A DNA stretch of 46,650 bases from Aromatoleum evansii (GTDB taxonomy: Bacteria; Pseudomonadota; Gammaproteobacteria; Burkholderiales; Rhodocyclaceae), in contig NZ_WTVK01000044.1 in assembly GCF_012910805.1 (NCBI RefSeq), positions 1 to 46,650 of the forward strand. The letters are read 5' to 3'. This document shows positions 1 to 46,650 of this stretch, in pieces. The notes under the pieces are model-generated. The model was not told the DNA's origin. It made no database searches and worked only from the letters and a program-made list of their open reading frames with translations. Positions within the stretch are counted from its first letter, which is position 1. The number at the start of each line of letters is the position of its first letter. A program made the translations under genes and the position numbers.

Positions 1-394
1 CCGTCAGGCGCATCCCGTTGGGGTGGTAGGGGAGCGTCTGGCGGCGCAGGAAGACGAGGTCGGTCTTCTCGCAGTAGTCCACCGGGTGGAGGCCCAGCAG
101 CGTCAGGCGCTTGCCCTCGCGGATGCGCACGAGGCGCGCCTCGATGGTGTCGGGGTCGACGAGATCGGGCGCCTCCCCTTCCAGGCCAAGCAGCACCGCC
201 TTGTCGCTGCCGTGGCCCTTGCCGGTGGCCCCCAGCGAGCCGTACAGCTCTGCCTTCACCCGCCGCACGCGCGGCAAGAGCCCCGCGTCCTTGAGGCCGG
301 ACGCGAAGGTGAGCGCGGCACGCATGGGACCCACGGTGTGGGAACTGGACGGGCCGACGCCGACCTTGAACATCTCGAATACGCTGATCGCCAT
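1..394 (-). CDS. sdaA: L-serine ammonia-lyase, N-terminal part (cut by window edge)
   Basis: Converts L-serine to pyruvate and ammonia with an oxygen-sensitive [4Fe-4S] cluster in the cytoplasm. The 131 visible residues start MAISVFEMFKVG and carry the family hallmark GPSSSHTVGPMRA (about residues 14-26), followed by the conserved YGSLGATGKGHGSDKA stretch. The ATG at 392-394 has GGAG at a good distance upstream. The gene lies 23 nt after the glyA stop in the same direction, so the two are almost certainly co-transcribed. Together they would run glycine to serine to pyruvate, as expected downstream of sarcosine breakdown. The C-terminal cluster-binding part lies left of position 1. Single-chain SdaA is assumed; the other serine dehydratase types do not start like this. 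Confidence 0.93.
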   Translation of the reverse strand, partial: MAISVFEMFKVGVGPSSSHTVGPMRAALTFASGLKDAGLLPRVRRVKAELYGSLGATGKGHGSDKAVLLGLEGEAPDLVDPDTIEARLVRIREGKRLTLLGLHPVDYCEKTDLVFLRRQTLPYHPNGMRLT

Positions 395-417
395 GACGGG
401 TCGCTCCGGAGGCCGGT

Positions 418-1680
418 TCAGCGGGTGGCCGGATAGACCGGGAAGCGCGCGCACAAGGCCTTCGCCTTCTCGCGCACCGCGGCGATCACGGATTGGTCGT
501 CGATGTGGTCGAGCACGTCGCAGATCCAGTTCGTGAGCTCCTTGGCTTCGGCTTCCTTGAAGCCGCGCGTGGTGATCGCCGGCGTGCCGATGCGGATGCC
601 GCTGGTGACGAAGGGCGACTGCGGGTCGTTGGGCACGGCGTTCTTGTTCACCGTGATGTGCGCCGCGCCCAGGGCCGCGTCGGCCTGCTTGCCGGTGAGG
701 CCCTTGGCGACGAGATCGACGAGGAAGAGGTGGTCGTCCGTGCCGCCGGAGACGATCTTGTAGCCGCGCTCGATGAAGACGCCCGCCATCGCGCGGGCGT
801 TCTTGAGCACCTGCTGCTGGTAGGCGCGAAACTCGGGCTGCAGCGCTTCCTTGAGCGCGACCGCCTTGCCCGCGATGACGTGCATGAGCGGGCCGCCCTG
901 GATGCCGGGGAACACCACGGCGTTGAGCTTCTTCTCCAGATCCGGGTTGGCGCGCGCGAGGATCAGGCCGCCGCGCGGGCCGCGCAGGGTCTTGTGGGTG
1001 GTGGTGGTGACGACGTCGGCGAAGGGGATGGGGTTGGGATACAGGCCCGCGGCGACGAGGCCGGCGACGTGGGCCATGTCGACGAAGAGATACGCACCCA
1101 CGGCATCGGCGATCGCGCGGAAGCGCTGCCAGTCGACCACGCGCGAGTAGGCCGAGAAGCCCGCGACGATCATCTTCGGCTTGTGTTCCTTCGCGAGCTG
1201 TTCGACCTGGGCGTAGTCGATCTCGCCGGTCGCTTCATCGAGGCCGTACTGGATGGCGTTGTAGAGCTTGCCGGAGAAGTTCACCTTGGCGCCGTGCGTG
1301 AGGTGACCGCCGTGGGCGAGGCTCATGCCCAGCACGGTGTCGTGCGGCTCGAGCAGCGCCATGTACACCGCGGCGTTGGCCTGCGAGCCCGAGTGCGGCT
1401 GGACATTGGCGAAGTCGGCGCCGAAGAGGAGCTTGGCGCGGTCGATCGCGAGCTGCTCGACCACATCGACGTGCTCGCAGCCGCCGTAGTAGCGCTTCGC
1501 CGGGTAGCCCTCGGCGTACTTGTTGGTGAGCACGCTGCCCTGCGCTTCGAGCACGCGCGGGCTGGTGTAGTTCTCGGAGGCGATCAGCTCGATGTGCGAT
1601 TCCTGGCGCTCGAACTCGCCCTCCATCGCCGCCTGCAGCTCGTCGTCGAAATCGGCAATGCGGTCGGTCAGTGCAAACAT
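418..1680 (-). CDS. glyA: Serine hydroxymethyltransferase
   Basis: PLP enzyme interconverting glycine plus 5,10-methylene-THF and serine plus THF in the cytosol. The protein is 420 residues, the normal bacterial length. It begins [15 protein letters not shown] and has [21 protein letters not shown], the Lys-containing PLP motif [16 protein letters not shown], and [14 protein letters not shown] near the C-terminus. The open frame runs upstream to 2076, but the ATG at 1678-1680 is preceded by GAGGAG at good spacing and matches the family N-terminus. It is followed by sdaA. Because creatinine breakdown ends in sarcosine, whose oxidation gives glycine and a one-carbon unit, this copy may be a catabolic paralogue (inference). 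A second, housekeeping glyA elsewhere would support that. Confidence 0.97.
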
Positions 1681-2094
1681 TCGTATTGTCTCCTCGGTCT
1701 TGGACTGTCGTTGCCGACAGCGGCCGCAGCGGATGGCGGCTTCATGGGAAGAGATGTTAGGAAGTTCGCCCGGGGCGCTTTTGCCTGTATCCGTCACGCG
1801 TTTGCTTGATATGGACCGAAGGCGAGGAACGGAATCCCCGCCCCAGGCGCCCTGCCGTTTCAGCCCGCCGCGAATTCCTGGGGTGGATGTGCCGAAGGCG
1901 ACATGCGTCGCATGTGGCAATGCAAGGGGGGCGGAAGCATTCGGGAATGGCTCCAGGCACAAGGAATGCTGTATCGTCCGGGCCACCCGACACAGCCCCC
2001 TGAATGCCGACATGCATTGTCTGTCACCCCCCGGCACGATCCACCTGCTCCGCCGTGCTGGACAGAGAGCCGGCACCGATGGCCATACACGTTC
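1681..2094. other. Intergenic region between glyA and the DUF3592 gene
   Basis: This 414-nt stretch separates two divergent genes and should hold both promoters. No gene with a family match is visible. On the minus strand two TGTCG pentamers (2008-2012 and 1988-1992) lie 20 bp apart. This recalls the 21-bp repeats near the creatinine genes but lacks the GA-WA positions. I find no convincing riboswitch or terminator. Confidence 0.5.
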
Positions 2095-2511
2095 ATGACC
2101 TGGATTACGGCCCTGAGCAGCCTCTTCGCATTGATCGGCGCGGCGATGCTGATTGCCGCCGGGCGACAGTTCGCACGGACGCGCGTATTCGTCCGGCAGT
2201 CGGTGGTCGCCCCGGGTACGATCGTCGCGCTGACCGAAAACCGTGAGCGGGATGAGGTCAGCTACTTCCCGACCGTGAAGTTCAGGATTGTCACGGGGCG
2301 TGAAATCACTTTCCAGTCAGCAATGGGCAGCAGCCAGGATGCCGGACGCATCGGCGACAGCGTCGTGGTGCGCTACCGCGCCGACCAGCCGCACATTGCC
2401 GAGATCGACCGCTTCATGCCGCTGTGGGGGCAGGCGCTGCTGTTCGGGGGACTTGGCCTTGTGTTCCTCGTGGTGGGCCTTGGGATCCTCACCGGCCTGT
2501 TGCCCGTCTGA
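2095..2511 (+). CDS. DUF3592 family membrane protein
   Basis: A 138-residue protein of unknown function. Hydrophobic segments lie at both ends (about residues 4-22 and 111-135). Between them is a compact beta-rich domain with YFPTVKFR and [19 protein letters not shown], typical of DUF3592. It probably sits in the inner membrane with the middle domain outside. The frame is open back to 1903, but the ATG at 2095 starts directly before the first membrane helix, as in the family. It is convergent with the MFS gene and has no visible functional link to its neighbours. Confidence 0.75.
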
Positions 2512-2584
2512 AAGCCGGCCGGGTGGCAGCGGCCCGCCTTCGCGCCTCCACCCAGGACCGACATTCAATCGCGTCCGCGAATCC

Positions 2585-3961
2585 TTATTCCTGCGGTGAC
2601 CGACCGTACAGGCGCCGGTTCGACTCCGGATGCGCCGACCCGTGGCGAAACTGCAAGGTAATCACCGCCCCCACCGCCAGCAAGCCTGCGATCAGATACA
2701 ACCCATTGTCCAGGCTTCCCGTCGTCGTCTTCACCCAGCCGAGCATGGTCGGGCTGGCGAAACCGCCGATCAGGCCCAGGCTGTTGATGAAGGCGATGGT
2801 GCCCGCCGCGGCCTTCGTGCCGCCGAGGAAATCCGTCGCGATCGCCCAGAAGAGCGGTTGCAGCGTGAAGATGCCGGCCGTGGCGATGCTCATCACCAGC
2901 AGCGATAGCGGCAGGTTTCCCGCGGTCTGCGAGATGGTGGCGAGCGCGGCGGCGCCGATCAACGCGCAGGCAACGGTGTGGCGACGGCGCTCGCCGCTGC
3001 GGTCGGAGTGGCGGCACACGAGGATCATCGTCAGCACCGCGACGCCGTAGGGGATGGCCGAGTACAGGCCGATCGAGAGCACGTCGGTGACGCCTGCGCC
3101 CTTGATCAGGGTCGGCAACCAGAAGCTGATCGCATACACGCCGCAGATGAAGGTGAACCACGCGAGCGCCATCGCATACACGCGCGGCGACTTCACGGCG
3201 TCGCCGAAGGAATGGTTGTGGAAGAAGGGGCGCGCGGCGTGGTCGCGCTTCAGTTCGGCGACGACGACGGCCTTCTCCTCGGCGCTGAGCCACCTCGCCT
3301 GCTGCGGCCGATCGTCGAGGTAGAAGTACGCGATCACGCCGAGCAGGCAGGACGGCAGGCCCTCGATGAGGAACATCCACTGCCAGCCACCCAGCCCGTT
3401 GAACCCGTCGAATGTCCGCATGACCCAGCCCGACAGCGGGCCGCCAACCACGCCCGCCGTCGCGACAGCGGTGAGGAACAGCGCCATCACGCGCGCCCGC
3501 CGGTTGGCGGGGTACCAGCAGGTGAGGTAGAAGATCATGCCGGGGAAGAAGCCGGCCTCGAACACGCCGAGCAGGAAGCGCAGCACGTAGAAGACGGCCG
3601 GCGAGGTGATGAACATCATCGCCGCGGACGTGAGCCCCCACAGCACCATGATGCGCACGAGCGTCTTGCGCGCGCCGATCCTCTCCAGGATCAGGTTGCT
3701 CGGAACCTCGAACAGGAAGTAGCCCACGAAGAAGATGCCGGCGCCCAGGCCGTACACCGCGTCGCTAAAGCCCAGCGCGTCCTTCATCTGCAGCTGGGCG
3801 AAGCCGACGTTGATGCGGTCGAGGTAGGCGGCGACGTAGCAGATGAACAGGAAGGGCATCAGGCGCCAGGTTATCTTGCGATAGGTCGCGTCCACCCTCT
3901 GCTCCTGCACGCCCTCACGAGGCCCCGCGGCGAAGGGCATCTCCAGTACTGTTGTAGTCAT
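2585..3961 (-). CDS. MFS transporter, anion:cation symporter (ACS) family
   Basis: Inner-membrane secondary carrier of 458 residues with about 12 hydrophobic segments. The first helix region contains YLDRINVGFAQLQM, the ACS signature near helix 1, and helix 4-5 has FEAGFFPGMIFYLTCWYP. The family carries organic anions such as tartrate, phthalate, hexuronates and related acids; the substrate here cannot be read from sequence. The frame extends to 4471, but the ATG at 3959-3961 follows an AGGAG-type site (minus strand GAGGAGACACGA) and gives the normal cytoplasmic N-terminus. The ketoacyl synthase gene lies 113 nt upstream in the same direction, so they may form one transcript; the gap holds a GCGCCGG/CCGGCGC hairpin at about 4010-4030. 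Confidence 0.9.
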   Translation of the reverse strand: MTTTVLEMPFAAGPREGVQEQRVDATYRKITWRLMPFLFICYVAAYLDRINVGFAQLQMKDALGFSDAVYGLGAGIFFVGYFLFEVPSNLILERIGARKTLVRIMVLWGLTSAAMMFITSPAVFYVLRFLLGVFEAGFFPGMIFYLTCWYPANRRARVMALFLTAVATAGVVGGPLSGWVMRTFDGFNGLGGWQWMFLIEGLPSCLLGVIAYFYLDDRPQQARWLSAEEKAVVVAELKRDHAARPFFHNHSFGDAVKSPRVYAMALAWFTFICGVYAISFWLPTLIKGAGVTDVLSIGLYSAIPYGVAVLTMILVCRHSDRSGERRRHTVACALIGAAALATISQTAGNLPLSLLVMSIATAGIFTLQPLFWAIATDFLGGTKAAAGTIAFINSLGLIGGFASPTMLGWVKTTTGSLDNGLYLIAGLLAVGAVITLQFRHGSAHPESNRRLYGRSPQE

Positions 3962-4074
3962 TCGTGTCTCCTCGTTCGAATATTTTTTCGAATCGGTGTG
4001 GATCGACGGTGCGCCGGTGATGCCGGCGCGTCCGCCGGTGCTGCGGTTCAGTTCAGTTCGGTTCCGCCCTCCCT

Positions 4075-5388
4075 TCAGTCCTTGACGGCGCCGAACAGCA
4101 GCGCCGCGTTGGTACCGCCGAAGCCGAAGGAATTCGACAGCGCGGTCCGCACCGGGCGGCGCTTGGCGACGCGGGGCACGAAGTCCATGCCGGCGAACTC
4201 CACCGGTGGTTCGGCGAGGTTGAGCGTCGGCGGCACGATCTGGTCGCGGAGCGCGAGCATGCACACGATGGCCTCGACGGCGCCCGCGGCACCGAGCAGA
4301 TGCCCCATCGCCGATTTGGTCGAGGATACCGACAACCCGCCCTCCCCGCCGCGCATGGCATGTTCGCCGAAGACCTCGCGCAGCGCGCGCAGCTCGACGA
4401 GATCGCCGAGCGGGGTCGAGGTCGCGTGGGCGTTCACGTAGTCCACGTCCGCCGGAGCAACGCCCGCCCACGCGAGCGCGGCGCGCATCGCACGCAGGGC
4501 CCCGCTGCCGTCCTCAGGCGGCGCGGCAATGTGATAGCCGTCGCCCGACAGGCCGTAGCCCAGCACCTCGGCGTGGATGCGCGCGCCGCGCGCCCGTGCG
4601 TGCTCGTAGTCCTCGAGCACGACGATGCCGCTACCCTCGCCGATCACGAAGCCGTCGCGCGCGGCGTCCCACGGGCGCGAGGCGGCCTGCGGGGTGTCGT
4701 TGAAGCCGGTCGACAGCGCGCGGGCGGCGCAGAAGCCGGCGATGCCCAGGCGCGACACCGCAGCCTCGGTGCCGCCGGCCACCATCACGTCGGCATCGCC
4801 CAGCATCACCATGCGCGCGGCGTCGCCGATCGCGTGGGCGCCGCTCGCGCAGGCGGTCGCGACGCCGTGCGTGGGCCCCTGCAGGCCGTGACGGATCCCG
4901 ACCTGGCCGGCGGCCAGATTCACCAGCGCGGACGGAATGAAGAAGGGCGAGATGCGCCGCGCGCCCTGGCGTTCCAGCGTCAGTGCACCCTCGGCGAGCG
5001 CCGGCAGGCCGCCGATGCCCGAGCCTATCAGCACGCCGGTGCGCTCGCGGGCGCGCTGGGTCGTCGGATGCCAGTCCGCATCCTGCAGCGCCTGCTCGGC
5101 CGCGCACAGCGCGTACATCGCGAAGCGGTCCATCTTGCGCTGGTCCTTCGGCGGCACCCATTCGTCGGCATTGAAACCGCCGTCGGCACTTGGACCTTCG
5201 GGCAGCAGGCCGGCGATGCGCGAGGGCAGATCCGCGACCTCGAAGCGGTCGATCGCGCGAATGCCCGACTCGCCCGCGAGGAGCCGCGCCCATGTGTGCT
5301 CCACGCCGACACCGAGCGGGGTCGCAAGCCCCCAGCCCGTCACGACCACGCGCCGCAGCGCCCTGCTCCCTGCCCCTGCTCCCGCCAT
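4075..5388 (-). CDS. fabF: Beta-ketoacyl-ACP synthase II-like protein
   Basis: A 437-residue thiolase-fold condensing enzyme. The catalytic set of KAS II is present: Cys180 in VATACASGAHAIG, His321 in NAHATSTPLGD, Lys358 and His363 in KSAMGHLLGAAG. The glycine-rich end NSFGFGGTNAALLF is intact. The usual fab gene neighbours (fabD, fabG, acpP) are absent; it sits between an MFS carrier and a divergent LysR regulator. It is therefore probably a paralogue rather than the housekeeping enzyme, and its true substrate is unknown. The ATG at 5386-5388 has GGAAGTAAG before it. It may be controlled by the neighbouring LysR protein (inference). Confidence 0.88.
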   Translation of the reverse strand: MAGAGAGSRALRRVVVTGWGLATPLGVGVEHTWARLLAGESGIRAIDRFEVADLPSRIAGLLPEGPSADGGFNADEWVPPKDQRKMDRFAMYALCAAEQALQDADWHPTTQRARERTGVLIGSGIGGLPALAEGALTLERQGARRISPFFIPSALVNLAAGQVGIRHGLQGPTHGVATACASGAHAIGDAARMVMLGDADVMVAGGTEAAVSRLGIAGFCAARALSTGFNDTPQAASRPWDAARDGFVIGEGSGIVVLEDYEHARARGARIHAEVLGYGLSGDGYHIAAPPEDGSGALRAMRAALAWAGVAPADVDYVNAHATSTPLGDLVELRALREVFGEHAMRGGEGGLSVSSTKSAMGHLLGAAGAVEAIVCMLALRDQIVPPTLNLAEPPVEFAGMDFVPRVAKRRPVRTALSNSFGFGGTNAALLFGAVKD

Positions 5389-5494
5389 CTTACTTCCTCA
5401 TGCAAGTCTGCCGAGCGACCGCAACTGCAGCCGCCCCGATGTGTGAATCCTAGTCGACACTATTTCCAATATTATTTACAGTTGATGCGCGATT

Positions 5495-5509
5495 ATTGCC
5501 TTCAGCAAT
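5495..5509. promoter_or_regulatory. LysR-type T-N11-A palindrome
   Basis: ATTGC-CTTCA-GCAAT is a perfect 5-bp inverted repeat with the T-N11-A form of LysR operators. It lies 27 bp before the LysR gene and in the divergent promoter region shared with the ketoacyl synthase gene. Autoregulation and control of the fabF-like/MFS unit are inferred from position. Confidence 0.5.
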
Positions 5510-5536
5510 CACTATCCACTCACCCGAGCCCCGCCC

Positions 5537-6454
5537 ATGCGCTTCGAAATCCGCCACATGCGCGCCTTCATCGCCGTCGCCGAGGAGTTGCAGTTCCGCC
5601 CCGCCGCCGAGCGCCTGCACATGACGCAGTCGGCGCTCACGCGCACGATCCAGCACCTGGAGGAAGCCGTCGGCGCGGAGCTGCTGTCGCGCACGACGCG
5701 CGTCGTGCAGCTCACCGAGGCCGGGCGCACCTTCCTCTACGAATGCCGCCTCGCGCTCGGCCACATCGAGAAGGCCTCGCTGCTCGCGCAGGCCGCCGCC
5801 GACGGCAAGGTGGGTTACCTGCGCATCGCGTACATGGACTTCGCGATCAACGGCAAGCTGCCGATGATCATCGAGAAATTCCTGCACACGCATCCGGGCA
5901 TCAAGGTCGAGCTGTTTCACTTCCCGAGCTCGAAGCAGAAGGAGGCGCTGCTCGAGTCGCGCATCGACATCGGCTTCCTGATCGGCCCCTTCGAATCACC
6001 CACCGTGAGCCAGCTCCTGCTCGCGCGCGAGGAACTGGTCGTGCTGCTTCCGGCCGCGCATCCACTCGCCGACAAGCCGTCGATTTCGATCCGCGACCTC
6101 GCTAACGAAAAATTCATCCTCGGCTCGAAGGAGTCGTGGGAAGCCTTCCGCTCGCACTTCTTCGCCCTGTGCCACGCTGCCAACTTCTCGCCCCTCGTCG
6201 CGCAGGAGGCCTCGACCAGCGACGGCATCTTCGGGCTGGTCGCTGCGAACATCGGCGTCGCGCTGTACGCGCGCTGCGCGGAGAACATCCAGCGCAAGGG
6301 GCTGGTGATCCGTCCGCTCGCCGGTCGGCAAAAGCCGCTGGAGACCCTGGTGTGCTGGCGCAAGGACATTCCGACTCCCACCGTGGACCGCTTCGCGCAG
6401 TTCCTGCACGACAACGCCGAGGAATTCGGCATCGCGAGCGAAGCACGAGAATAG
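5537..6454 (+). CDS. LysR family transcriptional regulator
   Basis: A 305-residue regulator. The N-terminal winged helix-turn-helix (about residues 1-60) has FIAVAEELQFRPAAERLHMTQSALTRTIQHLEE, a canonical LysR DNA-binding helix. Residues 90-300 form the periplasmic-binding-like effector domain. It is transcribed away from the fabF-like gene and towards the end of the TRAP operon. By the usual LysR logic its main target is the divergent fabF-like/MFS unit; a role in TRAP control is less likely because that operon starts about 4 kb away. The effector is unknown. Confidence 0.92.
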   Translation: MRFEIRHMRAFIAVAEELQFRPAAERLHMTQSALTRTIQHLEEAVGAELLSRTTRVVQLTEAGRTFLYECRLALGHIEKASLLAQAAADGKVGYLRIAYMDFAINGKLPMIIEKFLHTHPGIKVELFHFPSSKQKEALLESRIDIGFLIGPFESPTVSQLLLAREELVVLLPAAHPLADKPSISIRDLANEKFILGSKESWEAFRSHFFALCHAANFSPLVAQEASTSDGIFGLVAANIGVALYARCAENIQRKGLVIRPLAGRQKPLETLVCWRKDIPTPTVDRFAQFLHDNAEEFGIASEARE

Positions 6455-6488
6455 CCGCGCACCGCGCCGGAACTGTTGCCGCTTGCAG

Positions 6489-6520
6489 GGCGATTGTTGT
6501 TTTGGTGCGCAATAATCGCC
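6489..6520 (+). terminator. Stem-loop after the LysR gene
   Basis: GGCGATTGTTG (6489-6499) pairs with CAATAATCGCC (6510-6520), 11 positions with one non-Watson-Crick pair, 35 nt after the LysR stop. There is no clear T tract, so termination is only possible. Confidence 0.4.
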
Positions 6521-6539
6521 ATCGATCCTCACCCGCAGG

Positions 6540-6578
6540 AAAAAAGCGACCCGCAGGCCTGGAGTGCCTGCGGATCGC
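6540..6578 (-). terminator. Rho-independent terminator of the TRAP operon
   Basis: Read on the minus strand, a stem of GCGA plus CCGCAGGC with its complement (6546-6578, one mismatch, 7-nt loop) is followed at once by six T residues (A run at 6540-6545 on the plus strand). It lies 25 nt after the dctM stop codon, as expected for the end of that operon. Confidence 0.8.
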
Positions 6579-6602
6579 CAAGGGGGAGGACGGTGAGCGA
6601 GA

Positions 6603-7892
6603 TCAGAAGAAGCGGTTGGGGACGAAGGTCACGATCTCCGGGAACACCGTGAACAGCCCGATCACGCCGAGCATGATCAGCCAGTAGGGCACGGTGGCCC
6701 ACGACGCCTCGCCCAGGCTCACCTTGCGCCTGGAGATCGTCACGAGCACGAAGAGGTTGAGCCCCACCGGCGGCGTGATCATGCCGACCTCCATCAGGAT
6801 CGTGACGACGATGCCGAACCAGATGGGGTCGAACTGCATCGACATCATCAGCGGGAAGGCGATCGGCAGCGTCATCAGCAGCAGCGAGATGCCGTCGAAG
6901 AAGCAGCCCAGCACCAGATACACGAGCACGATCGCGAACAGCACCTCGTAGCGGCTCAGGCCCATCTTCGCGACCCAGTCGACGAGTTCCTTCGGCAGGC
7001 CAAGGACGCTGATCGCCTGCGCGAGGATCAGCGTGCCGAGCAGCACCATCGCGATCGTGCCGAACATCAGCACCGAGGTCTTGAACGACTGCCACAGCTT
7101 CGGCAGCGTCAGGTCGCCCCACACGAAGCCCAGCACCGTCGCCGCGACCACGCCCAGTGCGGCGGCCTCGGTGGTCGTCGCGAGGCCCATGTAGATCGTG
7201 CCGAGCACGAAGAAGATCAGGATCGGCAGCGGCCAGATCGCGCGCAGCCCGGTGAAGATCTCGCCCCAGGTCGGGCGTTCGTCCTCCTTCGGCGCCAGAT
7301 CCTTGCGGAAGTAGCACAGGCCCGCGATGTAGGCCGAGAACAGGCCGGCGATGAGCAGCCCCGGCACGATGCCGGCGAGGAAGAGCTTGCCGATCGACAC
7401 GTCCTGCGTGGCGCCATAGATCAGCAGCGACAGACTGGGCGGGATCAGCAGGCCGAGCGTGCCGCCGGCCGCGAGCGAGGCGATGACGGTCGCCGGGTCG
7501 TAGCCGCGCTTCACCAGTTCGGGATAGCCGACCGAACCGATCGCCGCCGCTGTCGACGAACTCGAGCCGCTGACCGCGCCGAACACCGTGCACACCGCGA
7601 TGTTGGTGTGCAGCAGCTTGCCCGAGAAGCGATGGAACAGCGGCGTGAGGCCGTTGTAGATGCGCCCGGAGATGCCGCTCGCCATCAGGATATCGCCGAG
7701 GAAGATGAACAGCGGCACGGCGCTCAGGGTGAAGTCGGTGAAGGTGTTCCACACCGCCTGCACCGCGAGCGAGGTCGCGTCCCCCACCTGGAACTGCAGC
7801 AGGATCAGGCCGGTGAGCCCGAGCGCTGCGCCCAGCACCGCGCCGGTCACCATCAGCACGAGCATACTGGTCGAAAGGATGCCCCAGGTCAT
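6603..7892 (-). CDS. dctM: TRAP transporter large permease (DctM)
   Basis: A 429-residue inner-membrane protein with about 12 hydrophobic segments, forming the ion-coupled channel of a tripartite ATP-independent periplasmic transporter. Family signatures include GAVSGSSSSTAAAIGSVGYPELVKRGYDP and GGTLGLLIPPS early, and GMITPPVGLNLFV near the end. The start ATG at 7890-7892 overlaps the stop of the small permease gene by 4 nt (ATGA), so translation is coupled. It is the last gene of the set and is followed by a good terminator. TRAP systems mostly move carboxylates; a creatinine-derived carboxylate such as N-carbamoylsarcosine is suggested only by the neighbouring amidase. Confidence 0.95.
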   Translation of the reverse strand: MTWGILSTSMLVLMVTGAVLGAALGLTGLILLQFQVGDATSLAVQAVWNTFTDFTLSAVPLFIFLGDILMASGISGRIYNGLTPLFHRFSGKLLHTNIAVCTVFGAVSGSSSSTAAAIGSVGYPELVKRGYDPATVIASLAAGGTLGLLIPPSLSLLIYGATQDVSIGKLFLAGIVPGLLIAGLFSAYIAGLCYFRKDLAPKEDERPTWGEIFTGLRAIWPLPILIFFVLGTIYMGLATTTEAAALGVVAATVLGFVWGDLTLPKLWQSFKTSVLMFGTIAMVLLGTLILAQAISVLGLPKELVDWVAKMGLSRYEVLFAIVLVYLVLGCFFDGISLLLMTLPIAFPLMMSMQFDPIWFGIVVTILMEVGMITPPVGLNLFVLVTISRRKVSLGEASWATVPYWLIMLGVIGLFTVFPEIVTFVPNRFF

Positions 7893-8416
7893 AGCGCTTC
7901 CTCCTCGCCAGCGAGGGAGAACAGCGACGGGCGGCCGGCAAGCTGGCGCAGGCTGTCGAAGAGCTGGCCGAGGCTGACGAGCACCATCACCACGGTGCAC
8001 AGCGGCAGCATCGCCATCCACGGCCACAGCAGCATCGAGCCGATGTCCGAGCGCGCGTCGAGCAGGCGCGAGAAGTCGGCGAAATCGTAGGAGAGCGCGA
8101 AGAACCACACGCAGAAGGTGGTGAGGATCACGGTGGCGCCGATGTCGACGAAGTGGCGCAGCGGCCCCTGCAGGCCGCGCGTGACGATGTCGAGGATGAT
8201 GTGACGGCGCATCACGAGGCCCAGCGGCATGGCGAGAAAGGCCATCGTGGCGAACAGCAGGCCGATGAATTCATCGGAGAAGGCGAAGGGTGCGCCGACG
8301 AAGTAGCGCATCACGACGCCCAGGAACACGAACAGGCTCATCAGCACGGCCGCCACGGCAGCGAGCCGGTTCATGCCGAGCGCGAGCCTTTCCAGGCAGC
8401 GGATCAGGAAGTGCAT
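7889..8416 (-). CDS. dctQ: TRAP transporter small permease (DctQ)
   Basis: A 175-residue membrane protein with four hydrophobic segments (about residues 15-38, 50-70, 88-110 and 128-152), the normal DctQ layout. VVMRYFVGAPFAFSDEF in the first half is the usual DctQ motif. It overlaps dctM by 4 nt and is 77 nt downstream of dctP. It forms the membrane complex with DctM and receives substrate from DctP. Confidence 0.93.
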   Translation of the reverse strand: MHFLIRCLERLALGMNRLAAVAAVLMSLFVFLGVVMRYFVGAPFAFSDEFIGLLFATMAFLAMPLGLVMRRHIILDIVTRGLQGPLRHFVDIGATVILTTFCVWFFALSYDFADFSRLLDARSDIGSMLLWPWMAMLPLCTVVMVLVSLGQLFDSLRQLAGRPSLFSLAGEEEAL

Positions 8417-8493
8417 CTTGGTCTCCAGCGATGGGTTGCGACACGATCCGGGCGGCCGTCATGGGTCAAGACAGGCCGCCCCTGCGACGCCGC

Positions 8494-9519
8494 TCAGGGC
8501 GTCAGCTTGGCGATCGCCTCCCTCATGCGCTGGTAGTACTCGGTGCCCTTCGGCCCCGCTGACTTCGCCATATCCGCCCAGGCCTTGTCGGATGCTGCGA
8601 CAAAGCTGCTGACGTCACCCTGCGAGAAGGGCTCCAGCATCGTGATGCCGAGCGCCTTGCGCTCCTCGATCGCGGCGTTCTCGCGCTCCGGGCTCACGGC
8701 CGCGTCGCGTGTCTTCGCCCACATCGCCTCGCCCGCCTCGACCAGCACCGTCTGCAGGTCCTTGGGCAGGCGCGACCAGGCCTTGTCGCTGACGCCGAAC
8801 ATCCACGGCACGGCCGCCCACGGGTGCATGTAGGCCTCGTACTTCGCCACCTCCTGGATCGACACGGTCTTGGCGACCGTCGACAGGTAGTAGGCGCAGT
8901 CGACCACGCCGGTCTGCAGCGCCATGTACATGCTGTTCTGCGGGATCACCTGCGCGGCGACGTCCAGGCCCTGGAAGGTGCCGACGAGGTGGCTGCCCCA
9001 CACGCGCAGCTTCTTGCCCTTCAGTTGCGCGAGGCTGTTCACCGGCTCCTTGCAATGCACGCCGACGTTGAACACGGGGCTGACGACGCCGCCGACGGTG
9101 TGGATGCGCCACTTCGAGTAGCCCTCCTCGTAGATCGCGCGCATCGTTGGCAGTAGCTGCAGGTGCTGCTGCGGGTTGCGGATCGCGCCCTGCACGTACA
9201 CGACGCCCAGCTCGGGCGCGTCGCGCGTGAAGTACTCGCCGTACAGCATCGCCATGTCGACGGCGCCCGCCTGCATGATGCGCAGGAGATCCGCATCCTT
9301 CAGCCCCAGCGAGCCGGCATGGAAGACGTTGATCTTGAGCCGGCCGTTCGAGCGTGCCGCAACGTCGTCCGCGAACTGCTGCAGGTACTTCGCCTCCGGG
9401 CGGGACTCGACGATCTGGCTATGCATCTTCAGCTCGATCGTCTCGCTCGCCGCCGCGCCGCCGGCCACGACGCACAGCGCGCCAAGCAGCAGCTTCCTGA
9501 AAATCGACAAACCACTCAT
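8494..9519 (-). CDS. dctP: TRAP transporter substrate-binding protein (DctP)
   Basis: Periplasmic solute receptor of 341 residues. The ATG at 9517-9519 begins a classical signal peptide (MSGLSIFRKLLLGALCVVAGGAAASE) and has an AGGAG site; an upstream in-frame extension to 9573 has no family support. The mature part shows the DctP pattern, with LRVWGSHLVGTFQGLDV holding the arginine that usually binds the ligand carboxylate, and VVDCAYYL. It lies 156 nt after the N-carbamoylsarcosine amidase gene in the same direction, with a strong hairpin between. The ligand is unknown; a carboxylate from the creatinine/methylhydantoin route is a reasonable guess. Confidence 0.93.
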   Translation of the reverse strand: MSGLSIFRKLLLGALCVVAGGAAASETIELKMHSQIVESRPEAKYLQQFADDVAARSNGRLKINVFHAGSLGLKDADLLRIMQAGAVDMAMLYGEYFTRDAPELGVVYVQGAIRNPQQHLQLLPTMRAIYEEGYSKWRIHTVGGVVSPVFNVGVHCKEPVNSLAQLKGKKLRVWGSHLVGTFQGLDVAAQVIPQNSMYMALQTGVVDCAYYLSTVAKTVSIQEVAKYEAYMHPWAAVPWMFGVSDKAWSRLPKDLQTVLVEAGEAMWAKTRDAAVSPERENAAIEERKALGITMLEPFSQGDVSSFVAASDKAWADMAKSAGPKGTEYYQRMREAIAKLTP

Positions 9520-9635
9520 GACAAACACTCCTTTGGTGATGGGCGCGCGCCGATCGCGCGCACCTGCCGCCACGCGTCGGTCGTCGCTTGTTTTCGTTAT
9601 TGCGGGTCCCGGCTCGCGGGCGGGTGAAGCACGGT

Positions 9636-9669
9636 GGGCCGGCGGAGGCAGCGATGCCCCCGCCGGCCC
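9636..9669 (-). promoter_or_regulatory. Strong intercistronic hairpin between amidase and dctP
   Basis: GGGCCGGCGG (9636-9645) pairs with CCGCCGGCCC (9660-9669), and inside it GGCA/TGCC adds four more pairs around a GCGA loop. There is no T tract on either strand. It is more likely a partial terminator or mRNA-stabilising element inside an operon than a full stop. Confidence 0.6.
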
Positions 9670-9675
9670 CGGGGA

Positions 9676-10362
9676 TCAGCCCTTCATCGAGTACAGGTAG
9701 TCGACGCAGCGGTCGACCGACTCGACGTCGGCAAACTTGGCGTCGATGTCGAACAGGTTCCACTCGACCGCGCCGGGCACGCGGTCGCCGATGCACTCGC
9801 GCACGGCGATGGTGCGGAAACCTTCGGCGAGGCCGTCGCACAGGGTCGTGCGCACGCAGGCCGAGGCGGTCACGCCGGTCACAAGGATGGTGTCGACACC
9901 GGCCGCACGCAGGAAGCCCGCGAGGTAGGTACCGTGGAAGGAGCTCGCGCGCTTCTTGATCAGGACCTGCTCACCGGCGATCGGCGCGATGCGCGAGTCG
10001 ATCGCCCAGATGTTCTCGTCTTCCTGATTCACGACGTCGACCGGGATCTTGTTGTGCCACAGACCCATGTCGGTGTGCGGATTCTTGCGGTCCGTGACCT
10101 GGTAGCAGGTCGTCACGTGGATCACCGGATGGTTGTTCTCGCGGCAGGCTTTCAGCAGGCGCTGCACGCCGGGGATGATCTCGTCGTCGATCTTCTCGCA
10201 GGTGAAGGGGTTGCCGGGACGGGTCCAGGCATTCGCGAGGTCGACGTTGATCAGCGCCGGCTTCTTGCCGAAGCCCACGCGGCGCTGGAAGCCGCGTTCC
10301 TGGTACAGCTTGGTGGCTTCGGCGAAGGCTTGCTTGAGCATGTCGTTGAGTTGGCTTTCCAT
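9676..10362 (-). CDS. N-carbamoylsarcosine amidase (isochorismatase-like hydrolase)
   Basis: Hydrolyses N-carbamoylsarcosine to sarcosine, CO2 and ammonia, the last step of creatinine breakdown through N-methylhydantoin. The 228-residue protein has the cysteine-hydrolase triad Asp41 (VDLANAW), Lys136 and Cys169 (GVTASACVRTT). As I recall the Arthrobacter enzyme, the resemblance runs along the whole length: YQERGFQRRVGFGKKPA, DLANAWTRPGNPF, TDMGLWHNKIP, IGDRVPGAVEWNLFDIDAKFADVES. The ATG at 10360-10362 has GGAG 9 nt upstream; an upstream frame to 10434 is not supported. It is probably the first gene of an operon with dctPQM. A related N-carbamoyl substrate is possible. No hydantoinase or creatinine deaminase gene is present in the window. 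Confidence 0.85.
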   Translation of the reverse strand: MESQLNDMLKQAFAEATKLYQERGFQRRVGFGKKPALINVDLANAWTRPGNPFTCEKIDDEIIPGVQRLLKACRENNHPVIHVTTCYQVTDRKNPHTDMGLWHNKIPVDVVNQEDENIWAIDSRIAPIAGEQVLIKKRASSFHGTYLAGFLRAAGVDTILVTGVTASACVRTTLCDGLAEGFRTIAVRECIGDRVPGAVEWNLFDIDAKFADVESVDRCVDYLYSMKG

Positions 10363-10758
10363 GTGATTCGTCTCCAGACAATGGTGGTTTCGGTTGGCGA
10401 CAAAGGCGTCTTTGTCTGGAGGAATACTAGCCAATACTGTTGATCTTAATATTTACAATTAACATTATATTATTGACTTTGACGCATATAAAGCGATAGA
10501 CACGGCCTCGTATGCCCCTGCCCGGAACGGAACGAGCACCGGGCGTCGCGACGAGTCGGCACGGAACAGCGCCGATCACATTGCAGAGCGCGCTGCAGCC
10601 GAGATGTAAAGCGGGAAGTGACAAGCCATCACAATTCTGCACAAACGCTCGAAACCCCGTTTACAAGTGCTTGCTAGCCTCCGTATCGACAGCGAAAAAA
10701 TCCAGCTGTCCTCGACGGTCCCGGACGATCGTCGGGTCATATATTCGGAGACAAAACA
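10363..10758. other. Divergent promoter region between amidase and NhaC genes
   Basis: The 396 nt hold the amidase leader with its inverted repeats, an unusually AT-rich block at about 10436-10500 that probably contains the amidase promoter (TATAAT is present on the minus strand), and an imperfect palindrome CCC-GGACGATCGTC-GGG at 10720-10736 just before the NhaC start. No gene is visible in it. Confidence 0.5.
10372..10421 (-). promoter_or_regulatory. Nested inverted repeats in the leader of the amidase gene
   Basis: Two alternative structures overlap. A local palindrome GACAAAG-GCGT-CTTTGTC (10399-10416) can form a 7-bp hairpin. A longer pairing joins CTCCAGACAA (10372-10381) with TTGTCTGGAG (10412-10421), 10 perfect pairs. 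On the minus-strand transcript the second pairing would hide the GGAG ribosome site of the amidase, and it excludes the first. The palindrome could equally be a protein operator. Confidence 0.5.
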
Positions 10759-12267
10759 ATGAGTGATCTGCGCACCGAGAGGCCCTCGCTCGGCCTCGCC
10801 CTGCTGCCCATCGTCCTCACGCTCGGCGTACTGGGCGTGCAACTCTTCTACTACAAGGACTTCACCCCCCACGTGCCGCTGGCGATCGGTCTTGCGATCA
10901 CCGCGGCGATCGGCTGGCTGCAGGGCCATCGCTGGCAGCAGATGGAACAAGGGGTGCTGCACATCGTCAGCATCGGGCTGCAGTCGATTGCGATCCTGAT
11001 TGTCGTCGGCATGATCATCGGTACGTGGATCGCGAGCGGCACGGTGCCCTACATCATCCACGCGGGACTCAACCTCCTGACCCCGCAGTGGTTCCTTGCC
11101 GCGGGGATGCTGCTGTGCTCCCTGGTGTCGGTATCTCTGGGGACGTCCTGGGGTACGACCGGCACGGTCGGTCTCGCACTGATGGGCATCGGGGCGGGTT
11201 TCGACATTCCGCCATACTGGACTGCCGGCGCCGTGGTGTCGGGCGCGTTCTTCGGCGACAAGGTATCGCCGCTATCGGACACGACAAACCTCGCTCCCGC
11301 CGTAACCGGCGTAGGCCTGTTCGATCACATCCGCAACATGATGCCCACGACGGTCCCGTCGATGCTGATCGCATTCGCGCTCTACCTCGTCGCGGGCTTC
11401 AGCCTGATCGGGGGCGAAGGAGCGGATTTCAGCAAGATCGAGACGATCACGTCCGGTATCGAGAAGCACTTCACGCTGTCGTGGACGGTCCTGCTGCCGG
11501 CCGTCCTGGTGCTGTTCCTCGCACTGCGCAAGATGCCCGCGATCCCGTCCTTGTTCGCAGGCGCCGTCGCCGGAGCATTGGTTGCCATCCTGGTACAGGG
11601 TGCGAGCGTGCACGACGTGTTCGCCTACATGCAGAACGGCTACAAGTTCGAATCCGGCGTGAAGGATCTCGACAGCCTGCTCAACCGCGGCGGCATCCAG
11701 TCGATGACCTGGGTCATCACGCTGGTCATGATCGCGCTGGGTTTCGGCGGCGCACTCGAACACACACGCTGCCTCGAAGTGATCGTCGACGCGATGCTCA
11801 AGCGTACGCGCCGCTTCGGCTCGATGCAGGCCGCTGCAACGGGCACCGCGATCGCGACGAACCTGGTTGCGGGCGACCCCTACCTTTCGATCGCCCTGCC
11901 CGGCCGCATGTACGCCCCCGCATATCGCGGCAAGGGTTATTCGACGCTGAACCTGTCACGCGCGCTCGAGGAGGGCGGCACCCTCGTGTCCCCGCTGGTG
12001 CCCTGGAACGCGGGCGGCGCCATCGTCATCACCGCGCTCGGCCTGGGCGTGGCCGAAGGCAACTTCGAGAACCTGCTGTATATTCCTCTGTCGTTTGCAT
12101 GCTGGATGTCGCCGGTGATCGGCATCTTCTACGGCTACATGGGCTGGTTCTCGCCGCGCGCCAGCGAGGCGGAAAAAGCGCGCTGGCACGCTGAAGGCGA
12201 AGCGATCCAGACCTTCGACCACGATGAATCGATGGGCGGCCTGAAGCCGAGTCCGGCGGCGGCCTGA
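10759..12267 (+). CDS. nhaC: NhaC-type Na+/H+ antiporter family protein
   Basis: A 502-residue inner-membrane protein with about 11 hydrophobic segments. LGTSWGTTGTVGLALMGIG, FFGDKVSPLSDTTNLAPA and LVAGDPYLSIALPGRMY are NhaC-family hallmarks. Family members exchange Na+ for protons, and some exchange organic solutes. The ATG at 10759 follows a clear GGAG at 10747-10750. It is divergent from the amidase gene and followed by a terminator and a GlxA-type regulator. Its position suggests either solute exchange linked to creatinine use or pH/Na+ relief during ammonia release; neither is shown by the sequence. Confidence 0.88.
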   Translation: MSDLRTERPSLGLALLPIVLTLGVLGVQLFYYKDFTPHVPLAIGLAITAAIGWLQGHRWQQMEQGVLHIVSIGLQSIAILIVVGMIIGTWIASGTVPYIIHAGLNLLTPQWFLAAGMLLCSLVSVSLGTSWGTTGTVGLALMGIGAGFDIPPYWTAGAVVSGAFFGDKVSPLSDTTNLAPAVTGVGLFDHIRNMMPTTVPSMLIAFALYLVAGFSLIGGEGADFSKIETITSGIEKHFTLSWTVLLPAVLVLFLALRKMPAIPSLFAGAVAGALVAILVQGASVHDVFAYMQNGYKFESGVKDLDSLLNRGGIQSMTWVITLVMIALGFGGALEHTRCLEVIVDAMLKRTRRFGSMQAAATGTAIATNLVAGDPYLSIALPGRMYAPAYRGKGYSTLNLSRALEEGGTLVSPLVPWNAGGAIVITALGLGVAEGNFENLLYIPLSFACWMSPVIGIFYGYMGWFSPRASEAEKARWHAEGEAIQTFDHDESMGGLKPSPAAA

Positions 12268-12310
12268 CGTCTATCTGTCAAGGCGGCGCCCCGATGCACC
12301 GCGAAGCCCC

Positions 12311-12350
12311 GGGCACGGCCCCTCCTCGAGGGGCCGTGCCCTTATAATTT
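12311..12350 (+). terminator. Rho-independent terminator after the NhaC gene
   Basis: GGGCACGGCCCCTC and GAGGGGCCGTGCCC form a perfect 14-bp stem with a 3-nt loop (12311-12341), followed by TTATAATTT. It lies 44 nt after the NhaC stop codon. The TATAAT inside the tail may also serve as -10 for the next gene. Confidence 0.85.
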
Positions 12351-12391
12351 GATCTTCCAGCAGACAAAAGCCTCGACACGACGGGACCGGC

Positions 12392-13453
12392 ATGGCTGAC
12401 AAACCGCTTCAGAATCAGCGCAAGTTCGACAGTCGCCTGCGTCACAGCAATCAACCCCACCTGCCCGGACAGCCGGCCGAAGGCATACCCACCTCGATCT
12501 GCAGGCGCATCGGCTTCCTGCTGCTCGAGCATTTCTCGATGATGGCGTTTACCGGCGCCGTTGACGCGATCGTTACCGCCAACCTCGTCAGCGGCAAGCC
12601 GCTATACAGCTTCGAGACGTACAGCCTGGAAGGATCGACGGTTCGCAGCGACCTCGCGATCAATATCTCGGTCGATGGCGACTTGTCGTCCATCCCCGTG
12701 AAGACCCTCGACGTCCTCATCGTATGCGGCGGTTACCGCTCTAAGCTCGAGCCCGCGCGTCCGACCGTCGAAAAACTCCGCGAGGCGGCGCGCCATCGCG
12801 TCATGCTGGGCGGCCTGTGGAACGGCAGCTATCTGCTCGCGCACGCGGGGCTCCTCGACGGCTACGCCTGCACGGTGCACCCCGACAGCCGCGCCGGGCT
12901 CGAGGAGGTCTGCCCGCAGGTCAAGCTCCTCGCGCAACCTTTCGTCATCGATCGCGACCGGATTTCATCGGCCGGCGCCAACAGCGCCCTGAGCATGATG
13001 CTGGCCGTGATCCGCAACCATCACGGCGAGGAGGTGGTGCGCGGCGTGGAGGAGATCCTCTCCTGCGACCGCACCCTCGATGACCTGCCCGACCTTCCGA
13101 TGACGGCGCTGGCGGACGACCCCACGCTGCCCGCTGCGCTCAGCACGGTGCTGCAGCTGATGAAGAACAACATCGAGGAACCCCTCAGCATCGACGACCT
13201 GGCGCAGCACGCACAGGTGTCGCGCCGCCAGATCGACAGGATGTTCCAGCGCTACATGAATACCACGCCGGCACGCTACTACCTCGAGACCCGCATCACG
13301 CGCGCCCGGCGCCTCCTGCAGCAGACGAACGAGCCGATCACCAGCATCGCGATCGCCTGCGGCTTCAGCGGCGCGCCGCACTTCAGCCGTTGCTACCGGG
13401 AATTCTTCGGCGTCTCCCCGTCCCAGGTCGGCACGCGGCGGCGTCGCCCCTGA
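12392..13453 (+). CDS. GlxA-type AraC family transcriptional regulator (first copy)
   Basis: A 353-residue regulator with an N-terminal DJ-1/PfpI-like ligand domain (about residues 37-210) and a C-terminal double AraC helix-turn-helix (about 245-345; LSIDDLAQHAQVSRRQIDRMFQRYMNTTPARYY and ITSIAIACGFSGAPHFSRCYREFFG). At the nucleophile elbow the sequence is GGLWNGSYLLAHAG, without the Cys of active PfpI/DJ-1 enzymes, so the domain probably senses a small molecule. The family includes ArgR, GbdR and similar regulators of arginine, betaine and sarcosine use. It lies after NhaC and is convergent with the sensor kinase gene. It is one of two candidates for the protein that binds the YGTCG repeats near the creatinine genes. 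Confidence 0.9.
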   Translation: MADKPLQNQRKFDSRLRHSNQPHLPGQPAEGIPTSICRRIGFLLLEHFSMMAFTGAVDAIVTANLVSGKPLYSFETYSLEGSTVRSDLAINISVDGDLSSIPVKTLDVLIVCGGYRSKLEPARPTVEKLREAARHRVMLGGLWNGSYLLAHAGLLDGYACTVHPDSRAGLEEVCPQVKLLAQPFVIDRDRISSAGANSALSMMLAVIRNHHGEEVVRGVEEILSCDRTLDDLPDLPMTALADDPTLPAALSTVLQLMKNNIEEPLSIDDLAQHAQVSRRQIDRMFQRYMNTTPARYYLETRITRARRLLQQTNEPITSIAIACGFSGAPHFSRCYREFFGVSPSQVGTRRRRP

Positions 13454-13459
13454 CGGGAT

Positions 13460-15847
13460 CTATGCTGCCCGGCCCTGCATCTCGTCCGGGCCGGAGGCAG
13501 CGGGGGCGGGTTCGTCGGGCTGCAGGCAATCCCCGGCCTCATCCAGCTCACGCGCCAGGATGATCCCGATCCCGTCGTGCGTGCTACGGCAGCCCGCGAC
13601 GTCGTCTGCGCCCGCCTTCCCCTCCAGCGCGCGCAAGCGCTCGCTGCTGTCCCGCAGGCCCAGCATTTCGCATGCGCCCGCAAGTTTGTGCGCCAGTTCC
13701 TGCACCTCAAACAGATCCCCCTGCTCGAGTGCCTCGGTGATCTGCGGCAGCGTGGTTTTAGCCTGCTCGCGCAGCAACTCCACCAGGCTCAGGACGCGGG
13801 CGCAGCCGAACACCCGCGCGTGAGCCACCAACAAGCGCCTGTCCACCGTGACAGTGCGCTCAGCCTCATTTGCACGCATCGGGGCCGGGATGTATGGCTC
13901 CTTCGGCCCGAGCACTTCGGCAAGTGTCTGCAGCAAGTGCTCGATCCGGACGGGCTTGGCCACGACGGCGTCCATGCCGTGGTCGAGACAGTGCCGGATG
14001 TCTTCGGGGCTCACGCTGGCGGTCAGCGCAATGATCGGCGTGGTCCCGTTCAGATTTCCCGGGTCGCCCCGGATCTCCCGGCTCACTTCGCTGCCGCTCA
14101 TGATCGGCAGGTGCATGTCCATGAGGATCGCGTCGAATCCCTGCTGCCTGCAGATCTCGAGCGCCTGCCGGCCGTCCACGGCCGTGCACACCAGATGTCC
14201 GGCATGTTCGAGCAGGCCGCACAGGACCACACGATTCACCTCGACATCCTCCACGAGGAGCAGGCTCAGGCTCGGCAGGTCCGCCGGGGCCACCGACCGT
14301 GTGACGGATGCCTCCGGCGGCAAGGCCCGTACCGGCACTTCGACCCGGAAGCGACTCCCCTCCCCCGGCACGCTCGTCACGCCGATCGTTCCGCCCAGGC
14401 CCTCGACCAGCTTCCGGGATATCGCCAATCCGAGGCCGGATCCGCCGAAACGCCGCGTGATCGTGTCGTCGGCCTGGGTGAAGCGCTCGAAGATGCGCGC
14501 CTGCTGGGTTTCGTCGATGCCGATGCCGGTGTCGCAAACCTCGAAGCGCAGGCGGGTCGCGGCTCCCGCCTTGTCATCGGCGTCGACGCACAGCCTGACC
14601 TCGCCCTCGAGCGTGAACTTGATCGCATTCGACAGCAGGTTGGCGAGGATCTGCCGCAGGCTCCCCGCGCCGCCGATATACCGCCCCGCCAGCCCCGGCG
14701 CGATCTCGGCCGCCAGCCTCAATCCCTTTGCACCGGCCGAGCCGGCGACGAGCAGGAGCTGATTGTCGACCAGCTCCTGAAGGTCGAAGGCCTCCTCCTC
14801 CGGTATCTCCCCACCTTCCTCGATGCGGGCGTAATCGAGGACGTGGTTGAGCGTCGCGAGCAGCAATTCGCCCGACCGCTGCAGGACATCGAGCTGGTTC
14901 CGCGACGTTTCCGGCATCTCGCTGTGACGCAGGAGCTGCAGCATCCCGAGCATGCCGTTCATCGGCGTGCGGATCTCGTGGCTCATCGTGGCGAGGAAGG
15001 CCGATTTCGCGCGGTTCGCCGCCTCGGCCGCATCCTTGGCCGCCTGCAGGCTGCGTGTGCGCTTCTCGACCATTTCCTTGAACTGGTCGCGGCTGTACAG
15101 CAGCCGATCGTGAGCAAGCTGGCGCCGGCTGATGTCCTGGCGGATCGCCAGCTGCATGTCGTTGAGGGCCGCGACCACTGCGTCGAGCTCGTCGGGCACG
15201 GCCGAAGGCGGACGCGCCAGCTTCAGCGGCGCATCCAGGCGTCCTTCGCCGAGCAGCCGGGCGAAGCGCGCCATGCCCTCGAGGTGGCGCGTGACGAACC
15301 ACTGGAACACCACGACCAGCGCCGCCGCGATCAGCAGGACGGTGAGCGTCTGGCTCAACAGGATGATGAGCCCGCTCCAGCCGAGCCGCGCGAACAGCGC
15401 CCCGCGGTCGGTCTGCACGACCAGCCGCCCCAGGCTCCGGTCGCCTTCGGGCGCGGGATAGATGAGCTCGAAGCTGTGCTCGATCGGCGCGATGACCTGC
15501 CGACGGGCGGGGATCTGGAACGGAGTCAGGAAGCCGGCACCATCCAGTCGCAGGCCGCCGATGTCGGGAAAATCGGAGATCCCCTGCAATTGCAGGCGCA
15601 ACTGCTCCTCGTCGAGGTCCCACACGCTGCGCGCGAGACTCGCGAGATAGCTGCTGTGGATCAACTCGATCCGTTCCTCGATCGAACGCATCTCGCGCCG
15701 GTACTCGATCGCGACCTGCAGGGCGGTCGACAGCAGCGCGAAGCCCAGGCTGCAGGCCAGCACGTAGATCGTCACGCGATGCGCGAGGGGATGCTCGCGC
15801 CGGTAGCCGGGAAGGCGCCGCAGCCAGCGTTCAGCGGCGCGCAGCAT
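13460..15847 (-). CDS. Hybrid sensor histidine kinase (TorS/ArcB-like)
   Basis: A 795-residue inner-membrane phosphorelay kinase. Domain order: helix at about 24-46, a periplasmic sensor of about 110 residues, helix at about 158-183, HAMP-like linker, coiled coil, HisKA with His290 in SHEIRTPMNGMLG, HATPase_c (NLLSNAIKF, DTGIGI, GGSGLGL), receiver with Asp577 in LMDMHLPIMSG, and a C-terminal HPt with His720 in AHKLAGACEMLG. The ATG at 15845-15847 overlaps the end of the binding-protein gene by 17 nt; a longer frame to 16045 is only that gene's shadow. Order response regulator, binding protein, kinase implies one operon and one signal path. The ligand is unknown. Confidence 0.93.
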   Translation of the reverse strand: MLRAAERWLRRLPGYRREHPLAHRVTIYVLACSLGFALLSTALQVAIEYRREMRSIEERIELIHSSYLASLARSVWDLDEEQLRLQLQGISDFPDIGGLRLDGAGFLTPFQIPARRQVIAPIEHSFELIYPAPEGDRSLGRLVVQTDRGALFARLGWSGLIILLSQTLTVLLIAAALVVVFQWFVTRHLEGMARFARLLGEGRLDAPLKLARPPSAVPDELDAVVAALNDMQLAIRQDISRRQLAHDRLLYSRDQFKEMVEKRTRSLQAAKDAAEAANRAKSAFLATMSHEIRTPMNGMLGMLQLLRHSEMPETSRNQLDVLQRSGELLLATLNHVLDYARIEEGGEIPEEEAFDLQELVDNQLLLVAGSAGAKGLRLAAEIAPGLAGRYIGGAGSLRQILANLLSNAIKFTLEGEVRLCVDADDKAGAATRLRFEVCDTGIGIDETQQARIFERFTQADDTITRRFGGSGLGLAISRKLVEGLGGTIGVTSVPGEGSRFRVEVPVRALPPEASVTRSVAPADLPSLSLLLVEDVEVNRVVLCGLLEHAGHLVCTAVDGRQALEICRQQGFDAILMDMHLPIMSGSEVSREIRGDPGNLNGTTPIIALTASVSPEDIRHCLDHGMDAVVAKPVRIEHLLQTLAEVLGPKEPYIPAPMRANEAERTVTVDRRLLVAHARVFGCARVLSLVELLREQAKTTLPQITEALEQGDLFEVQELAHKLAGACEMLGLRDSSERLRALEGKAGADDVAGCRSTHDGIGIILARELDEAGDCLQPDEPAPAASGPDEMQGRAA

Positions 15848-16616
15848 CCGACTCCGTTCCTTCGAGTTCTGCCAGGTAGGCATCCGCGTGCGCACGCTCG
15901 TGGCGCTGCAGGCTGCCGTCCGCATGCATTTCGGCGAGTCGCCGGTCGATGTACGGGAGCAGCGGTTCGAGCGGCGAGCCCCGGCGCACGGCGACGTAGT
16001 AGTGCTCGGTGACCAGAGGTTCGGGCAGGCGCATGATCTCGTCACCGTAGCCCAGACGCTGACCCTGCAGATGCCAGGTGCGGAGCCCGACGGGCATGAA
16101 GTCGATACGTCCGAGCGCGAGCTTGCGCACGTTCTGCTCGCTGCGCGACACCCGCTCGACCTTCAGGCGGGCCTCGGCGAAACGATCGAAGCGCTCGCCG
16201 AAGCTGTCGCCCAGCAGCAGGCCGACGGTCTTGCCCTCCAGGTCGCTCCAGCGCGAGAAGGCGAATTGCCGGTCGCGCCGGACGAATAGGACGATAGGGT
16301 CGGCGACGAGGTATTGCGTCGAGAACGCGAGCCGCCGCTCCCGCTCCGATGTGCGGTAGGCCGCGACGACGACGTCGATGCGCCCCTCCTGCGCTTCCAG
16401 CAGGCAGCGCTTCCAGTTGCCCAGCGGCTCGGTGCGCAGCTCGTGCCCCATCTCGCGGAAGATCTCGCCAACCACCTCGGGCGCGAGTCCCCGCAACTGG
16501 CCCTGCGTGACCCACGACACCGGCGGATAGGCGGGATGGCCGCAGGCGCTGAACGTTGCCCCCTGCGCACCGGCGGCGAGCCCGCACAGGGCCAGCGCCA
16601 CGCTCGCGCGCCTCAT
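15831..16616 (-). CDS. Periplasmic solute-binding protein of a sensory system
   Basis: A 261-residue family-3 extracellular solute-binding protein. It starts with a signal peptide (MRRASVALALCGLAAGAQGATF) and has the conserved GRIDVVVAAYRTSERERRLAFS and LEGKTVGLLLGDSFGERFDRF stretches. It overlaps the response regulator gene by 4 nt (ATGA) and the kinase gene by 17 nt. No permease or ATPase lies beside it, so it probably serves the kinase as ligand receptor, as TorT does for TorS, rather than transport. This role is inferred from gene order. The ligand could be an amino acid or an amidino/methylamine compound. Confidence 0.85.
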   Translation of the reverse strand: MRRASVALALCGLAAGAQGATFSACGHPAYPPVSWVTQGQLRGLAPEVVGEIFREMGHELRTEPLGNWKRCLLEAQEGRIDVVVAAYRTSERERRLAFSTQYLVADPIVLFVRRDRQFAFSRWSDLEGKTVGLLLGDSFGERFDRFAEARLKVERVSRSEQNVRKLALGRIDFMPVGLRTWHLQGQRLGYGDEIMRLPEPLVTEHYYVAVRRGSPLEPLLPYIDRRLAEMHADGSLQRHERAHADAYLAELEGTESDAARR

Positions 16617-17338
16617 GGGCGTTCGCGTGGAACCGGAGTGAAGCGGTATCCGGCCCCGTGCACGGTCAGGATCACTTTCGGGCTTGCGGGGTCGTCCTTC
16701 AGCTTGCGGCGCAGGCGGCCGACCAGCACGTCCACGGTGCGGTCGCTCGGCACCCATTCGCGGTTGCGGATCTGGTCGAGCAGCTGATCGCGGCTCATCG
16801 TCCGGCCGGGATGACGGAGAAAGGCTTTCAGGAGCTGGAACTCACCCTCGGTGAGCTCGGCCTCGACGCCCGACGCATCGACGAGCTGGCGGCGGTCGGG
16901 GTGCAGCGTCCAGGCGCCGAACGCCACCTCCTTCGCGCGCGCGGTGCCGGGAGACATCGACCTGGACTGTTTCACGCGCCGGATAAGGTTCTTCGCCCGC
17001 GCAAGGATCTCCCGCGGGTTGAAGGGCTTGGTCACGTACTCGTCCGCCCCGCACTCGAGGCCGACGATGCGTTCGATCTCGTCCTGCTTGCCCGACACGA
17101 GGATGATGCCGACTTCGCTATTCACGCGGAGCTCGCGCGTCAGGGTCAGCCCGTCCTTGCCCGGCAGCCGGATGTCGAGCAACACGAGGTCGATGTTCTC
17201 CCCCGCGATAAGGTCCTCCGCCTCCTCTGCGGTCGCCGCGCACAGGACACCAAAGTCCTCGGCCGCGAAGTACTCCGCCAGGCAGTTTCTGGTCACGGGG
17301 TCGTCATCGACCACCAGCACGATTGCTTCACCGGCCAC
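16613..17338 (-). CDS. OmpR/TorR family response regulator
   Basis: A 241-residue two-domain regulator. The receiver (about 5-118) has acidic residues DDD11-13, phospho-acceptor Asp55 in LLDIRLPGKDG and Lys104 in YVTKPF. The C-terminal winged helix (about 137-237) ends VHGAGYRFTP. GIILVSGKQDEIERIVGLECGADEYVTKP is close to TorR as I recall it. The start is a GTG (17336-17338) with AGGAG about 10 nt upstream; no in-frame ATG fits. It is the first gene of the unit with the binding protein and the hybrid kinase. Its targets are not evident. Confidence 0.93.
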   Translation of the reverse strand: MAGEAIVLVVDDDPVTRNCLAEYFAAEDFGVLCAATAEEAEDLIAGENIDLVLLDIRLPGKDGLTLTRELRVNSEVGIILVSGKQDEIERIVGLECGADEYVTKPFNPREILARAKNLIRRVKQSRSMSPGTARAKEVAFGAWTLHPDRRQLVDASGVEAELTEGEFQLLKAFLRHPGRTMSRDQLLDQIRNREWVPSDRTVDVLVGRLRRKLKDDPASPKVILTVHGAGYRFTPVPRERP

Positions 17339-17404
17339 GCCTTCGCGCTCCTACATTCGCGATGTCCTGCGTGCGTTCATGACGACATCCACCGGACGGC
17401 AACG

Positions 17405-17779
17405 TCAACCAAGGACCGCAATCGCCTCGATCTCGACGCGCACATCACGCGGCAGCTTCGCCACCTGCACCGTCGAACGCGCCGGACGATGCTCGCCGAA
17501 CGCCTCGGCGTAGACCGCGTTCATGTCGGCAAAATCGCCCAGATCCTTCAGGAACACGGTCGTCTTGACGATGTTTGGAAGATCTGCGCCGGCCTGCGCA
17601 AGCACCGCCTTGAGGTTCGTAAACACCTGACGGGTCTGCGTGCCAATGTCCTCGCCGGCAATCGATCCGTCGGCCGCGAGCGGGATCTGGCCGGAAACGA
17701 ACAGGAGGTTACCGCTCTGGACGGCAGGAGAGTACGGTCCGGCCGGGGAGGCTGCGGACGAAGCAGTGATGAACTTCAT
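17405..17779 (-). CDS. ridA: RidA family enamine/imine deaminase
   Basis: A 124-residue trimeric cytosolic protein that hydrolyses reactive 2-aminoacrylate and related imines released by PLP enzymes such as serine dehydratases. Conserved residues are present: Tyr16 (PAGPYSPAV), Ser29 (VSGQIP), Arg101 (RPARSTVQVAKLP) and Glu118 (VEIEAIAV). The ATG at 17777-17779 gives the family start MKFITASSAASPAGPYS; a longer frame to 17848 lacks support. It is 66 nt upstream of the response regulator gene and downstream of creatinase behind a hairpin. Imine formation by amine oxidases in sarcosine use, or by SdaA, could explain its place (inference). Confidence 0.9.
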   Translation of the reverse strand: MKFITASSAASPAGPYSPAVQSGNLLFVSGQIPLAADGSIAGEDIGTQTRQVFTNLKAVLAQAGADLPNIVKTTVFLKDLGDFADMNAVYAEAFGEHRPARSTVQVAKLPRDVRVEIEAIAVLG

Positions 17780-17936
17780 GAACAGATGTCTCTTTATGAT
17801 TCGAGTATCACCGTCTGTTGACCGGTGACTTGTATCGAGAATAGGCACAAAGGTGGCGCGTCATTTGCCGGACGGCGCCAATTCCTTATCTGTACGCGCC
17901 AATCCTGGCGCACCGCTCGGGCACGCCACGAAAGAA

Positions 17937-17976
17937 TCCCGACCAGCGAAGCCGCACTCGCGCACGCTGGTCGGGA
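17937..17976 (-). terminator. Hairpin downstream of creatinase
   Basis: TCCCGACCAGCG (17937-17948) and CGCTGGTCGGGA (17965-17976) form a perfect 12-bp stem with a 16-nt loop, 63 nt after the creatinase stop. On the minus strand TTCTTTCG follows, a weak T tract. It probably ends the creatinase transcript. Confidence 0.6.
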
Positions 17977-18039
17977 CGGTATCGCTGAGACCGAAGAGCA
18001 GTGGCCTGCCGCTGACGCGGCTGGCCTGTCACCGACGAA

Positions 18040-19284
18040 TTAGCGACGGATGATGTTGTGCTCCGGCCCGTACTTGAAGCCGGTGATGTTCTCTGCGCCG
18101 TCCTTGGTCACGACCAGGATGTCGTGCTCGCGGTAACCGCCCGCACCCGGCATACCTTCGGGCAGCATGATCATCGGCTCGATCGACACGACCATGTTCG
18201 GCTCGAGCACCGTCTCGATGTCCTCGCGGAATTCGAGGCCGGCCTCGCGGCCGTAGTAGTGCGACAACACGCCGAACGAGTGGCCGTAGCCGAAGGTGCG
18301 GTACTGCAGCAGGCCGTGCTCGGCGAAGATCTCGTTGAGCTGGGCCGCGACGTCGCAGCAGCGAATGCCCGGCTTCACGAGCTTGAGGCCGGCTTCGTGC
18401 ACCTTGACGTTGACCTCCCACAGCTTGAGCGAGGCGTCGTCGCAGTGGTCGAAGAACATCGTGCGCTCGAGCGCCGTGTAGTAGCCGGAGATCATCGAGA
18501 AGCAGTTCAGCGACAGGATGTCGCCCTTCTGCACCTTGCGCGTGGTCACCGGGTTGTGCGCGCCGTCGGTGTTGATGCCCGACTGAAACCAGGTCCAGGT
18601 GTCCATCAGCTCCGAATCCGGGAAGCGCTTGGCGATCTCGCGGATCATCGCCTGCGTCGAGGCCAGCGCCACCTCGTGCTCGGGCGCGCCCTCATGCACC
18701 GCCGCCGCGAGCGCCGCACCGCCGACGTCGCACACCTGCGCGCCGTGCTTGATCAGCGCGATTTCCTCGTCCGACTTGATCATGCGCATGCGCATCGTCG
18801 GCGCGCCGATGTCGGTCAGCGTGACGTTGGGCAGCGCGGCCTTGAGCTTTTCCAGGCGCTCGACAGGGATGTGGTCGTATTCGACGCCCACACGGCCCTT
18901 GTTGGCGATCTCCTGCTGGATCGCGCGGAAGTAATTGTCACGGCGCCAGTCGGTGTAGACGATGTTGTAGTCGCCCACGGTGCGGCGCCACGGCTGCCCG
19001 CCGTCGATGTTGGCGCTGATCGACACGACCTTGTCCTGCGTCACCACCAGGCCGTAGGGGCGGCCGAAGGAGCAGTACAGGAAGTCGCTGTAGTAGTTGA
19101 TGTTGTGCATCGACGTGAACAGCACCGCATCGATATTGTTGTCGGCCATGTACTTGCGCAGCTTGGCCTGGCGGTTGTGATACTCCTGCTCCGAGAAGGT
19201 GTGCTTCACCTTCTCGCCGTTCTCGATGCGCAGCAGGTCCTTCATCTCCGAAATCGACTGAATGCCGGTAACCAGATTCGTCAT
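18040..19284 (-). CDS. Creatinase (creatine amidinohydrolase)
   Basis: Hydrolyses creatine to sarcosine and urea in the cytoplasm. The 414-residue protein has the pita-bread fold of the M24 family but works without metal. His243 in SGINTDGAHNPVTT is the expected general acid/base and Glu369 in VVSIEPMIMLPEG a guanidinium contact. Long stretches match the Pseudomonas enzyme as I recall it: HNINYYSDFLYCSFGRPY, DGGQPWRRTVGDYNIVYTDW, ELMDTWTWFQSG, FGYGHSFG. The ATG at 19282-19284 is chosen because AGGAG lies 9 nt upstream; an ATG six bases earlier would be too close. It has its own candidate activator site and -10 at 19368-19431 and sits between the ABC operon and ridA. Confidence 0.95.
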   Translation of the reverse strand: MTNLVTGIQSISEMKDLLRIENGEKVKHTFSEQEYHNRQAKLRKYMADNNIDAVLFTSMHNINYYSDFLYCSFGRPYGLVVTQDKVVSISANIDGGQPWRRTVGDYNIVYTDWRRDNYFRAIQQEIANKGRVGVEYDHIPVERLEKLKAALPNVTLTDIGAPTMRMRMIKSDEEIALIKHGAQVCDVGGAALAAAVHEGAPEHEVALASTQAMIREIAKRFPDSELMDTWTWFQSGINTDGAHNPVTTRKVQKGDILSLNCFSMISGYYTALERTMFFDHCDDASLKLWEVNVKVHEAGLKLVKPGIRCCDVAAQLNEIFAEHGLLQYRTFGYGHSFGVLSHYYGREAGLEFREDIETVLEPNMVVSIEPMIMLPEGMPGAGGYREHDILVVTKDGAENITGFKYGPEHNIIRR

Positions 19285-19367
19285 GTCCATCCGCTCCTGT
19301 TTGTTGTGGGGTGTTCCGAAAACCATCGCCGACCGCTTGAAGATTCGCGCAGCAGCAACGTGAGTCC

Positions 19368-19373
19368 ATGCTA
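19368..19373 (-). promoter_or_regulatory. Candidate -10 box of creatinase
   Basis: TAGCAT on the minus strand, 84 nt before the start codon and 16 nt after the direct-repeat site. The porin and NCS1 promoters have a hexamer at the same distance. Confidence 0.45.
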
Positions 19374-19389
19374 GAGAAGGGGCCGGGGC

Positions 19390-19431
19390 GCCGGTTTCCG
19401 CACTTCGACGGGCGTTTTCGTGAAAACGACG
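19390..19431 (-). promoter_or_regulatory. YGTCG direct-repeat operator of creatinase
   Basis: Read on the minus strand, two 21-bp half-sites follow each other: CGTCGT-N6-GA-AA-N5 (19431-19411) and CGTCGA-N6-GA-AA-N5 (19410-19390). It fits the layout of AraC/GlxA-family activator sites. Exactly 16 nt downstream lies the -10-like TAGCAT (19373-19368), with no good -35 box, as expected for an activator-dependent promoter. Confidence 0.7.
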
Positions 19432-19467
19432 ACCGCCGAAATCGCAGGTGAAGGCGCCCCGACGAGG

Positions 19468-20556
19468 TCAGGCCGCGCCCCCGAAAAAATGCGCGGCAGC
19501 CGCCGGCCAGGACGCCACGACCGAGTCGCCGGGCTGCAGGCCGAGGCAGTCGTAAGTCCTTTCGGGCAGGATCACCTTGAGATCGTCGTCGATGCCGGGA
19601 ACCTCGAGGAACAGCGTGACCATGTTGCCGATGAACTTGTGGCTCAGGAAACGCGCACGCACGTGGTTCTCGTGCCGCGGTTCGTCGCCGATCGCGATCT
19701 GGTCGGCATTGACGTAGAAATCCGCCTGGGCACCGTGCGAACCGGCGAAGTTGCCGCGCGACACACTCATGCCCCCGTTGGCCGTGTTGAGCCGCACGGA
19801 CTGCTCCCCGACTTCCGCCACGCTGCCCCGCAGGATCGTCACGTTGCCGATGAACTCGGCGACGAAACGGTTCGCTGGATGACGGTAGATCGCCTGCGGC
19901 GAACCGATCTGCTCCACCTTGCCGCGGCTCATGATCACCACGCGGTCCGCCATCGAGAAAGCCTCGGTCTGGCTGTGCGTGACGTACACGAAGGTGATCC
20001 CCAGTTCGCGCTGCAGCGAGCGCAGCAAGGCCTGCATGCGCACGCTGAGGTGAGCATCGAGTGCACTCAGGGGCTCGTCGAGCAGCAATACCTTGGGTTC
20101 GGTGACGAGCGCCCGCGCCAACGCGACCCGCTGCCGCTGGCCGCCCGAGAGTTGCATCACGTTGCGGCTCGCGAACTCGCCCAGCTCCAGTTTTTGCAGC
20201 CAGGCAAGCGAGCGCCGGTCCCGCTCCGGCTTCGCGACACCGCGCATCTTCAGTCCGAAGCCGACGTTGTCGAGCACACTCAGGAAGGGGAACAGCGCGA
20301 GGCTCTGCCACACCAGCGGCAAATCACGCCCCCACGGCGGCAGCCCCTTCTGCGAACGGCCTTCGAGACGGATCTCCCCGGCGCTCGGCTCCTCCAGCCC
20401 GGCGAGCATGCGCAGCATGGTCGTCTTGCCGCAGCCGCTCGAACCCATGATCGCCAGGAACTCGCCCTGCCCGATGCTGAACGAGGTCTCGGTCACCGCC
20501 GTGTAGTCGCCGAACCTCTTCGATACGCGATCGATCTCTACCAGTGCTTCACTCAT
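19468..20556 (-). CDS. potA: Polyamine-type ABC transporter, ATP-binding protein
   Basis: A 362-residue ATPase of the spermidine/putrescine class. Walker A GSSGCGKTT (about 37-45), signature LSGGQRQR, Walker B VLLLDEPLSALD and the switch His in VYVTHSQTEA are all present. The last 110 residues form the TOBE domain. It energises the two permeases just upstream (8-nt gap). The substrate group (PotD-type) includes cationic amines; creatine is a plausible substrate given the next gene, creatinase. The ATG at 20554-20556 gives MSEALVEIDRVSKRFGDYTAV; a much longer open frame upstream is a shadow of the permease genes. Confidence 0.93.
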   Translation of the reverse strand: MSEALVEIDRVSKRFGDYTAVTETSFSIGQGEFLAIMGSSGCGKTTMLRMLAGLEEPSAGEIRLEGRSQKGLPPWGRDLPLVWQSLALFPFLSVLDNVGFGLKMRGVAKPERDRRSLAWLQKLELGEFASRNVMQLSGGQRQRVALARALVTEPKVLLLDEPLSALDAHLSVRMQALLRSLQRELGITFVYVTHSQTEAFSMADRVVIMSRGKVEQIGSPQAIYRHPANRFVAEFIGNVTILRGSVAEVGEQSVRLNTANGGMSVSRGNFAGSHGAQADFYVNADQIAIGDEPRHENHVRARFLSHKFIGNMVTLFLEVPGIDDDLKVILPERTYDCLGLQPGDSVVASWPAAAAHFFGGAA

Positions 20557-20564
20557 GGTCGTTC

Positions 20565-21419
20565 TCACAAGGACAAACCGTTGTTGGATACCAGCGTGCC
20601 GCACGCTGGCTGCGCGGGAGCGTCGGCGGCAGCGCGTTTCGCCTTGCCCATGCCGGAAAACGCCATCCCGATCGCGACGAGGAGGATCGAGGAGGTGAAT
20701 ACCGCCGTGCCGATGGCATTGATCACCGGACTGACCTGCCCCTGCAGGAACACCAGCACGCGCACCGGCACCGTCTCGTTGAGGCCCGACACGAACCACG
20801 CGACCGCGAACTCGTCGAACGACACCGCGGCGGTGATCAGGAACGCGGCCACCAGGCTCTGCTTGCAGAATGGAAGGACCACGTACCACAGCGTCTGTAC
20901 GGGCGTGGCGCGGAGATTCCACGACGCCTCCTCCAATGCGCTGTCCATCTGCGCGAGACGCAGCCGGATCATCGCCATCGCGAAGGGCAAGGCGATGACC
21001 ACATGGCTGATCAGCACGGCCCAGATCTCGCCGGCGAGGCCGATGCGCGAAAGGTAGGACAGCATCCCCAGGCCCATGATGACGGCGGGGATCGTCGGCG
21101 GCAGCAGCATCAGCAGGCTGAACAGCGACTTGCCGCGAAAATTGAAGCGGAAGTCGCAGTAGGCCGCGCAGAAGCCGAGAATGGTCGATATCAGTGCCAC
21201 CGGGATCGACACCATCACGCTGCGCTGGAACGACTCGATCACCAGCGGATCGGTGAAGGTGCCGCCGTACCAGTCCGTCGTGAACCCTTGCAGCGGCAAG
21301 GACGGGAAGCGGTCCGCGTTGAACGAGAAGACCAGGCTGGCGACGATGGGCGCCATGATGAAAATGAAGGTGTAGCCCGTGTAGGCCCACCCGAACCAAC
21401 GACCAAGTCTGAGCATCAT
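20565..21419 (-). CDS. potC: Polyamine-type ABC transporter permease (PotC-like)
   Basis: A 284-residue inner-membrane permease with six hydrophobic segments. The EAA loop reads EEASWNLRATPVQTLWYVVLP. It begins with ATGATG overlapping the stop of the other permease gene (ATGA, 21416-21419), so the two are translationally coupled. It pairs with the PotB-like subunit and the PotA-like ATPase. The frame runs on to 21512 but that is inside the previous gene. Confidence 0.92.
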   Translation of the reverse strand: MMLRLGRWFGWAYTGYTFIFIMAPIVASLVFSFNADRFPSLPLQGFTTDWYGGTFTDPLVIESFQRSVMVSIPVALISTILGFCAAYCDFRFNFRGKSLFSLLMLLPPTIPAVIMGLGMLSYLSRIGLAGEIWAVLISHVVIALPFAMAMIRLRLAQMDSALEEASWNLRATPVQTLWYVVLPFCKQSLVAAFLITAAVSFDEFAVAWFVSGLNETVPVRVLVFLQGQVSPVINAIGTAVFTSSILLVAIGMAFSGMGKAKRAAADAPAQPACGTLVSNNGLSL

Positions 21420-22258
21420 TTGCGCCTCCCGTAGGCAAGCCGCACCGCCGCGAGGGACGTGAGGACGAGGGTCAGGATCATCATGATCGCGACCACCGCG
21501 GCCCTCGGCCATTGCTGGCCGGACTTCGTGGTATCGATGATCAGGTTGCTCAGGGTCGGCGGAGCGCCGCCGCCGAGATAGGTCGGCGCGACGAAGTCGC
21601 CGAAGGCGAGGATGAACGCGAACAACGCGCCGACGACCAGCGAAGGCTTGGCCAGCGGGATGATCACCTCGAACAGGGTGCGCACCGGCCCCGCGCGCAG
21701 GTTATGCGCCGCCTCGATCAGGTTGCGGTCGATCTGCGCAAAACCCATCGTCTGCACCAGCGTCACGAGCGGCAGCGCCAGGGTCACGTAGCCGACCAGA
21801 GAGCCGAAGTCCGAATTGAGCATCGGCAGACCGTCCAGGCCGAAGAGCCCGAGCAAGGCATTGACGATGCCGTTATCGGACAGGAAGGCCTGCCACGAAT
21901 ACACGCGCACGAGATAGCTGGTGAAGAACGGCACCACCAGGAACATCAACGCCAGCTTGCGCGTGCGCTCCGACACGGTGAACGCCAGGCTGCAGGCGGC
22001 AGGAAAGGAACAGCAGGTCGTGACGACCGCCGCCCCCAGGGCCAGCGCCCAGGTGTGGCTGTATGCCGACCAGAAAGAGCTGCGACTGAGCATGAAGTCC
22101 CAGTTCTTCAGGGTCATGTCCGGCTCGAGGCGGAAATTGACGACGCTCCAGAACGAAATGACGAAAAGGAAGAGCAGTGGCAGCAGGAAGAATGTGAGCT
22201 GCCACAGCAAGGGAGGCAGCAGCAGGGGCCACCTCCTACGGCTGGTGTTCGACGACAT
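21416..22258 (-). CDS. potB: Polyamine-type ABC transporter permease (PotB-like)
   Basis: A 280-residue inner-membrane permease with six hydrophobic segments. The EAA loop is EAAHNLRAGPVRTLFEVIIPLAKPS. It lies 59 nt after the binding-protein gene and overlaps the second permease by 4 nt. It forms the translocation pore with PotC for the solute delivered by the PotD-like protein. Confidence 0.92.
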   Translation of the reverse strand: MSSNTSRRRWPLLLPPLLWQLTFFLLPLLFLFVISFWSVVNFRLEPDMTLKNWDFMLSRSSFWSAYSHTWALALGAAVVTTCCSFPAACSLAFTVSERTRKLALMFLVVPFFTSYLVRVYSWQAFLSDNGIVNALLGLFGLDGLPMLNSDFGSLVGYVTLALPLVTLVQTMGFAQIDRNLIEAAHNLRAGPVRTLFEVIIPLAKPSLVVGALFAFILAFGDFVAPTYLGGGAPPTLSNLIIDTTKSGQQWPRAAVVAIMMILTLVLTSLAAVRLAYGRRK

Positions 22259-22317
22259 GGCGATGGCTCCGGGATGTCGCCGGACGGACGCGGGTCCGCC
22301 CGGCGTTGCGGGAAGGC

Positions 22318-23472
22318 TTAGGCCTTTTCCTTGTACTCGGACCAGAAGTCGTTCCAGTCCTCGATGCTCTGCTGCACGGGCAGCTGGCGGAACGTGATCT
22401 TCCCGGAGCGGATGTCATCCATGACGTTGTGCCCTTGCAGCACCATCCCCTGGCGGCGCGCCTCGGCCGGGTCGCTCTGCCCCAGCAGCTCCCAGCCCTT
22501 GCGGTTCGGGATCAGCGCCGGATACGCCGCCATCTTCGCGGACTTCACCTGCCCCTGCGCGGAGGTGACGTACTGGATGAAGGCCTTGGCAAGATCAGCG
22601 TTGCGCGTGCCCTTGCCGATCGACAGCGACTCGGTCCATTGCAGGCCGCCCTCGTCCGGAACAACCGAACTGACCTTGGCCCCCGAGCGCGCCAGCGTGC
22701 CGGTGATCCAGTCGCCGATGCCGCACACCAGTTGCAGTTGCCCGTTCTTCAGGCCGCTGAAGGTGCCGCCGTAGTCGAAGAAACCCGCGACCTGCGGACG
22801 CAGGGACTTCATGACGCTCTGGAGCTTGGCGAACTGCTCCTTCTCCAGCTTGTAGGGCGCCTTGTGGCCGGCGTAGAGGCTGATCTCCCCCATGTTCGGC
22901 AGGTACCAGTCGAAGTGCCCGACCTTGCCCTTGTACGCCGGATCCCAATACACCTTGAACGAGCGCGCCTTGCTCTCCGGCACCGCATCCGTGTTGTACG
23001 CGACCCCGAGGAAGCCGAAGCGGACCATCACCGCGTAGAGGTCGTTGCCGTCCCAGTGCCCGGGGAACTTCTGGAACTCGGGGAAATAATCGTCGAACGC
23101 ATAGTCCTTCGCGTCGAGGCGCTCGAGGTAGCCCGCCTTGCGCAGCTGCGGCACGTACTCCGCGTCGGACAGGATCAGGTCGTAGGTGCCGGCTGGCGAC
23201 TGCGAGATCAGCGCCAGCATGTTGTCGCCGCCGGTGTAGTACTTCGGCTTCACCTTGACATTGTGCTTCGCCTCGAACTCGGCAACGATGTCCGGTTCCG
23301 CGTGGCCGTACCACGCAAGCATCGTCAGGGTGCGCGGCTGGCCTCCCGCTTGCGCAAGGCTGTTCGCGGAAACGAGCGACAGCGGCAATGCGCCGCCCAC
23401 TGCGAGGGCGCCGCTGCCCTGCAGGAAGCGGCGGCGGAGCGGCGACTGCAGGTTCTTGTCTTCCTCTTTCAT
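22318..23472 (-). CDS. potD: Polyamine-type ABC transporter substrate-binding protein (PotD-like)
   Basis: A 384-residue periplasmic binding protein. The ATG at 23470-23472 has AAAGGAGACC upstream. The N-terminus carries a twin-arginine type signal (PLRRRFLQGSGALAVGGALPLSL), so it may be exported folded by Tat. The mature part has PotD features: TMLAWYGHAEPDIVAEFE, YDLILSDAEYVPQLRKAGYLE, VRFGFLGVAYNTDAVPES. It heads the potDBCA-like unit and follows the Tsx-like porin gene. The ligand may be creatine or creatinine given the neighbours; a polyamine is the default for the family. Confidence 0.92.
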   Translation of the reverse strand: MKEEDKNLQSPLRRRFLQGSGALAVGGALPLSLVSANSLAQAGGQPRTLTMLAWYGHAEPDIVAEFEAKHNVKVKPKYYTGGDNMLALISQSPAGTYDLILSDAEYVPQLRKAGYLERLDAKDYAFDDYFPEFQKFPGHWDGNDLYAVMVRFGFLGVAYNTDAVPESKARSFKVYWDPAYKGKVGHFDWYLPNMGEISLYAGHKAPYKLEKEQFAKLQSVMKSLRPQVAGFFDYGGTFSGLKNGQLQLVCGIGDWITGTLARSGAKVSSVVPDEGGLQWTESLSIGKGTRNADLAKAFIQYVTSAQGQVKSAKMAAYPALIPNRKGWELLGQSDPAEARRQGMVLQGHNVMDDIRSGKITFRQLPVQQSIEDWNDFWSEYKEKA

Positions 23473-23509
23473 TTTGGTCTCCTTTGGCACGAACGGTTCG
23501 GCGGCCATG

Positions 23510-23523
23510 GCTGCTATTGCAGC
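23510..23523 (-). promoter_or_regulatory. Palindromic element upstream of potD
   Basis: GCTGC-TATT-GCAGC is a perfect inverted repeat 38 nt before the potD start. A similar sequence lies 48 nt before the porin gene, and in both TTCCGG stands 16-18 nt further upstream on the minus strand. It may be a shared promoter or operator. Confidence 0.45.
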
Positions 23524-23612
23524 TCTCTTGATCCGCCGGAAATGTTTGCAACACGATCGCGACCAGCCGCGCACGCCCTTGCGGGCGGGCGCCGATCACG
23601 AATTGCGGGAAG

Positions 23613-24446
23613 TCAGAAATTCCAGCGCACCAGCAGCGTCGGAGTCGTGCGCGAATAGGTGCCGCCGCCCTCGCCTGCAGTCTTGCTGTAGGTCGCGTAT
23701 TCGTGGCGGTAACCGACGTCAAAATGCTTGTTGAGCTTCAGCCATAGGTCAGGCTGAACGAAGACGGTGTTGTCGCGCTGCTTGTTGTTGAAATTGACAA
23801 GCAACAAGGGGGACCAGGTGAACTTGAGGCCGCCGATCTCGAACGGCAGCATTGCGAAGGTGCGCCAGAACAGGGTGTGGATATCCTTTCCGCCATCGCC
23901 GGTAAACCTCGCGCTGCGAGCGTAGAGATCGGTTTCGAAGAAGCTGAAACCGGGCACTTTCAGGTCAACCGCAATACCGAAATTATTGGCGCGGAAATTC
24001 GCATAGGAGCCCCGCTCGAGTCGCGCCGCGAGATACACATCCTGGATGAAACCGAACGAGAGATTCGCGCCGGTGATCTTGGAGAGGCTCAAGCGCGGAT
24101 TGAACACCCCGAAGTACTGATCCTTCGTCTGCTCGCCGAAGGAACCGGCACCGAACCCGAAGAAGCTGCCCACCTCCTTGCCGTGATAGGTATCGAAGAA
24201 GAAATAATTGTCGCCGTATTCATGCACACCGAAATGCTCGAGGCGAACGGTGGTCAGTTTCTTGTCTGCAGTTCCGGTGCCGAACACGGGATCGAATTTG
24301 GATTCGGTCGTATAGCCGACGGTGAGGTTGGTGTTCTGCCAGCTTTCCGTGGCGAATGCGCTTTTCCCCGCTGTCATTCCAAGGGCGACGCAACAACCCG
24401 CAATGAATGCGGCGCCGGATTTCCGTCCAATGGCCTTGCTCATCAT
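23613..24446 (-). CDS. Tsx-like outer-membrane channel protein
   Basis: A 277-residue beta-barrel protein. It has a signal peptide (about residues 1-32, ending SAFATES) and alternating aromatic strands (DNYFFFDTYHG, LSFGFIQDVYLAAR), and it ends with a C-terminal Phe (LVRWNF), the recognition mark for outer-membrane assembly. It resembles the nucleoside-specific Tsx channels and the related DUF5020 proteins. It lies directly upstream of the PotD-like binding protein in the same direction and has the YGTCG repeat in its long upstream region. It probably admits creatinine or creatine through the outer membrane (inference). The start ATG has AAGGAAAG before it. Confidence 0.78.
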   Translation of the reverse strand: MMSKAIGRKSGAAFIAGCCVALGMTAGKSAFATESWQNTNLTVGYTTESKFDPVFGTGTADKKLTTVRLEHFGVHEYGDNYFFFDTYHGKEVGSFFGFGAGSFGEQTKDQYFGVFNPRLSLSKITGANLSFGFIQDVYLAARLERGSYANFRANNFGIAVDLKVPGFSFFETDLYARSARFTGDGGKDIHTLFWRTFAMLPFEIGGLKFTWSPLLLVNFNNKQRDNTVFVQPDLWLKLNKHFDVGYRHEYATYSKTAGEGGGTYSRTTPTLLVRWNF

Positions 24447-24493
24447 TCGCTTTCCTTTGGTGTGAATTTCATTGTTTTGATTACCGGGACATG

Positions 24494-24507
24494 ACCGCTA
24501 TTGCAGT
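24494..24507 (-). promoter_or_regulatory. Palindrome-like element upstream of the porin gene
   Basis: ACCGC-TATT-GCAGT, one mismatch from a perfect inverted repeat, 48 nt before the porin ATG. It matches the element at 23510-23523 in ten consecutive core bases (GCTATTGCAG). Confidence 0.4.
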
Positions 24508-24663
24508 TCTCATATGGCATCCCGGAATATCTGATACCGCTCGACGCGCGAATCGATCTGCGAGAATCCCTCCTCCTTGAACGAGAGTCGCATTGCGCCA
24601 GCGGCGCCCCCCCCCTGATCCGACTTGTTTGTTGCTGTACTTTTTCCGGATCCGGTGGAGCCA

Positions 24664-24669
24664 AGTATG
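24664..24669 (-). promoter_or_regulatory. Candidate -10 box of the porin gene
   Basis: CATACT on the minus strand, 16 nt after the direct-repeat site. This is the same spacing as at creatinase and the NCS1 permease. Confidence 0.4.
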
Positions 24670-24685
24670 GAAATGCACGGCCTCC

Positions 24686-24727
24686 AGGCATTTCCTGATA
24701 TCGACAGCTGTTATCGTGTTGCCGACA
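24686..24727 (-). promoter_or_regulatory. YGTCG direct-repeat operator of the porin gene
   Basis: On the minus strand TGTCGG-N6-GA-TA-N5 (24727-24707) is followed by TGTCGA-N6-GA-AA-N5 (24706-24686). Both 21-bp half-sites fit the consensus seen before creatinase and the NCS1 permease. Confidence 0.65.
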
Positions 24728-24852
24728 TGGATCTATTGCCGAAACATGCGTAGAAATCGATCTCCAACAGCAAAGCCGACAGCAAACGGGCGGTGCTGAT
24801 TGCGATCGAATCGGAACCGGAGGACGAGCCGAAAACAAGGGTCGTAAACGCA

Positions 24853-24893
24853 AATCGGCCCTGCCGCGTTATCAAACGCAGGCAGGGCCGATT
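24853..24893 (-). terminator. Terminator hairpin after creatininase
   Basis: AATCGGCCCTGCC (24853-24865) pairs perfectly over 13 bp with GGCAGGGCCGATT (24881-24893). A second hairpin CATGGCGGC/GCCGCCATG (24898-24918) lies between it and the stop codon. The T tract is short. Confidence 0.7.
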
Positions 24894-24924
24894 CGTTCAT
24901 GGCGGCCAGGCCGCCATGGGTGTT

Positions 24925-25695
24925 TCAGTCGAATGCGGTCATCAACTCCTTGCTTATGCCATCCACGCAGACCTTCAGCAGGGTCTCGCCATGCTGGGCG
25001 CTGGCGCGCTTCGCCGATGACAGGCAACCCGAAGCCGGCGTCCATTCCGGCTTGATCGGGAAGAAGTCATAGGGCGGGAATTGCGCCGGCGCGTGGTCGC
25101 ACACCTTGTGCATATCGACCAGATGCGGATGCAGATGCAGCATCAGAGAGGTCTCGAGCACACCGCCGTGCTCGACCGCCCAGCCCGGAAATTCGCCTTG
25201 ATAGATCGCATCGATCGCGTCCTGGGTCACGAAATCCCAATACGACAGGACGACGGTGGAAAAATCGCGGATACCGTCCCAGCGCAATTCGCGCTGCGCC
25301 AGATCCACCCCTTCGACGATGAATGCGGAGTTCTCGTAATGGCCATTGACCAGCACCGTGTGGCGCACGCCGTGACGCGCAAGCTCCTTGAGCACGTCGC
25401 GAATCGTGCACGTCACCGTCATGCCGTCGAGGCTCGTCGTCCCCGGCATGTGATTGCCGCCCCCGCTCTTCTGCTGCGACTTGTAGCCATACGCGATCGG
25501 CGGGGCGACGAGTGCGCCGATACGATCGGCGACGCGCTCCGAAATTGCCGTCGGCAGCAACACATCGGGGTTCATCGACATGTGGGGGCCGTGCTGTTCG
25601 AGTGCGCCGACCGGGATCAACACCGGGGTCCGCCCGTCGCGGACCCGGGCATCGTATTCCGGCCAGGCGAGCTCGGAAATATGCACACTCTTCAT
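24925..25695 (-). CDS. Creatininase (creatinine amidohydrolase)
   Basis: Opens the creatinine ring to creatine in the cytoplasm using two metal ions. The 256-residue protein has the expected ligands Glu33, His35 (ALEQHG), Asp44, His119 and Glu121 (VNGHYENS), one lower than Pseudomonas numbering as I recall it. It also has YGYKSQQKSGGGNHMPGTTSLDG, VVLSYWDFV and EHGGVLETSLM, all typical of true creatininases rather than of MftE or formamide hydrolases of the same family. The ATG at 25693-25695 has AAGGAGACG upstream. It lies 80 nt after the NCS1 permease gene with a hairpin between, so the two probably share a transcript. Confidence 0.95.
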   Translation of the reverse strand: MKSVHISELAWPEYDARVRDGRTPVLIPVGALEQHGPHMSMNPDVLLPTAISERVADRIGALVAPPIAYGYKSQQKSGGGNHMPGTTSLDGMTVTCTIRDVLKELARHGVRHTVLVNGHYENSAFIVEGVDLAQRELRWDGIRDFSTVVLSYWDFVTQDAIDAIYQGEFPGWAVEHGGVLETSLMLHLHPHLVDMHKVCDHAPAQFPPYDFFPIKPEWTPASGCLSSAKRASAQHGETLLKVCVDGISKELMTAFD

Positions 25696-25713
25696 GAAAT
25701 CGTCTCCTTGTTC

Positions 25714-25755
25714 CGGCCCGACCACCCGCCCTTGCGGCGAGCGGGTATCGGGCCG
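25714..25755 (-). promoter_or_regulatory. Hairpin between NCS1 permease and creatininase genes
   Basis: Outer arms CGGCCCGA and TCGGGCCG and inner arms ACCCGC and GCGGGT form one nested stem around an 11-12 nt loop. It fills most of the 80-nt gap and has no T tract. It may set the ratio of the two products by mRNA processing or stability. Confidence 0.5.
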
Positions 25756-25775
25756 TTCTTGTCAATCAATGCCGC

Positions 25776-27158
25776 TCACGCGCGTTTCAGCATCCGTGAT
25801 TGTGCCGGCACGCCCTTCACGGCAACCAGCAACAGGTAGGTCACCGCGGTGACTGCAATGGCGGGCAGCGAGGCCGTGGTCACGATGGCTATTTCCTTGA
25901 ACCCGTAGTGCAGCAGGTAGAACACCGCCAGCCCGACGATCATGGCCACCCAGCCGCAGATGTTCCAGTCGCCCAGCGCGCTCTTGGTGCGACCAAGGCT
26001 GTCCTCGCCGGCAAACAGATCCTCGTCGCGGACACGCGCACGGCGCACCACGAAATAGTCGAGCACGACCAGGGTCCACAAGGGGATGAAGATACCGCCC
26101 ACGATCCCGAGGAAGAACTCGAAGTAGTGGATGAAGCTGTCGAACACGAGCGGCAGGAAGCACATGACCAGCTGCAGGATCGCGATGAAGTACAGGAACT
26201 TGCGCGGATTCGACGTGCGCGAGGCACCGACCAGCCCCATGCCTGCACCATACAGGACGGTCACGTTGGTACTCACCGTGGCGAAGAAGACCACCAGGAA
26301 GGCCACCACGCCGAGGCCGAGCGAAGCGATCGTCGAGCTCGGATCGGCATTGTTCGGATCGAAGACACCCGTCTGGAGTACGACGCCGATGACGCCGATG
26401 GCACCGACGATCATGAACCAGCCCTGACCGAGGTTAACACCGATCCAGCTGCCAATGGTCGCCGAAGCGGAGTTCTTCGAGAAACGCGAGAAATCGCAGA
26501 TCTGCGCCCAGCCCCAGCAGAAACCGAAGGCGAGGTCGATGTAGAACGCCGGCGAATGCTGCGCGGCAGGCAGCGTGAAGTTGGCGATCTTGTCGTAGTC
26601 CCAGTGCTCGAGCACGACCTTCGTTTCCCAGACGCCGAGGACGAGCAGCAGAACGACCGCCAGCCATTCCAGGTACTTGATCGCGCTGTGTCCGATGCAC
26701 ACGATGATGCCCTGCAGCAGCGCCGTCACGAGGATGCCGGCCACGAGCGGCCAGGTCGAGCCGGGCGAACCGTAGGCCGGCCAGTCGAACATCGCGTGGA
26801 ACACGTGCGTCAGCGAGATCGCGGCAATGAAGGTGTTGATGCTGGGCCAGCCGATCAGCCCGAAAAATTCGCCGATCCCCATGAAGCGCGCACCCTTCAC
26901 CCCAAGCGCGGGAATGGTCGATGTCACGGTGGAGGCCCCGTGCTTCCATCCGATCCACGCCACCATCGCCCACGGGATCATCATCAGCGGCAGGTACACC
27001 GCGCTGTACCACCACACGAACGACATCCCCAGGGCCGCCGCCATGCCGCCGAACACCCACGATCCCGTATTGACCCCGGAACCGAACCACGTGAATACCG
27101 TGTCGACGAACCCGTATTCCCGCTTGTCGTGCGGGATCCTTGCCGTACCGTACTCCAT
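25776..27158 (-). CDS. NCS1 family permease (CodB-like), probable creatinine importer
   Basis: A 460-residue inner-membrane carrier with about 12 hydrophobic segments. It belongs to the nucleobase:cation symporter 1 family that takes up cytosine, hydantoins, allantoin and similar small rings: FTWFGSGVNTGSWVFGGMAAALG near the start and GFCWGWAQICDFSRFSKN in the middle. Creatinine is a similar five-membered ring, and creatininase follows in the same transcript, so creatinine uptake is the best inference. The ATG at 27156-27158 has an ideal AAAGGAGG site. A YGTCG repeat and a -10 lie about 150-210 nt upstream. Confidence 0.9.
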   Translation of the reverse strand: MEYGTARIPHDKREYGFVDTVFTWFGSGVNTGSWVFGGMAAALGMSFVWWYSAVYLPLMMIPWAMVAWIGWKHGASTVTSTIPALGVKGARFMGIGEFFGLIGWPSINTFIAAISLTHVFHAMFDWPAYGSPGSTWPLVAGILVTALLQGIIVCIGHSAIKYLEWLAVVLLLVLGVWETKVVLEHWDYDKIANFTLPAAQHSPAFYIDLAFGFCWGWAQICDFSRFSKNSASATIGSWIGVNLGQGWFMIVGAIGVIGVVLQTGVFDPNNADPSSTIASLGLGVVAFLVVFFATVSTNVTVLYGAGMGLVGASRTSNPRKFLYFIAILQLVMCFLPLVFDSFIHYFEFFLGIVGGIFIPLWTLVVLDYFVVRRARVRDEDLFAGEDSLGRTKSALGDWNICGWVAMIVGLAVFYLLHYGFKEIAIVTTASLPAIAVTAVTYLLLVAVKGVPAQSRMLKRA

Positions 27159-27306
27159 CGTACTGCCTCCTTTGTAGTGGTCCTGCTGTCTTGTATTTGT
27201 TATGCGACTCCCCGCCCGCAGGGGGAGCCGGGCATGCCGGGAGTCTTGAGTCGCCCCGGTCATGCTCCGCGCCCGTCGTCTTCATCGGCGGGCCGTATTT
27301 GAGACT

Positions 27307-27312
27307 ATCGTA
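27307..27312 (-). promoter_or_regulatory. Candidate -10 box of the NCS1-creatininase operon
   Basis: TACGAT on the minus strand, 16 nt after the direct-repeat site. This predicts a leader of about 140 nt. Confidence 0.45.
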
Positions 27313-27328
27313 GATGCGACCACTGCGT

Positions 27329-27370
27329 GTCGATATCCGACGCCCGACACGGATTTTCGCGAAACCGACG
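27329..27370 (-). promoter_or_regulatory. YGTCG direct-repeat operator of the NCS1-creatininase operon
   Basis: On the minus strand CGTCGG-N6-GA-AA-N5 (27370-27350) is followed by TGTCGG-N6-GA-TA-N5 (27349-27329). A 7-bp inverted repeat CGTGTCG/CGACACG (27326-27351) overlaps the second half-site. Confidence 0.65.
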
Positions 27371-27468
27371 CAAGAAAAACCTCCGACCGAGACCGGCCGG
27401 AGGCTTGCAACCCGGTCGCGGAACGACCGTGGGAGAGGGGGATCAGGAAGCGGCGCGACGCGTGCCGG

Positions 27469-28491
27469 TCATTTCGACCCGGCCGCGTCCGTCGTCTGGC
27501 GCCGCCGCTCGGCGCTCGGCGAGATGCCGAAACCGGCGTGGTAGCGATGCGAGAAGTGCGCGAAGGAGACGAAGCCGCAAGCCATCACGATGTCGGCGAT
27601 GGGGCGGTTGGTGCGCGTCAGGAGTTGGCGCGCGCGCTCCAGGCGAATCTGCAGGTAGTACTGACGCGGCGTGCAGTTCAGGGTCTCGCGGAACAGGCGT
27701 TCGAGCTGGCGCGCCGAGAACTGCATGTGCGCGGCGAGCTCTTCCATCGAGAGTGGCTCCTCGATGTTGCACTCCATGATCTTGATCGCCTCGACGAGCT
27801 TGGGATGCGATGCGCTGGAGACGTCGCGCAGCGAGGTCTTCTGCTTCTCGTCCGGGCCGCGGGTCTCGTAGATCAGCAGTTCGGCCACCGCCTTGGCGAC
27901 CTTGCGGCCGCCCCCGCCGAGGCCGATCAGGTGGATCATCATCTCCACCGGCGCGATGCCGCCACTGCACGAACAGCGGCTGCGGTCGACCTCGTAGATC
28001 TTGTTCGACACGACCAGGCGCGGGAAGCGGTCGAGCAGCGCGTCCATGTCCTCCCAGTGGATGGTGGCGCGATAGCCGTCCAGCAGTCCCGCGCAGGCGA
28101 GGAAGTAGCTGCCGGTATCCACCCCGCCGAGCGCGACACCCCGCCCGGCGAGCGTGCGCAACCAGCGCTGGATGGGCTCGGTGCCGGTAATCGGCAAGGG
28201 ATTCGGCCCCACCACGAAGACGCCATCGAGCTCGACCGCATCGGCGGCTGCGCAGTCCGGCTGCACGCACACACCGGCGCTCGATCGCACCGGCTGGCCG
28301 TCCATCGTGATCGTCACGAACTCGTACAGCTTCCTGCGCGCCACCATGTTCGCAAGGCGCAGGGGATCGATTGCGGCGCCAAAGCCGATCAGCGTGAAAT
28401 CGGGAACAAGAAGAAAACCGAAACGGATCGGCGCATCGCCGCCTCGTCCGGCCCAGTGGCCCGGCCCCTGGCCGGGAGTCGCATTGCTCAT
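27469..28491 (-). CDS. GlxA-type AraC family transcriptional regulator (second copy)
   Basis: A 340-residue regulator with a DJ-1/PfpI-like domain (about residues 24-200) and an AraC double helix-turn-helix (about 230-325; LSMEELAAHMQFSARQLERLFRETLNCTPRQYY and IADIVMACGFVSFAHFSHRYHAGFG). The elbow reads GGVDTGSYFLACAG, without a nucleophilic Cys, so it probably binds a ligand. The recognition helix SARQLERLFR is close to that of GbdR as I recall it (SRRQLERLFQ). It sits between purU and the NCS1-creatininase operon and is the better candidate for the creatinine/creatine-responsive activator. The ATG at 28489-28491 is taken; a TTG one codon earlier is possible. Confidence 0.9.
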   Translation of the reverse strand: MSNATPGQGPGHWAGRGGDAPIRFGFLLVPDFTLIGFGAAIDPLRLANMVARRKLYEFVTITMDGQPVRSSAGVCVQPDCAAADAVELDGVFVVGPNPLPITGTEPIQRWLRTLAGRGVALGGVDTGSYFLACAGLLDGYRATIHWEDMDALLDRFPRLVVSNKIYEVDRSRCSCSGGIAPVEMMIHLIGLGGGGRKVAKAVAELLIYETRGPDEKQKTSLRDVSSASHPKLVEAIKIMECNIEEPLSMEELAAHMQFSARQLERLFRETLNCTPRQYYLQIRLERARQLLTRTNRPIADIVMACGFVSFAHFSHRYHAGFGISPSAERRRQTTDAAGSK

Positions 28492-28578
28492 CAAGATACC
28501 CTGAAAGTCGTAATTCCTTTTCCAAGTCTATAGCACTGCCGCCGCCATCAAGACGCCGGCAGGCGGGAATCGGTACGC

Positions 28579-29448
28579 TCAGGGCAGGACGACCGTCCGG
28601 GTGCCGTTGAGGAATATACGGCGCTCGATATGGAAGCGCACGGCGCGCGCCAGCGCCTGGCACTCCATGTCGCGGCCGACCGTGAGCAGTTGCTCGGCGC
28701 TGTGCGCATGCGTCACGCGCTCCACGACCTGCTCGATGATCGGCCCCTCGTCGAGATCGCCGGTCACATAGTGGGCCGTCGCCCCGATCAGCTTCACGCC
28801 GCGCTCATGCGCCTGGTGATAGGGCTTCGCCCCCTTGAATCCCGGCAGGAAGGAGTGATGGATGTTGATCGCGCGGCCATGCAGACGCCGGCACAGATCG
28901 TCGGTCAGCACCTGCATGTAGCGCGCCAGCACCACCAGCTCGGCCCCCGTTTCCTCGACGATCGCCATCAGCTTCGCTTCCTGCTGCGCCTTGGTTTCCG
29001 CGGTCACGGGAAGATGGTGGAAGGGCAACCCCTCGGCCACCGCGAGGTGCTCGAGATCGGGGTGATTCGAAACCACGGCGACGATGTCGATGGGCAGTTC
29101 GCCAATACGCCAGCGGTAAAGCAGGTCGCGCAGGCAGTGATCGAGCTTCGACACCATGATCAGGACCTTTGGGCGCTCGCACAGCGCGTGCATCGCCCAG
29201 TCCATGCCGAAACGTTCCGCCAGCGGCGCGAACTCGCGACGCAGGGTCGCGACGTCGATCGCTCCCTCGGTTTCATGGCTGAAGACGCAGCGGACGAAGA
29301 AACGGTCGTTCAGCTCGTCGTCGAAACACGAGTACTCGTTGATGTAGCACCCCTGACGATCGAGGAAGCCCGAAATCGCGGCGACCTGGCCTGCGGCGCT
29401 GGGGACCGAAACGGTCAGCGTCCAGCGCTTCTCTTGTGAGTTGTGCAT
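28579..29448 (-). CDS. purU: Formyltetrahydrofolate deformylase
   Basis: Hydrolyses 10-formyl-THF to formate and THF, recycling folate when much one-carbon material enters. The 289-residue protein has an N-terminal ACT domain (about 8-85; WTLTVSVPSAAGQVAAISGFLDRQGC) and a C-terminal formyltransferase fold with the catalytic NIHHSFLPGFKGAKPY and the Asp in HYVTGDLDEGPIIEQ. It has an excellent AGGAGGAG site. In many bacteria purU accompanies sarcosine oxidase genes, which fits this locus. A YGTCG repeat lies right upstream. Confidence 0.95.
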   Translation of the reverse strand: MHNSQEKRWTLTVSVPSAAGQVAAISGFLDRQGCYINEYSCFDDELNDRFFVRCVFSHETEGAIDVATLRREFAPLAERFGMDWAMHALCERPKVLIMVSKLDHCLRDLLYRWRIGELPIDIVAVVSNHPDLEHLAVAEGLPFHHLPVTAETKAQQEAKLMAIVEETGAELVVLARYMQVLTDDLCRRLHGRAINIHHSFLPGFKGAKPYHQAHERGVKLIGATAHYVTGDLDEGPIIEQVVERVTHAHSAEQLLTVGRDMECQALARAVRFHIERRIFLNGTRTVVLP

Positions 29449-29474
29449 GTCTCTCCTCCTGTTATGCGTCGTAA

Positions 29475-29516
29475 AGTTACGTCAGACATACGACACCGAC
29501 TTGTCTGCACGCGACA
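29475..29516 (-). promoter_or_regulatory. YGTCG direct-repeat operator of purU
   Basis: On the minus strand TGTCGC-N8-AA-N5 (29516-29496) is followed by TGTCGT-N6-GA (29495-29475), 21 bp apart. Each half-site deviates from GA-WA in one part. The site ends 27 nt before the ATG, closer than at the other genes, so its geometry differs; TAACTT just after it could be the -10. Confidence 0.5.
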
Positions 29517-29737
29517 ACTGATCCACGATTTTTACCGCGCAGCAGGCGGGGGGGGCCGAGCGCCTCGGACTACTTCTTGATACTGCCTGGCATTGGCAAA
29601 GAGCTCGTCGTCATTCGCCCGGACGGTGGGGCGGAATCCCGCGTTGAATGCGGCCGCTCCGTCTCGAAGTCATTGAAGCGCTGCTGGCGTGTTGAGGTCG
29701 CCGTGGTGGTCGAGGCCTCGCATGGACCTGGCGAGAA

Positions 29738-29753
29738 TTATTCACTAGAATAA
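29738..29753. promoter_or_regulatory. Palindromic operator of the toxin-antitoxin pair
   Basis: TTATTC-ACTA-GAATAA, a perfect 6-bp inverted repeat 30 nt before the antitoxin ATG. Autorepression by the Xre antitoxin or the complex is the usual mode in this class. Confidence 0.55.
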
Positions 29754-29782
29754 GGAGACAATAGCTCATCCTGGAGAATGCG

Positions 29783-30163
29783 ATGCGAAAGCAATCCGCG
29801 CCCTCCCCGGCCGATCGCGCGCAGGTATTGGGACAGGCGGTGAGTGAAGCCGCAAGACGGCTCCACATCGGCCCCACCGACCTGGGACAGATCATCGGCG
29901 TCAGCCAGCCGACCGCCTCGCGCCTGCTGAAGGGCGAGTACGGGCTGCGCACATCGACCAAGGAGTGGGAGCTCTCCGCGTTCGTCGTGCGGCTCTACCG
30001 ATCGCTTTTTTCCTTGGTCGGCGGCGACGACAACCTCGCTCGCGGCTGGCTGCACGCTCCGAACCGGGCTTTTCCGGGTCAGCGCCCGATCGACCTGATC
30101 AAACGCGTGGACGGTCTGATCCATGTCTGCGAGTACCTGGACGCCTACCGCGCTCGCGTCTGA
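29783..30163 (+). CDS. Xre/MbcA/ParS-type antitoxin
   Basis: A 126-residue protein. The first part has a Cro/Xre-like helix-turn-helix (LHIGPTDLGQIIGVSQPTASRLLKGEYGL). The C-terminal MbcA/ParS toxin-binding domain follows ([56 protein letters not shown]), with the typical 'P..LI....G' pattern. It neutralises the RES toxin encoded next, with which it overlaps by 41 nt. GGAG lies 8 nt before the ATG. Confidence 0.92.
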   Translation: MRKQSAPSPADRAQVLGQAVSEAARRLHIGPTDLGQIIGVSQPTASRLLKGEYGLRTSTKEWELSAFVVRLYRSLFSLVGGDDNLARGWLHAPNRAFPGQRPIDLIKRVDGLIHVCEYLDAYRARV

Positions 30164-30854
30164 AGCCTGGCCGTGGTCCGGCTCGGGCTGGCGCGCGGTC
30201 GAGGCCCAGCACAAGGTCGCCACGATGGCCCTCGTCGGCGGGGATCTTGCATGCCAAGCCTTGCTCGAAGACATCCTCGAAGAAGCCAAGCCCCGGTCTC
30301 CCGAGTCGACAGAGGGGCTGCACTGGCTTCTCGCGACACCTTTCCGCCACTGGCCGCTGCCGGGCGGCTCACGCTTTCGCCGGCGACACGATCCCGGCGT
30401 GTTCTATGGCGCGGAGGAACGTCAAACCGCGTGCGCCGAAAGCAGCTATTGGCGCCTGCGCTTCTGGACGGACAGCGAGTTTCTTCAGGGACAGTCGAAA
30501 TCGGTGTCCATCACACTCTTCGAATTCTTCGGCGCGACGCTGCGGGCTCTGGACCTCTCGAAGTCTCCGCTGGTCGAAGACCGCGCGGCCTGGATGCACC
30601 CTTCCGACTATTCCGCCACCCAGCAACTCGCCGAAACGGCGCGCGAGGCCGAGGTCGAGGCCATCCGTTACGAATCCGTGCGCAATCCCGGCGGATACTG
30701 CCTCGCGCTGCTTGCCCCGGACGTCTTCAAGGCCATTGCCGAACCGTATCGCAACACGCAGCAGAGCTGGATGCTTCTGATCAATCCGCCTCACCGCGTC
30801 GTATGGCAACGGGAACTGTCGGGTGAAAACTGGCTGTTCGACTTTGCCGGTTAG
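30123..30854 (+). CDS. RES domain toxin
   Basis: A 243-residue protein with the RES fold, known in Xre/RES pairs to degrade NAD+ and stop growth. Conserved features are [19 protein letters not shown] at the start, [30 protein letters not shown] with the key Arg, Tyr and Glu, and [20 protein letters not shown] with the Ser and Asn of the family name. The domain looks complete, so the toxin is probably active. The ATG at 30123 lies inside the antitoxin gene; translation is likely coupled. Confidence 0.9.
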
Positions 30855-30876
30855 GACTGCTTCCGGAGCTGGCACT

Positions 30877-31050
30877 GCGCATGATCATCGACGGCTCGGC
30901 CGGGTTGATGATGCACAGCGCCTTGCCGCGACGTGCGCCGCCGACCGCGCAGATCGCGTTCGAGGTCGTATAGGTGAATTCGTCTAGGTTGGCGCGGGCG
31001 CCGGGGCCGACCGACTTCGACGCGAGGCTCGCGACGATCTCGACATACAT
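30877..31050 (-). pseudogene. Remnant of acetaldehyde dehydrogenase (acylating)
   Basis: About 58 codons read [31 protein letters not shown] and [17 protein letters not shown]. These match the middle of DmpF/MhpF/XylQ-type enzymes as I recall them, which convert acetaldehyde to acetyl-CoA after meta-cleavage of aromatics. The N-terminal NAD domain and the C-terminal part are missing on both sides. It suggests that an aromatic-degradation operon once stood here and was lost by rearrangement. Confidence 0.7.
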
Positions 31051-31319
31051 CAAGAGCGTGCGCAGGTCGAGTTCCTCGGCATAGCGGGCGCTGCCGCCTC
31101 CGACGAAGCGCGCCGACGAGCCGTTTTCGGCGATCACGCTGGCGAGGTCGAACTTGAAGCCGAGTAGCACGAATCGACGATCTCGAACGCGCGCAGCACG
31201 GCTTCGCCTTCGACACAGGCGGCGTGCAGTGCTCACCGAACCCCCTGCTCCGCCCCCCTTGAAGGGGGAGAACCACCGTGCCTCAGCAGACTTCATAGGT
31301 TCGATTGCCGGTTTATTAG

Positions 31320-31348
31320 CTGACTGCCAAGCATGGGTCGGCGATAAT
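31320..31348 (+). promoter_or_regulatory. Sigma-70-like promoter of the OsmC-YcaO gene
   Basis: CTGACT and GATAAT are separated by 17 nt (31320-31325 and 31343-31348). A start near 31355 would give a leader of about 30 nt. Confidence 0.5.
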
Positions 31349-31385
31349 GGCCGCCAACTTTTTGTACGCAATTTCAGGATTCCGC

Positions 31386-33581
31386 ATGGAAATCAAGGTC
31401 AATTTTCTCGACAAGCTTCGTCTTGAGGCCAAGTTCGATGACTTCACGGTAATCGCCGACCAGCCAATCCGCTACAAGGGCGATGGCTCTGCGCCGGGGC
31501 CGTTCGATTACTTTCTGGCTTCGTCGGCCTTGTGTGCGGCTTACTTCGTGAAGTTGTACTGCGACACCCGCAATATCCCGACCGATAACATCCGCCTGTC
31601 GCAGAACAATATTGTCGATCCGGAAAACCGCTACCAGCAGACGTTCAAGATTCAGGTCGAGTTGCCGCCGGATATCTCCGAGAAGGACCGCCAAGGCATC
31701 CTGCGCTCCATCGACCGTTGCACGGTGAAAAAGGTGGTGCAAACCGGGCCAGAATTCGTGATCGAGGAAGTGGAAAACCTAGATTCCGATGCCCAGGCCT
31801 TGCTGACACTGAATCGGGCTTCGGAAGCAAGCACCTATATCGCCGGCAAGGATCTGCCGCTGGAGCAGACCATCGCCAATATGTCCGGAGTGTTGGCCGG
31901 CCTGGGCATGAAGATCGAGATCGCTTCGTGGCGCAATCTGGTGCCCAACGTGTGGTCGCTGCATATCCGCGACGCGCACTCGCCGATGTGTTTCACCAAC
32001 GGCAAGGGCGCGACCAAGGAAAGCGCCTTGGCCTCGGCCCTGGGCGAATTCATCGAGCGGATGAATTGCAATCACTTCTACAACGACCAGTTCTGGGGCG
32101 AAGACATCGCCAACGCGCCCTTCGTGCATTACCCCGATGAGCGCTGGTTCAAGCCCGGCCGCAAGGATGCGCTGCCGCGTGAAATACTCGACGACTACTG
32201 CCTGCAGATCTACAACGCCGATGGCGAGCTGCGTGGCTCGCATCTCTACGACACCAACTCCGGCAATGTGGAGCGCGGCATCTGCACGCTGCCCTATGTA
32301 CGCCAGTCGGACGGCGCGGTGGTGTATTTCCCGACCAACCTGATCGACAACCTGTTCCTCAGCAACGGCATGAGTGCCGGCAACACACTGGCCGAGGCCC
32401 AGGTGCAATGCCTGTCGGAAATTTTCGAACGGGCGGTCAAACGCGAGATCCTGGAAGGCGAAATCGCCCTGCCCGATGTGCCGCACGAAGTGCTGGCGAA
32501 ATATCCCGGCATTCTGGCCGGCATCGAGGAGCTGGAAAAACAGGGCTTTCCGGTTTTGGTGAAGGATGCGTCGCTGGGCGGGGAGTTCCCGGTGATGTGC
32601 GTCACCCTGATGAACCCGCGTACGGGCGGTGTGTTTGCGTCATTCGGCGCGCACCCGAGCCTGGAGGTGGCGCTGGAACGCAGTCTCACGGAGTTGCTGC
32701 AGGGGCGCAGTTTTGAAGGCCTGAACGATCTGCCTCGGCCCACATTTGAAAGCAACGCCGTCACCGAGCCGAACAACTTCGTCGAGCATTTCATCGATTC
32801 CAGCGGCGTGGTGTCGTGGCGCTTTTTCAGCGCCAAAGCCGATTACGACTTTGTCGAGTGGGATTTCTCCGGTCACGGTGAAAACTCCAATTCCGACGAA
32901 GCCGCGGCCTTGTTCGGCATTCTCGAAGACATGGGCAAAGAAGTGTACATGGCGGTGTATGACCAACTCGGCGCCACGGCCTGCCGCATATTGGTGCCGG
33001 GTTATTCGGAAATCTACCCGGTCGAGGATCTGATCTGGGATAACACCAACAAAGCGCTCCAGTTCCGCGCCGATATCCTGAACCTGCATCGCCTGGACGA
33101 TGCCGGCCTGCAAGCACTGCTCGAACGTCTGGAAGACAGCCAGCTCGATGACTACACCGACATCATCACCTTGATCGGCATCGAGTTTGACGAGAATACC
33201 GAATGGGGTCAGCTGACGATTCTGGAGTTGAAGTTGCTGATTCAACTCGCCTTGCAGCAATTTGAAGCGGCGAAAGAACTGGTGGAAGCCTACCTGCAGT
33301 ACAACGAAAACACGGTCGAGCGCGGATTGTTCTATCAGGCCTTGAACGTGGTGCTGGAGGTACTGCTGGACGACGACCTGGAACTGGACGATTACGTGGT
33401 CAATTTCCGCCGGATGTTTGGCAACCCGCGAATGGACGCCGTGCTGGGGTCAGTGGACGGCAGCGTGCGCTTCTTCGGCTTGACGCCAACGAGCATGAAG
33501 CTGGAAGGACTCGACAGGCACCAGCGTCTGATCGACAGCTACAAGAAACTCCACACGGCGCGGGTCAAGGTGGCGGCTTGA
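31386..33581 (+). CDS. ycaO: OsmC domain/YcaO domain fusion protein
   Basis: A 731-residue protein. Residues 1-135 form an OsmC-like domain ([26 protein letters not shown] and the Cys in [12 protein letters not shown]). Residues about 170-570 form a YcaO domain ([53 protein letters not shown]). The C-terminal 150 residues are acidic and helical. E. coli YcaO lacks the OsmC part and assists RimO in methylthiolation of ribosomal protein S12; other YcaO proteins make azolines or thioamides. No RiPP precursor or radical-SAM gene is next to it, so the RimO-type role is more likely. Third codon positions are visibly less GC-rich than in the neighbours, a sign of transfer. AGGA lies 6 nt before the chosen ATG. 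Confidence 0.88.
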
Positions 33582-33804
33582 TCCAGCGATGATCCGGCAT
33601 GGCCGATGGCACGCGTCGAACAAACCTGGACCGTAAGCGCTCGCCCCCCGGGTTGTCTTCGAAGACAATAGCGCCTTTGTCATCCACGCCGACTGGTTTG
33701 CGTTCCCGTCGCAACCGCTTGATCAGACAGAGATCGGACATGGATGAAGACAAATGACGGCAATTGCGCGCAAACGGCGACATCAAGAATTATCAAGGCA
33801 TTGA

Positions 33805-36408
33805 ATGAAAAGAATTTCCGCAGCTGAATCGGGGGGCGGACAGGTGACCGCAGAGCACACCCCGATGATGCAGCAGTACCTCGGAATCAAGCAGCAGCAC
33901 CCCGACACGCTGCTTTTCTACCGAATGGGCGACTTCTACGAGCTGTTCTTCGAGGACGCCGAGAAGGCCGCCCGACTGCTCGACATCACATTGACCACGC
34001 GCGGACAATCCGCGGGACAACCGATCAAGATGGCCGGGGTGCCCTTCCACGCGGTCGAGCAATACCTCGCGCGGCTGGTTAAACTCGGCGAATCGGTCGT
34101 GATCGCCGAACAGGTGGGCGAACCGGGAACGACCAAGGGGCCGATGGAACGCGCGGTCAGCCGCATCGTCACCCCCGGCACGCTCACCGACGCGGCCCTC
34201 CTCGACGACCGCTCCGATTCGCTCCTGCTCGCCGCCAACCTGCACCGCGGCGTGCTCGGCCTCGCGTGGCTGAACCTCGCCAACGGCGACCTGCGCGTGA
34301 TGGAATGCCCCGCCGAGCAGCTGCAGGCCCAGTTCCAGCGCCTGCGCCCCGCCGAGGTGCTGGTGCCCGACGGCCTCGCCCTGCCGCTGGTCGAGGCGCT
34401 CTCGCCGGTGCTGCGCCGCCTGGCCGACTGGCAGTTCGAAGGCGACACCGGCGAACGACTGCTCACGGCCCACTTCGGCACGCGCGACCTCACGGGCTTC
34501 GGCGTCGAAGACATGCCGGTCGCGCTGGGGGCCGCCGCAGCCCTTTTCGACTACGCACGCAGCACCCAGCGCCAGAGCCTCGAGCACGTCACCGGCCTCA
34601 AGGTCGAACGCGAATCCGAATACCTGCGCCTGGATGCGGCGACGCGGCGCAACCTCGAGCTCACCGAGACGCTACGCGGCGAACCCGCGCCCACCCTGCT
34701 GTCGCTGCTCGACTCCTGCATCACCAGCATGGGCTCGCGCTGGTTGCGCCACGCCCTGCACCACCCGCTGCGTGACCGTCACCACGCCGCCGCGCGCCAA
34801 GGCGCCGTCGCCGAGCTGATCGGCAACGACACCGGCGACGCACGCATGCTCGCGAACGCCCGCCAGGCCCTGCGCGGCGTCGCGGACGTCGACCGCATCA
34901 CCGCGCGCATCGCGCTGCGCAGTGCCCGCCCGCGCGATCTCGCCGCGCTGCGCGACAGCCTCGCGCGCCTGCCCGAACTGCACGATGCGCTCGGCCGTCC
35001 GCAGTCCGCGCTCCTCGCCCAGCTCGCAAGCGGGCTCGGCGTGCCGGAAGCGGCCCTCGACCTGCTCGTGCGCGCGGTCGCCCCCGAACCGGCCGCCGCG
35101 GTGCGCGACGGCGGCGTGATCGCCACCGGCTACGACGCCGAACTCGACGAGCTGCGCGGCATCCAGACCAACTGCGGCGAATTCCTGCTGGCGCTGGAGG
35201 CGCGCGAGCGCGAACGCAGCGGCATCGCCAACCTCAAGGTCGAGTTCAACAAGGTGCATGGCTTCTACATCGAAGTCAGCCACGCAAATGCCGCCAAGGT
35301 GCCCGACGACTACCGCCGCCGCCAAACGCTGAAGAACGCCGAACGCTACATCACCCCCGAATTGAAGGCCTTCGAGGACAAGGCGCTGTCCGCGCAGGAG
35401 CGCGCGCTGGCGCGCGAGAAGATGCTCTACGAGGCCCTGCTCGAAGAGCTCGCCGCCCACATCCCGAAACTGCAGCACATCGCCCGCTCGCTCGCCTGCC
35501 TCGACGGCCTCGGCGCCTTCGGCGAGGCGGCCGTGCGCTACGGCTACGTCTGCCCGCAGTTCTCGGACCAGCCCGGCATGGACATCGTCGGCGGCCGCCA
35601 TCCGGTGGTCGAGCGCCAGGTCGAGAACTTCATCGGCAACGACTGCAGCCTCGCCCCGACGCGCCGCATGCTGATGATCACCGGCCCGAACATGGGCGGT
35701 AAATCGACCTTCATGCGCCAGGTCGCGCTGATCGCGCTGCTCGCCCACGTCGGCGCCTTCGTGCCCGCGCAGGCCGCGCGCATCGGCCCGCTCGACGCCA
35801 TCTTCACCCGCATCGGCGCCTCCGACGACCTCGCCTCGGGACGTTCGACCTTCATGGTCGAAATGACCGAGGCGTCCGCGATCCTGCACGGCGCCACCGA
35901 CCAGAGCCTGGTGCTGATGGACGAGATCGGCCGCGGCACCTCGACCTTCGACGGCCTCGCGCTGGCGTTCGCGATCGCTCGCCATCTGCTCGAAAAGAAC
36001 CGCTGCCTGACGCTCTTCTCGACCCACTACTTCGAGCTCACGCGCCTCAACGCCGACTACCCCGAGTGCGCGAACGTCCATCTCGACGCGGTCGAGCACG
36101 CGCACCGCATCGTCTTCCTGCACGCCGTCGAGGAAGGCCCCGCGAGCCAGAGCTATGGGATCGAGGTCGCGGCGCTGGCCGGCATTCCCGGCTCGGTGAT
36201 CCGCGACGCCAAGCGCCGCCTGCGCGCACTGGAAAACCGCGAAGTCGGCGCCGGCCCGCAGCCGGACCTCTTCGCCATGCTGCCGGAGCCGGACAACGAG
36301 CCGCTGTCGCACCCGGCGCTCACCGCACTGTCGGAGATCGACCCCGACAGCCTCACCCCGCGCGAAGCGCTGGAACAGCTGTACGCGCTGAAGAAGCTGG
36401 CGGCATGA
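33805..36408 (+). CDS. mutS: DNA mismatch repair protein MutS
   Basis: An 867-residue mismatch sensor ATPase. It has the mismatch-wedge motif [23 protein letters not shown] (Phe44, Glu46), the connector and clamp domains, Walker [14 protein letters not shown] (about residues 627-639), [24 protein letters not shown] and the signature FSTHYFELT. The length is normal. The ATG at 33805 has only a weak AAGG; a GTG at 33844 with a G-rich leader is an alternative start that keeps all conserved residues. The next gene overlaps by 4 nt. Confidence 0.97.
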
Positions 36409-37160
36409 GCACGCCCATCGACATCAGCGAGGACGGCGGCGTCCGCTACCTGCATTTCGGCTCGGAGTGGGTGCAGGGCGCGATGCGCATCCGCCGCCCC
36501 AACGCGCTCGAACTCGCCTACACGCGCGAGATGATGGCGGGGCTGTTGCTGCGCGACGCCGACGAATGGCCGCGCACGGCACTCGTGATCGGACTCGGTG
36601 CGGCATCCCTCACCCGATTCCTGCATCACCATTGCCCGCAAACCCGCATCCAGGTCATCGAAATCGAACCCCGCGTCGTCGCCGCAGCACGCCAGTTCTT
36701 CAAGCTGCCGGAAGAAGACGAGCGGCTCGCGATCCACGTCGGCGACGGCGTGCGCTACGTGATGGAGACGGAGCGGAAATTCGATCTGATCCTCGTCGAC
36801 GGCTTCGATCGCAATGCCCGCGCCGGCGCGCTGGACACCGCCCCGTTCTATGCGGCGGCCCGGGCACGGCTGTCGGAACAGGGACTGATGTCCGTGAACC
36901 TCTTCGGACGCTCGCGCGGCTTCCGCGCCAGCGTCGAGCGCATCATCACCGCCTTCGACGACCGCGCGATCGCCTTTCCGTCCTGCGACAGCGGCAACGT
37001 CGTCGCCTTCGGCGCGGAAGGCGAACGCATCGACATTACCGTGACCGAGCTGCGCGAACGCGCCCGTGTGTTGAAGGAGAAGACCGGCCTCGACCTCGGC
37101 CCCACCGTCACCCGACTGGAGCAGGCCGGAAGCCTGCCGGGCGGGCGCTTGATTCTTTAA
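36405..37160 (+). CDS. Spermidine synthase-like methyltransferase-fold protein
   Basis: A 251-residue protein of the polyamine aminopropyltransferase superfamily. It has the nucleotide-binding [38 protein letters not shown] and the acidic loop [22 protein letters not shown]. The true spermidine synthase proton acceptor region (GGGDG and DSSDP) is modified to GLGAAS and DGFDRN, so it may act on another substrate. It starts on the mutS stop codon (ATGA), which implies coupled translation. Such genes next to housekeeping loci are common in betaproteobacteria and remain uncharacterised. Confidence 0.8.
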
Positions 37161-37172
37161 GGCCCTTCGCAG

Positions 37173-37260
37173 GGCGGATGAGCCGCAAGCGTTATCCGCC
37201 GCATGATCGGCCGCTCCGACTCAAGCGCTGTCCGGCGGGATGCGCTGCGCTCCTCCCGCC
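37173..37260. repeat. REP-like palindromic intergenic element
   Basis: Two hairpins lie in tandem between convergent genes: GGCGGAT/ATCCGCC (37173-37200) around AGCCGCAAGCGTT, and GGCGGGA/TCCCGCC (37234-37260). This style of GC-rich tandem palindrome is typical of dispersed REP-like repeats, and it may also stop transcription from both sides. Confidence 0.5.
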
Positions 37261-37290
37261 CTACGGGTCCTGCGAATTCCCCGCCACCAT

Positions 37291-38019
37291 TCAGGCCGCG
37301 GGCACTTCCTCGGCCGGCGCCGGTGGAATCCACATGCAGGCGCCCTTGTTGGCCTTGCTGATGTCCTGCAACACCTTGTCGTGCTCGGCGAGTTCGTCGG
37401 CCGTGGGACGCAGCACGCGCAGCGGCGGCCGCTCGATCGGGCTGCCGCTCGCGTCGAGGCCGCCCATCGCCGGCTCGTCGTCGAGCAGCATCATCAGGCT
37501 TTCCTGCCCGCGGGTCATCGCCAGGTAAACCTCGGCCAGCAATTCCGCATCGAGCAGCGCGCCGTGCAGGGTACGCGCGGCGTTGTCGATCTCGAAGCGG
37601 TCGCACAGCGCGTCGAGCGAAGCCTTCTTGCCCGGGTTCTGCTCCTTGGCCATCTTGAGGGTGTCGATCACGCCCGCGCACAGCGCGCCCAGCTTCGGAT
37701 GCCCCAGCAGCGACAGTTCGTGGTCGAGAAAGCCGACGTCGAAGCTCGCGTTGTGGATCACGAGTTCCGAATCGCGCACGAAATCCATGAAGTCGGCCAC
37801 GATGTCGCGGAACTTCGGCTTGTCAGCGAGGAATTCCTCGGTGATGCCATGAACTGCGATCGCTTCCGCGTCGATCCCCCGTTCCGGGTTGATATAGACG
37901 TGATAGTGCCGCCCCGTCAGGTTGCGGTTGAGCAGCTCCACGCAGCCGATCTCGATCACGCGGTCGCCATTGCGCCAGTCGAGTCCGGTGGTTTCCGTAT
38001 CCAGGACAATCTGTCTCAA
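37291..38019 (-). CDS. dnaQ: DNA polymerase III epsilon subunit (3'-5' proofreading exonuclease)
   Basis: A 242-residue DEDDh exonuclease. Exo I DTETTGLDWRNGDRVIEIG, Exo II HNASFDVGFLDHEL and Exo III HGALLDAELLAEVYL (catalytic His and Asp) are present, and the C-terminal tail for binding the alpha subunit follows. No ATG or GTG fits the family N-terminus; the start is TTG (38017-38019) with GGGG about 8 nt upstream, and an in-frame stop lies 51 nt upstream. It follows rnhA by 45 nt in the same direction, unlike the divergent arrangement in E. coli. Confidence 0.95.
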   Translation of the reverse strand: MRQIVLDTETTGLDWRNGDRVIEIGCVELLNRNLTGRHYHVYINPERGIDAEAIAVHGITEEFLADKPKFRDIVADFMDFVRDSELVIHNASFDVGFLDHELSLLGHPKLGALCAGVIDTLKMAKEQNPGKKASLDALCDRFEIDNAARTLHGALLDAELLAEVYLAMTRGQESLMMLLDDEPAMGGLDASGSPIERPPLRVLRPTADELAEHDKVLQDISKANKGACMWIPPAPAEEVPAA

Positions 38020-38064
38020 GGGTTCATCCCCGGTAGTTCGTTCGCGCCCTTGCGGGTCGGTTGA

Positions 38065-38526
38065 TCAGATTTCCGCGACAGCCTTGCCGCGCGTGCGCAC
38101 CGCCTCGACGCCGCGCCGGGCGAGCTCGTCCGCGCGCTCGTTCTCCGCGTGCCCCGCGTGGCCGCGCACCCAGATCCACGCCACCTTGTGCCGGCTCGCC
38201 GCTTCGTCGAGCGCGCGCCACAGATCCTCGTTCTTCACCGGCTCGCGCGAGGCGGTCTTCCAACCGCGCTTCTTCCAGCCGTGGATCCACTCCGAAATGC
38301 CTTTCTGCACGTACTGGCTATCCGTATGCACGCGCGCCGCGACGGGACGCTTGAGCGTCTCCAGCGCACGGATCACGGCGAGCAGTTCCATGCGGTTGTT
38401 GGTGGTCTGCGGCTCGCCGCCCCAGATTTCCTTCTCGTGCGGGCCGCTGCGCAGGATCGCGCCCCAGCCGCCGGGGCCCGGATTGCCGCTGCACGCCCCG
38501 TCGGTAAATATCTCGACTTCTTCCAT
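38065..38526 (-). CDS. rnhA: Ribonuclease HI
   Basis: A 153-residue enzyme that cuts RNA in RNA-DNA hybrids. Catalytic residues are visible: Asp9 ([18 protein letters not shown]), Glu47 ([10 protein letters not shown]), Asp69 (HTDSQYV) and the final Asp in NERADELAR. The length is normal. It directly abuts the methyltransferase gene (stop at 38527, start at 38526), so the genes methyltransferase, rnhA and dnaQ form one unit. Confidence 0.97.
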
Positions 38527-39267
38527 TCATTCCACTTTCTGTACGCCGCCCGTCACCTGCCGCCCGCGATGGGTCACCGGTGAAAGGCGCTTTGCCGCGG
38601 CGCGCGCATCGCGCCAGTTCGGCGTTATCAGGCGCATTCCCTGCACCCGCTTGATGCCCTGGATGATGTAGGCGCCGCCGCAGATCGGCCACCAGCGATC
38701 GCCCGCCTTGTCCATGAAGCCCCAACGTTCCAGCCACTTCGTGCTCGCGAACGCCGGCGCGTAGCAGCCGAAGCTGCCCGCCTGGGTCTCGAAACCGAGC
38801 AGCGCCAGCCAGTCCTTCGTGCGCCGCACCGACAGGTACTGCCCCCGCCACGGATAGCTCCCCGAGCGCCGCGCCACCAGACGCCGCAATCCCCACAGGC
38901 TCAGGGGATTGAATCCCGCGATGATCACGCTACCCTCGGGCACCAGCACCCGCTCCACCTCGCGCAGCACCTGGTGCGGATTGCGCGAGAACTCCAGCAC
39001 GTGCGGCAGCAGCACCAGATCGATGCTCGCCGACGCGAACGGCAAGGCCGCACCTTCGGCGACGACAGCGATATCGCCCGAGCGCGCGCAATGGAAGCGG
39101 AACGGAATACGGTTGCCACGCAGGAAATCATATTCCGGCAATCCGATCTGCACCGCGTTGTAGCCGAAAATGTCGGCTACCATGAGATCGAACTTGGCCT
39201 GTTCCCACCGCAGCAGATAACTTCCCTGCGGGGTTTCAAGCCAGTCCGACAGACTGAGGATGGACAT
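38527..39267 (-). CDS. Class I SAM-dependent methyltransferase
   Basis: A 246-residue protein of the UbiE/COQ5-like Methyltransf_11 group. Recognisable parts are AEGAALPFASASIDLVLLPHVLEFSRNPHQVLREVERVLVPEGSVIIAGFNPLSLWGLRRL. The usual glycine-rich motif I (GxGxG) near the start is not evident. Homologues commonly sit between gloB and rnhA in beta- and gammaproteobacteria; their substrate is unknown. Its start codon overlaps that of gloB on the other strand. Confidence 0.85.
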   Translation of the reverse strand: MSILSLSDWLETPQGSYLLRWEQAKFDLMVADIFGYNAVQIGLPEYDFLRGNRIPFRFHCARSGDIAVVAEGAALPFASASIDLVLLPHVLEFSRNPHQVLREVERVLVPEGSVIIAGFNPLSLWGLRRLVARRSGSYPWRGQYLSVRRTKDWLALLGFETQAGSFGCYAPAFASTKWLERWGFMDKAGDRWWPICGGAYIIQGIKRVQGMRLITPNWRDARAAAKRLSPVTHRGRQVTGGVQKVE

Positions 39268-40057
39268 GGACGATCAGCACTCAAAAATCCGCAGCGCCGA
39301 CATTATCCCTCTTCCGGCCTTCCGCGATAACTATATCTGGTTGCTTCGCCACGGCCCCTGCGCCGCCGTCGTGGACCCCGGCGACGCCGCCGTCGTCGAG
39401 GCGGCCCTGCAGGCGCACGGCCTGCGGCTCGTCGCGATCCTGCTCACCCATCACCACGACGACCACATCGGTGGCGTGGCCGAACTCGCTGCGCGCCACC
39501 ACCCCGTGGTGTTCGGTCCCGCCGGCGAGAACATCCCCGGACTCACGCGCCGTGTCGGCGAAGGCGACGAGGTCGCCCTCAATGCGCTGGAGCAGCGCTT
39601 CACCGTGCTGGCGATCCCCGGCCATACCACGACTCACATCGCCTACCACGCGCCCGGAATCCTGTTCGCAGGCGACACCCTGTTCAGCGCCGGCTGCGGC
39701 CGCCTCTTCGGCGGCACGGCAGCGCAGCTCCACGCCTCGCTGCAGCGCCTGGCGCAGCTACCGGGCGACACTGCGGTCTATGCCGCCCATGAATACACGC
39801 TGGCCAACCTCGCCTTCGCGCGGACAGCCGAACCGTCGAACCCCGCGCGCGATGCATGGCTCGTCGAATGCGAAGCCCTGCGCGCCGCAGGCCGACCGAC
39901 GCTGCCCACCAGCATCGCGCGCGAATGCGGCATCAATCCCTTCCTGCGCACCGATTCGCCCGGCGTGATCGACACGGTCACGGCACACAGCGGGCAGCGC
40001 CCGGCCAATTCCGCCGAGTGCTTCGCCGCCCTGCGCCGCTGGAAGGACGTGTTCTGA
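39266..40057 (+). CDS. gloB: Hydroxyacylglutathione hydrolase (glyoxalase II)
   Basis: A 263-residue metallo-beta-lactamase-fold enzyme that frees glutathione and D-lactate from S-lactoylglutathione. The THHHDDHIGG motif (about 61-70), GHTTTHIAYH, GDTLFSAGCGRLFGGT and AHEYTLANLAFA provide the metal ligands. Two ATG codons, 39260 and 39266, are possible; GAGG at 39256-39259 is too close to the first and well placed for the second, which is chosen. Formaldehyde or methylglyoxal stress from sarcosine use is not needed to explain it; it is a housekeeping gene. Confidence 0.95.
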   Translation: MDDQHSKIRSADIIPLPAFRDNYIWLLRHGPCAAVVDPGDAAVVEAALQAHGLRLVAILLTHHHDDHIGGVAELAARHHPVVFGPAGENIPGLTRRVGEGDEVALNALEQRFTVLAIPGHTTTHIAYHAPGILFAGDTLFSAGCGRLFGGTAAQLHASLQRLAQLPGDTAVYAAHEYTLANLAFARTAEPSNPARDAWLVECEALRAAGRPTLPTSIARECGINPFLRTDSPGVIDTVTAHSGQRPANSAECFAALRRWKDVF

Positions 40058-40063
40058 ACGCCC

Positions 40064-41032
40064 CTATTGCACCACGGAGAGCGCCGTCGTCGCGGCAAGG
40101 TGCCAACGGTTGCGGCCATCGCGCTTGGCACGGTACAGCGCCTCGTCGGCGCGCGCGACCAGCGTGGCAAAGCCGCCGTCGTCGCTGCGCTCGGGCCGCG
40201 TCACAGCGATGCCTATGCTCACCGTGACGACGCGCGCCGCCGTCGAGTGCCGGTGCGTGATCGCCAGCGCCTCGACCGCCCTGCGCATCGACTCGGCGAC
40301 GATCGCGGCGCCCTGTGCATCGGTGTCGGGCAGCACGACGGCGAACTCCTCGCCGCCATAGCGCGCCACCAGGTCGACCGGCCGTCGGGTGTTGCCCGCG
40401 AGCGCGCGTGCAACCGCCTTCAGGCACTCGTCGCCGACCTGATGGCCGTAAGCGTCGTTGAACTGCTTGAAGCAGTCGACATCGACCACCATCAGCGCGA
40501 TCGACGCGCCGCTGCGTGCGCCGCGCCGCCATTCGCGCGACAGCGTAGCGTCGAAGGTGCGGCGGTTGGCGATCCCCGTCAGCCCGTCGAAGGCCGACAG
40601 GCGCGTCAGCTCCCGATTCGCCTCGTCGAGCTTGCGCGTGAGCGCCACGAGCGAGGCACGCATGTGGGCGATGCGCTGCATGGCCCGCACCTTGGCCTTG
40701 AGCACCGCCTCGGAAACCGGCTTGACGAGATAATCGTCGCCGCCCACGGCGATGCCGCGTTCGATGTCCTCGTCGCGCGTCCGCGCCGAGAGGAAGATGA
40801 TCGGCGTCCATTCGCCGTCGGACTCGAGCTGCCGTATCCGCCGCGCGACCTCGAAGCCATCCATTCCGGGCATCACGACATCGAGCATGATGAGATCCGG
40901 GCGTGACTGCCGGAAGGCCTCGATGCCCCCCTCACCGTCGCGCCGGTGCACGGTTTCCAGCCCCATTCCGCCGAGCATCCGGCAGATCAGGGCAGCACTC
41001 GTCACGGTGTCTTCTATTACGAGGACCTTCAT
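40064..41032 (-). CDS. Response regulator with GGDEF diguanylate cyclase domain
   Basis: A 322-residue protein. The receiver (about 1-120) has Asp in MLDVVMPGMDG and Lys in DDYLVKP. A short coiled coil leads to a GGDEF domain (about 150-310) with an active GGEEF signature (RYGGEEFAVVLP), SIGIAVTRP and FDGLTGIANRR. It should make cyclic di-GMP when phosphorylated. No kinase is adjacent. It is convergent with gloB and faces mltD. Confidence 0.92.
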   Translation of the reverse strand: MKVLVIEDTVTSAALICRMLGGMGLETVHRRDGEGGIEAFRQSRPDLIMLDVVMPGMDGFEVARRIRQLESDGEWTPIIFLSARTRDEDIERGIAVGGDDYLVKPVSEAVLKAKVRAMQRIAHMRASLVALTRKLDEANRELTRLSAFDGLTGIANRRTFDATLSREWRRGARSGASIALMVVDVDCFKQFNDAYGHQVGDECLKAVARALAGNTRRPVDLVARYGGEEFAVVLPDTDAQGAAIVAESMRRAVEALAITHRHSTAARVVTVSIGIAVTRPERSDDGGFATLVARADEALYRAKRDGRNRWHLAATTALSVVQ

Positions 41033-41174
41033 CCCGGTCGATATTCCATCGCAACCATAAAGCCTTGTTATCGTATCAACTATATTCCGATATGTCGCCA
41101 GCGATTTCCGGTTTGACGCACTTTCTCCCCTGCCCTAGAGTCCACCCTCTTTTGTCGAACGAGGCGCCGGATTC

Positions 41175-42695
41175 ATGGCGATTCCTCTCCTGCGAATCAT
41201 CCTGCTGGTCATCGCGCTGACCGCGACGGCATCCTCGGCCATTGCGGAAGACACCCAGGCCGGCGATGCCCCGCCCGCCGATACCCTTGCGCCCGTGGAT
41301 TCCGCGCCGGCCGAAAGCGGCCCGCGTTCGCTCGGGAGCCTGCGCCCGCCCTCCGCCGCCCGCGGATCGGAAGGCCTCGCCGCGTCCCCCAGCCAGGTGC
41401 TGGAGCTGCGCGACCCTGCCCCACGCGTGCTCACACTGGATCTCACGCGCGACGCGAACGACATCTGGGACCGCATCCGCCGCGGCTTCGGCATGCCCGA
41501 CCTCGATACCGAGACGGTCGCCGAACAGCAGCTCTTCTACCTCAACCGTCCGGGATTCCTGAAGCGGGTGTTCGAGCGCGGCGGGCGCTACCTCTATCAC
41601 ATCGTCGACGAACTCGAACGCCGCGGCATGCCCACCGAGCTCGCCCTGCTGCCGATGGTCGAGAGCAGCTACAACCCCATGGCCTATTCGCGCGCCCGCG
41701 CCTCGGGCCTGTGGCAGTTCATCCCCTCGACGGGACGCAACTACAACCTGACGCAGGACAAGTGGGTGGACGAACGGCGCGACGTGATCGCGTCGACCAA
41801 TGCCGCGCTCGACTACCTGCAGACCATCTACGAGATGCACGGCGACTGGCACCTCGCCCTCGCCTCCTACAACTGGGGCGAAGGCGCCGTCGGGCGGGCC
41901 GTGCAGCGCAACCTCGCCGAGGGGCTGCCCGCGGAATACAGCCGGCTGCGGATGCCCGAGGAAACCCGCAACTACGTCCCCAAGCTGCAGGCGCTGAAGA
42001 ACATCGTCGCGCAACCCGAGCTCTTCCACTTCGAGTTGCCCTACGTTCCGAACACCCGCCACTTCGTCACCGTCGACGCCCCTGCCGGCATCGACCTCGC
42101 GACCGCCGCGCGCCTCGCCGAAATGCCGCTCGACGAGTTCCTCGCGCTCAACCCCTCCTACAACCGTCCCGCCACCACGCGAGCCGATTCGCTGGTGATT
42201 CCGGTGGACCGCGCCGAACGCTTCCGCGCACGCCTGGCCGAACACGAGAACTCGGGCAAGCAGTGGCGCACCTACGAGATGCGACGCGGCGACACCCTCG
42301 CGTCGGTGGCCCGCGACTTCGGCCTGTCGCTGAGCGAACTGCACCAGATCAACGGCCTCGATGCGCGCAGCCGCGTGAGCCCCGGTTACACCCTGCTCGT
42401 GCCCAACGGCGTCGAACCCGACGGCGCGATCGCCGCGGCCCGGATGATCCCGCGCAACGCCGCACTCGACACCAGCACGATCCCGTCGAAGGCGGACACG
42501 AAGGGCGGCCGCAAGGGCGCTCAGGCGAAGGGTGGAAAGAAATCGGGGGCTGGCAAGGCGTCGGCCGGCAAGCGCGCAGCCGGCAAGAAGGCTTCGTCGG
42601 GGAGCGCCAAGGCGCCCGCGAAATCGGCCGCCAAGACCGCGCCGAAGTCGTCCGGCAAGACGACCACCTCCGCACAGAAGAACCAGAAGCGCTGA
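41175..42695 (+). CDS. mltD: Membrane-bound lytic murein transglycosylase D with LysM
   Basis: A 506-residue periplasmic peptidoglycan-cleaving enzyme. It has a signal peptide (about 1-25), an SLT domain with catalytic Glu163 (LALLPMVESSYNPMAYS, then ASGLWQFIPSTGRNY) and two LysM-type segments (about 294-344 and 365-412; YEMRRGDTLASVARDFGLSLSELHQING). No lipobox Cys is seen at the signal end. The last 70 residues are Lys/Ala-rich, which could bind nucleic acid or teichoic-like polyanions, or simply be a low-complexity tail. Confidence 0.93.
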   Translation: MAIPLLRIILLVIALTATASSAIAEDTQAGDAPPADTLAPVDSAPAESGPRSLGSLRPPSAARGSEGLAASPSQVLELRDPAPRVLTLDLTRDANDIWDRIRRGFGMPDLDTETVAEQQLFYLNRPGFLKRVFERGGRYLYHIVDELERRGMPTELALLPMVESSYNPMAYSRARASGLWQFIPSTGRNYNLTQDKWVDERRDVIASTNAALDYLQTIYEMHGDWHLALASYNWGEGAVGRAVQRNLAEGLPAEYSRLRMPEETRNYVPKLQALKNIVAQPELFHFELPYVPNTRHFVTVDAPAGIDLATAARLAEMPLDEFLALNPSYNRPATTRADSLVIPVDRAERFRARLAEHENSGKQWRTYEMRRGDTLASVARDFGLSLSELHQINGLDARSRVSPGYTLLVPNGVEPDGAIAAARMIPRNAALDTSTIPSKADTKGGRKGAQAKGGKKSGAGKASAGKRAAGKKASSGSAKAPAKSAAKTAPKSSGKTTTSAQKNQKR

Positions 42696-42713
42696 ACGCG
42701 GCGGCGAGCCGCC

Positions 42714-44795
<2,082 letters not shown>

Positions 44796-44832
44796 CGGAC
44801 GGATATGGATGGGGAGCTGAGCGACAGAAGGA

Positions 44833-44859
44833 TGGAAAAAGGGCCGCTTGCGCGGCCCT
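44833..44859 (-). terminator. Rho-independent terminator after slyD
   Basis: AGGGCCGC and GCGGCCCT form an 8-bp stem with a TTGC loop (44840-44859). On the minus strand five T residues follow at once (44839-44835). It lies 27 nt after the slyD stop. Confidence 0.85.
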
Positions 44860-44886
44860 GTGGCAATGCTGCGACCGATCGGCCGA

Positions 44887-45366
44887 TCAGTGGTGGTGGC
44901 CGCCCACGCCGTGCACGTGGCCGTGCGCCAGCTCCTCGGCGGTCGCCGGGCGCACTTCCGCAACGGTGACGTCGAACACCAGCGCGGTGCCGGCCAGCGG
45001 GTGGTTGCCGTCCACCACGACCTTGCCGTCGGCGATGTCGGTGATGCGGTAGATCATCTCCTCTTCGCCGTCGTCGGTGACGCGCTCGAAGGACATGCCG
45101 ACCTCGATGTTCTCGGGGAACTGGCTGATGTCCTCCACCAGCACCAGCTCCTCGTCGTAATCGCCGAAGGCGTCTTCGGGCTGCAGCTTGACCTTCAGCT
45201 GCTCGCCGACCTTCTTGCCGTGCAGCGCCTCCTCGATGGCGGGGAAGATGCCATCGTAGCCGCCGTGCAGGTAGACCAGCGGCTGCTGACCGTCATCGAT
45301 CATGTTGCCGTCCGGGTCGACGACGGTGTACTTAAGCGTTACGACGCTGTTCTTGACGATTTCCAT
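44887..45366 (-). CDS. slyD: FKBP-type peptidyl-prolyl isomerase (SlyD-like)
   Basis: A 159-residue protein with the FKBP fold interrupted by an insert-in-flap chaperone domain, as in SlyD. It starts MEIVKNSVVTLKYTV, contains YLHGGYDGIFPAIEEALHGKKVGEQLKVKLQPEDAFGDYDEELV, and ends with a short His-rich tail (HGHVHGVGGHHH) that should bind nickel or zinc. The ATG at 45364-45366 lies inside the end of the peroxiredoxin gene (35-nt overlap), so the two are probably coupled. A longer frame upstream is not family-like. Confidence 0.93.
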   Translation of the reverse strand: MEIVKNSVVTLKYTVVDPDGNMIDDGQQPLVYLHGGYDGIFPAIEEALHGKKVGEQLKVKLQPEDAFGDYDEELVLVEDISQFPENIEVGMSFERVTDDGEEEMIYRITDIADGKVVVDGNHPLAGTALVFDVTVAEVRPATAEELAHGHVHGVGGHHH

Positions 45367-45844
45367 TAGCTTTCTCTGTTTCCAGTTTCCTGACCAGTTC
45401 GAAAACCCCCGCCGCATGGCCGCGGGGGGTGACGTCGCGGAGTGCGTGACGGATGATGCCTTCCTTGTCGATCACGAAGGTCGTCCGTGCCACGCCCATC
45501 TTCTTCACACCATCGACTTCCTTGGGCTGCCAGACATCGTAGAGCCGGCACACCTCGGTCTCGACGTCGGAAAGCAGACGTATCGACAGGCCGTGCTGGT
45601 CGCGAAATTCGGCGTGGGTCAGGCAATCGTCGGGACTGACGCCAACGACGATGCAACCATGGCGGGCGAAGTCATCTTCATGATCGGAGAAATCGGCCGC
45701 CTGCAGGGTGCATCCCGGCGTGTTGTCACGAGGGTAAAAGTAGAGGACCACATGGTGCCTGCCGCGTTCTGCGGCGAGGTCGAAATCCTCCATGTCCGCA
45801 TCCGGCAGCGAAAACGTTGGCGCGATATCACCGATCTGCAACAT
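45332..45844 (-). CDS. bcp: Peroxiredoxin, Bcp/PrxQ family
   Basis: A 170-residue thiol peroxidase. The peroxidatic Cys45 lies in YPRDNTPGCTLQAADF. The second Cys five residues later, present in many Bcp proteins, is Ala50 here, so it may act as a 1-Cys enzyme or use another Cys (64, 75 or 99). The C-terminus overlaps the start of slyD by 35 nt. It is divergent from lexA with a short gap. Confidence 0.92.
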   Translation of the reverse strand: MLQIGDIAPTFSLPDADMEDFDLAAERGRHHVVLYFYPRDNTPGCTLQAADFSDHEDDFARHGCIVVGVSPDDCLTHAEFRDQHGLSIRLLSDVETEVCRLYDVWQPKEVDGVKKMGVARTTFVIDKEGIIRHALRDVTPRGHAAGVFELVRKLETEKANGNRQEQRRNA

Positions 45845-45933
45845 GTGATCTCCCTGACGTCGTTGGATTCTAGCCGAGACACGAAGCGAACTCTACCTGC
45901 GTCTCCCCCGCTTGCGCTACACCGATTTAATGC

Positions 45934-45961
45934 TTGCGGATCGGCATAAGCTGTTTAAAAT
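45934..45961 (+). promoter_or_regulatory. lexA promoter
   Basis: TTGCGG (45934-45939) and TAAAAT (45956-45961) are 16 nt apart. The -10 lies within the SOS box, so LexA binding would block it. Confidence 0.5.
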
Positions 45962-45966
45962 TACAG
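45951..45966 (+). promoter_or_regulatory. SOS box (LexA operator)
   Basis: CTG-TTTAAAATTA-CAG fits the CTG-N10-CAG LexA site of beta- and gammaproteobacteria. It lies 17 nt before the lexA ATG, giving autorepression. Confidence 0.85.
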
Positions 45967-45983
45967 TTACTCCGGAGAATCCC

Positions 45984-46595
45984 ATGAGCAACCGCGACCA
46001 TAACCTGACCGCCCGCCAGAGTGAAATCCTCGATTTCATCCGCCAGACGGTCGAATCCGAGGGGCGTCCGCCCACCCGCGCCGAAGTGTGCAGCGCATTC
46101 GGCTTCCGTTCGCCGAACGCGGCCGAAAGCCATCTGCGCGCGCTCGCCGCGAAGGGCGCGATCCTGCTCGAGGAGGGGCGCGCGCGCGGCATCCGCCTCG
46201 CCGAGGGGCTCGGCCTGCCGCTGATCGGCCGGGTCGCGGCCGGCAGCCCCATCCTCGCGGTCGAGCACATCGAATCGCGCCACCAGATCGACCCGGCCCT
46301 GTTCTCGCCGCGTGCGGATTACCTGCTGCGCGTGCGCGGCATGAGCATGCGCGACGCGGGCATCCTCGACGGCGACCTGCTCGCCGTGCACCGGAGCCAG
46401 GAGGCGCGCTCCGGACAGGTCGTGGTCGCCCGCGTCGAGGATGAAGTGACCGTGAAGACCTTCACCAGCAAGGGTCCGATCGTCAGCCTGCTGCCGGCCA
46501 ATCCCGATTTCGCGCCCATCGTCGTCGATACCCGCAGCACCCCCCTGACGATCGAGGGCATCGCCGTCGGCCTGGTACGTAACGGCTCGCTGTGA
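45984..46595 (+). CDS. lexA: LexA repressor
   Basis: A 203-residue SOS repressor. The N-terminal winged helix (about 1-70; [53 protein letters not shown]) is followed by the cleavage site Ala86-Gly87 (GRVAAGSP) and the S24 peptidase dyad Ser121 ([15 protein letters not shown]) and Lys158 (EVTVKTF). GGAG lies 6 nt before the ATG at 45984; the frame is open from 45912 but the SOS box covers that part. Confidence 0.97.
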
Positions 46596-46650
46596 AGCCT
46601 GCCGCCGTGATCCTCCTCCCGCCCCCCGCTTCCGATGCCGTCTCTTATCC
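46592..46650 (+). CDS. Possible start of a gene coupled to lexA (cut by window edge)
   Basis: A GTG at 46592-46594 overlaps the lexA stop (GTGA) and opens a frame to the window end ([17 protein letters not shown]). In many betaproteobacteria lexA is followed by an ImuA-like translesion gene. Only 19 codons are visible, so this is a guess from position. Confidence 0.3.

Follow-up and report, generated by a model that had tools for sequence, protein, structure and literature searches.

Predicted tandem operators and a GATase1-type AraC regulator at the creatine and creatinine genes of Aromatoleum evansii

Introduction

The creatine and creatinine genes of Aromatoleum evansii raise the question of whether their promoters carry a common operator and which regulator would bind it. 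A sequence-only reading of the window, the whole stretch of 46,650 nucleotides analysed here, had noted four pairs of YGTCG pentamers on the minus strand, before creatinase, porin, NCS1-creatininase and purU genes, had likened them to the ArgR box of Pseudomonas and had ascribed them to one of two GlxA-type proteins acting as activator. By genome comparison we found predicted operators of fixed geometry, which are conserved and co-occur with one of these proteins, GATR2; that GATR2 is the binder, and that it activates rather than represses, we infer. The genes concerned are as follows.

418..1680, - strand: glyA, serine hydroxymethyltransferase (PF00464; NF000586 above cut-off)
18040..19326, - strand: creatinase (PDB 1chm creatine amidinohydrolase, E 1.6e-203)
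19468..23574, - strand: ABC transporter (Pfam), with binding protein 22318-23574, permeases 21416-22258 and 20565-21512, and ATPase from about 20562 to 19468
23613..24446, - strand: Tsx-like outer-membrane channel, the porin (PF03502, E 9.4e-9)
24925..25725, - strand: creatininase (TIGR04448, 356 bits against a cut-off of 235)
25776..27263, - strand: NCS1-family permease (PF02133)
27469..28494, - strand: GATR2, GlxA/GbdR-like AraC-family regulator (GbdR model, E 1.7e-102)
28579..29448, - strand: purU, formyltetrahydrofolate deformylase, directly upstream of GATR2 (TIGR00655 above cut-off)

Creatinase likely starts at the ATG at 19290, behind AGGAG. The frame 27443-28663 was tried as the regulator and rejected; Pfam found nothing on it because it is not the gene, which is 27469-28494.

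Results

Tandem boxes in the genome

All four pentamer pairs were present as the sequence-only reading had placed them, 21 bp apart, and TAGCAT, CATACT and TACGAT indeed start exactly 16 nt behind the 42-bp sites of the first three pairs; GA at positions 13-14 and WA at 15-16, each counted there in six of eight half-sites, occur in seven of eight. The bare pentamer pair alone is weak evidence. The window holds 12, of which 8 lie outside the four noted sites, where dinucleotide shuffles average 2.53, and the 5.94-Mb genome holds 1109 against 600 for a reversed-pattern control, so that YGTCG-N16-YGTCG was rejected as a genome marker. Since 21 bp equal seven codons, coding repeats would in our reading supply many of these pairs.

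The genome-wide frequency check, which had been proposed along with the claim, came out differently for the extended pattern YGTCG-N7-GAWA-N5-YGTCG-N7-GAWA, that is, YGTCG-N7-GAWA twice, 21 bp apart, with 18 scored positions. It has three exact matches in the whole genome, at the creatinase, porin and NCS1-creatininase promoters of this one cluster. No match has one mismatch and 10 have two; with as many as three allowed, there are 120 against 52 for the control. Within the window, the three found at up to three mismatches are all perfect (shuffle mean 0.22), and a looser GNWA form at up to three mismatches gave 24 against 4.72 expected, perfect only at the same three promoters. The GAWA block was derived from these very sites, so the independent evidence is their conservation in relatives. 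That the pattern is a chance product of GC-rich, codon-periodic sequence, as the abundance of bare pairs in genome and window might suggest, has next to no probability: exact extended matches stand at three promoters only, the sites are kept across two genera despite rearranged gene order, and both facts argue strongly against chance at three of the four sites. These three, with the hexamers behind them, are:

19390..19431, - strand: operator 1, creatinase promoter; two direct half-sites YGTCG-N7-GAWA 21 bp apart, exact pattern match
19368..19373, - strand: -10-like hexamer TAGCAT, by sequence, 16 nt after operator 1
24686..24727, - strand: operator 2, Tsx-like porin promoter, exact pattern match
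24664..24669, - strand: -10-like hexamer CATACT, 16 nt after operator 2
27329..27370, - strand: operator 3, promoter of the NCS1 permease-creatininase operon, exact pattern match
27307..27312, - strand: -10-like hexamer TACGAT, by sequence, 16 nt after operator 3

Operator 2 probably also serves the ABC transporter behind the porin. All ten two-mismatch matches lie outside the cluster; the surroundings of four, on C99, C198, C232 and C122, were scored with a matrix built from the three strong promoters (whose own scores of 44-50 bits are therefore inflated), and these were rejected as extra regulon members. The C99 site, before the genome's GbdR ortholog, reached 17.4 bits, has no -10-like hexamer at 16 nt and is taken for a GbdR site; C122 reached 6.7 bits, and C198 and C232 stayed below 5 bits.

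Conservation and co-occurrence in relatives

The operators, and the -10-like hexamer 16 nt downstream, are kept in Aromatoleum and Thauera despite changed gene order. Operator 1 was found in 18/18 genomes compared, with 0-3 of 18 positions mismatched, followed at the same distance by TAGCAT in 17 of the 18 rows and TACCAT in one. Operator 2 occurs in 15 of 18 genomes, moving with the porin where gene order differs, with CATACT in 15/15 rows; the missing rows are G009 (no porin found in the stretch examined) and T108 and T109 (short contigs). The operon that lies directly behind the regulator has a site in all 10 genus genomes having the regulator, with no mismatch in 8, one in G014 and three in G009, and TACGAT, TAGGAT or TAGCAT follows in 10/10 rows. 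The first gene of this operon varies, being ABC-ATPase-like in G009, creatininase in G001 and creatinase in G014, where two tandem sites precede creatinase and one was counted in each class.

For the creatinase, NCS1, porin and purU promoters, respectively, the top-base fraction was 0.94, 0.96, 0.94 and 0.83 in the motif columns, 0.53, 0.61, 0.51 and 0.50 in the 60 bp upstream, and 0.99, 0.93, 1.00 and 0.90 in the hexamer, these being means on sites picked by best match. The rows are related (T105-T107 closely), so the counts are not independent events; they leave out second-copy loci of the same genomes (e.g. L041, L043-L045, L047) and the second creatinase copy of L105, whose site has three mismatches.

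Across 17 genus genomes, 27 matches with at most one mismatch lie at creatine clusters, spread over nine of the ten GATR2-bearing genomes; in the tenth, G009, no site reaches this threshold and the best have 2 and 3 mismatches. Outside the clusters such matches number 7 in the ten GATR2 genomes and 3 in the seven without it, and the reversed control gave 1 across all 17. Of the 17, 10 have a close GATR2 as well as a close creatinase, and the other 7 have neither. Among the 15 exact matches listed from 150 genomes, 14 stand at creatine clusters; the remaining one is in G075, where the best GATR2 match reaches only E 2.6e-24.

Creatinase adjoins GATR2 in Thauera loci, and GATRs in Burkholderiaceae, where each of the five creatinase promoters read shows GTC half-sites in tandem, spaced 21 bp and differing from the pattern at 3-5 positions, with TACCAT, TACTAT or TAACAT 15 nt after them. 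A Paraburkholderia fungorum plasmid carries creatininase, permease, porin, a GlxA regulator, creatinase, glyA, serine ammonia-lyase and sarcosine oxidase in one array. In the order sample a close creatinase is present in 3 of 399 genomes, source genome included; in both of the others a GATR (48 and 50% identity) lies next to it and the proximal position reads YGTCG, their sites differing at 6 and 4 positions, mostly in the distal half. In Acinetobacter the regulator next to creatinase does not join the GATR2 clade, and the site there differs from the pattern at 5 positions. A class sample comprised 18 genomes, the source genome included, and 18 other, distant creatinase loci of this sample, L170-L187, gave no GATR2 match in their short flanks. 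Before their creatinases the best sites have 3-7 mismatches and none is claimed (L186 is too short upstream). The short flanks of a 67%-identical creatinase locus of the same family (G082) likewise gave no GATR2 match, and beside the plasmid regulator of Pseudomonas sp. MPC6 no creatinase is annotated in the stretch examined.

The purU-regulator promoter

The fourth site had been placed at 29475-29516. Its upstream half, 29496-29516, is conserved in relatives; its downstream half, 29475-29495, is not, and this register was rejected. Moving the pair one repeat upstream restores the 16-nt rule of the predicted operators:

29496..29537, - strand: operator 4, purU-regulator promoter; proximal half 29496-29516 conserved, distal partner 29517-29537 degenerate here
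29474..29479, - strand: -10-like hexamer TAACTT, by sequence, 16 nt after operator 4

In this genome alone the earlier register fits the motif letters better (4/18 mismatches against 8/18), because the distal half of the corrected site has decayed here. The proximal TGTCG is present in 14/14 purU rows, and TAACTT, TACCTT, TAATTT, TAACGT or TAAGGT follows in all of them; the distal half, absent from the window copy, reads YGTCG in 9 and YGTC in 12 of the 14. In G014 the half-site and TAACTT precede the regulator though no purU was found beside it, and before GATR2 at three loci (G012, G015, T111) the purU-type site is absent. The sequence could instead be an inverted-repeat operator (TTGTC-N7-GACAA) of some other regulator: in the window TTGTCGCGTGCAGACAA forms a perfect dyad, whose conservation is more even than that of the other half-sites. 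We regard this as unlikely, as one arm is broken without compensation in 3 of the 14 rows (AGGCAA in G003 and T109, AGAAAA in T108), and YGTC lies 21 bp upstream in 12/14 and a TAA/TAC-type hexamer at 16 nt in 14/14.

The glyA promoter

The glyA promoter, which the sequence-only reading had missed, is probably a fifth promoter of the regulon.

1776..1817, - strand: candidate operator 5, glyA promoter, with weaker halves GGTCC...GCAA and TGACG...GCAA
1754..1759, - strand: -10-like hexamer TAACAT, by sequence, 16 nt after candidate operator 5

At 7.0 bits (strong sites 44-50) it is the one further match in the window to score more than 6 bits with the matrix. Of 13 close glyA copies that were aligned, 12 have the proximal TGACGGATACAGGCAA and 10 the distal GGTCC, and TAACAT, TAATAT, TACCAT or TAAGAT follows in 13/13; three more distant copies, own or of relatives (77-78% identity), had no visible site. 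In a complete relative glyA heads a glyA-sdaA-soxBDAG operon, which consumes sarcosine. A similar site also precedes GbdR-linked glyA copies, linkage to GbdR or to creatine genes being assigned here by contig and neighbourhood. In four genomes with both assigned copies the creatine matrix gave 4.8 to 7.5 bits to creatine-linked and -6.8 to -15.8 bits to GbdR-linked promoters, with most of the difference in the distal half's second block, GCAA against GCAC; in a fifth, G001, it did not separate the two copies, which carry no assignment (3.5 and 2.4). The source genome has a duplicated glyA promoter, one copy near each of two regulators.

Choice of the regulator

The sequence-only reading had left open which of the two GlxA proteins is concerned. 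GATR2 has an N-terminal DJ-1/PfpI (GATase1)-like domain and a C-terminal AraC HTH, as GATase1-like AraC (GATR/GlxA) proteins do, with PDB matches to 3gra, the N-terminal part of an AraC regulator (residues 21-209), isonitrile hydratases (22-153) and the 3oio HTH (227-333). By the NCBIfam cut-off it is not GbdR: it scores 343 bits over residues 22-336, below the cut-off of 480, which the protein at C99:65832-66899 passes with 549. It groups with three creatinase-adjacent Burkholderiaceae regulators (support 100/99), and a close ortholog is present in 10/10 genus genomes with close creatinase and 0/7 without.

Grouping and distribution favour GATR2, and not GATR1 (12392-13453), as the putative binder. 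GATR1 was rejected as the common binder because G002, which keeps three operators, has no close relative of it; the sole G002 match to GATR1 at E <=1e-50 is GATR2 itself, so that neither a close GATR1 nor a GbdR-type copy exists there at that threshold. The idea that the operators are bound chiefly by some other paralog (the GbdR ortholog on C99, GATR1 or the one on C144) draws on the 12 GbdR-model matches at E <=1e-25 among 21 listed in the genome, on the site two mismatches away before the GbdR ortholog and on GATR1 being near the cluster both here and in G005 and G009 (97% identity). The G002 case makes it quite improbable, as does, more weakly, G012, which keeps all three operators and has no C144-type copy among the 14 of 26 candidates scored. 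The boxes of these paralogs are much alike, the GbdR site being only two mismatches off, so cross-binding is possible.

Proposed mechanism

We consider it likely that the tandem sites are operators of GATR2 as a class II activator of a creatine/creatinine regulon. Two GATR2 subunits would sit on two direct half-sites (YGTCG-N7-GNWA) 21 bp apart, triggered by a pathway ligand, most likely creatine. The promoter-proximal half ends at the -35 position (about -49 to -34 for a transcription start 7 nt behind the hexamer), and among -35 candidates at spacers of 16-18 none exceeds 3/6 to TTGACA. As no promoter has a good -35, GATR2 would replace this element and recruit RNA polymerase. The bound protein might also be imagined to repress, or to activate from upstream as class I, as the related CdhR is described to do in P. 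aeruginosa (PMC5806209). This we hold to be very unlikely, since the bases at 16 nt are -10-like in 43/43 rows of three promoters and the proximal half extends to the -35 position, where there is no -35 box, which suits class II. Under class II activation GATR2 and its ligand would turn on uptake (porin, ABC transporter, NCS1 permease), creatininase and creatinase; GATR2 would drive purU together with its own gene, and glyA would probably also be under its control. A search of five leaders against Rfam gave no match.

Discussion

On the whole the sequence-only reading was right, its observation partly confirmed and its interpretation partly supported; the shared GlxA/AraC-type operator and the creatine/creatinine regulon gained strong support from genome comparison. 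What had been an impression of sequence has become a specific, testable regulon of three strong and two weaker promoters with one regulator and a fixed geometry, which adds predicted creatinine uptake genes for Aromatoleum and relatives and may be of use as a creatine- or creatinine-responsive promoter. More tentatively, many GATR paralogs may work on nearly one box, separated by a few positions, with a single creatine sensor commanding everything from uptake to one-carbon disposal along with its own gene; the duplicated glyA promoter near two regulators offers a way to ask how paralogs with near-identical operators avoid cross-talk.

The box and the regulator are of a known kind, that of ArgR, GbdR and CdhR and, for creatine, CahR. 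CahR of Pseudomonas putida was described by Hinkel et al. in 2022 as a transcriptional regulator of creatine use; it is reportedly an AraC protein of GlxA/GATase1 type that creatinase expression requires, with a direct regulon that is said to be essentially the creatinase promoter. By gene neighbourhood and by its grouping with other creatinase-adjacent GATRs, that of Acinetobacter excepted, GATR2 would be of CahR type. Unlike in the reported CahR regulon, the box stands here at three strong and two weaker promoters, those of creatininase and uptake genes included.

The published ARG box of Pseudomonas ArgR, an AraC-family protein, is TGTCGC-N6-G-N-AA in tandem, 5 bp apart (PMC10963909), and the half-sites here share its tandem arrangement, register and 21-bp repeat. 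The likeness already claimed holds for register, G13, W15, A16 and the 5-bp gap (3/3 strong sites) but fails for C6 (0/6 half-sites); unlike the ArgR box, position 1 is C or T, C6 is not required, and the genes are for creatine rather than arginine. CdhR of P. aeruginosa has GGTCGC half-sites with a 15-bp spacer, hence a 21-bp repeat, and is, with GbdR, of the GATase1-AraC subfamily (PMC5806209), to which GATR2 also belongs. In contrast to CdhR with its described class I action, the geometry here suits class II, and GATR2 differs from GbdR in its score (343/480 bits) and in the separate GbdR ortholog on C99. Corynebacterium glutamicum controls its creatine genes through AmtR (PMC8864220); creatine use is likewise under transcriptional control there, but by a TetR-family nitrogen regulator of a type unrelated to GATR2.

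Operators of the creatine cluster

The features concerned are:
19390-19431, minus strand, operator of the creatinase promoter
24686-24727, minus strand, operator of the porin promoter
27329-27370, minus strand, operator of the NCS1-creatininase promoter
29496-29537, minus strand, purU operator as re-registered here
27469-28494, minus strand, GATR2, GlxA/GbdR-like AraC-family regulator and proposed activator
12392-13453, GATR1, second GlxA-type protein

The sequence-only reading had defined a candidate regulon by four pairs of YGTCG pentamers 21 bp apart. All four pairs were found where it placed them, but the pair alone is a poor marker: across the 5.94-Mb genome it occurs 1109 times, compared with 600 occurrences of a reversed-pattern control, and the window has 12, eight of these outside the four sites. 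When GAWA was also required at positions 13-16 of both halves, three exact matches were left genome-wide, namely the creatinase, porin and NCS1-creatininase promoters, with none at one mismatch and ten at two. Allowing up to three mismatches, we observed three matches in the window, all perfect, against a mean of 0.22 expected from shuffles. The second block, GAWA, and not the pentamer pair, is what distinguishes these sites. A matrix built from these same three promoters scored them at 50.3, 45.8 and 43.8 bits. Because GAWA was derived from the very same sites, conservation serves as the independent test.

We compared 18 genomes (Aromatoleum, Azoarcus sp., Thauera and bins), ten of the genus, own included, and eight Thauera or related bins; the rows were chosen by best match and are mutually related, so that the following figures overstate independence. 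The creatinase operator was present in 18/18 genomes and deviated from the pattern at 0-3 of its 18 positions; the hexamer 16 nt on was TAGCAT in 17 and TACCAT in one. The operator of the operon directly behind the regulator was kept in all ten rows of the genus, eight without mismatch, and the porin operator in 15 of 18 genomes, every one with CATACT at 16 nt. The latter travels with the porin through changes of gene order, and in Thauera, where creatinase lies directly behind the regulator, the creatinase operator stands between the two. Top-base frequency for creatinase, NCS1 and porin was 0.94, 0.96 and 0.94 in motif columns, 0.53, 0.61 and 0.51 in the 60 bp upstream flank, and 0.99, 0.93 and 1.00 in the hexamers. 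The distal halves of 19390-19431 and 27329-27370 also contain a near-palindrome, TTTCRCGAAA, intact in 8/10 NCS1 rows; most of the 18 creatinase rows have GCAA there, which breaks it, so it may be without meaning.

The purU site and a putative promoter of the regulator's operon

For purU the earlier register (29475-29516) is rejected, as its downstream half, 29475-29495, is not conserved in relatives, while its other half, 29496-29516, is conserved as TGTCG...CAGACAAGT, with CAGGCAAGT in two rows and CAGAAAAGT in one. The upstream partner, 29517-29537, carries YGTCG in 9/14 rows and YGTC in 12/14, but in the window this half has degenerated. All 14 rows have a TAACTT-like hexamer 16 nt past the re-registered pair; thus, with the pair shifted one repeat upstream, the exception to the 16-nt spacing becomes the rule. 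Motif columns reached 0.83 in top-base frequency versus 0.50 upstream. In the own genome alone, the earlier register is closer to the motif, with 4 mismatches versus 8 for the corrected one, and support for this operator is weaker than for the other three. A rival reading takes the site as a dyad, TTGTC-N7-GACAA, instead of a pair of GATR half-sites. G014, a genome of the genus, showed no purU next to its regulator; there the purU-type half-site and TAACTT stand directly before GATR2. Both were absent in G012, G015 and T111. We read the purU-type site as the putative promoter of the regulator's own operon.

A candidate glyA operator

The only further window position above 6 bits with the three-promoter matrix was:
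1776-1817, minus strand, candidate fifth operator, 7.0 bits

It ends 95 nt upstream of the glyA start (1680), with TAACAT 16 nt downstream. Among 13 aligned close glyA copies, the proximal half was TGACGGATACAGGCAA in 12 and the distal one GGTCC in ten, and all 13 had a TAA/TAC-type hexamer. Both types of glyA copy share this architecture, and membership of the creatine regulon hinges on a finer difference. Four genomes have both copies on assignable contigs (G000, the own genome, then G009, G005 and G003); in these, creatine-linked copies scored 7.0, 4.8, 6.9 and 7.5 bits versus -13.1, -15.1, -15.8 and -6.8 for GbdR-linked ones. Single copies gave 6.3 in G002 (creatine-linked), -2.7 in G012 and -5.0 in G010 (both GbdR-linked); two copies of unassigned linkage in G001 gave 3.5 and 2.4 bits, with no separation.

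Downstream of glyA in G002, in the same direction, are genes for serine dehydratase and sarcosine oxidase B, D, A and G. In the own genome the contig ends past glyA, and two small contigs, C39 and C40, carry sox genes, hence the glyA-sox link there is inferred. The glyA copies of the window contig and of contig C99 are near-identical (98%), and both contigs start about 420 bp beyond them; the assembly was probably broken by a duplication of the glyA-sdaA-sox operon (window 1-418, C99 start, C39, C40).

Which regulator acts

The genome has 12 matches to the GbdR model at E 1e-25 or better, among 21 listed. The GbdR ortholog proper is encoded on C99 (549 bits, cut-off 480), and GATR2, with a GATase1-like N-domain and an AraC HTH by PDB matches, stays below the cut-off at 343 bits. 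Close GATR2 and close creatinase occur together in the own genome and nine others of the genus, and both are missing in seven. At up to one mismatch, nine of the ten GATR2 genomes had three matches each at their creatine clusters, 27 altogether, and G009 had none there; outside clusters there were seven in these ten and three in the other seven. One exact match lies away from the clusters, in G075, which has no close GATR2. G002 keeps three operators, and a GATR1 search of it at E 1e-50 or better matched GATR2 and nothing else; GATR1 as the binder common to all sites is thereby rejected. A single clade (support 100/99) unites GATR2 orthologs with creatinase-adjacent regulators from plasmids of Burkholderia, Paraburkholderia and Caballeronia (one each); it is separate from GbdR, GATR1 and the C144 protein, with the Acinetobacter creatinase-adjacent regulator outside.

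GATR1 adjoins an NhaC-like gene (10759-12267) and an isochorismatase-like protein (9676-10434, minus strand) most similar to N-carbamoylsarcosine amidohydrolase (PDB 1nba, E 5.7e-72), the last step of the other route from creatinine to sarcosine; GATR1 may serve this branch. Between GATR1 and creatinase (13460-17338, minus strand) lie a sensor kinase, an SBP3-type protein and a response regulator, each with a relative near creatine genes in both G009 (locus L188) and a Thauera bin (L111).

More distant creatinase loci

All five Burkholderiaceae creatinase promoters examined have tandem GTC half-sites 21 bp apart, 3-5 mismatches from the pattern, and TACCAT, TACTAT or TAACAT 15 nt on. A P. fungorum plasmid carries the functions found here in a single array of creatininase, permease, porin, GlxA regulator, creatinase, glyA, serine ammonia-lyase and sarcosine oxidase. 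In the order sample, 3/399 genomes had a close creatinase, adjoined in the two besides the own by a GATR (48 and 50%); one locus, with 4 mismatches in total, has CGTCGGAAACAGGACAA followed by TAGGAT at 16 nt, and the other, with 6, has TGTCG at the position of the proximal half.

Three of the five Burkholderiaceae loci (L202-L204, L225, L226) show, a few bases ahead of the distal half-site, GTTAACCCT, possibly the site of a second regulator, and the remaining two GTAAACCCT and GTATACCCT; GGGTTAACCC lies upstream of creatinase in L223. In the plasmid collection, Klebsiella accounted for 264 and Acinetobacter for 103 of the 420 records with creatinase homologs (E 1e-50 or better), and one Acinetobacter record was covered for its regulator.

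Upstream of creatinase homologs of other families (57-63% identical; L180, L182, L183, L184, L185) we noticed a conserved leader with a hairpin around GATGGCGTCG, whose stem, by eye, varies on both sides between genomes. After it comes TCCTGTACGCC(C)GGA, or TGCACGCC in L184; in L182 this stands 200 nt farther downstream. The loop sequence, GGCGT, complements ACGCC. A pattern fitting three of the five leaders matched in 3/369 genomes of the class, always before these creatinases, and an Rfam search at E values up to 1 found nothing in the leaders. The element is a possible unknown riboswitch.

Proposed mechanism and comparison with known systems

In AraC class II activation the proximal site lies at the -35 position. 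Here the proximal half ends at that position and no good -35 is present, a geometry that would suit such activation. Creatininase scored above its curated cut-off and creatinase was identified by closeness to 1chm. By analogy with CahR, a published creatine regulator, the inducer would most likely be creatine; the purU and glyA-sox promoters would provide for disposal of the one-carbon and glycine output.

GATR2 is of the same kind as the GbdR/GATR regulators. The operator resembles the ArgR box (PMC10963909) and the CdhR box (PMC5806209). Within limited literature coverage, none of the publications listed dealt with the regulation of creatine use in Aromatoleum, Azoarcus or Thauera. What appears new relative to these systems is that the predicted regulon is broader and that there may be a specificity code.
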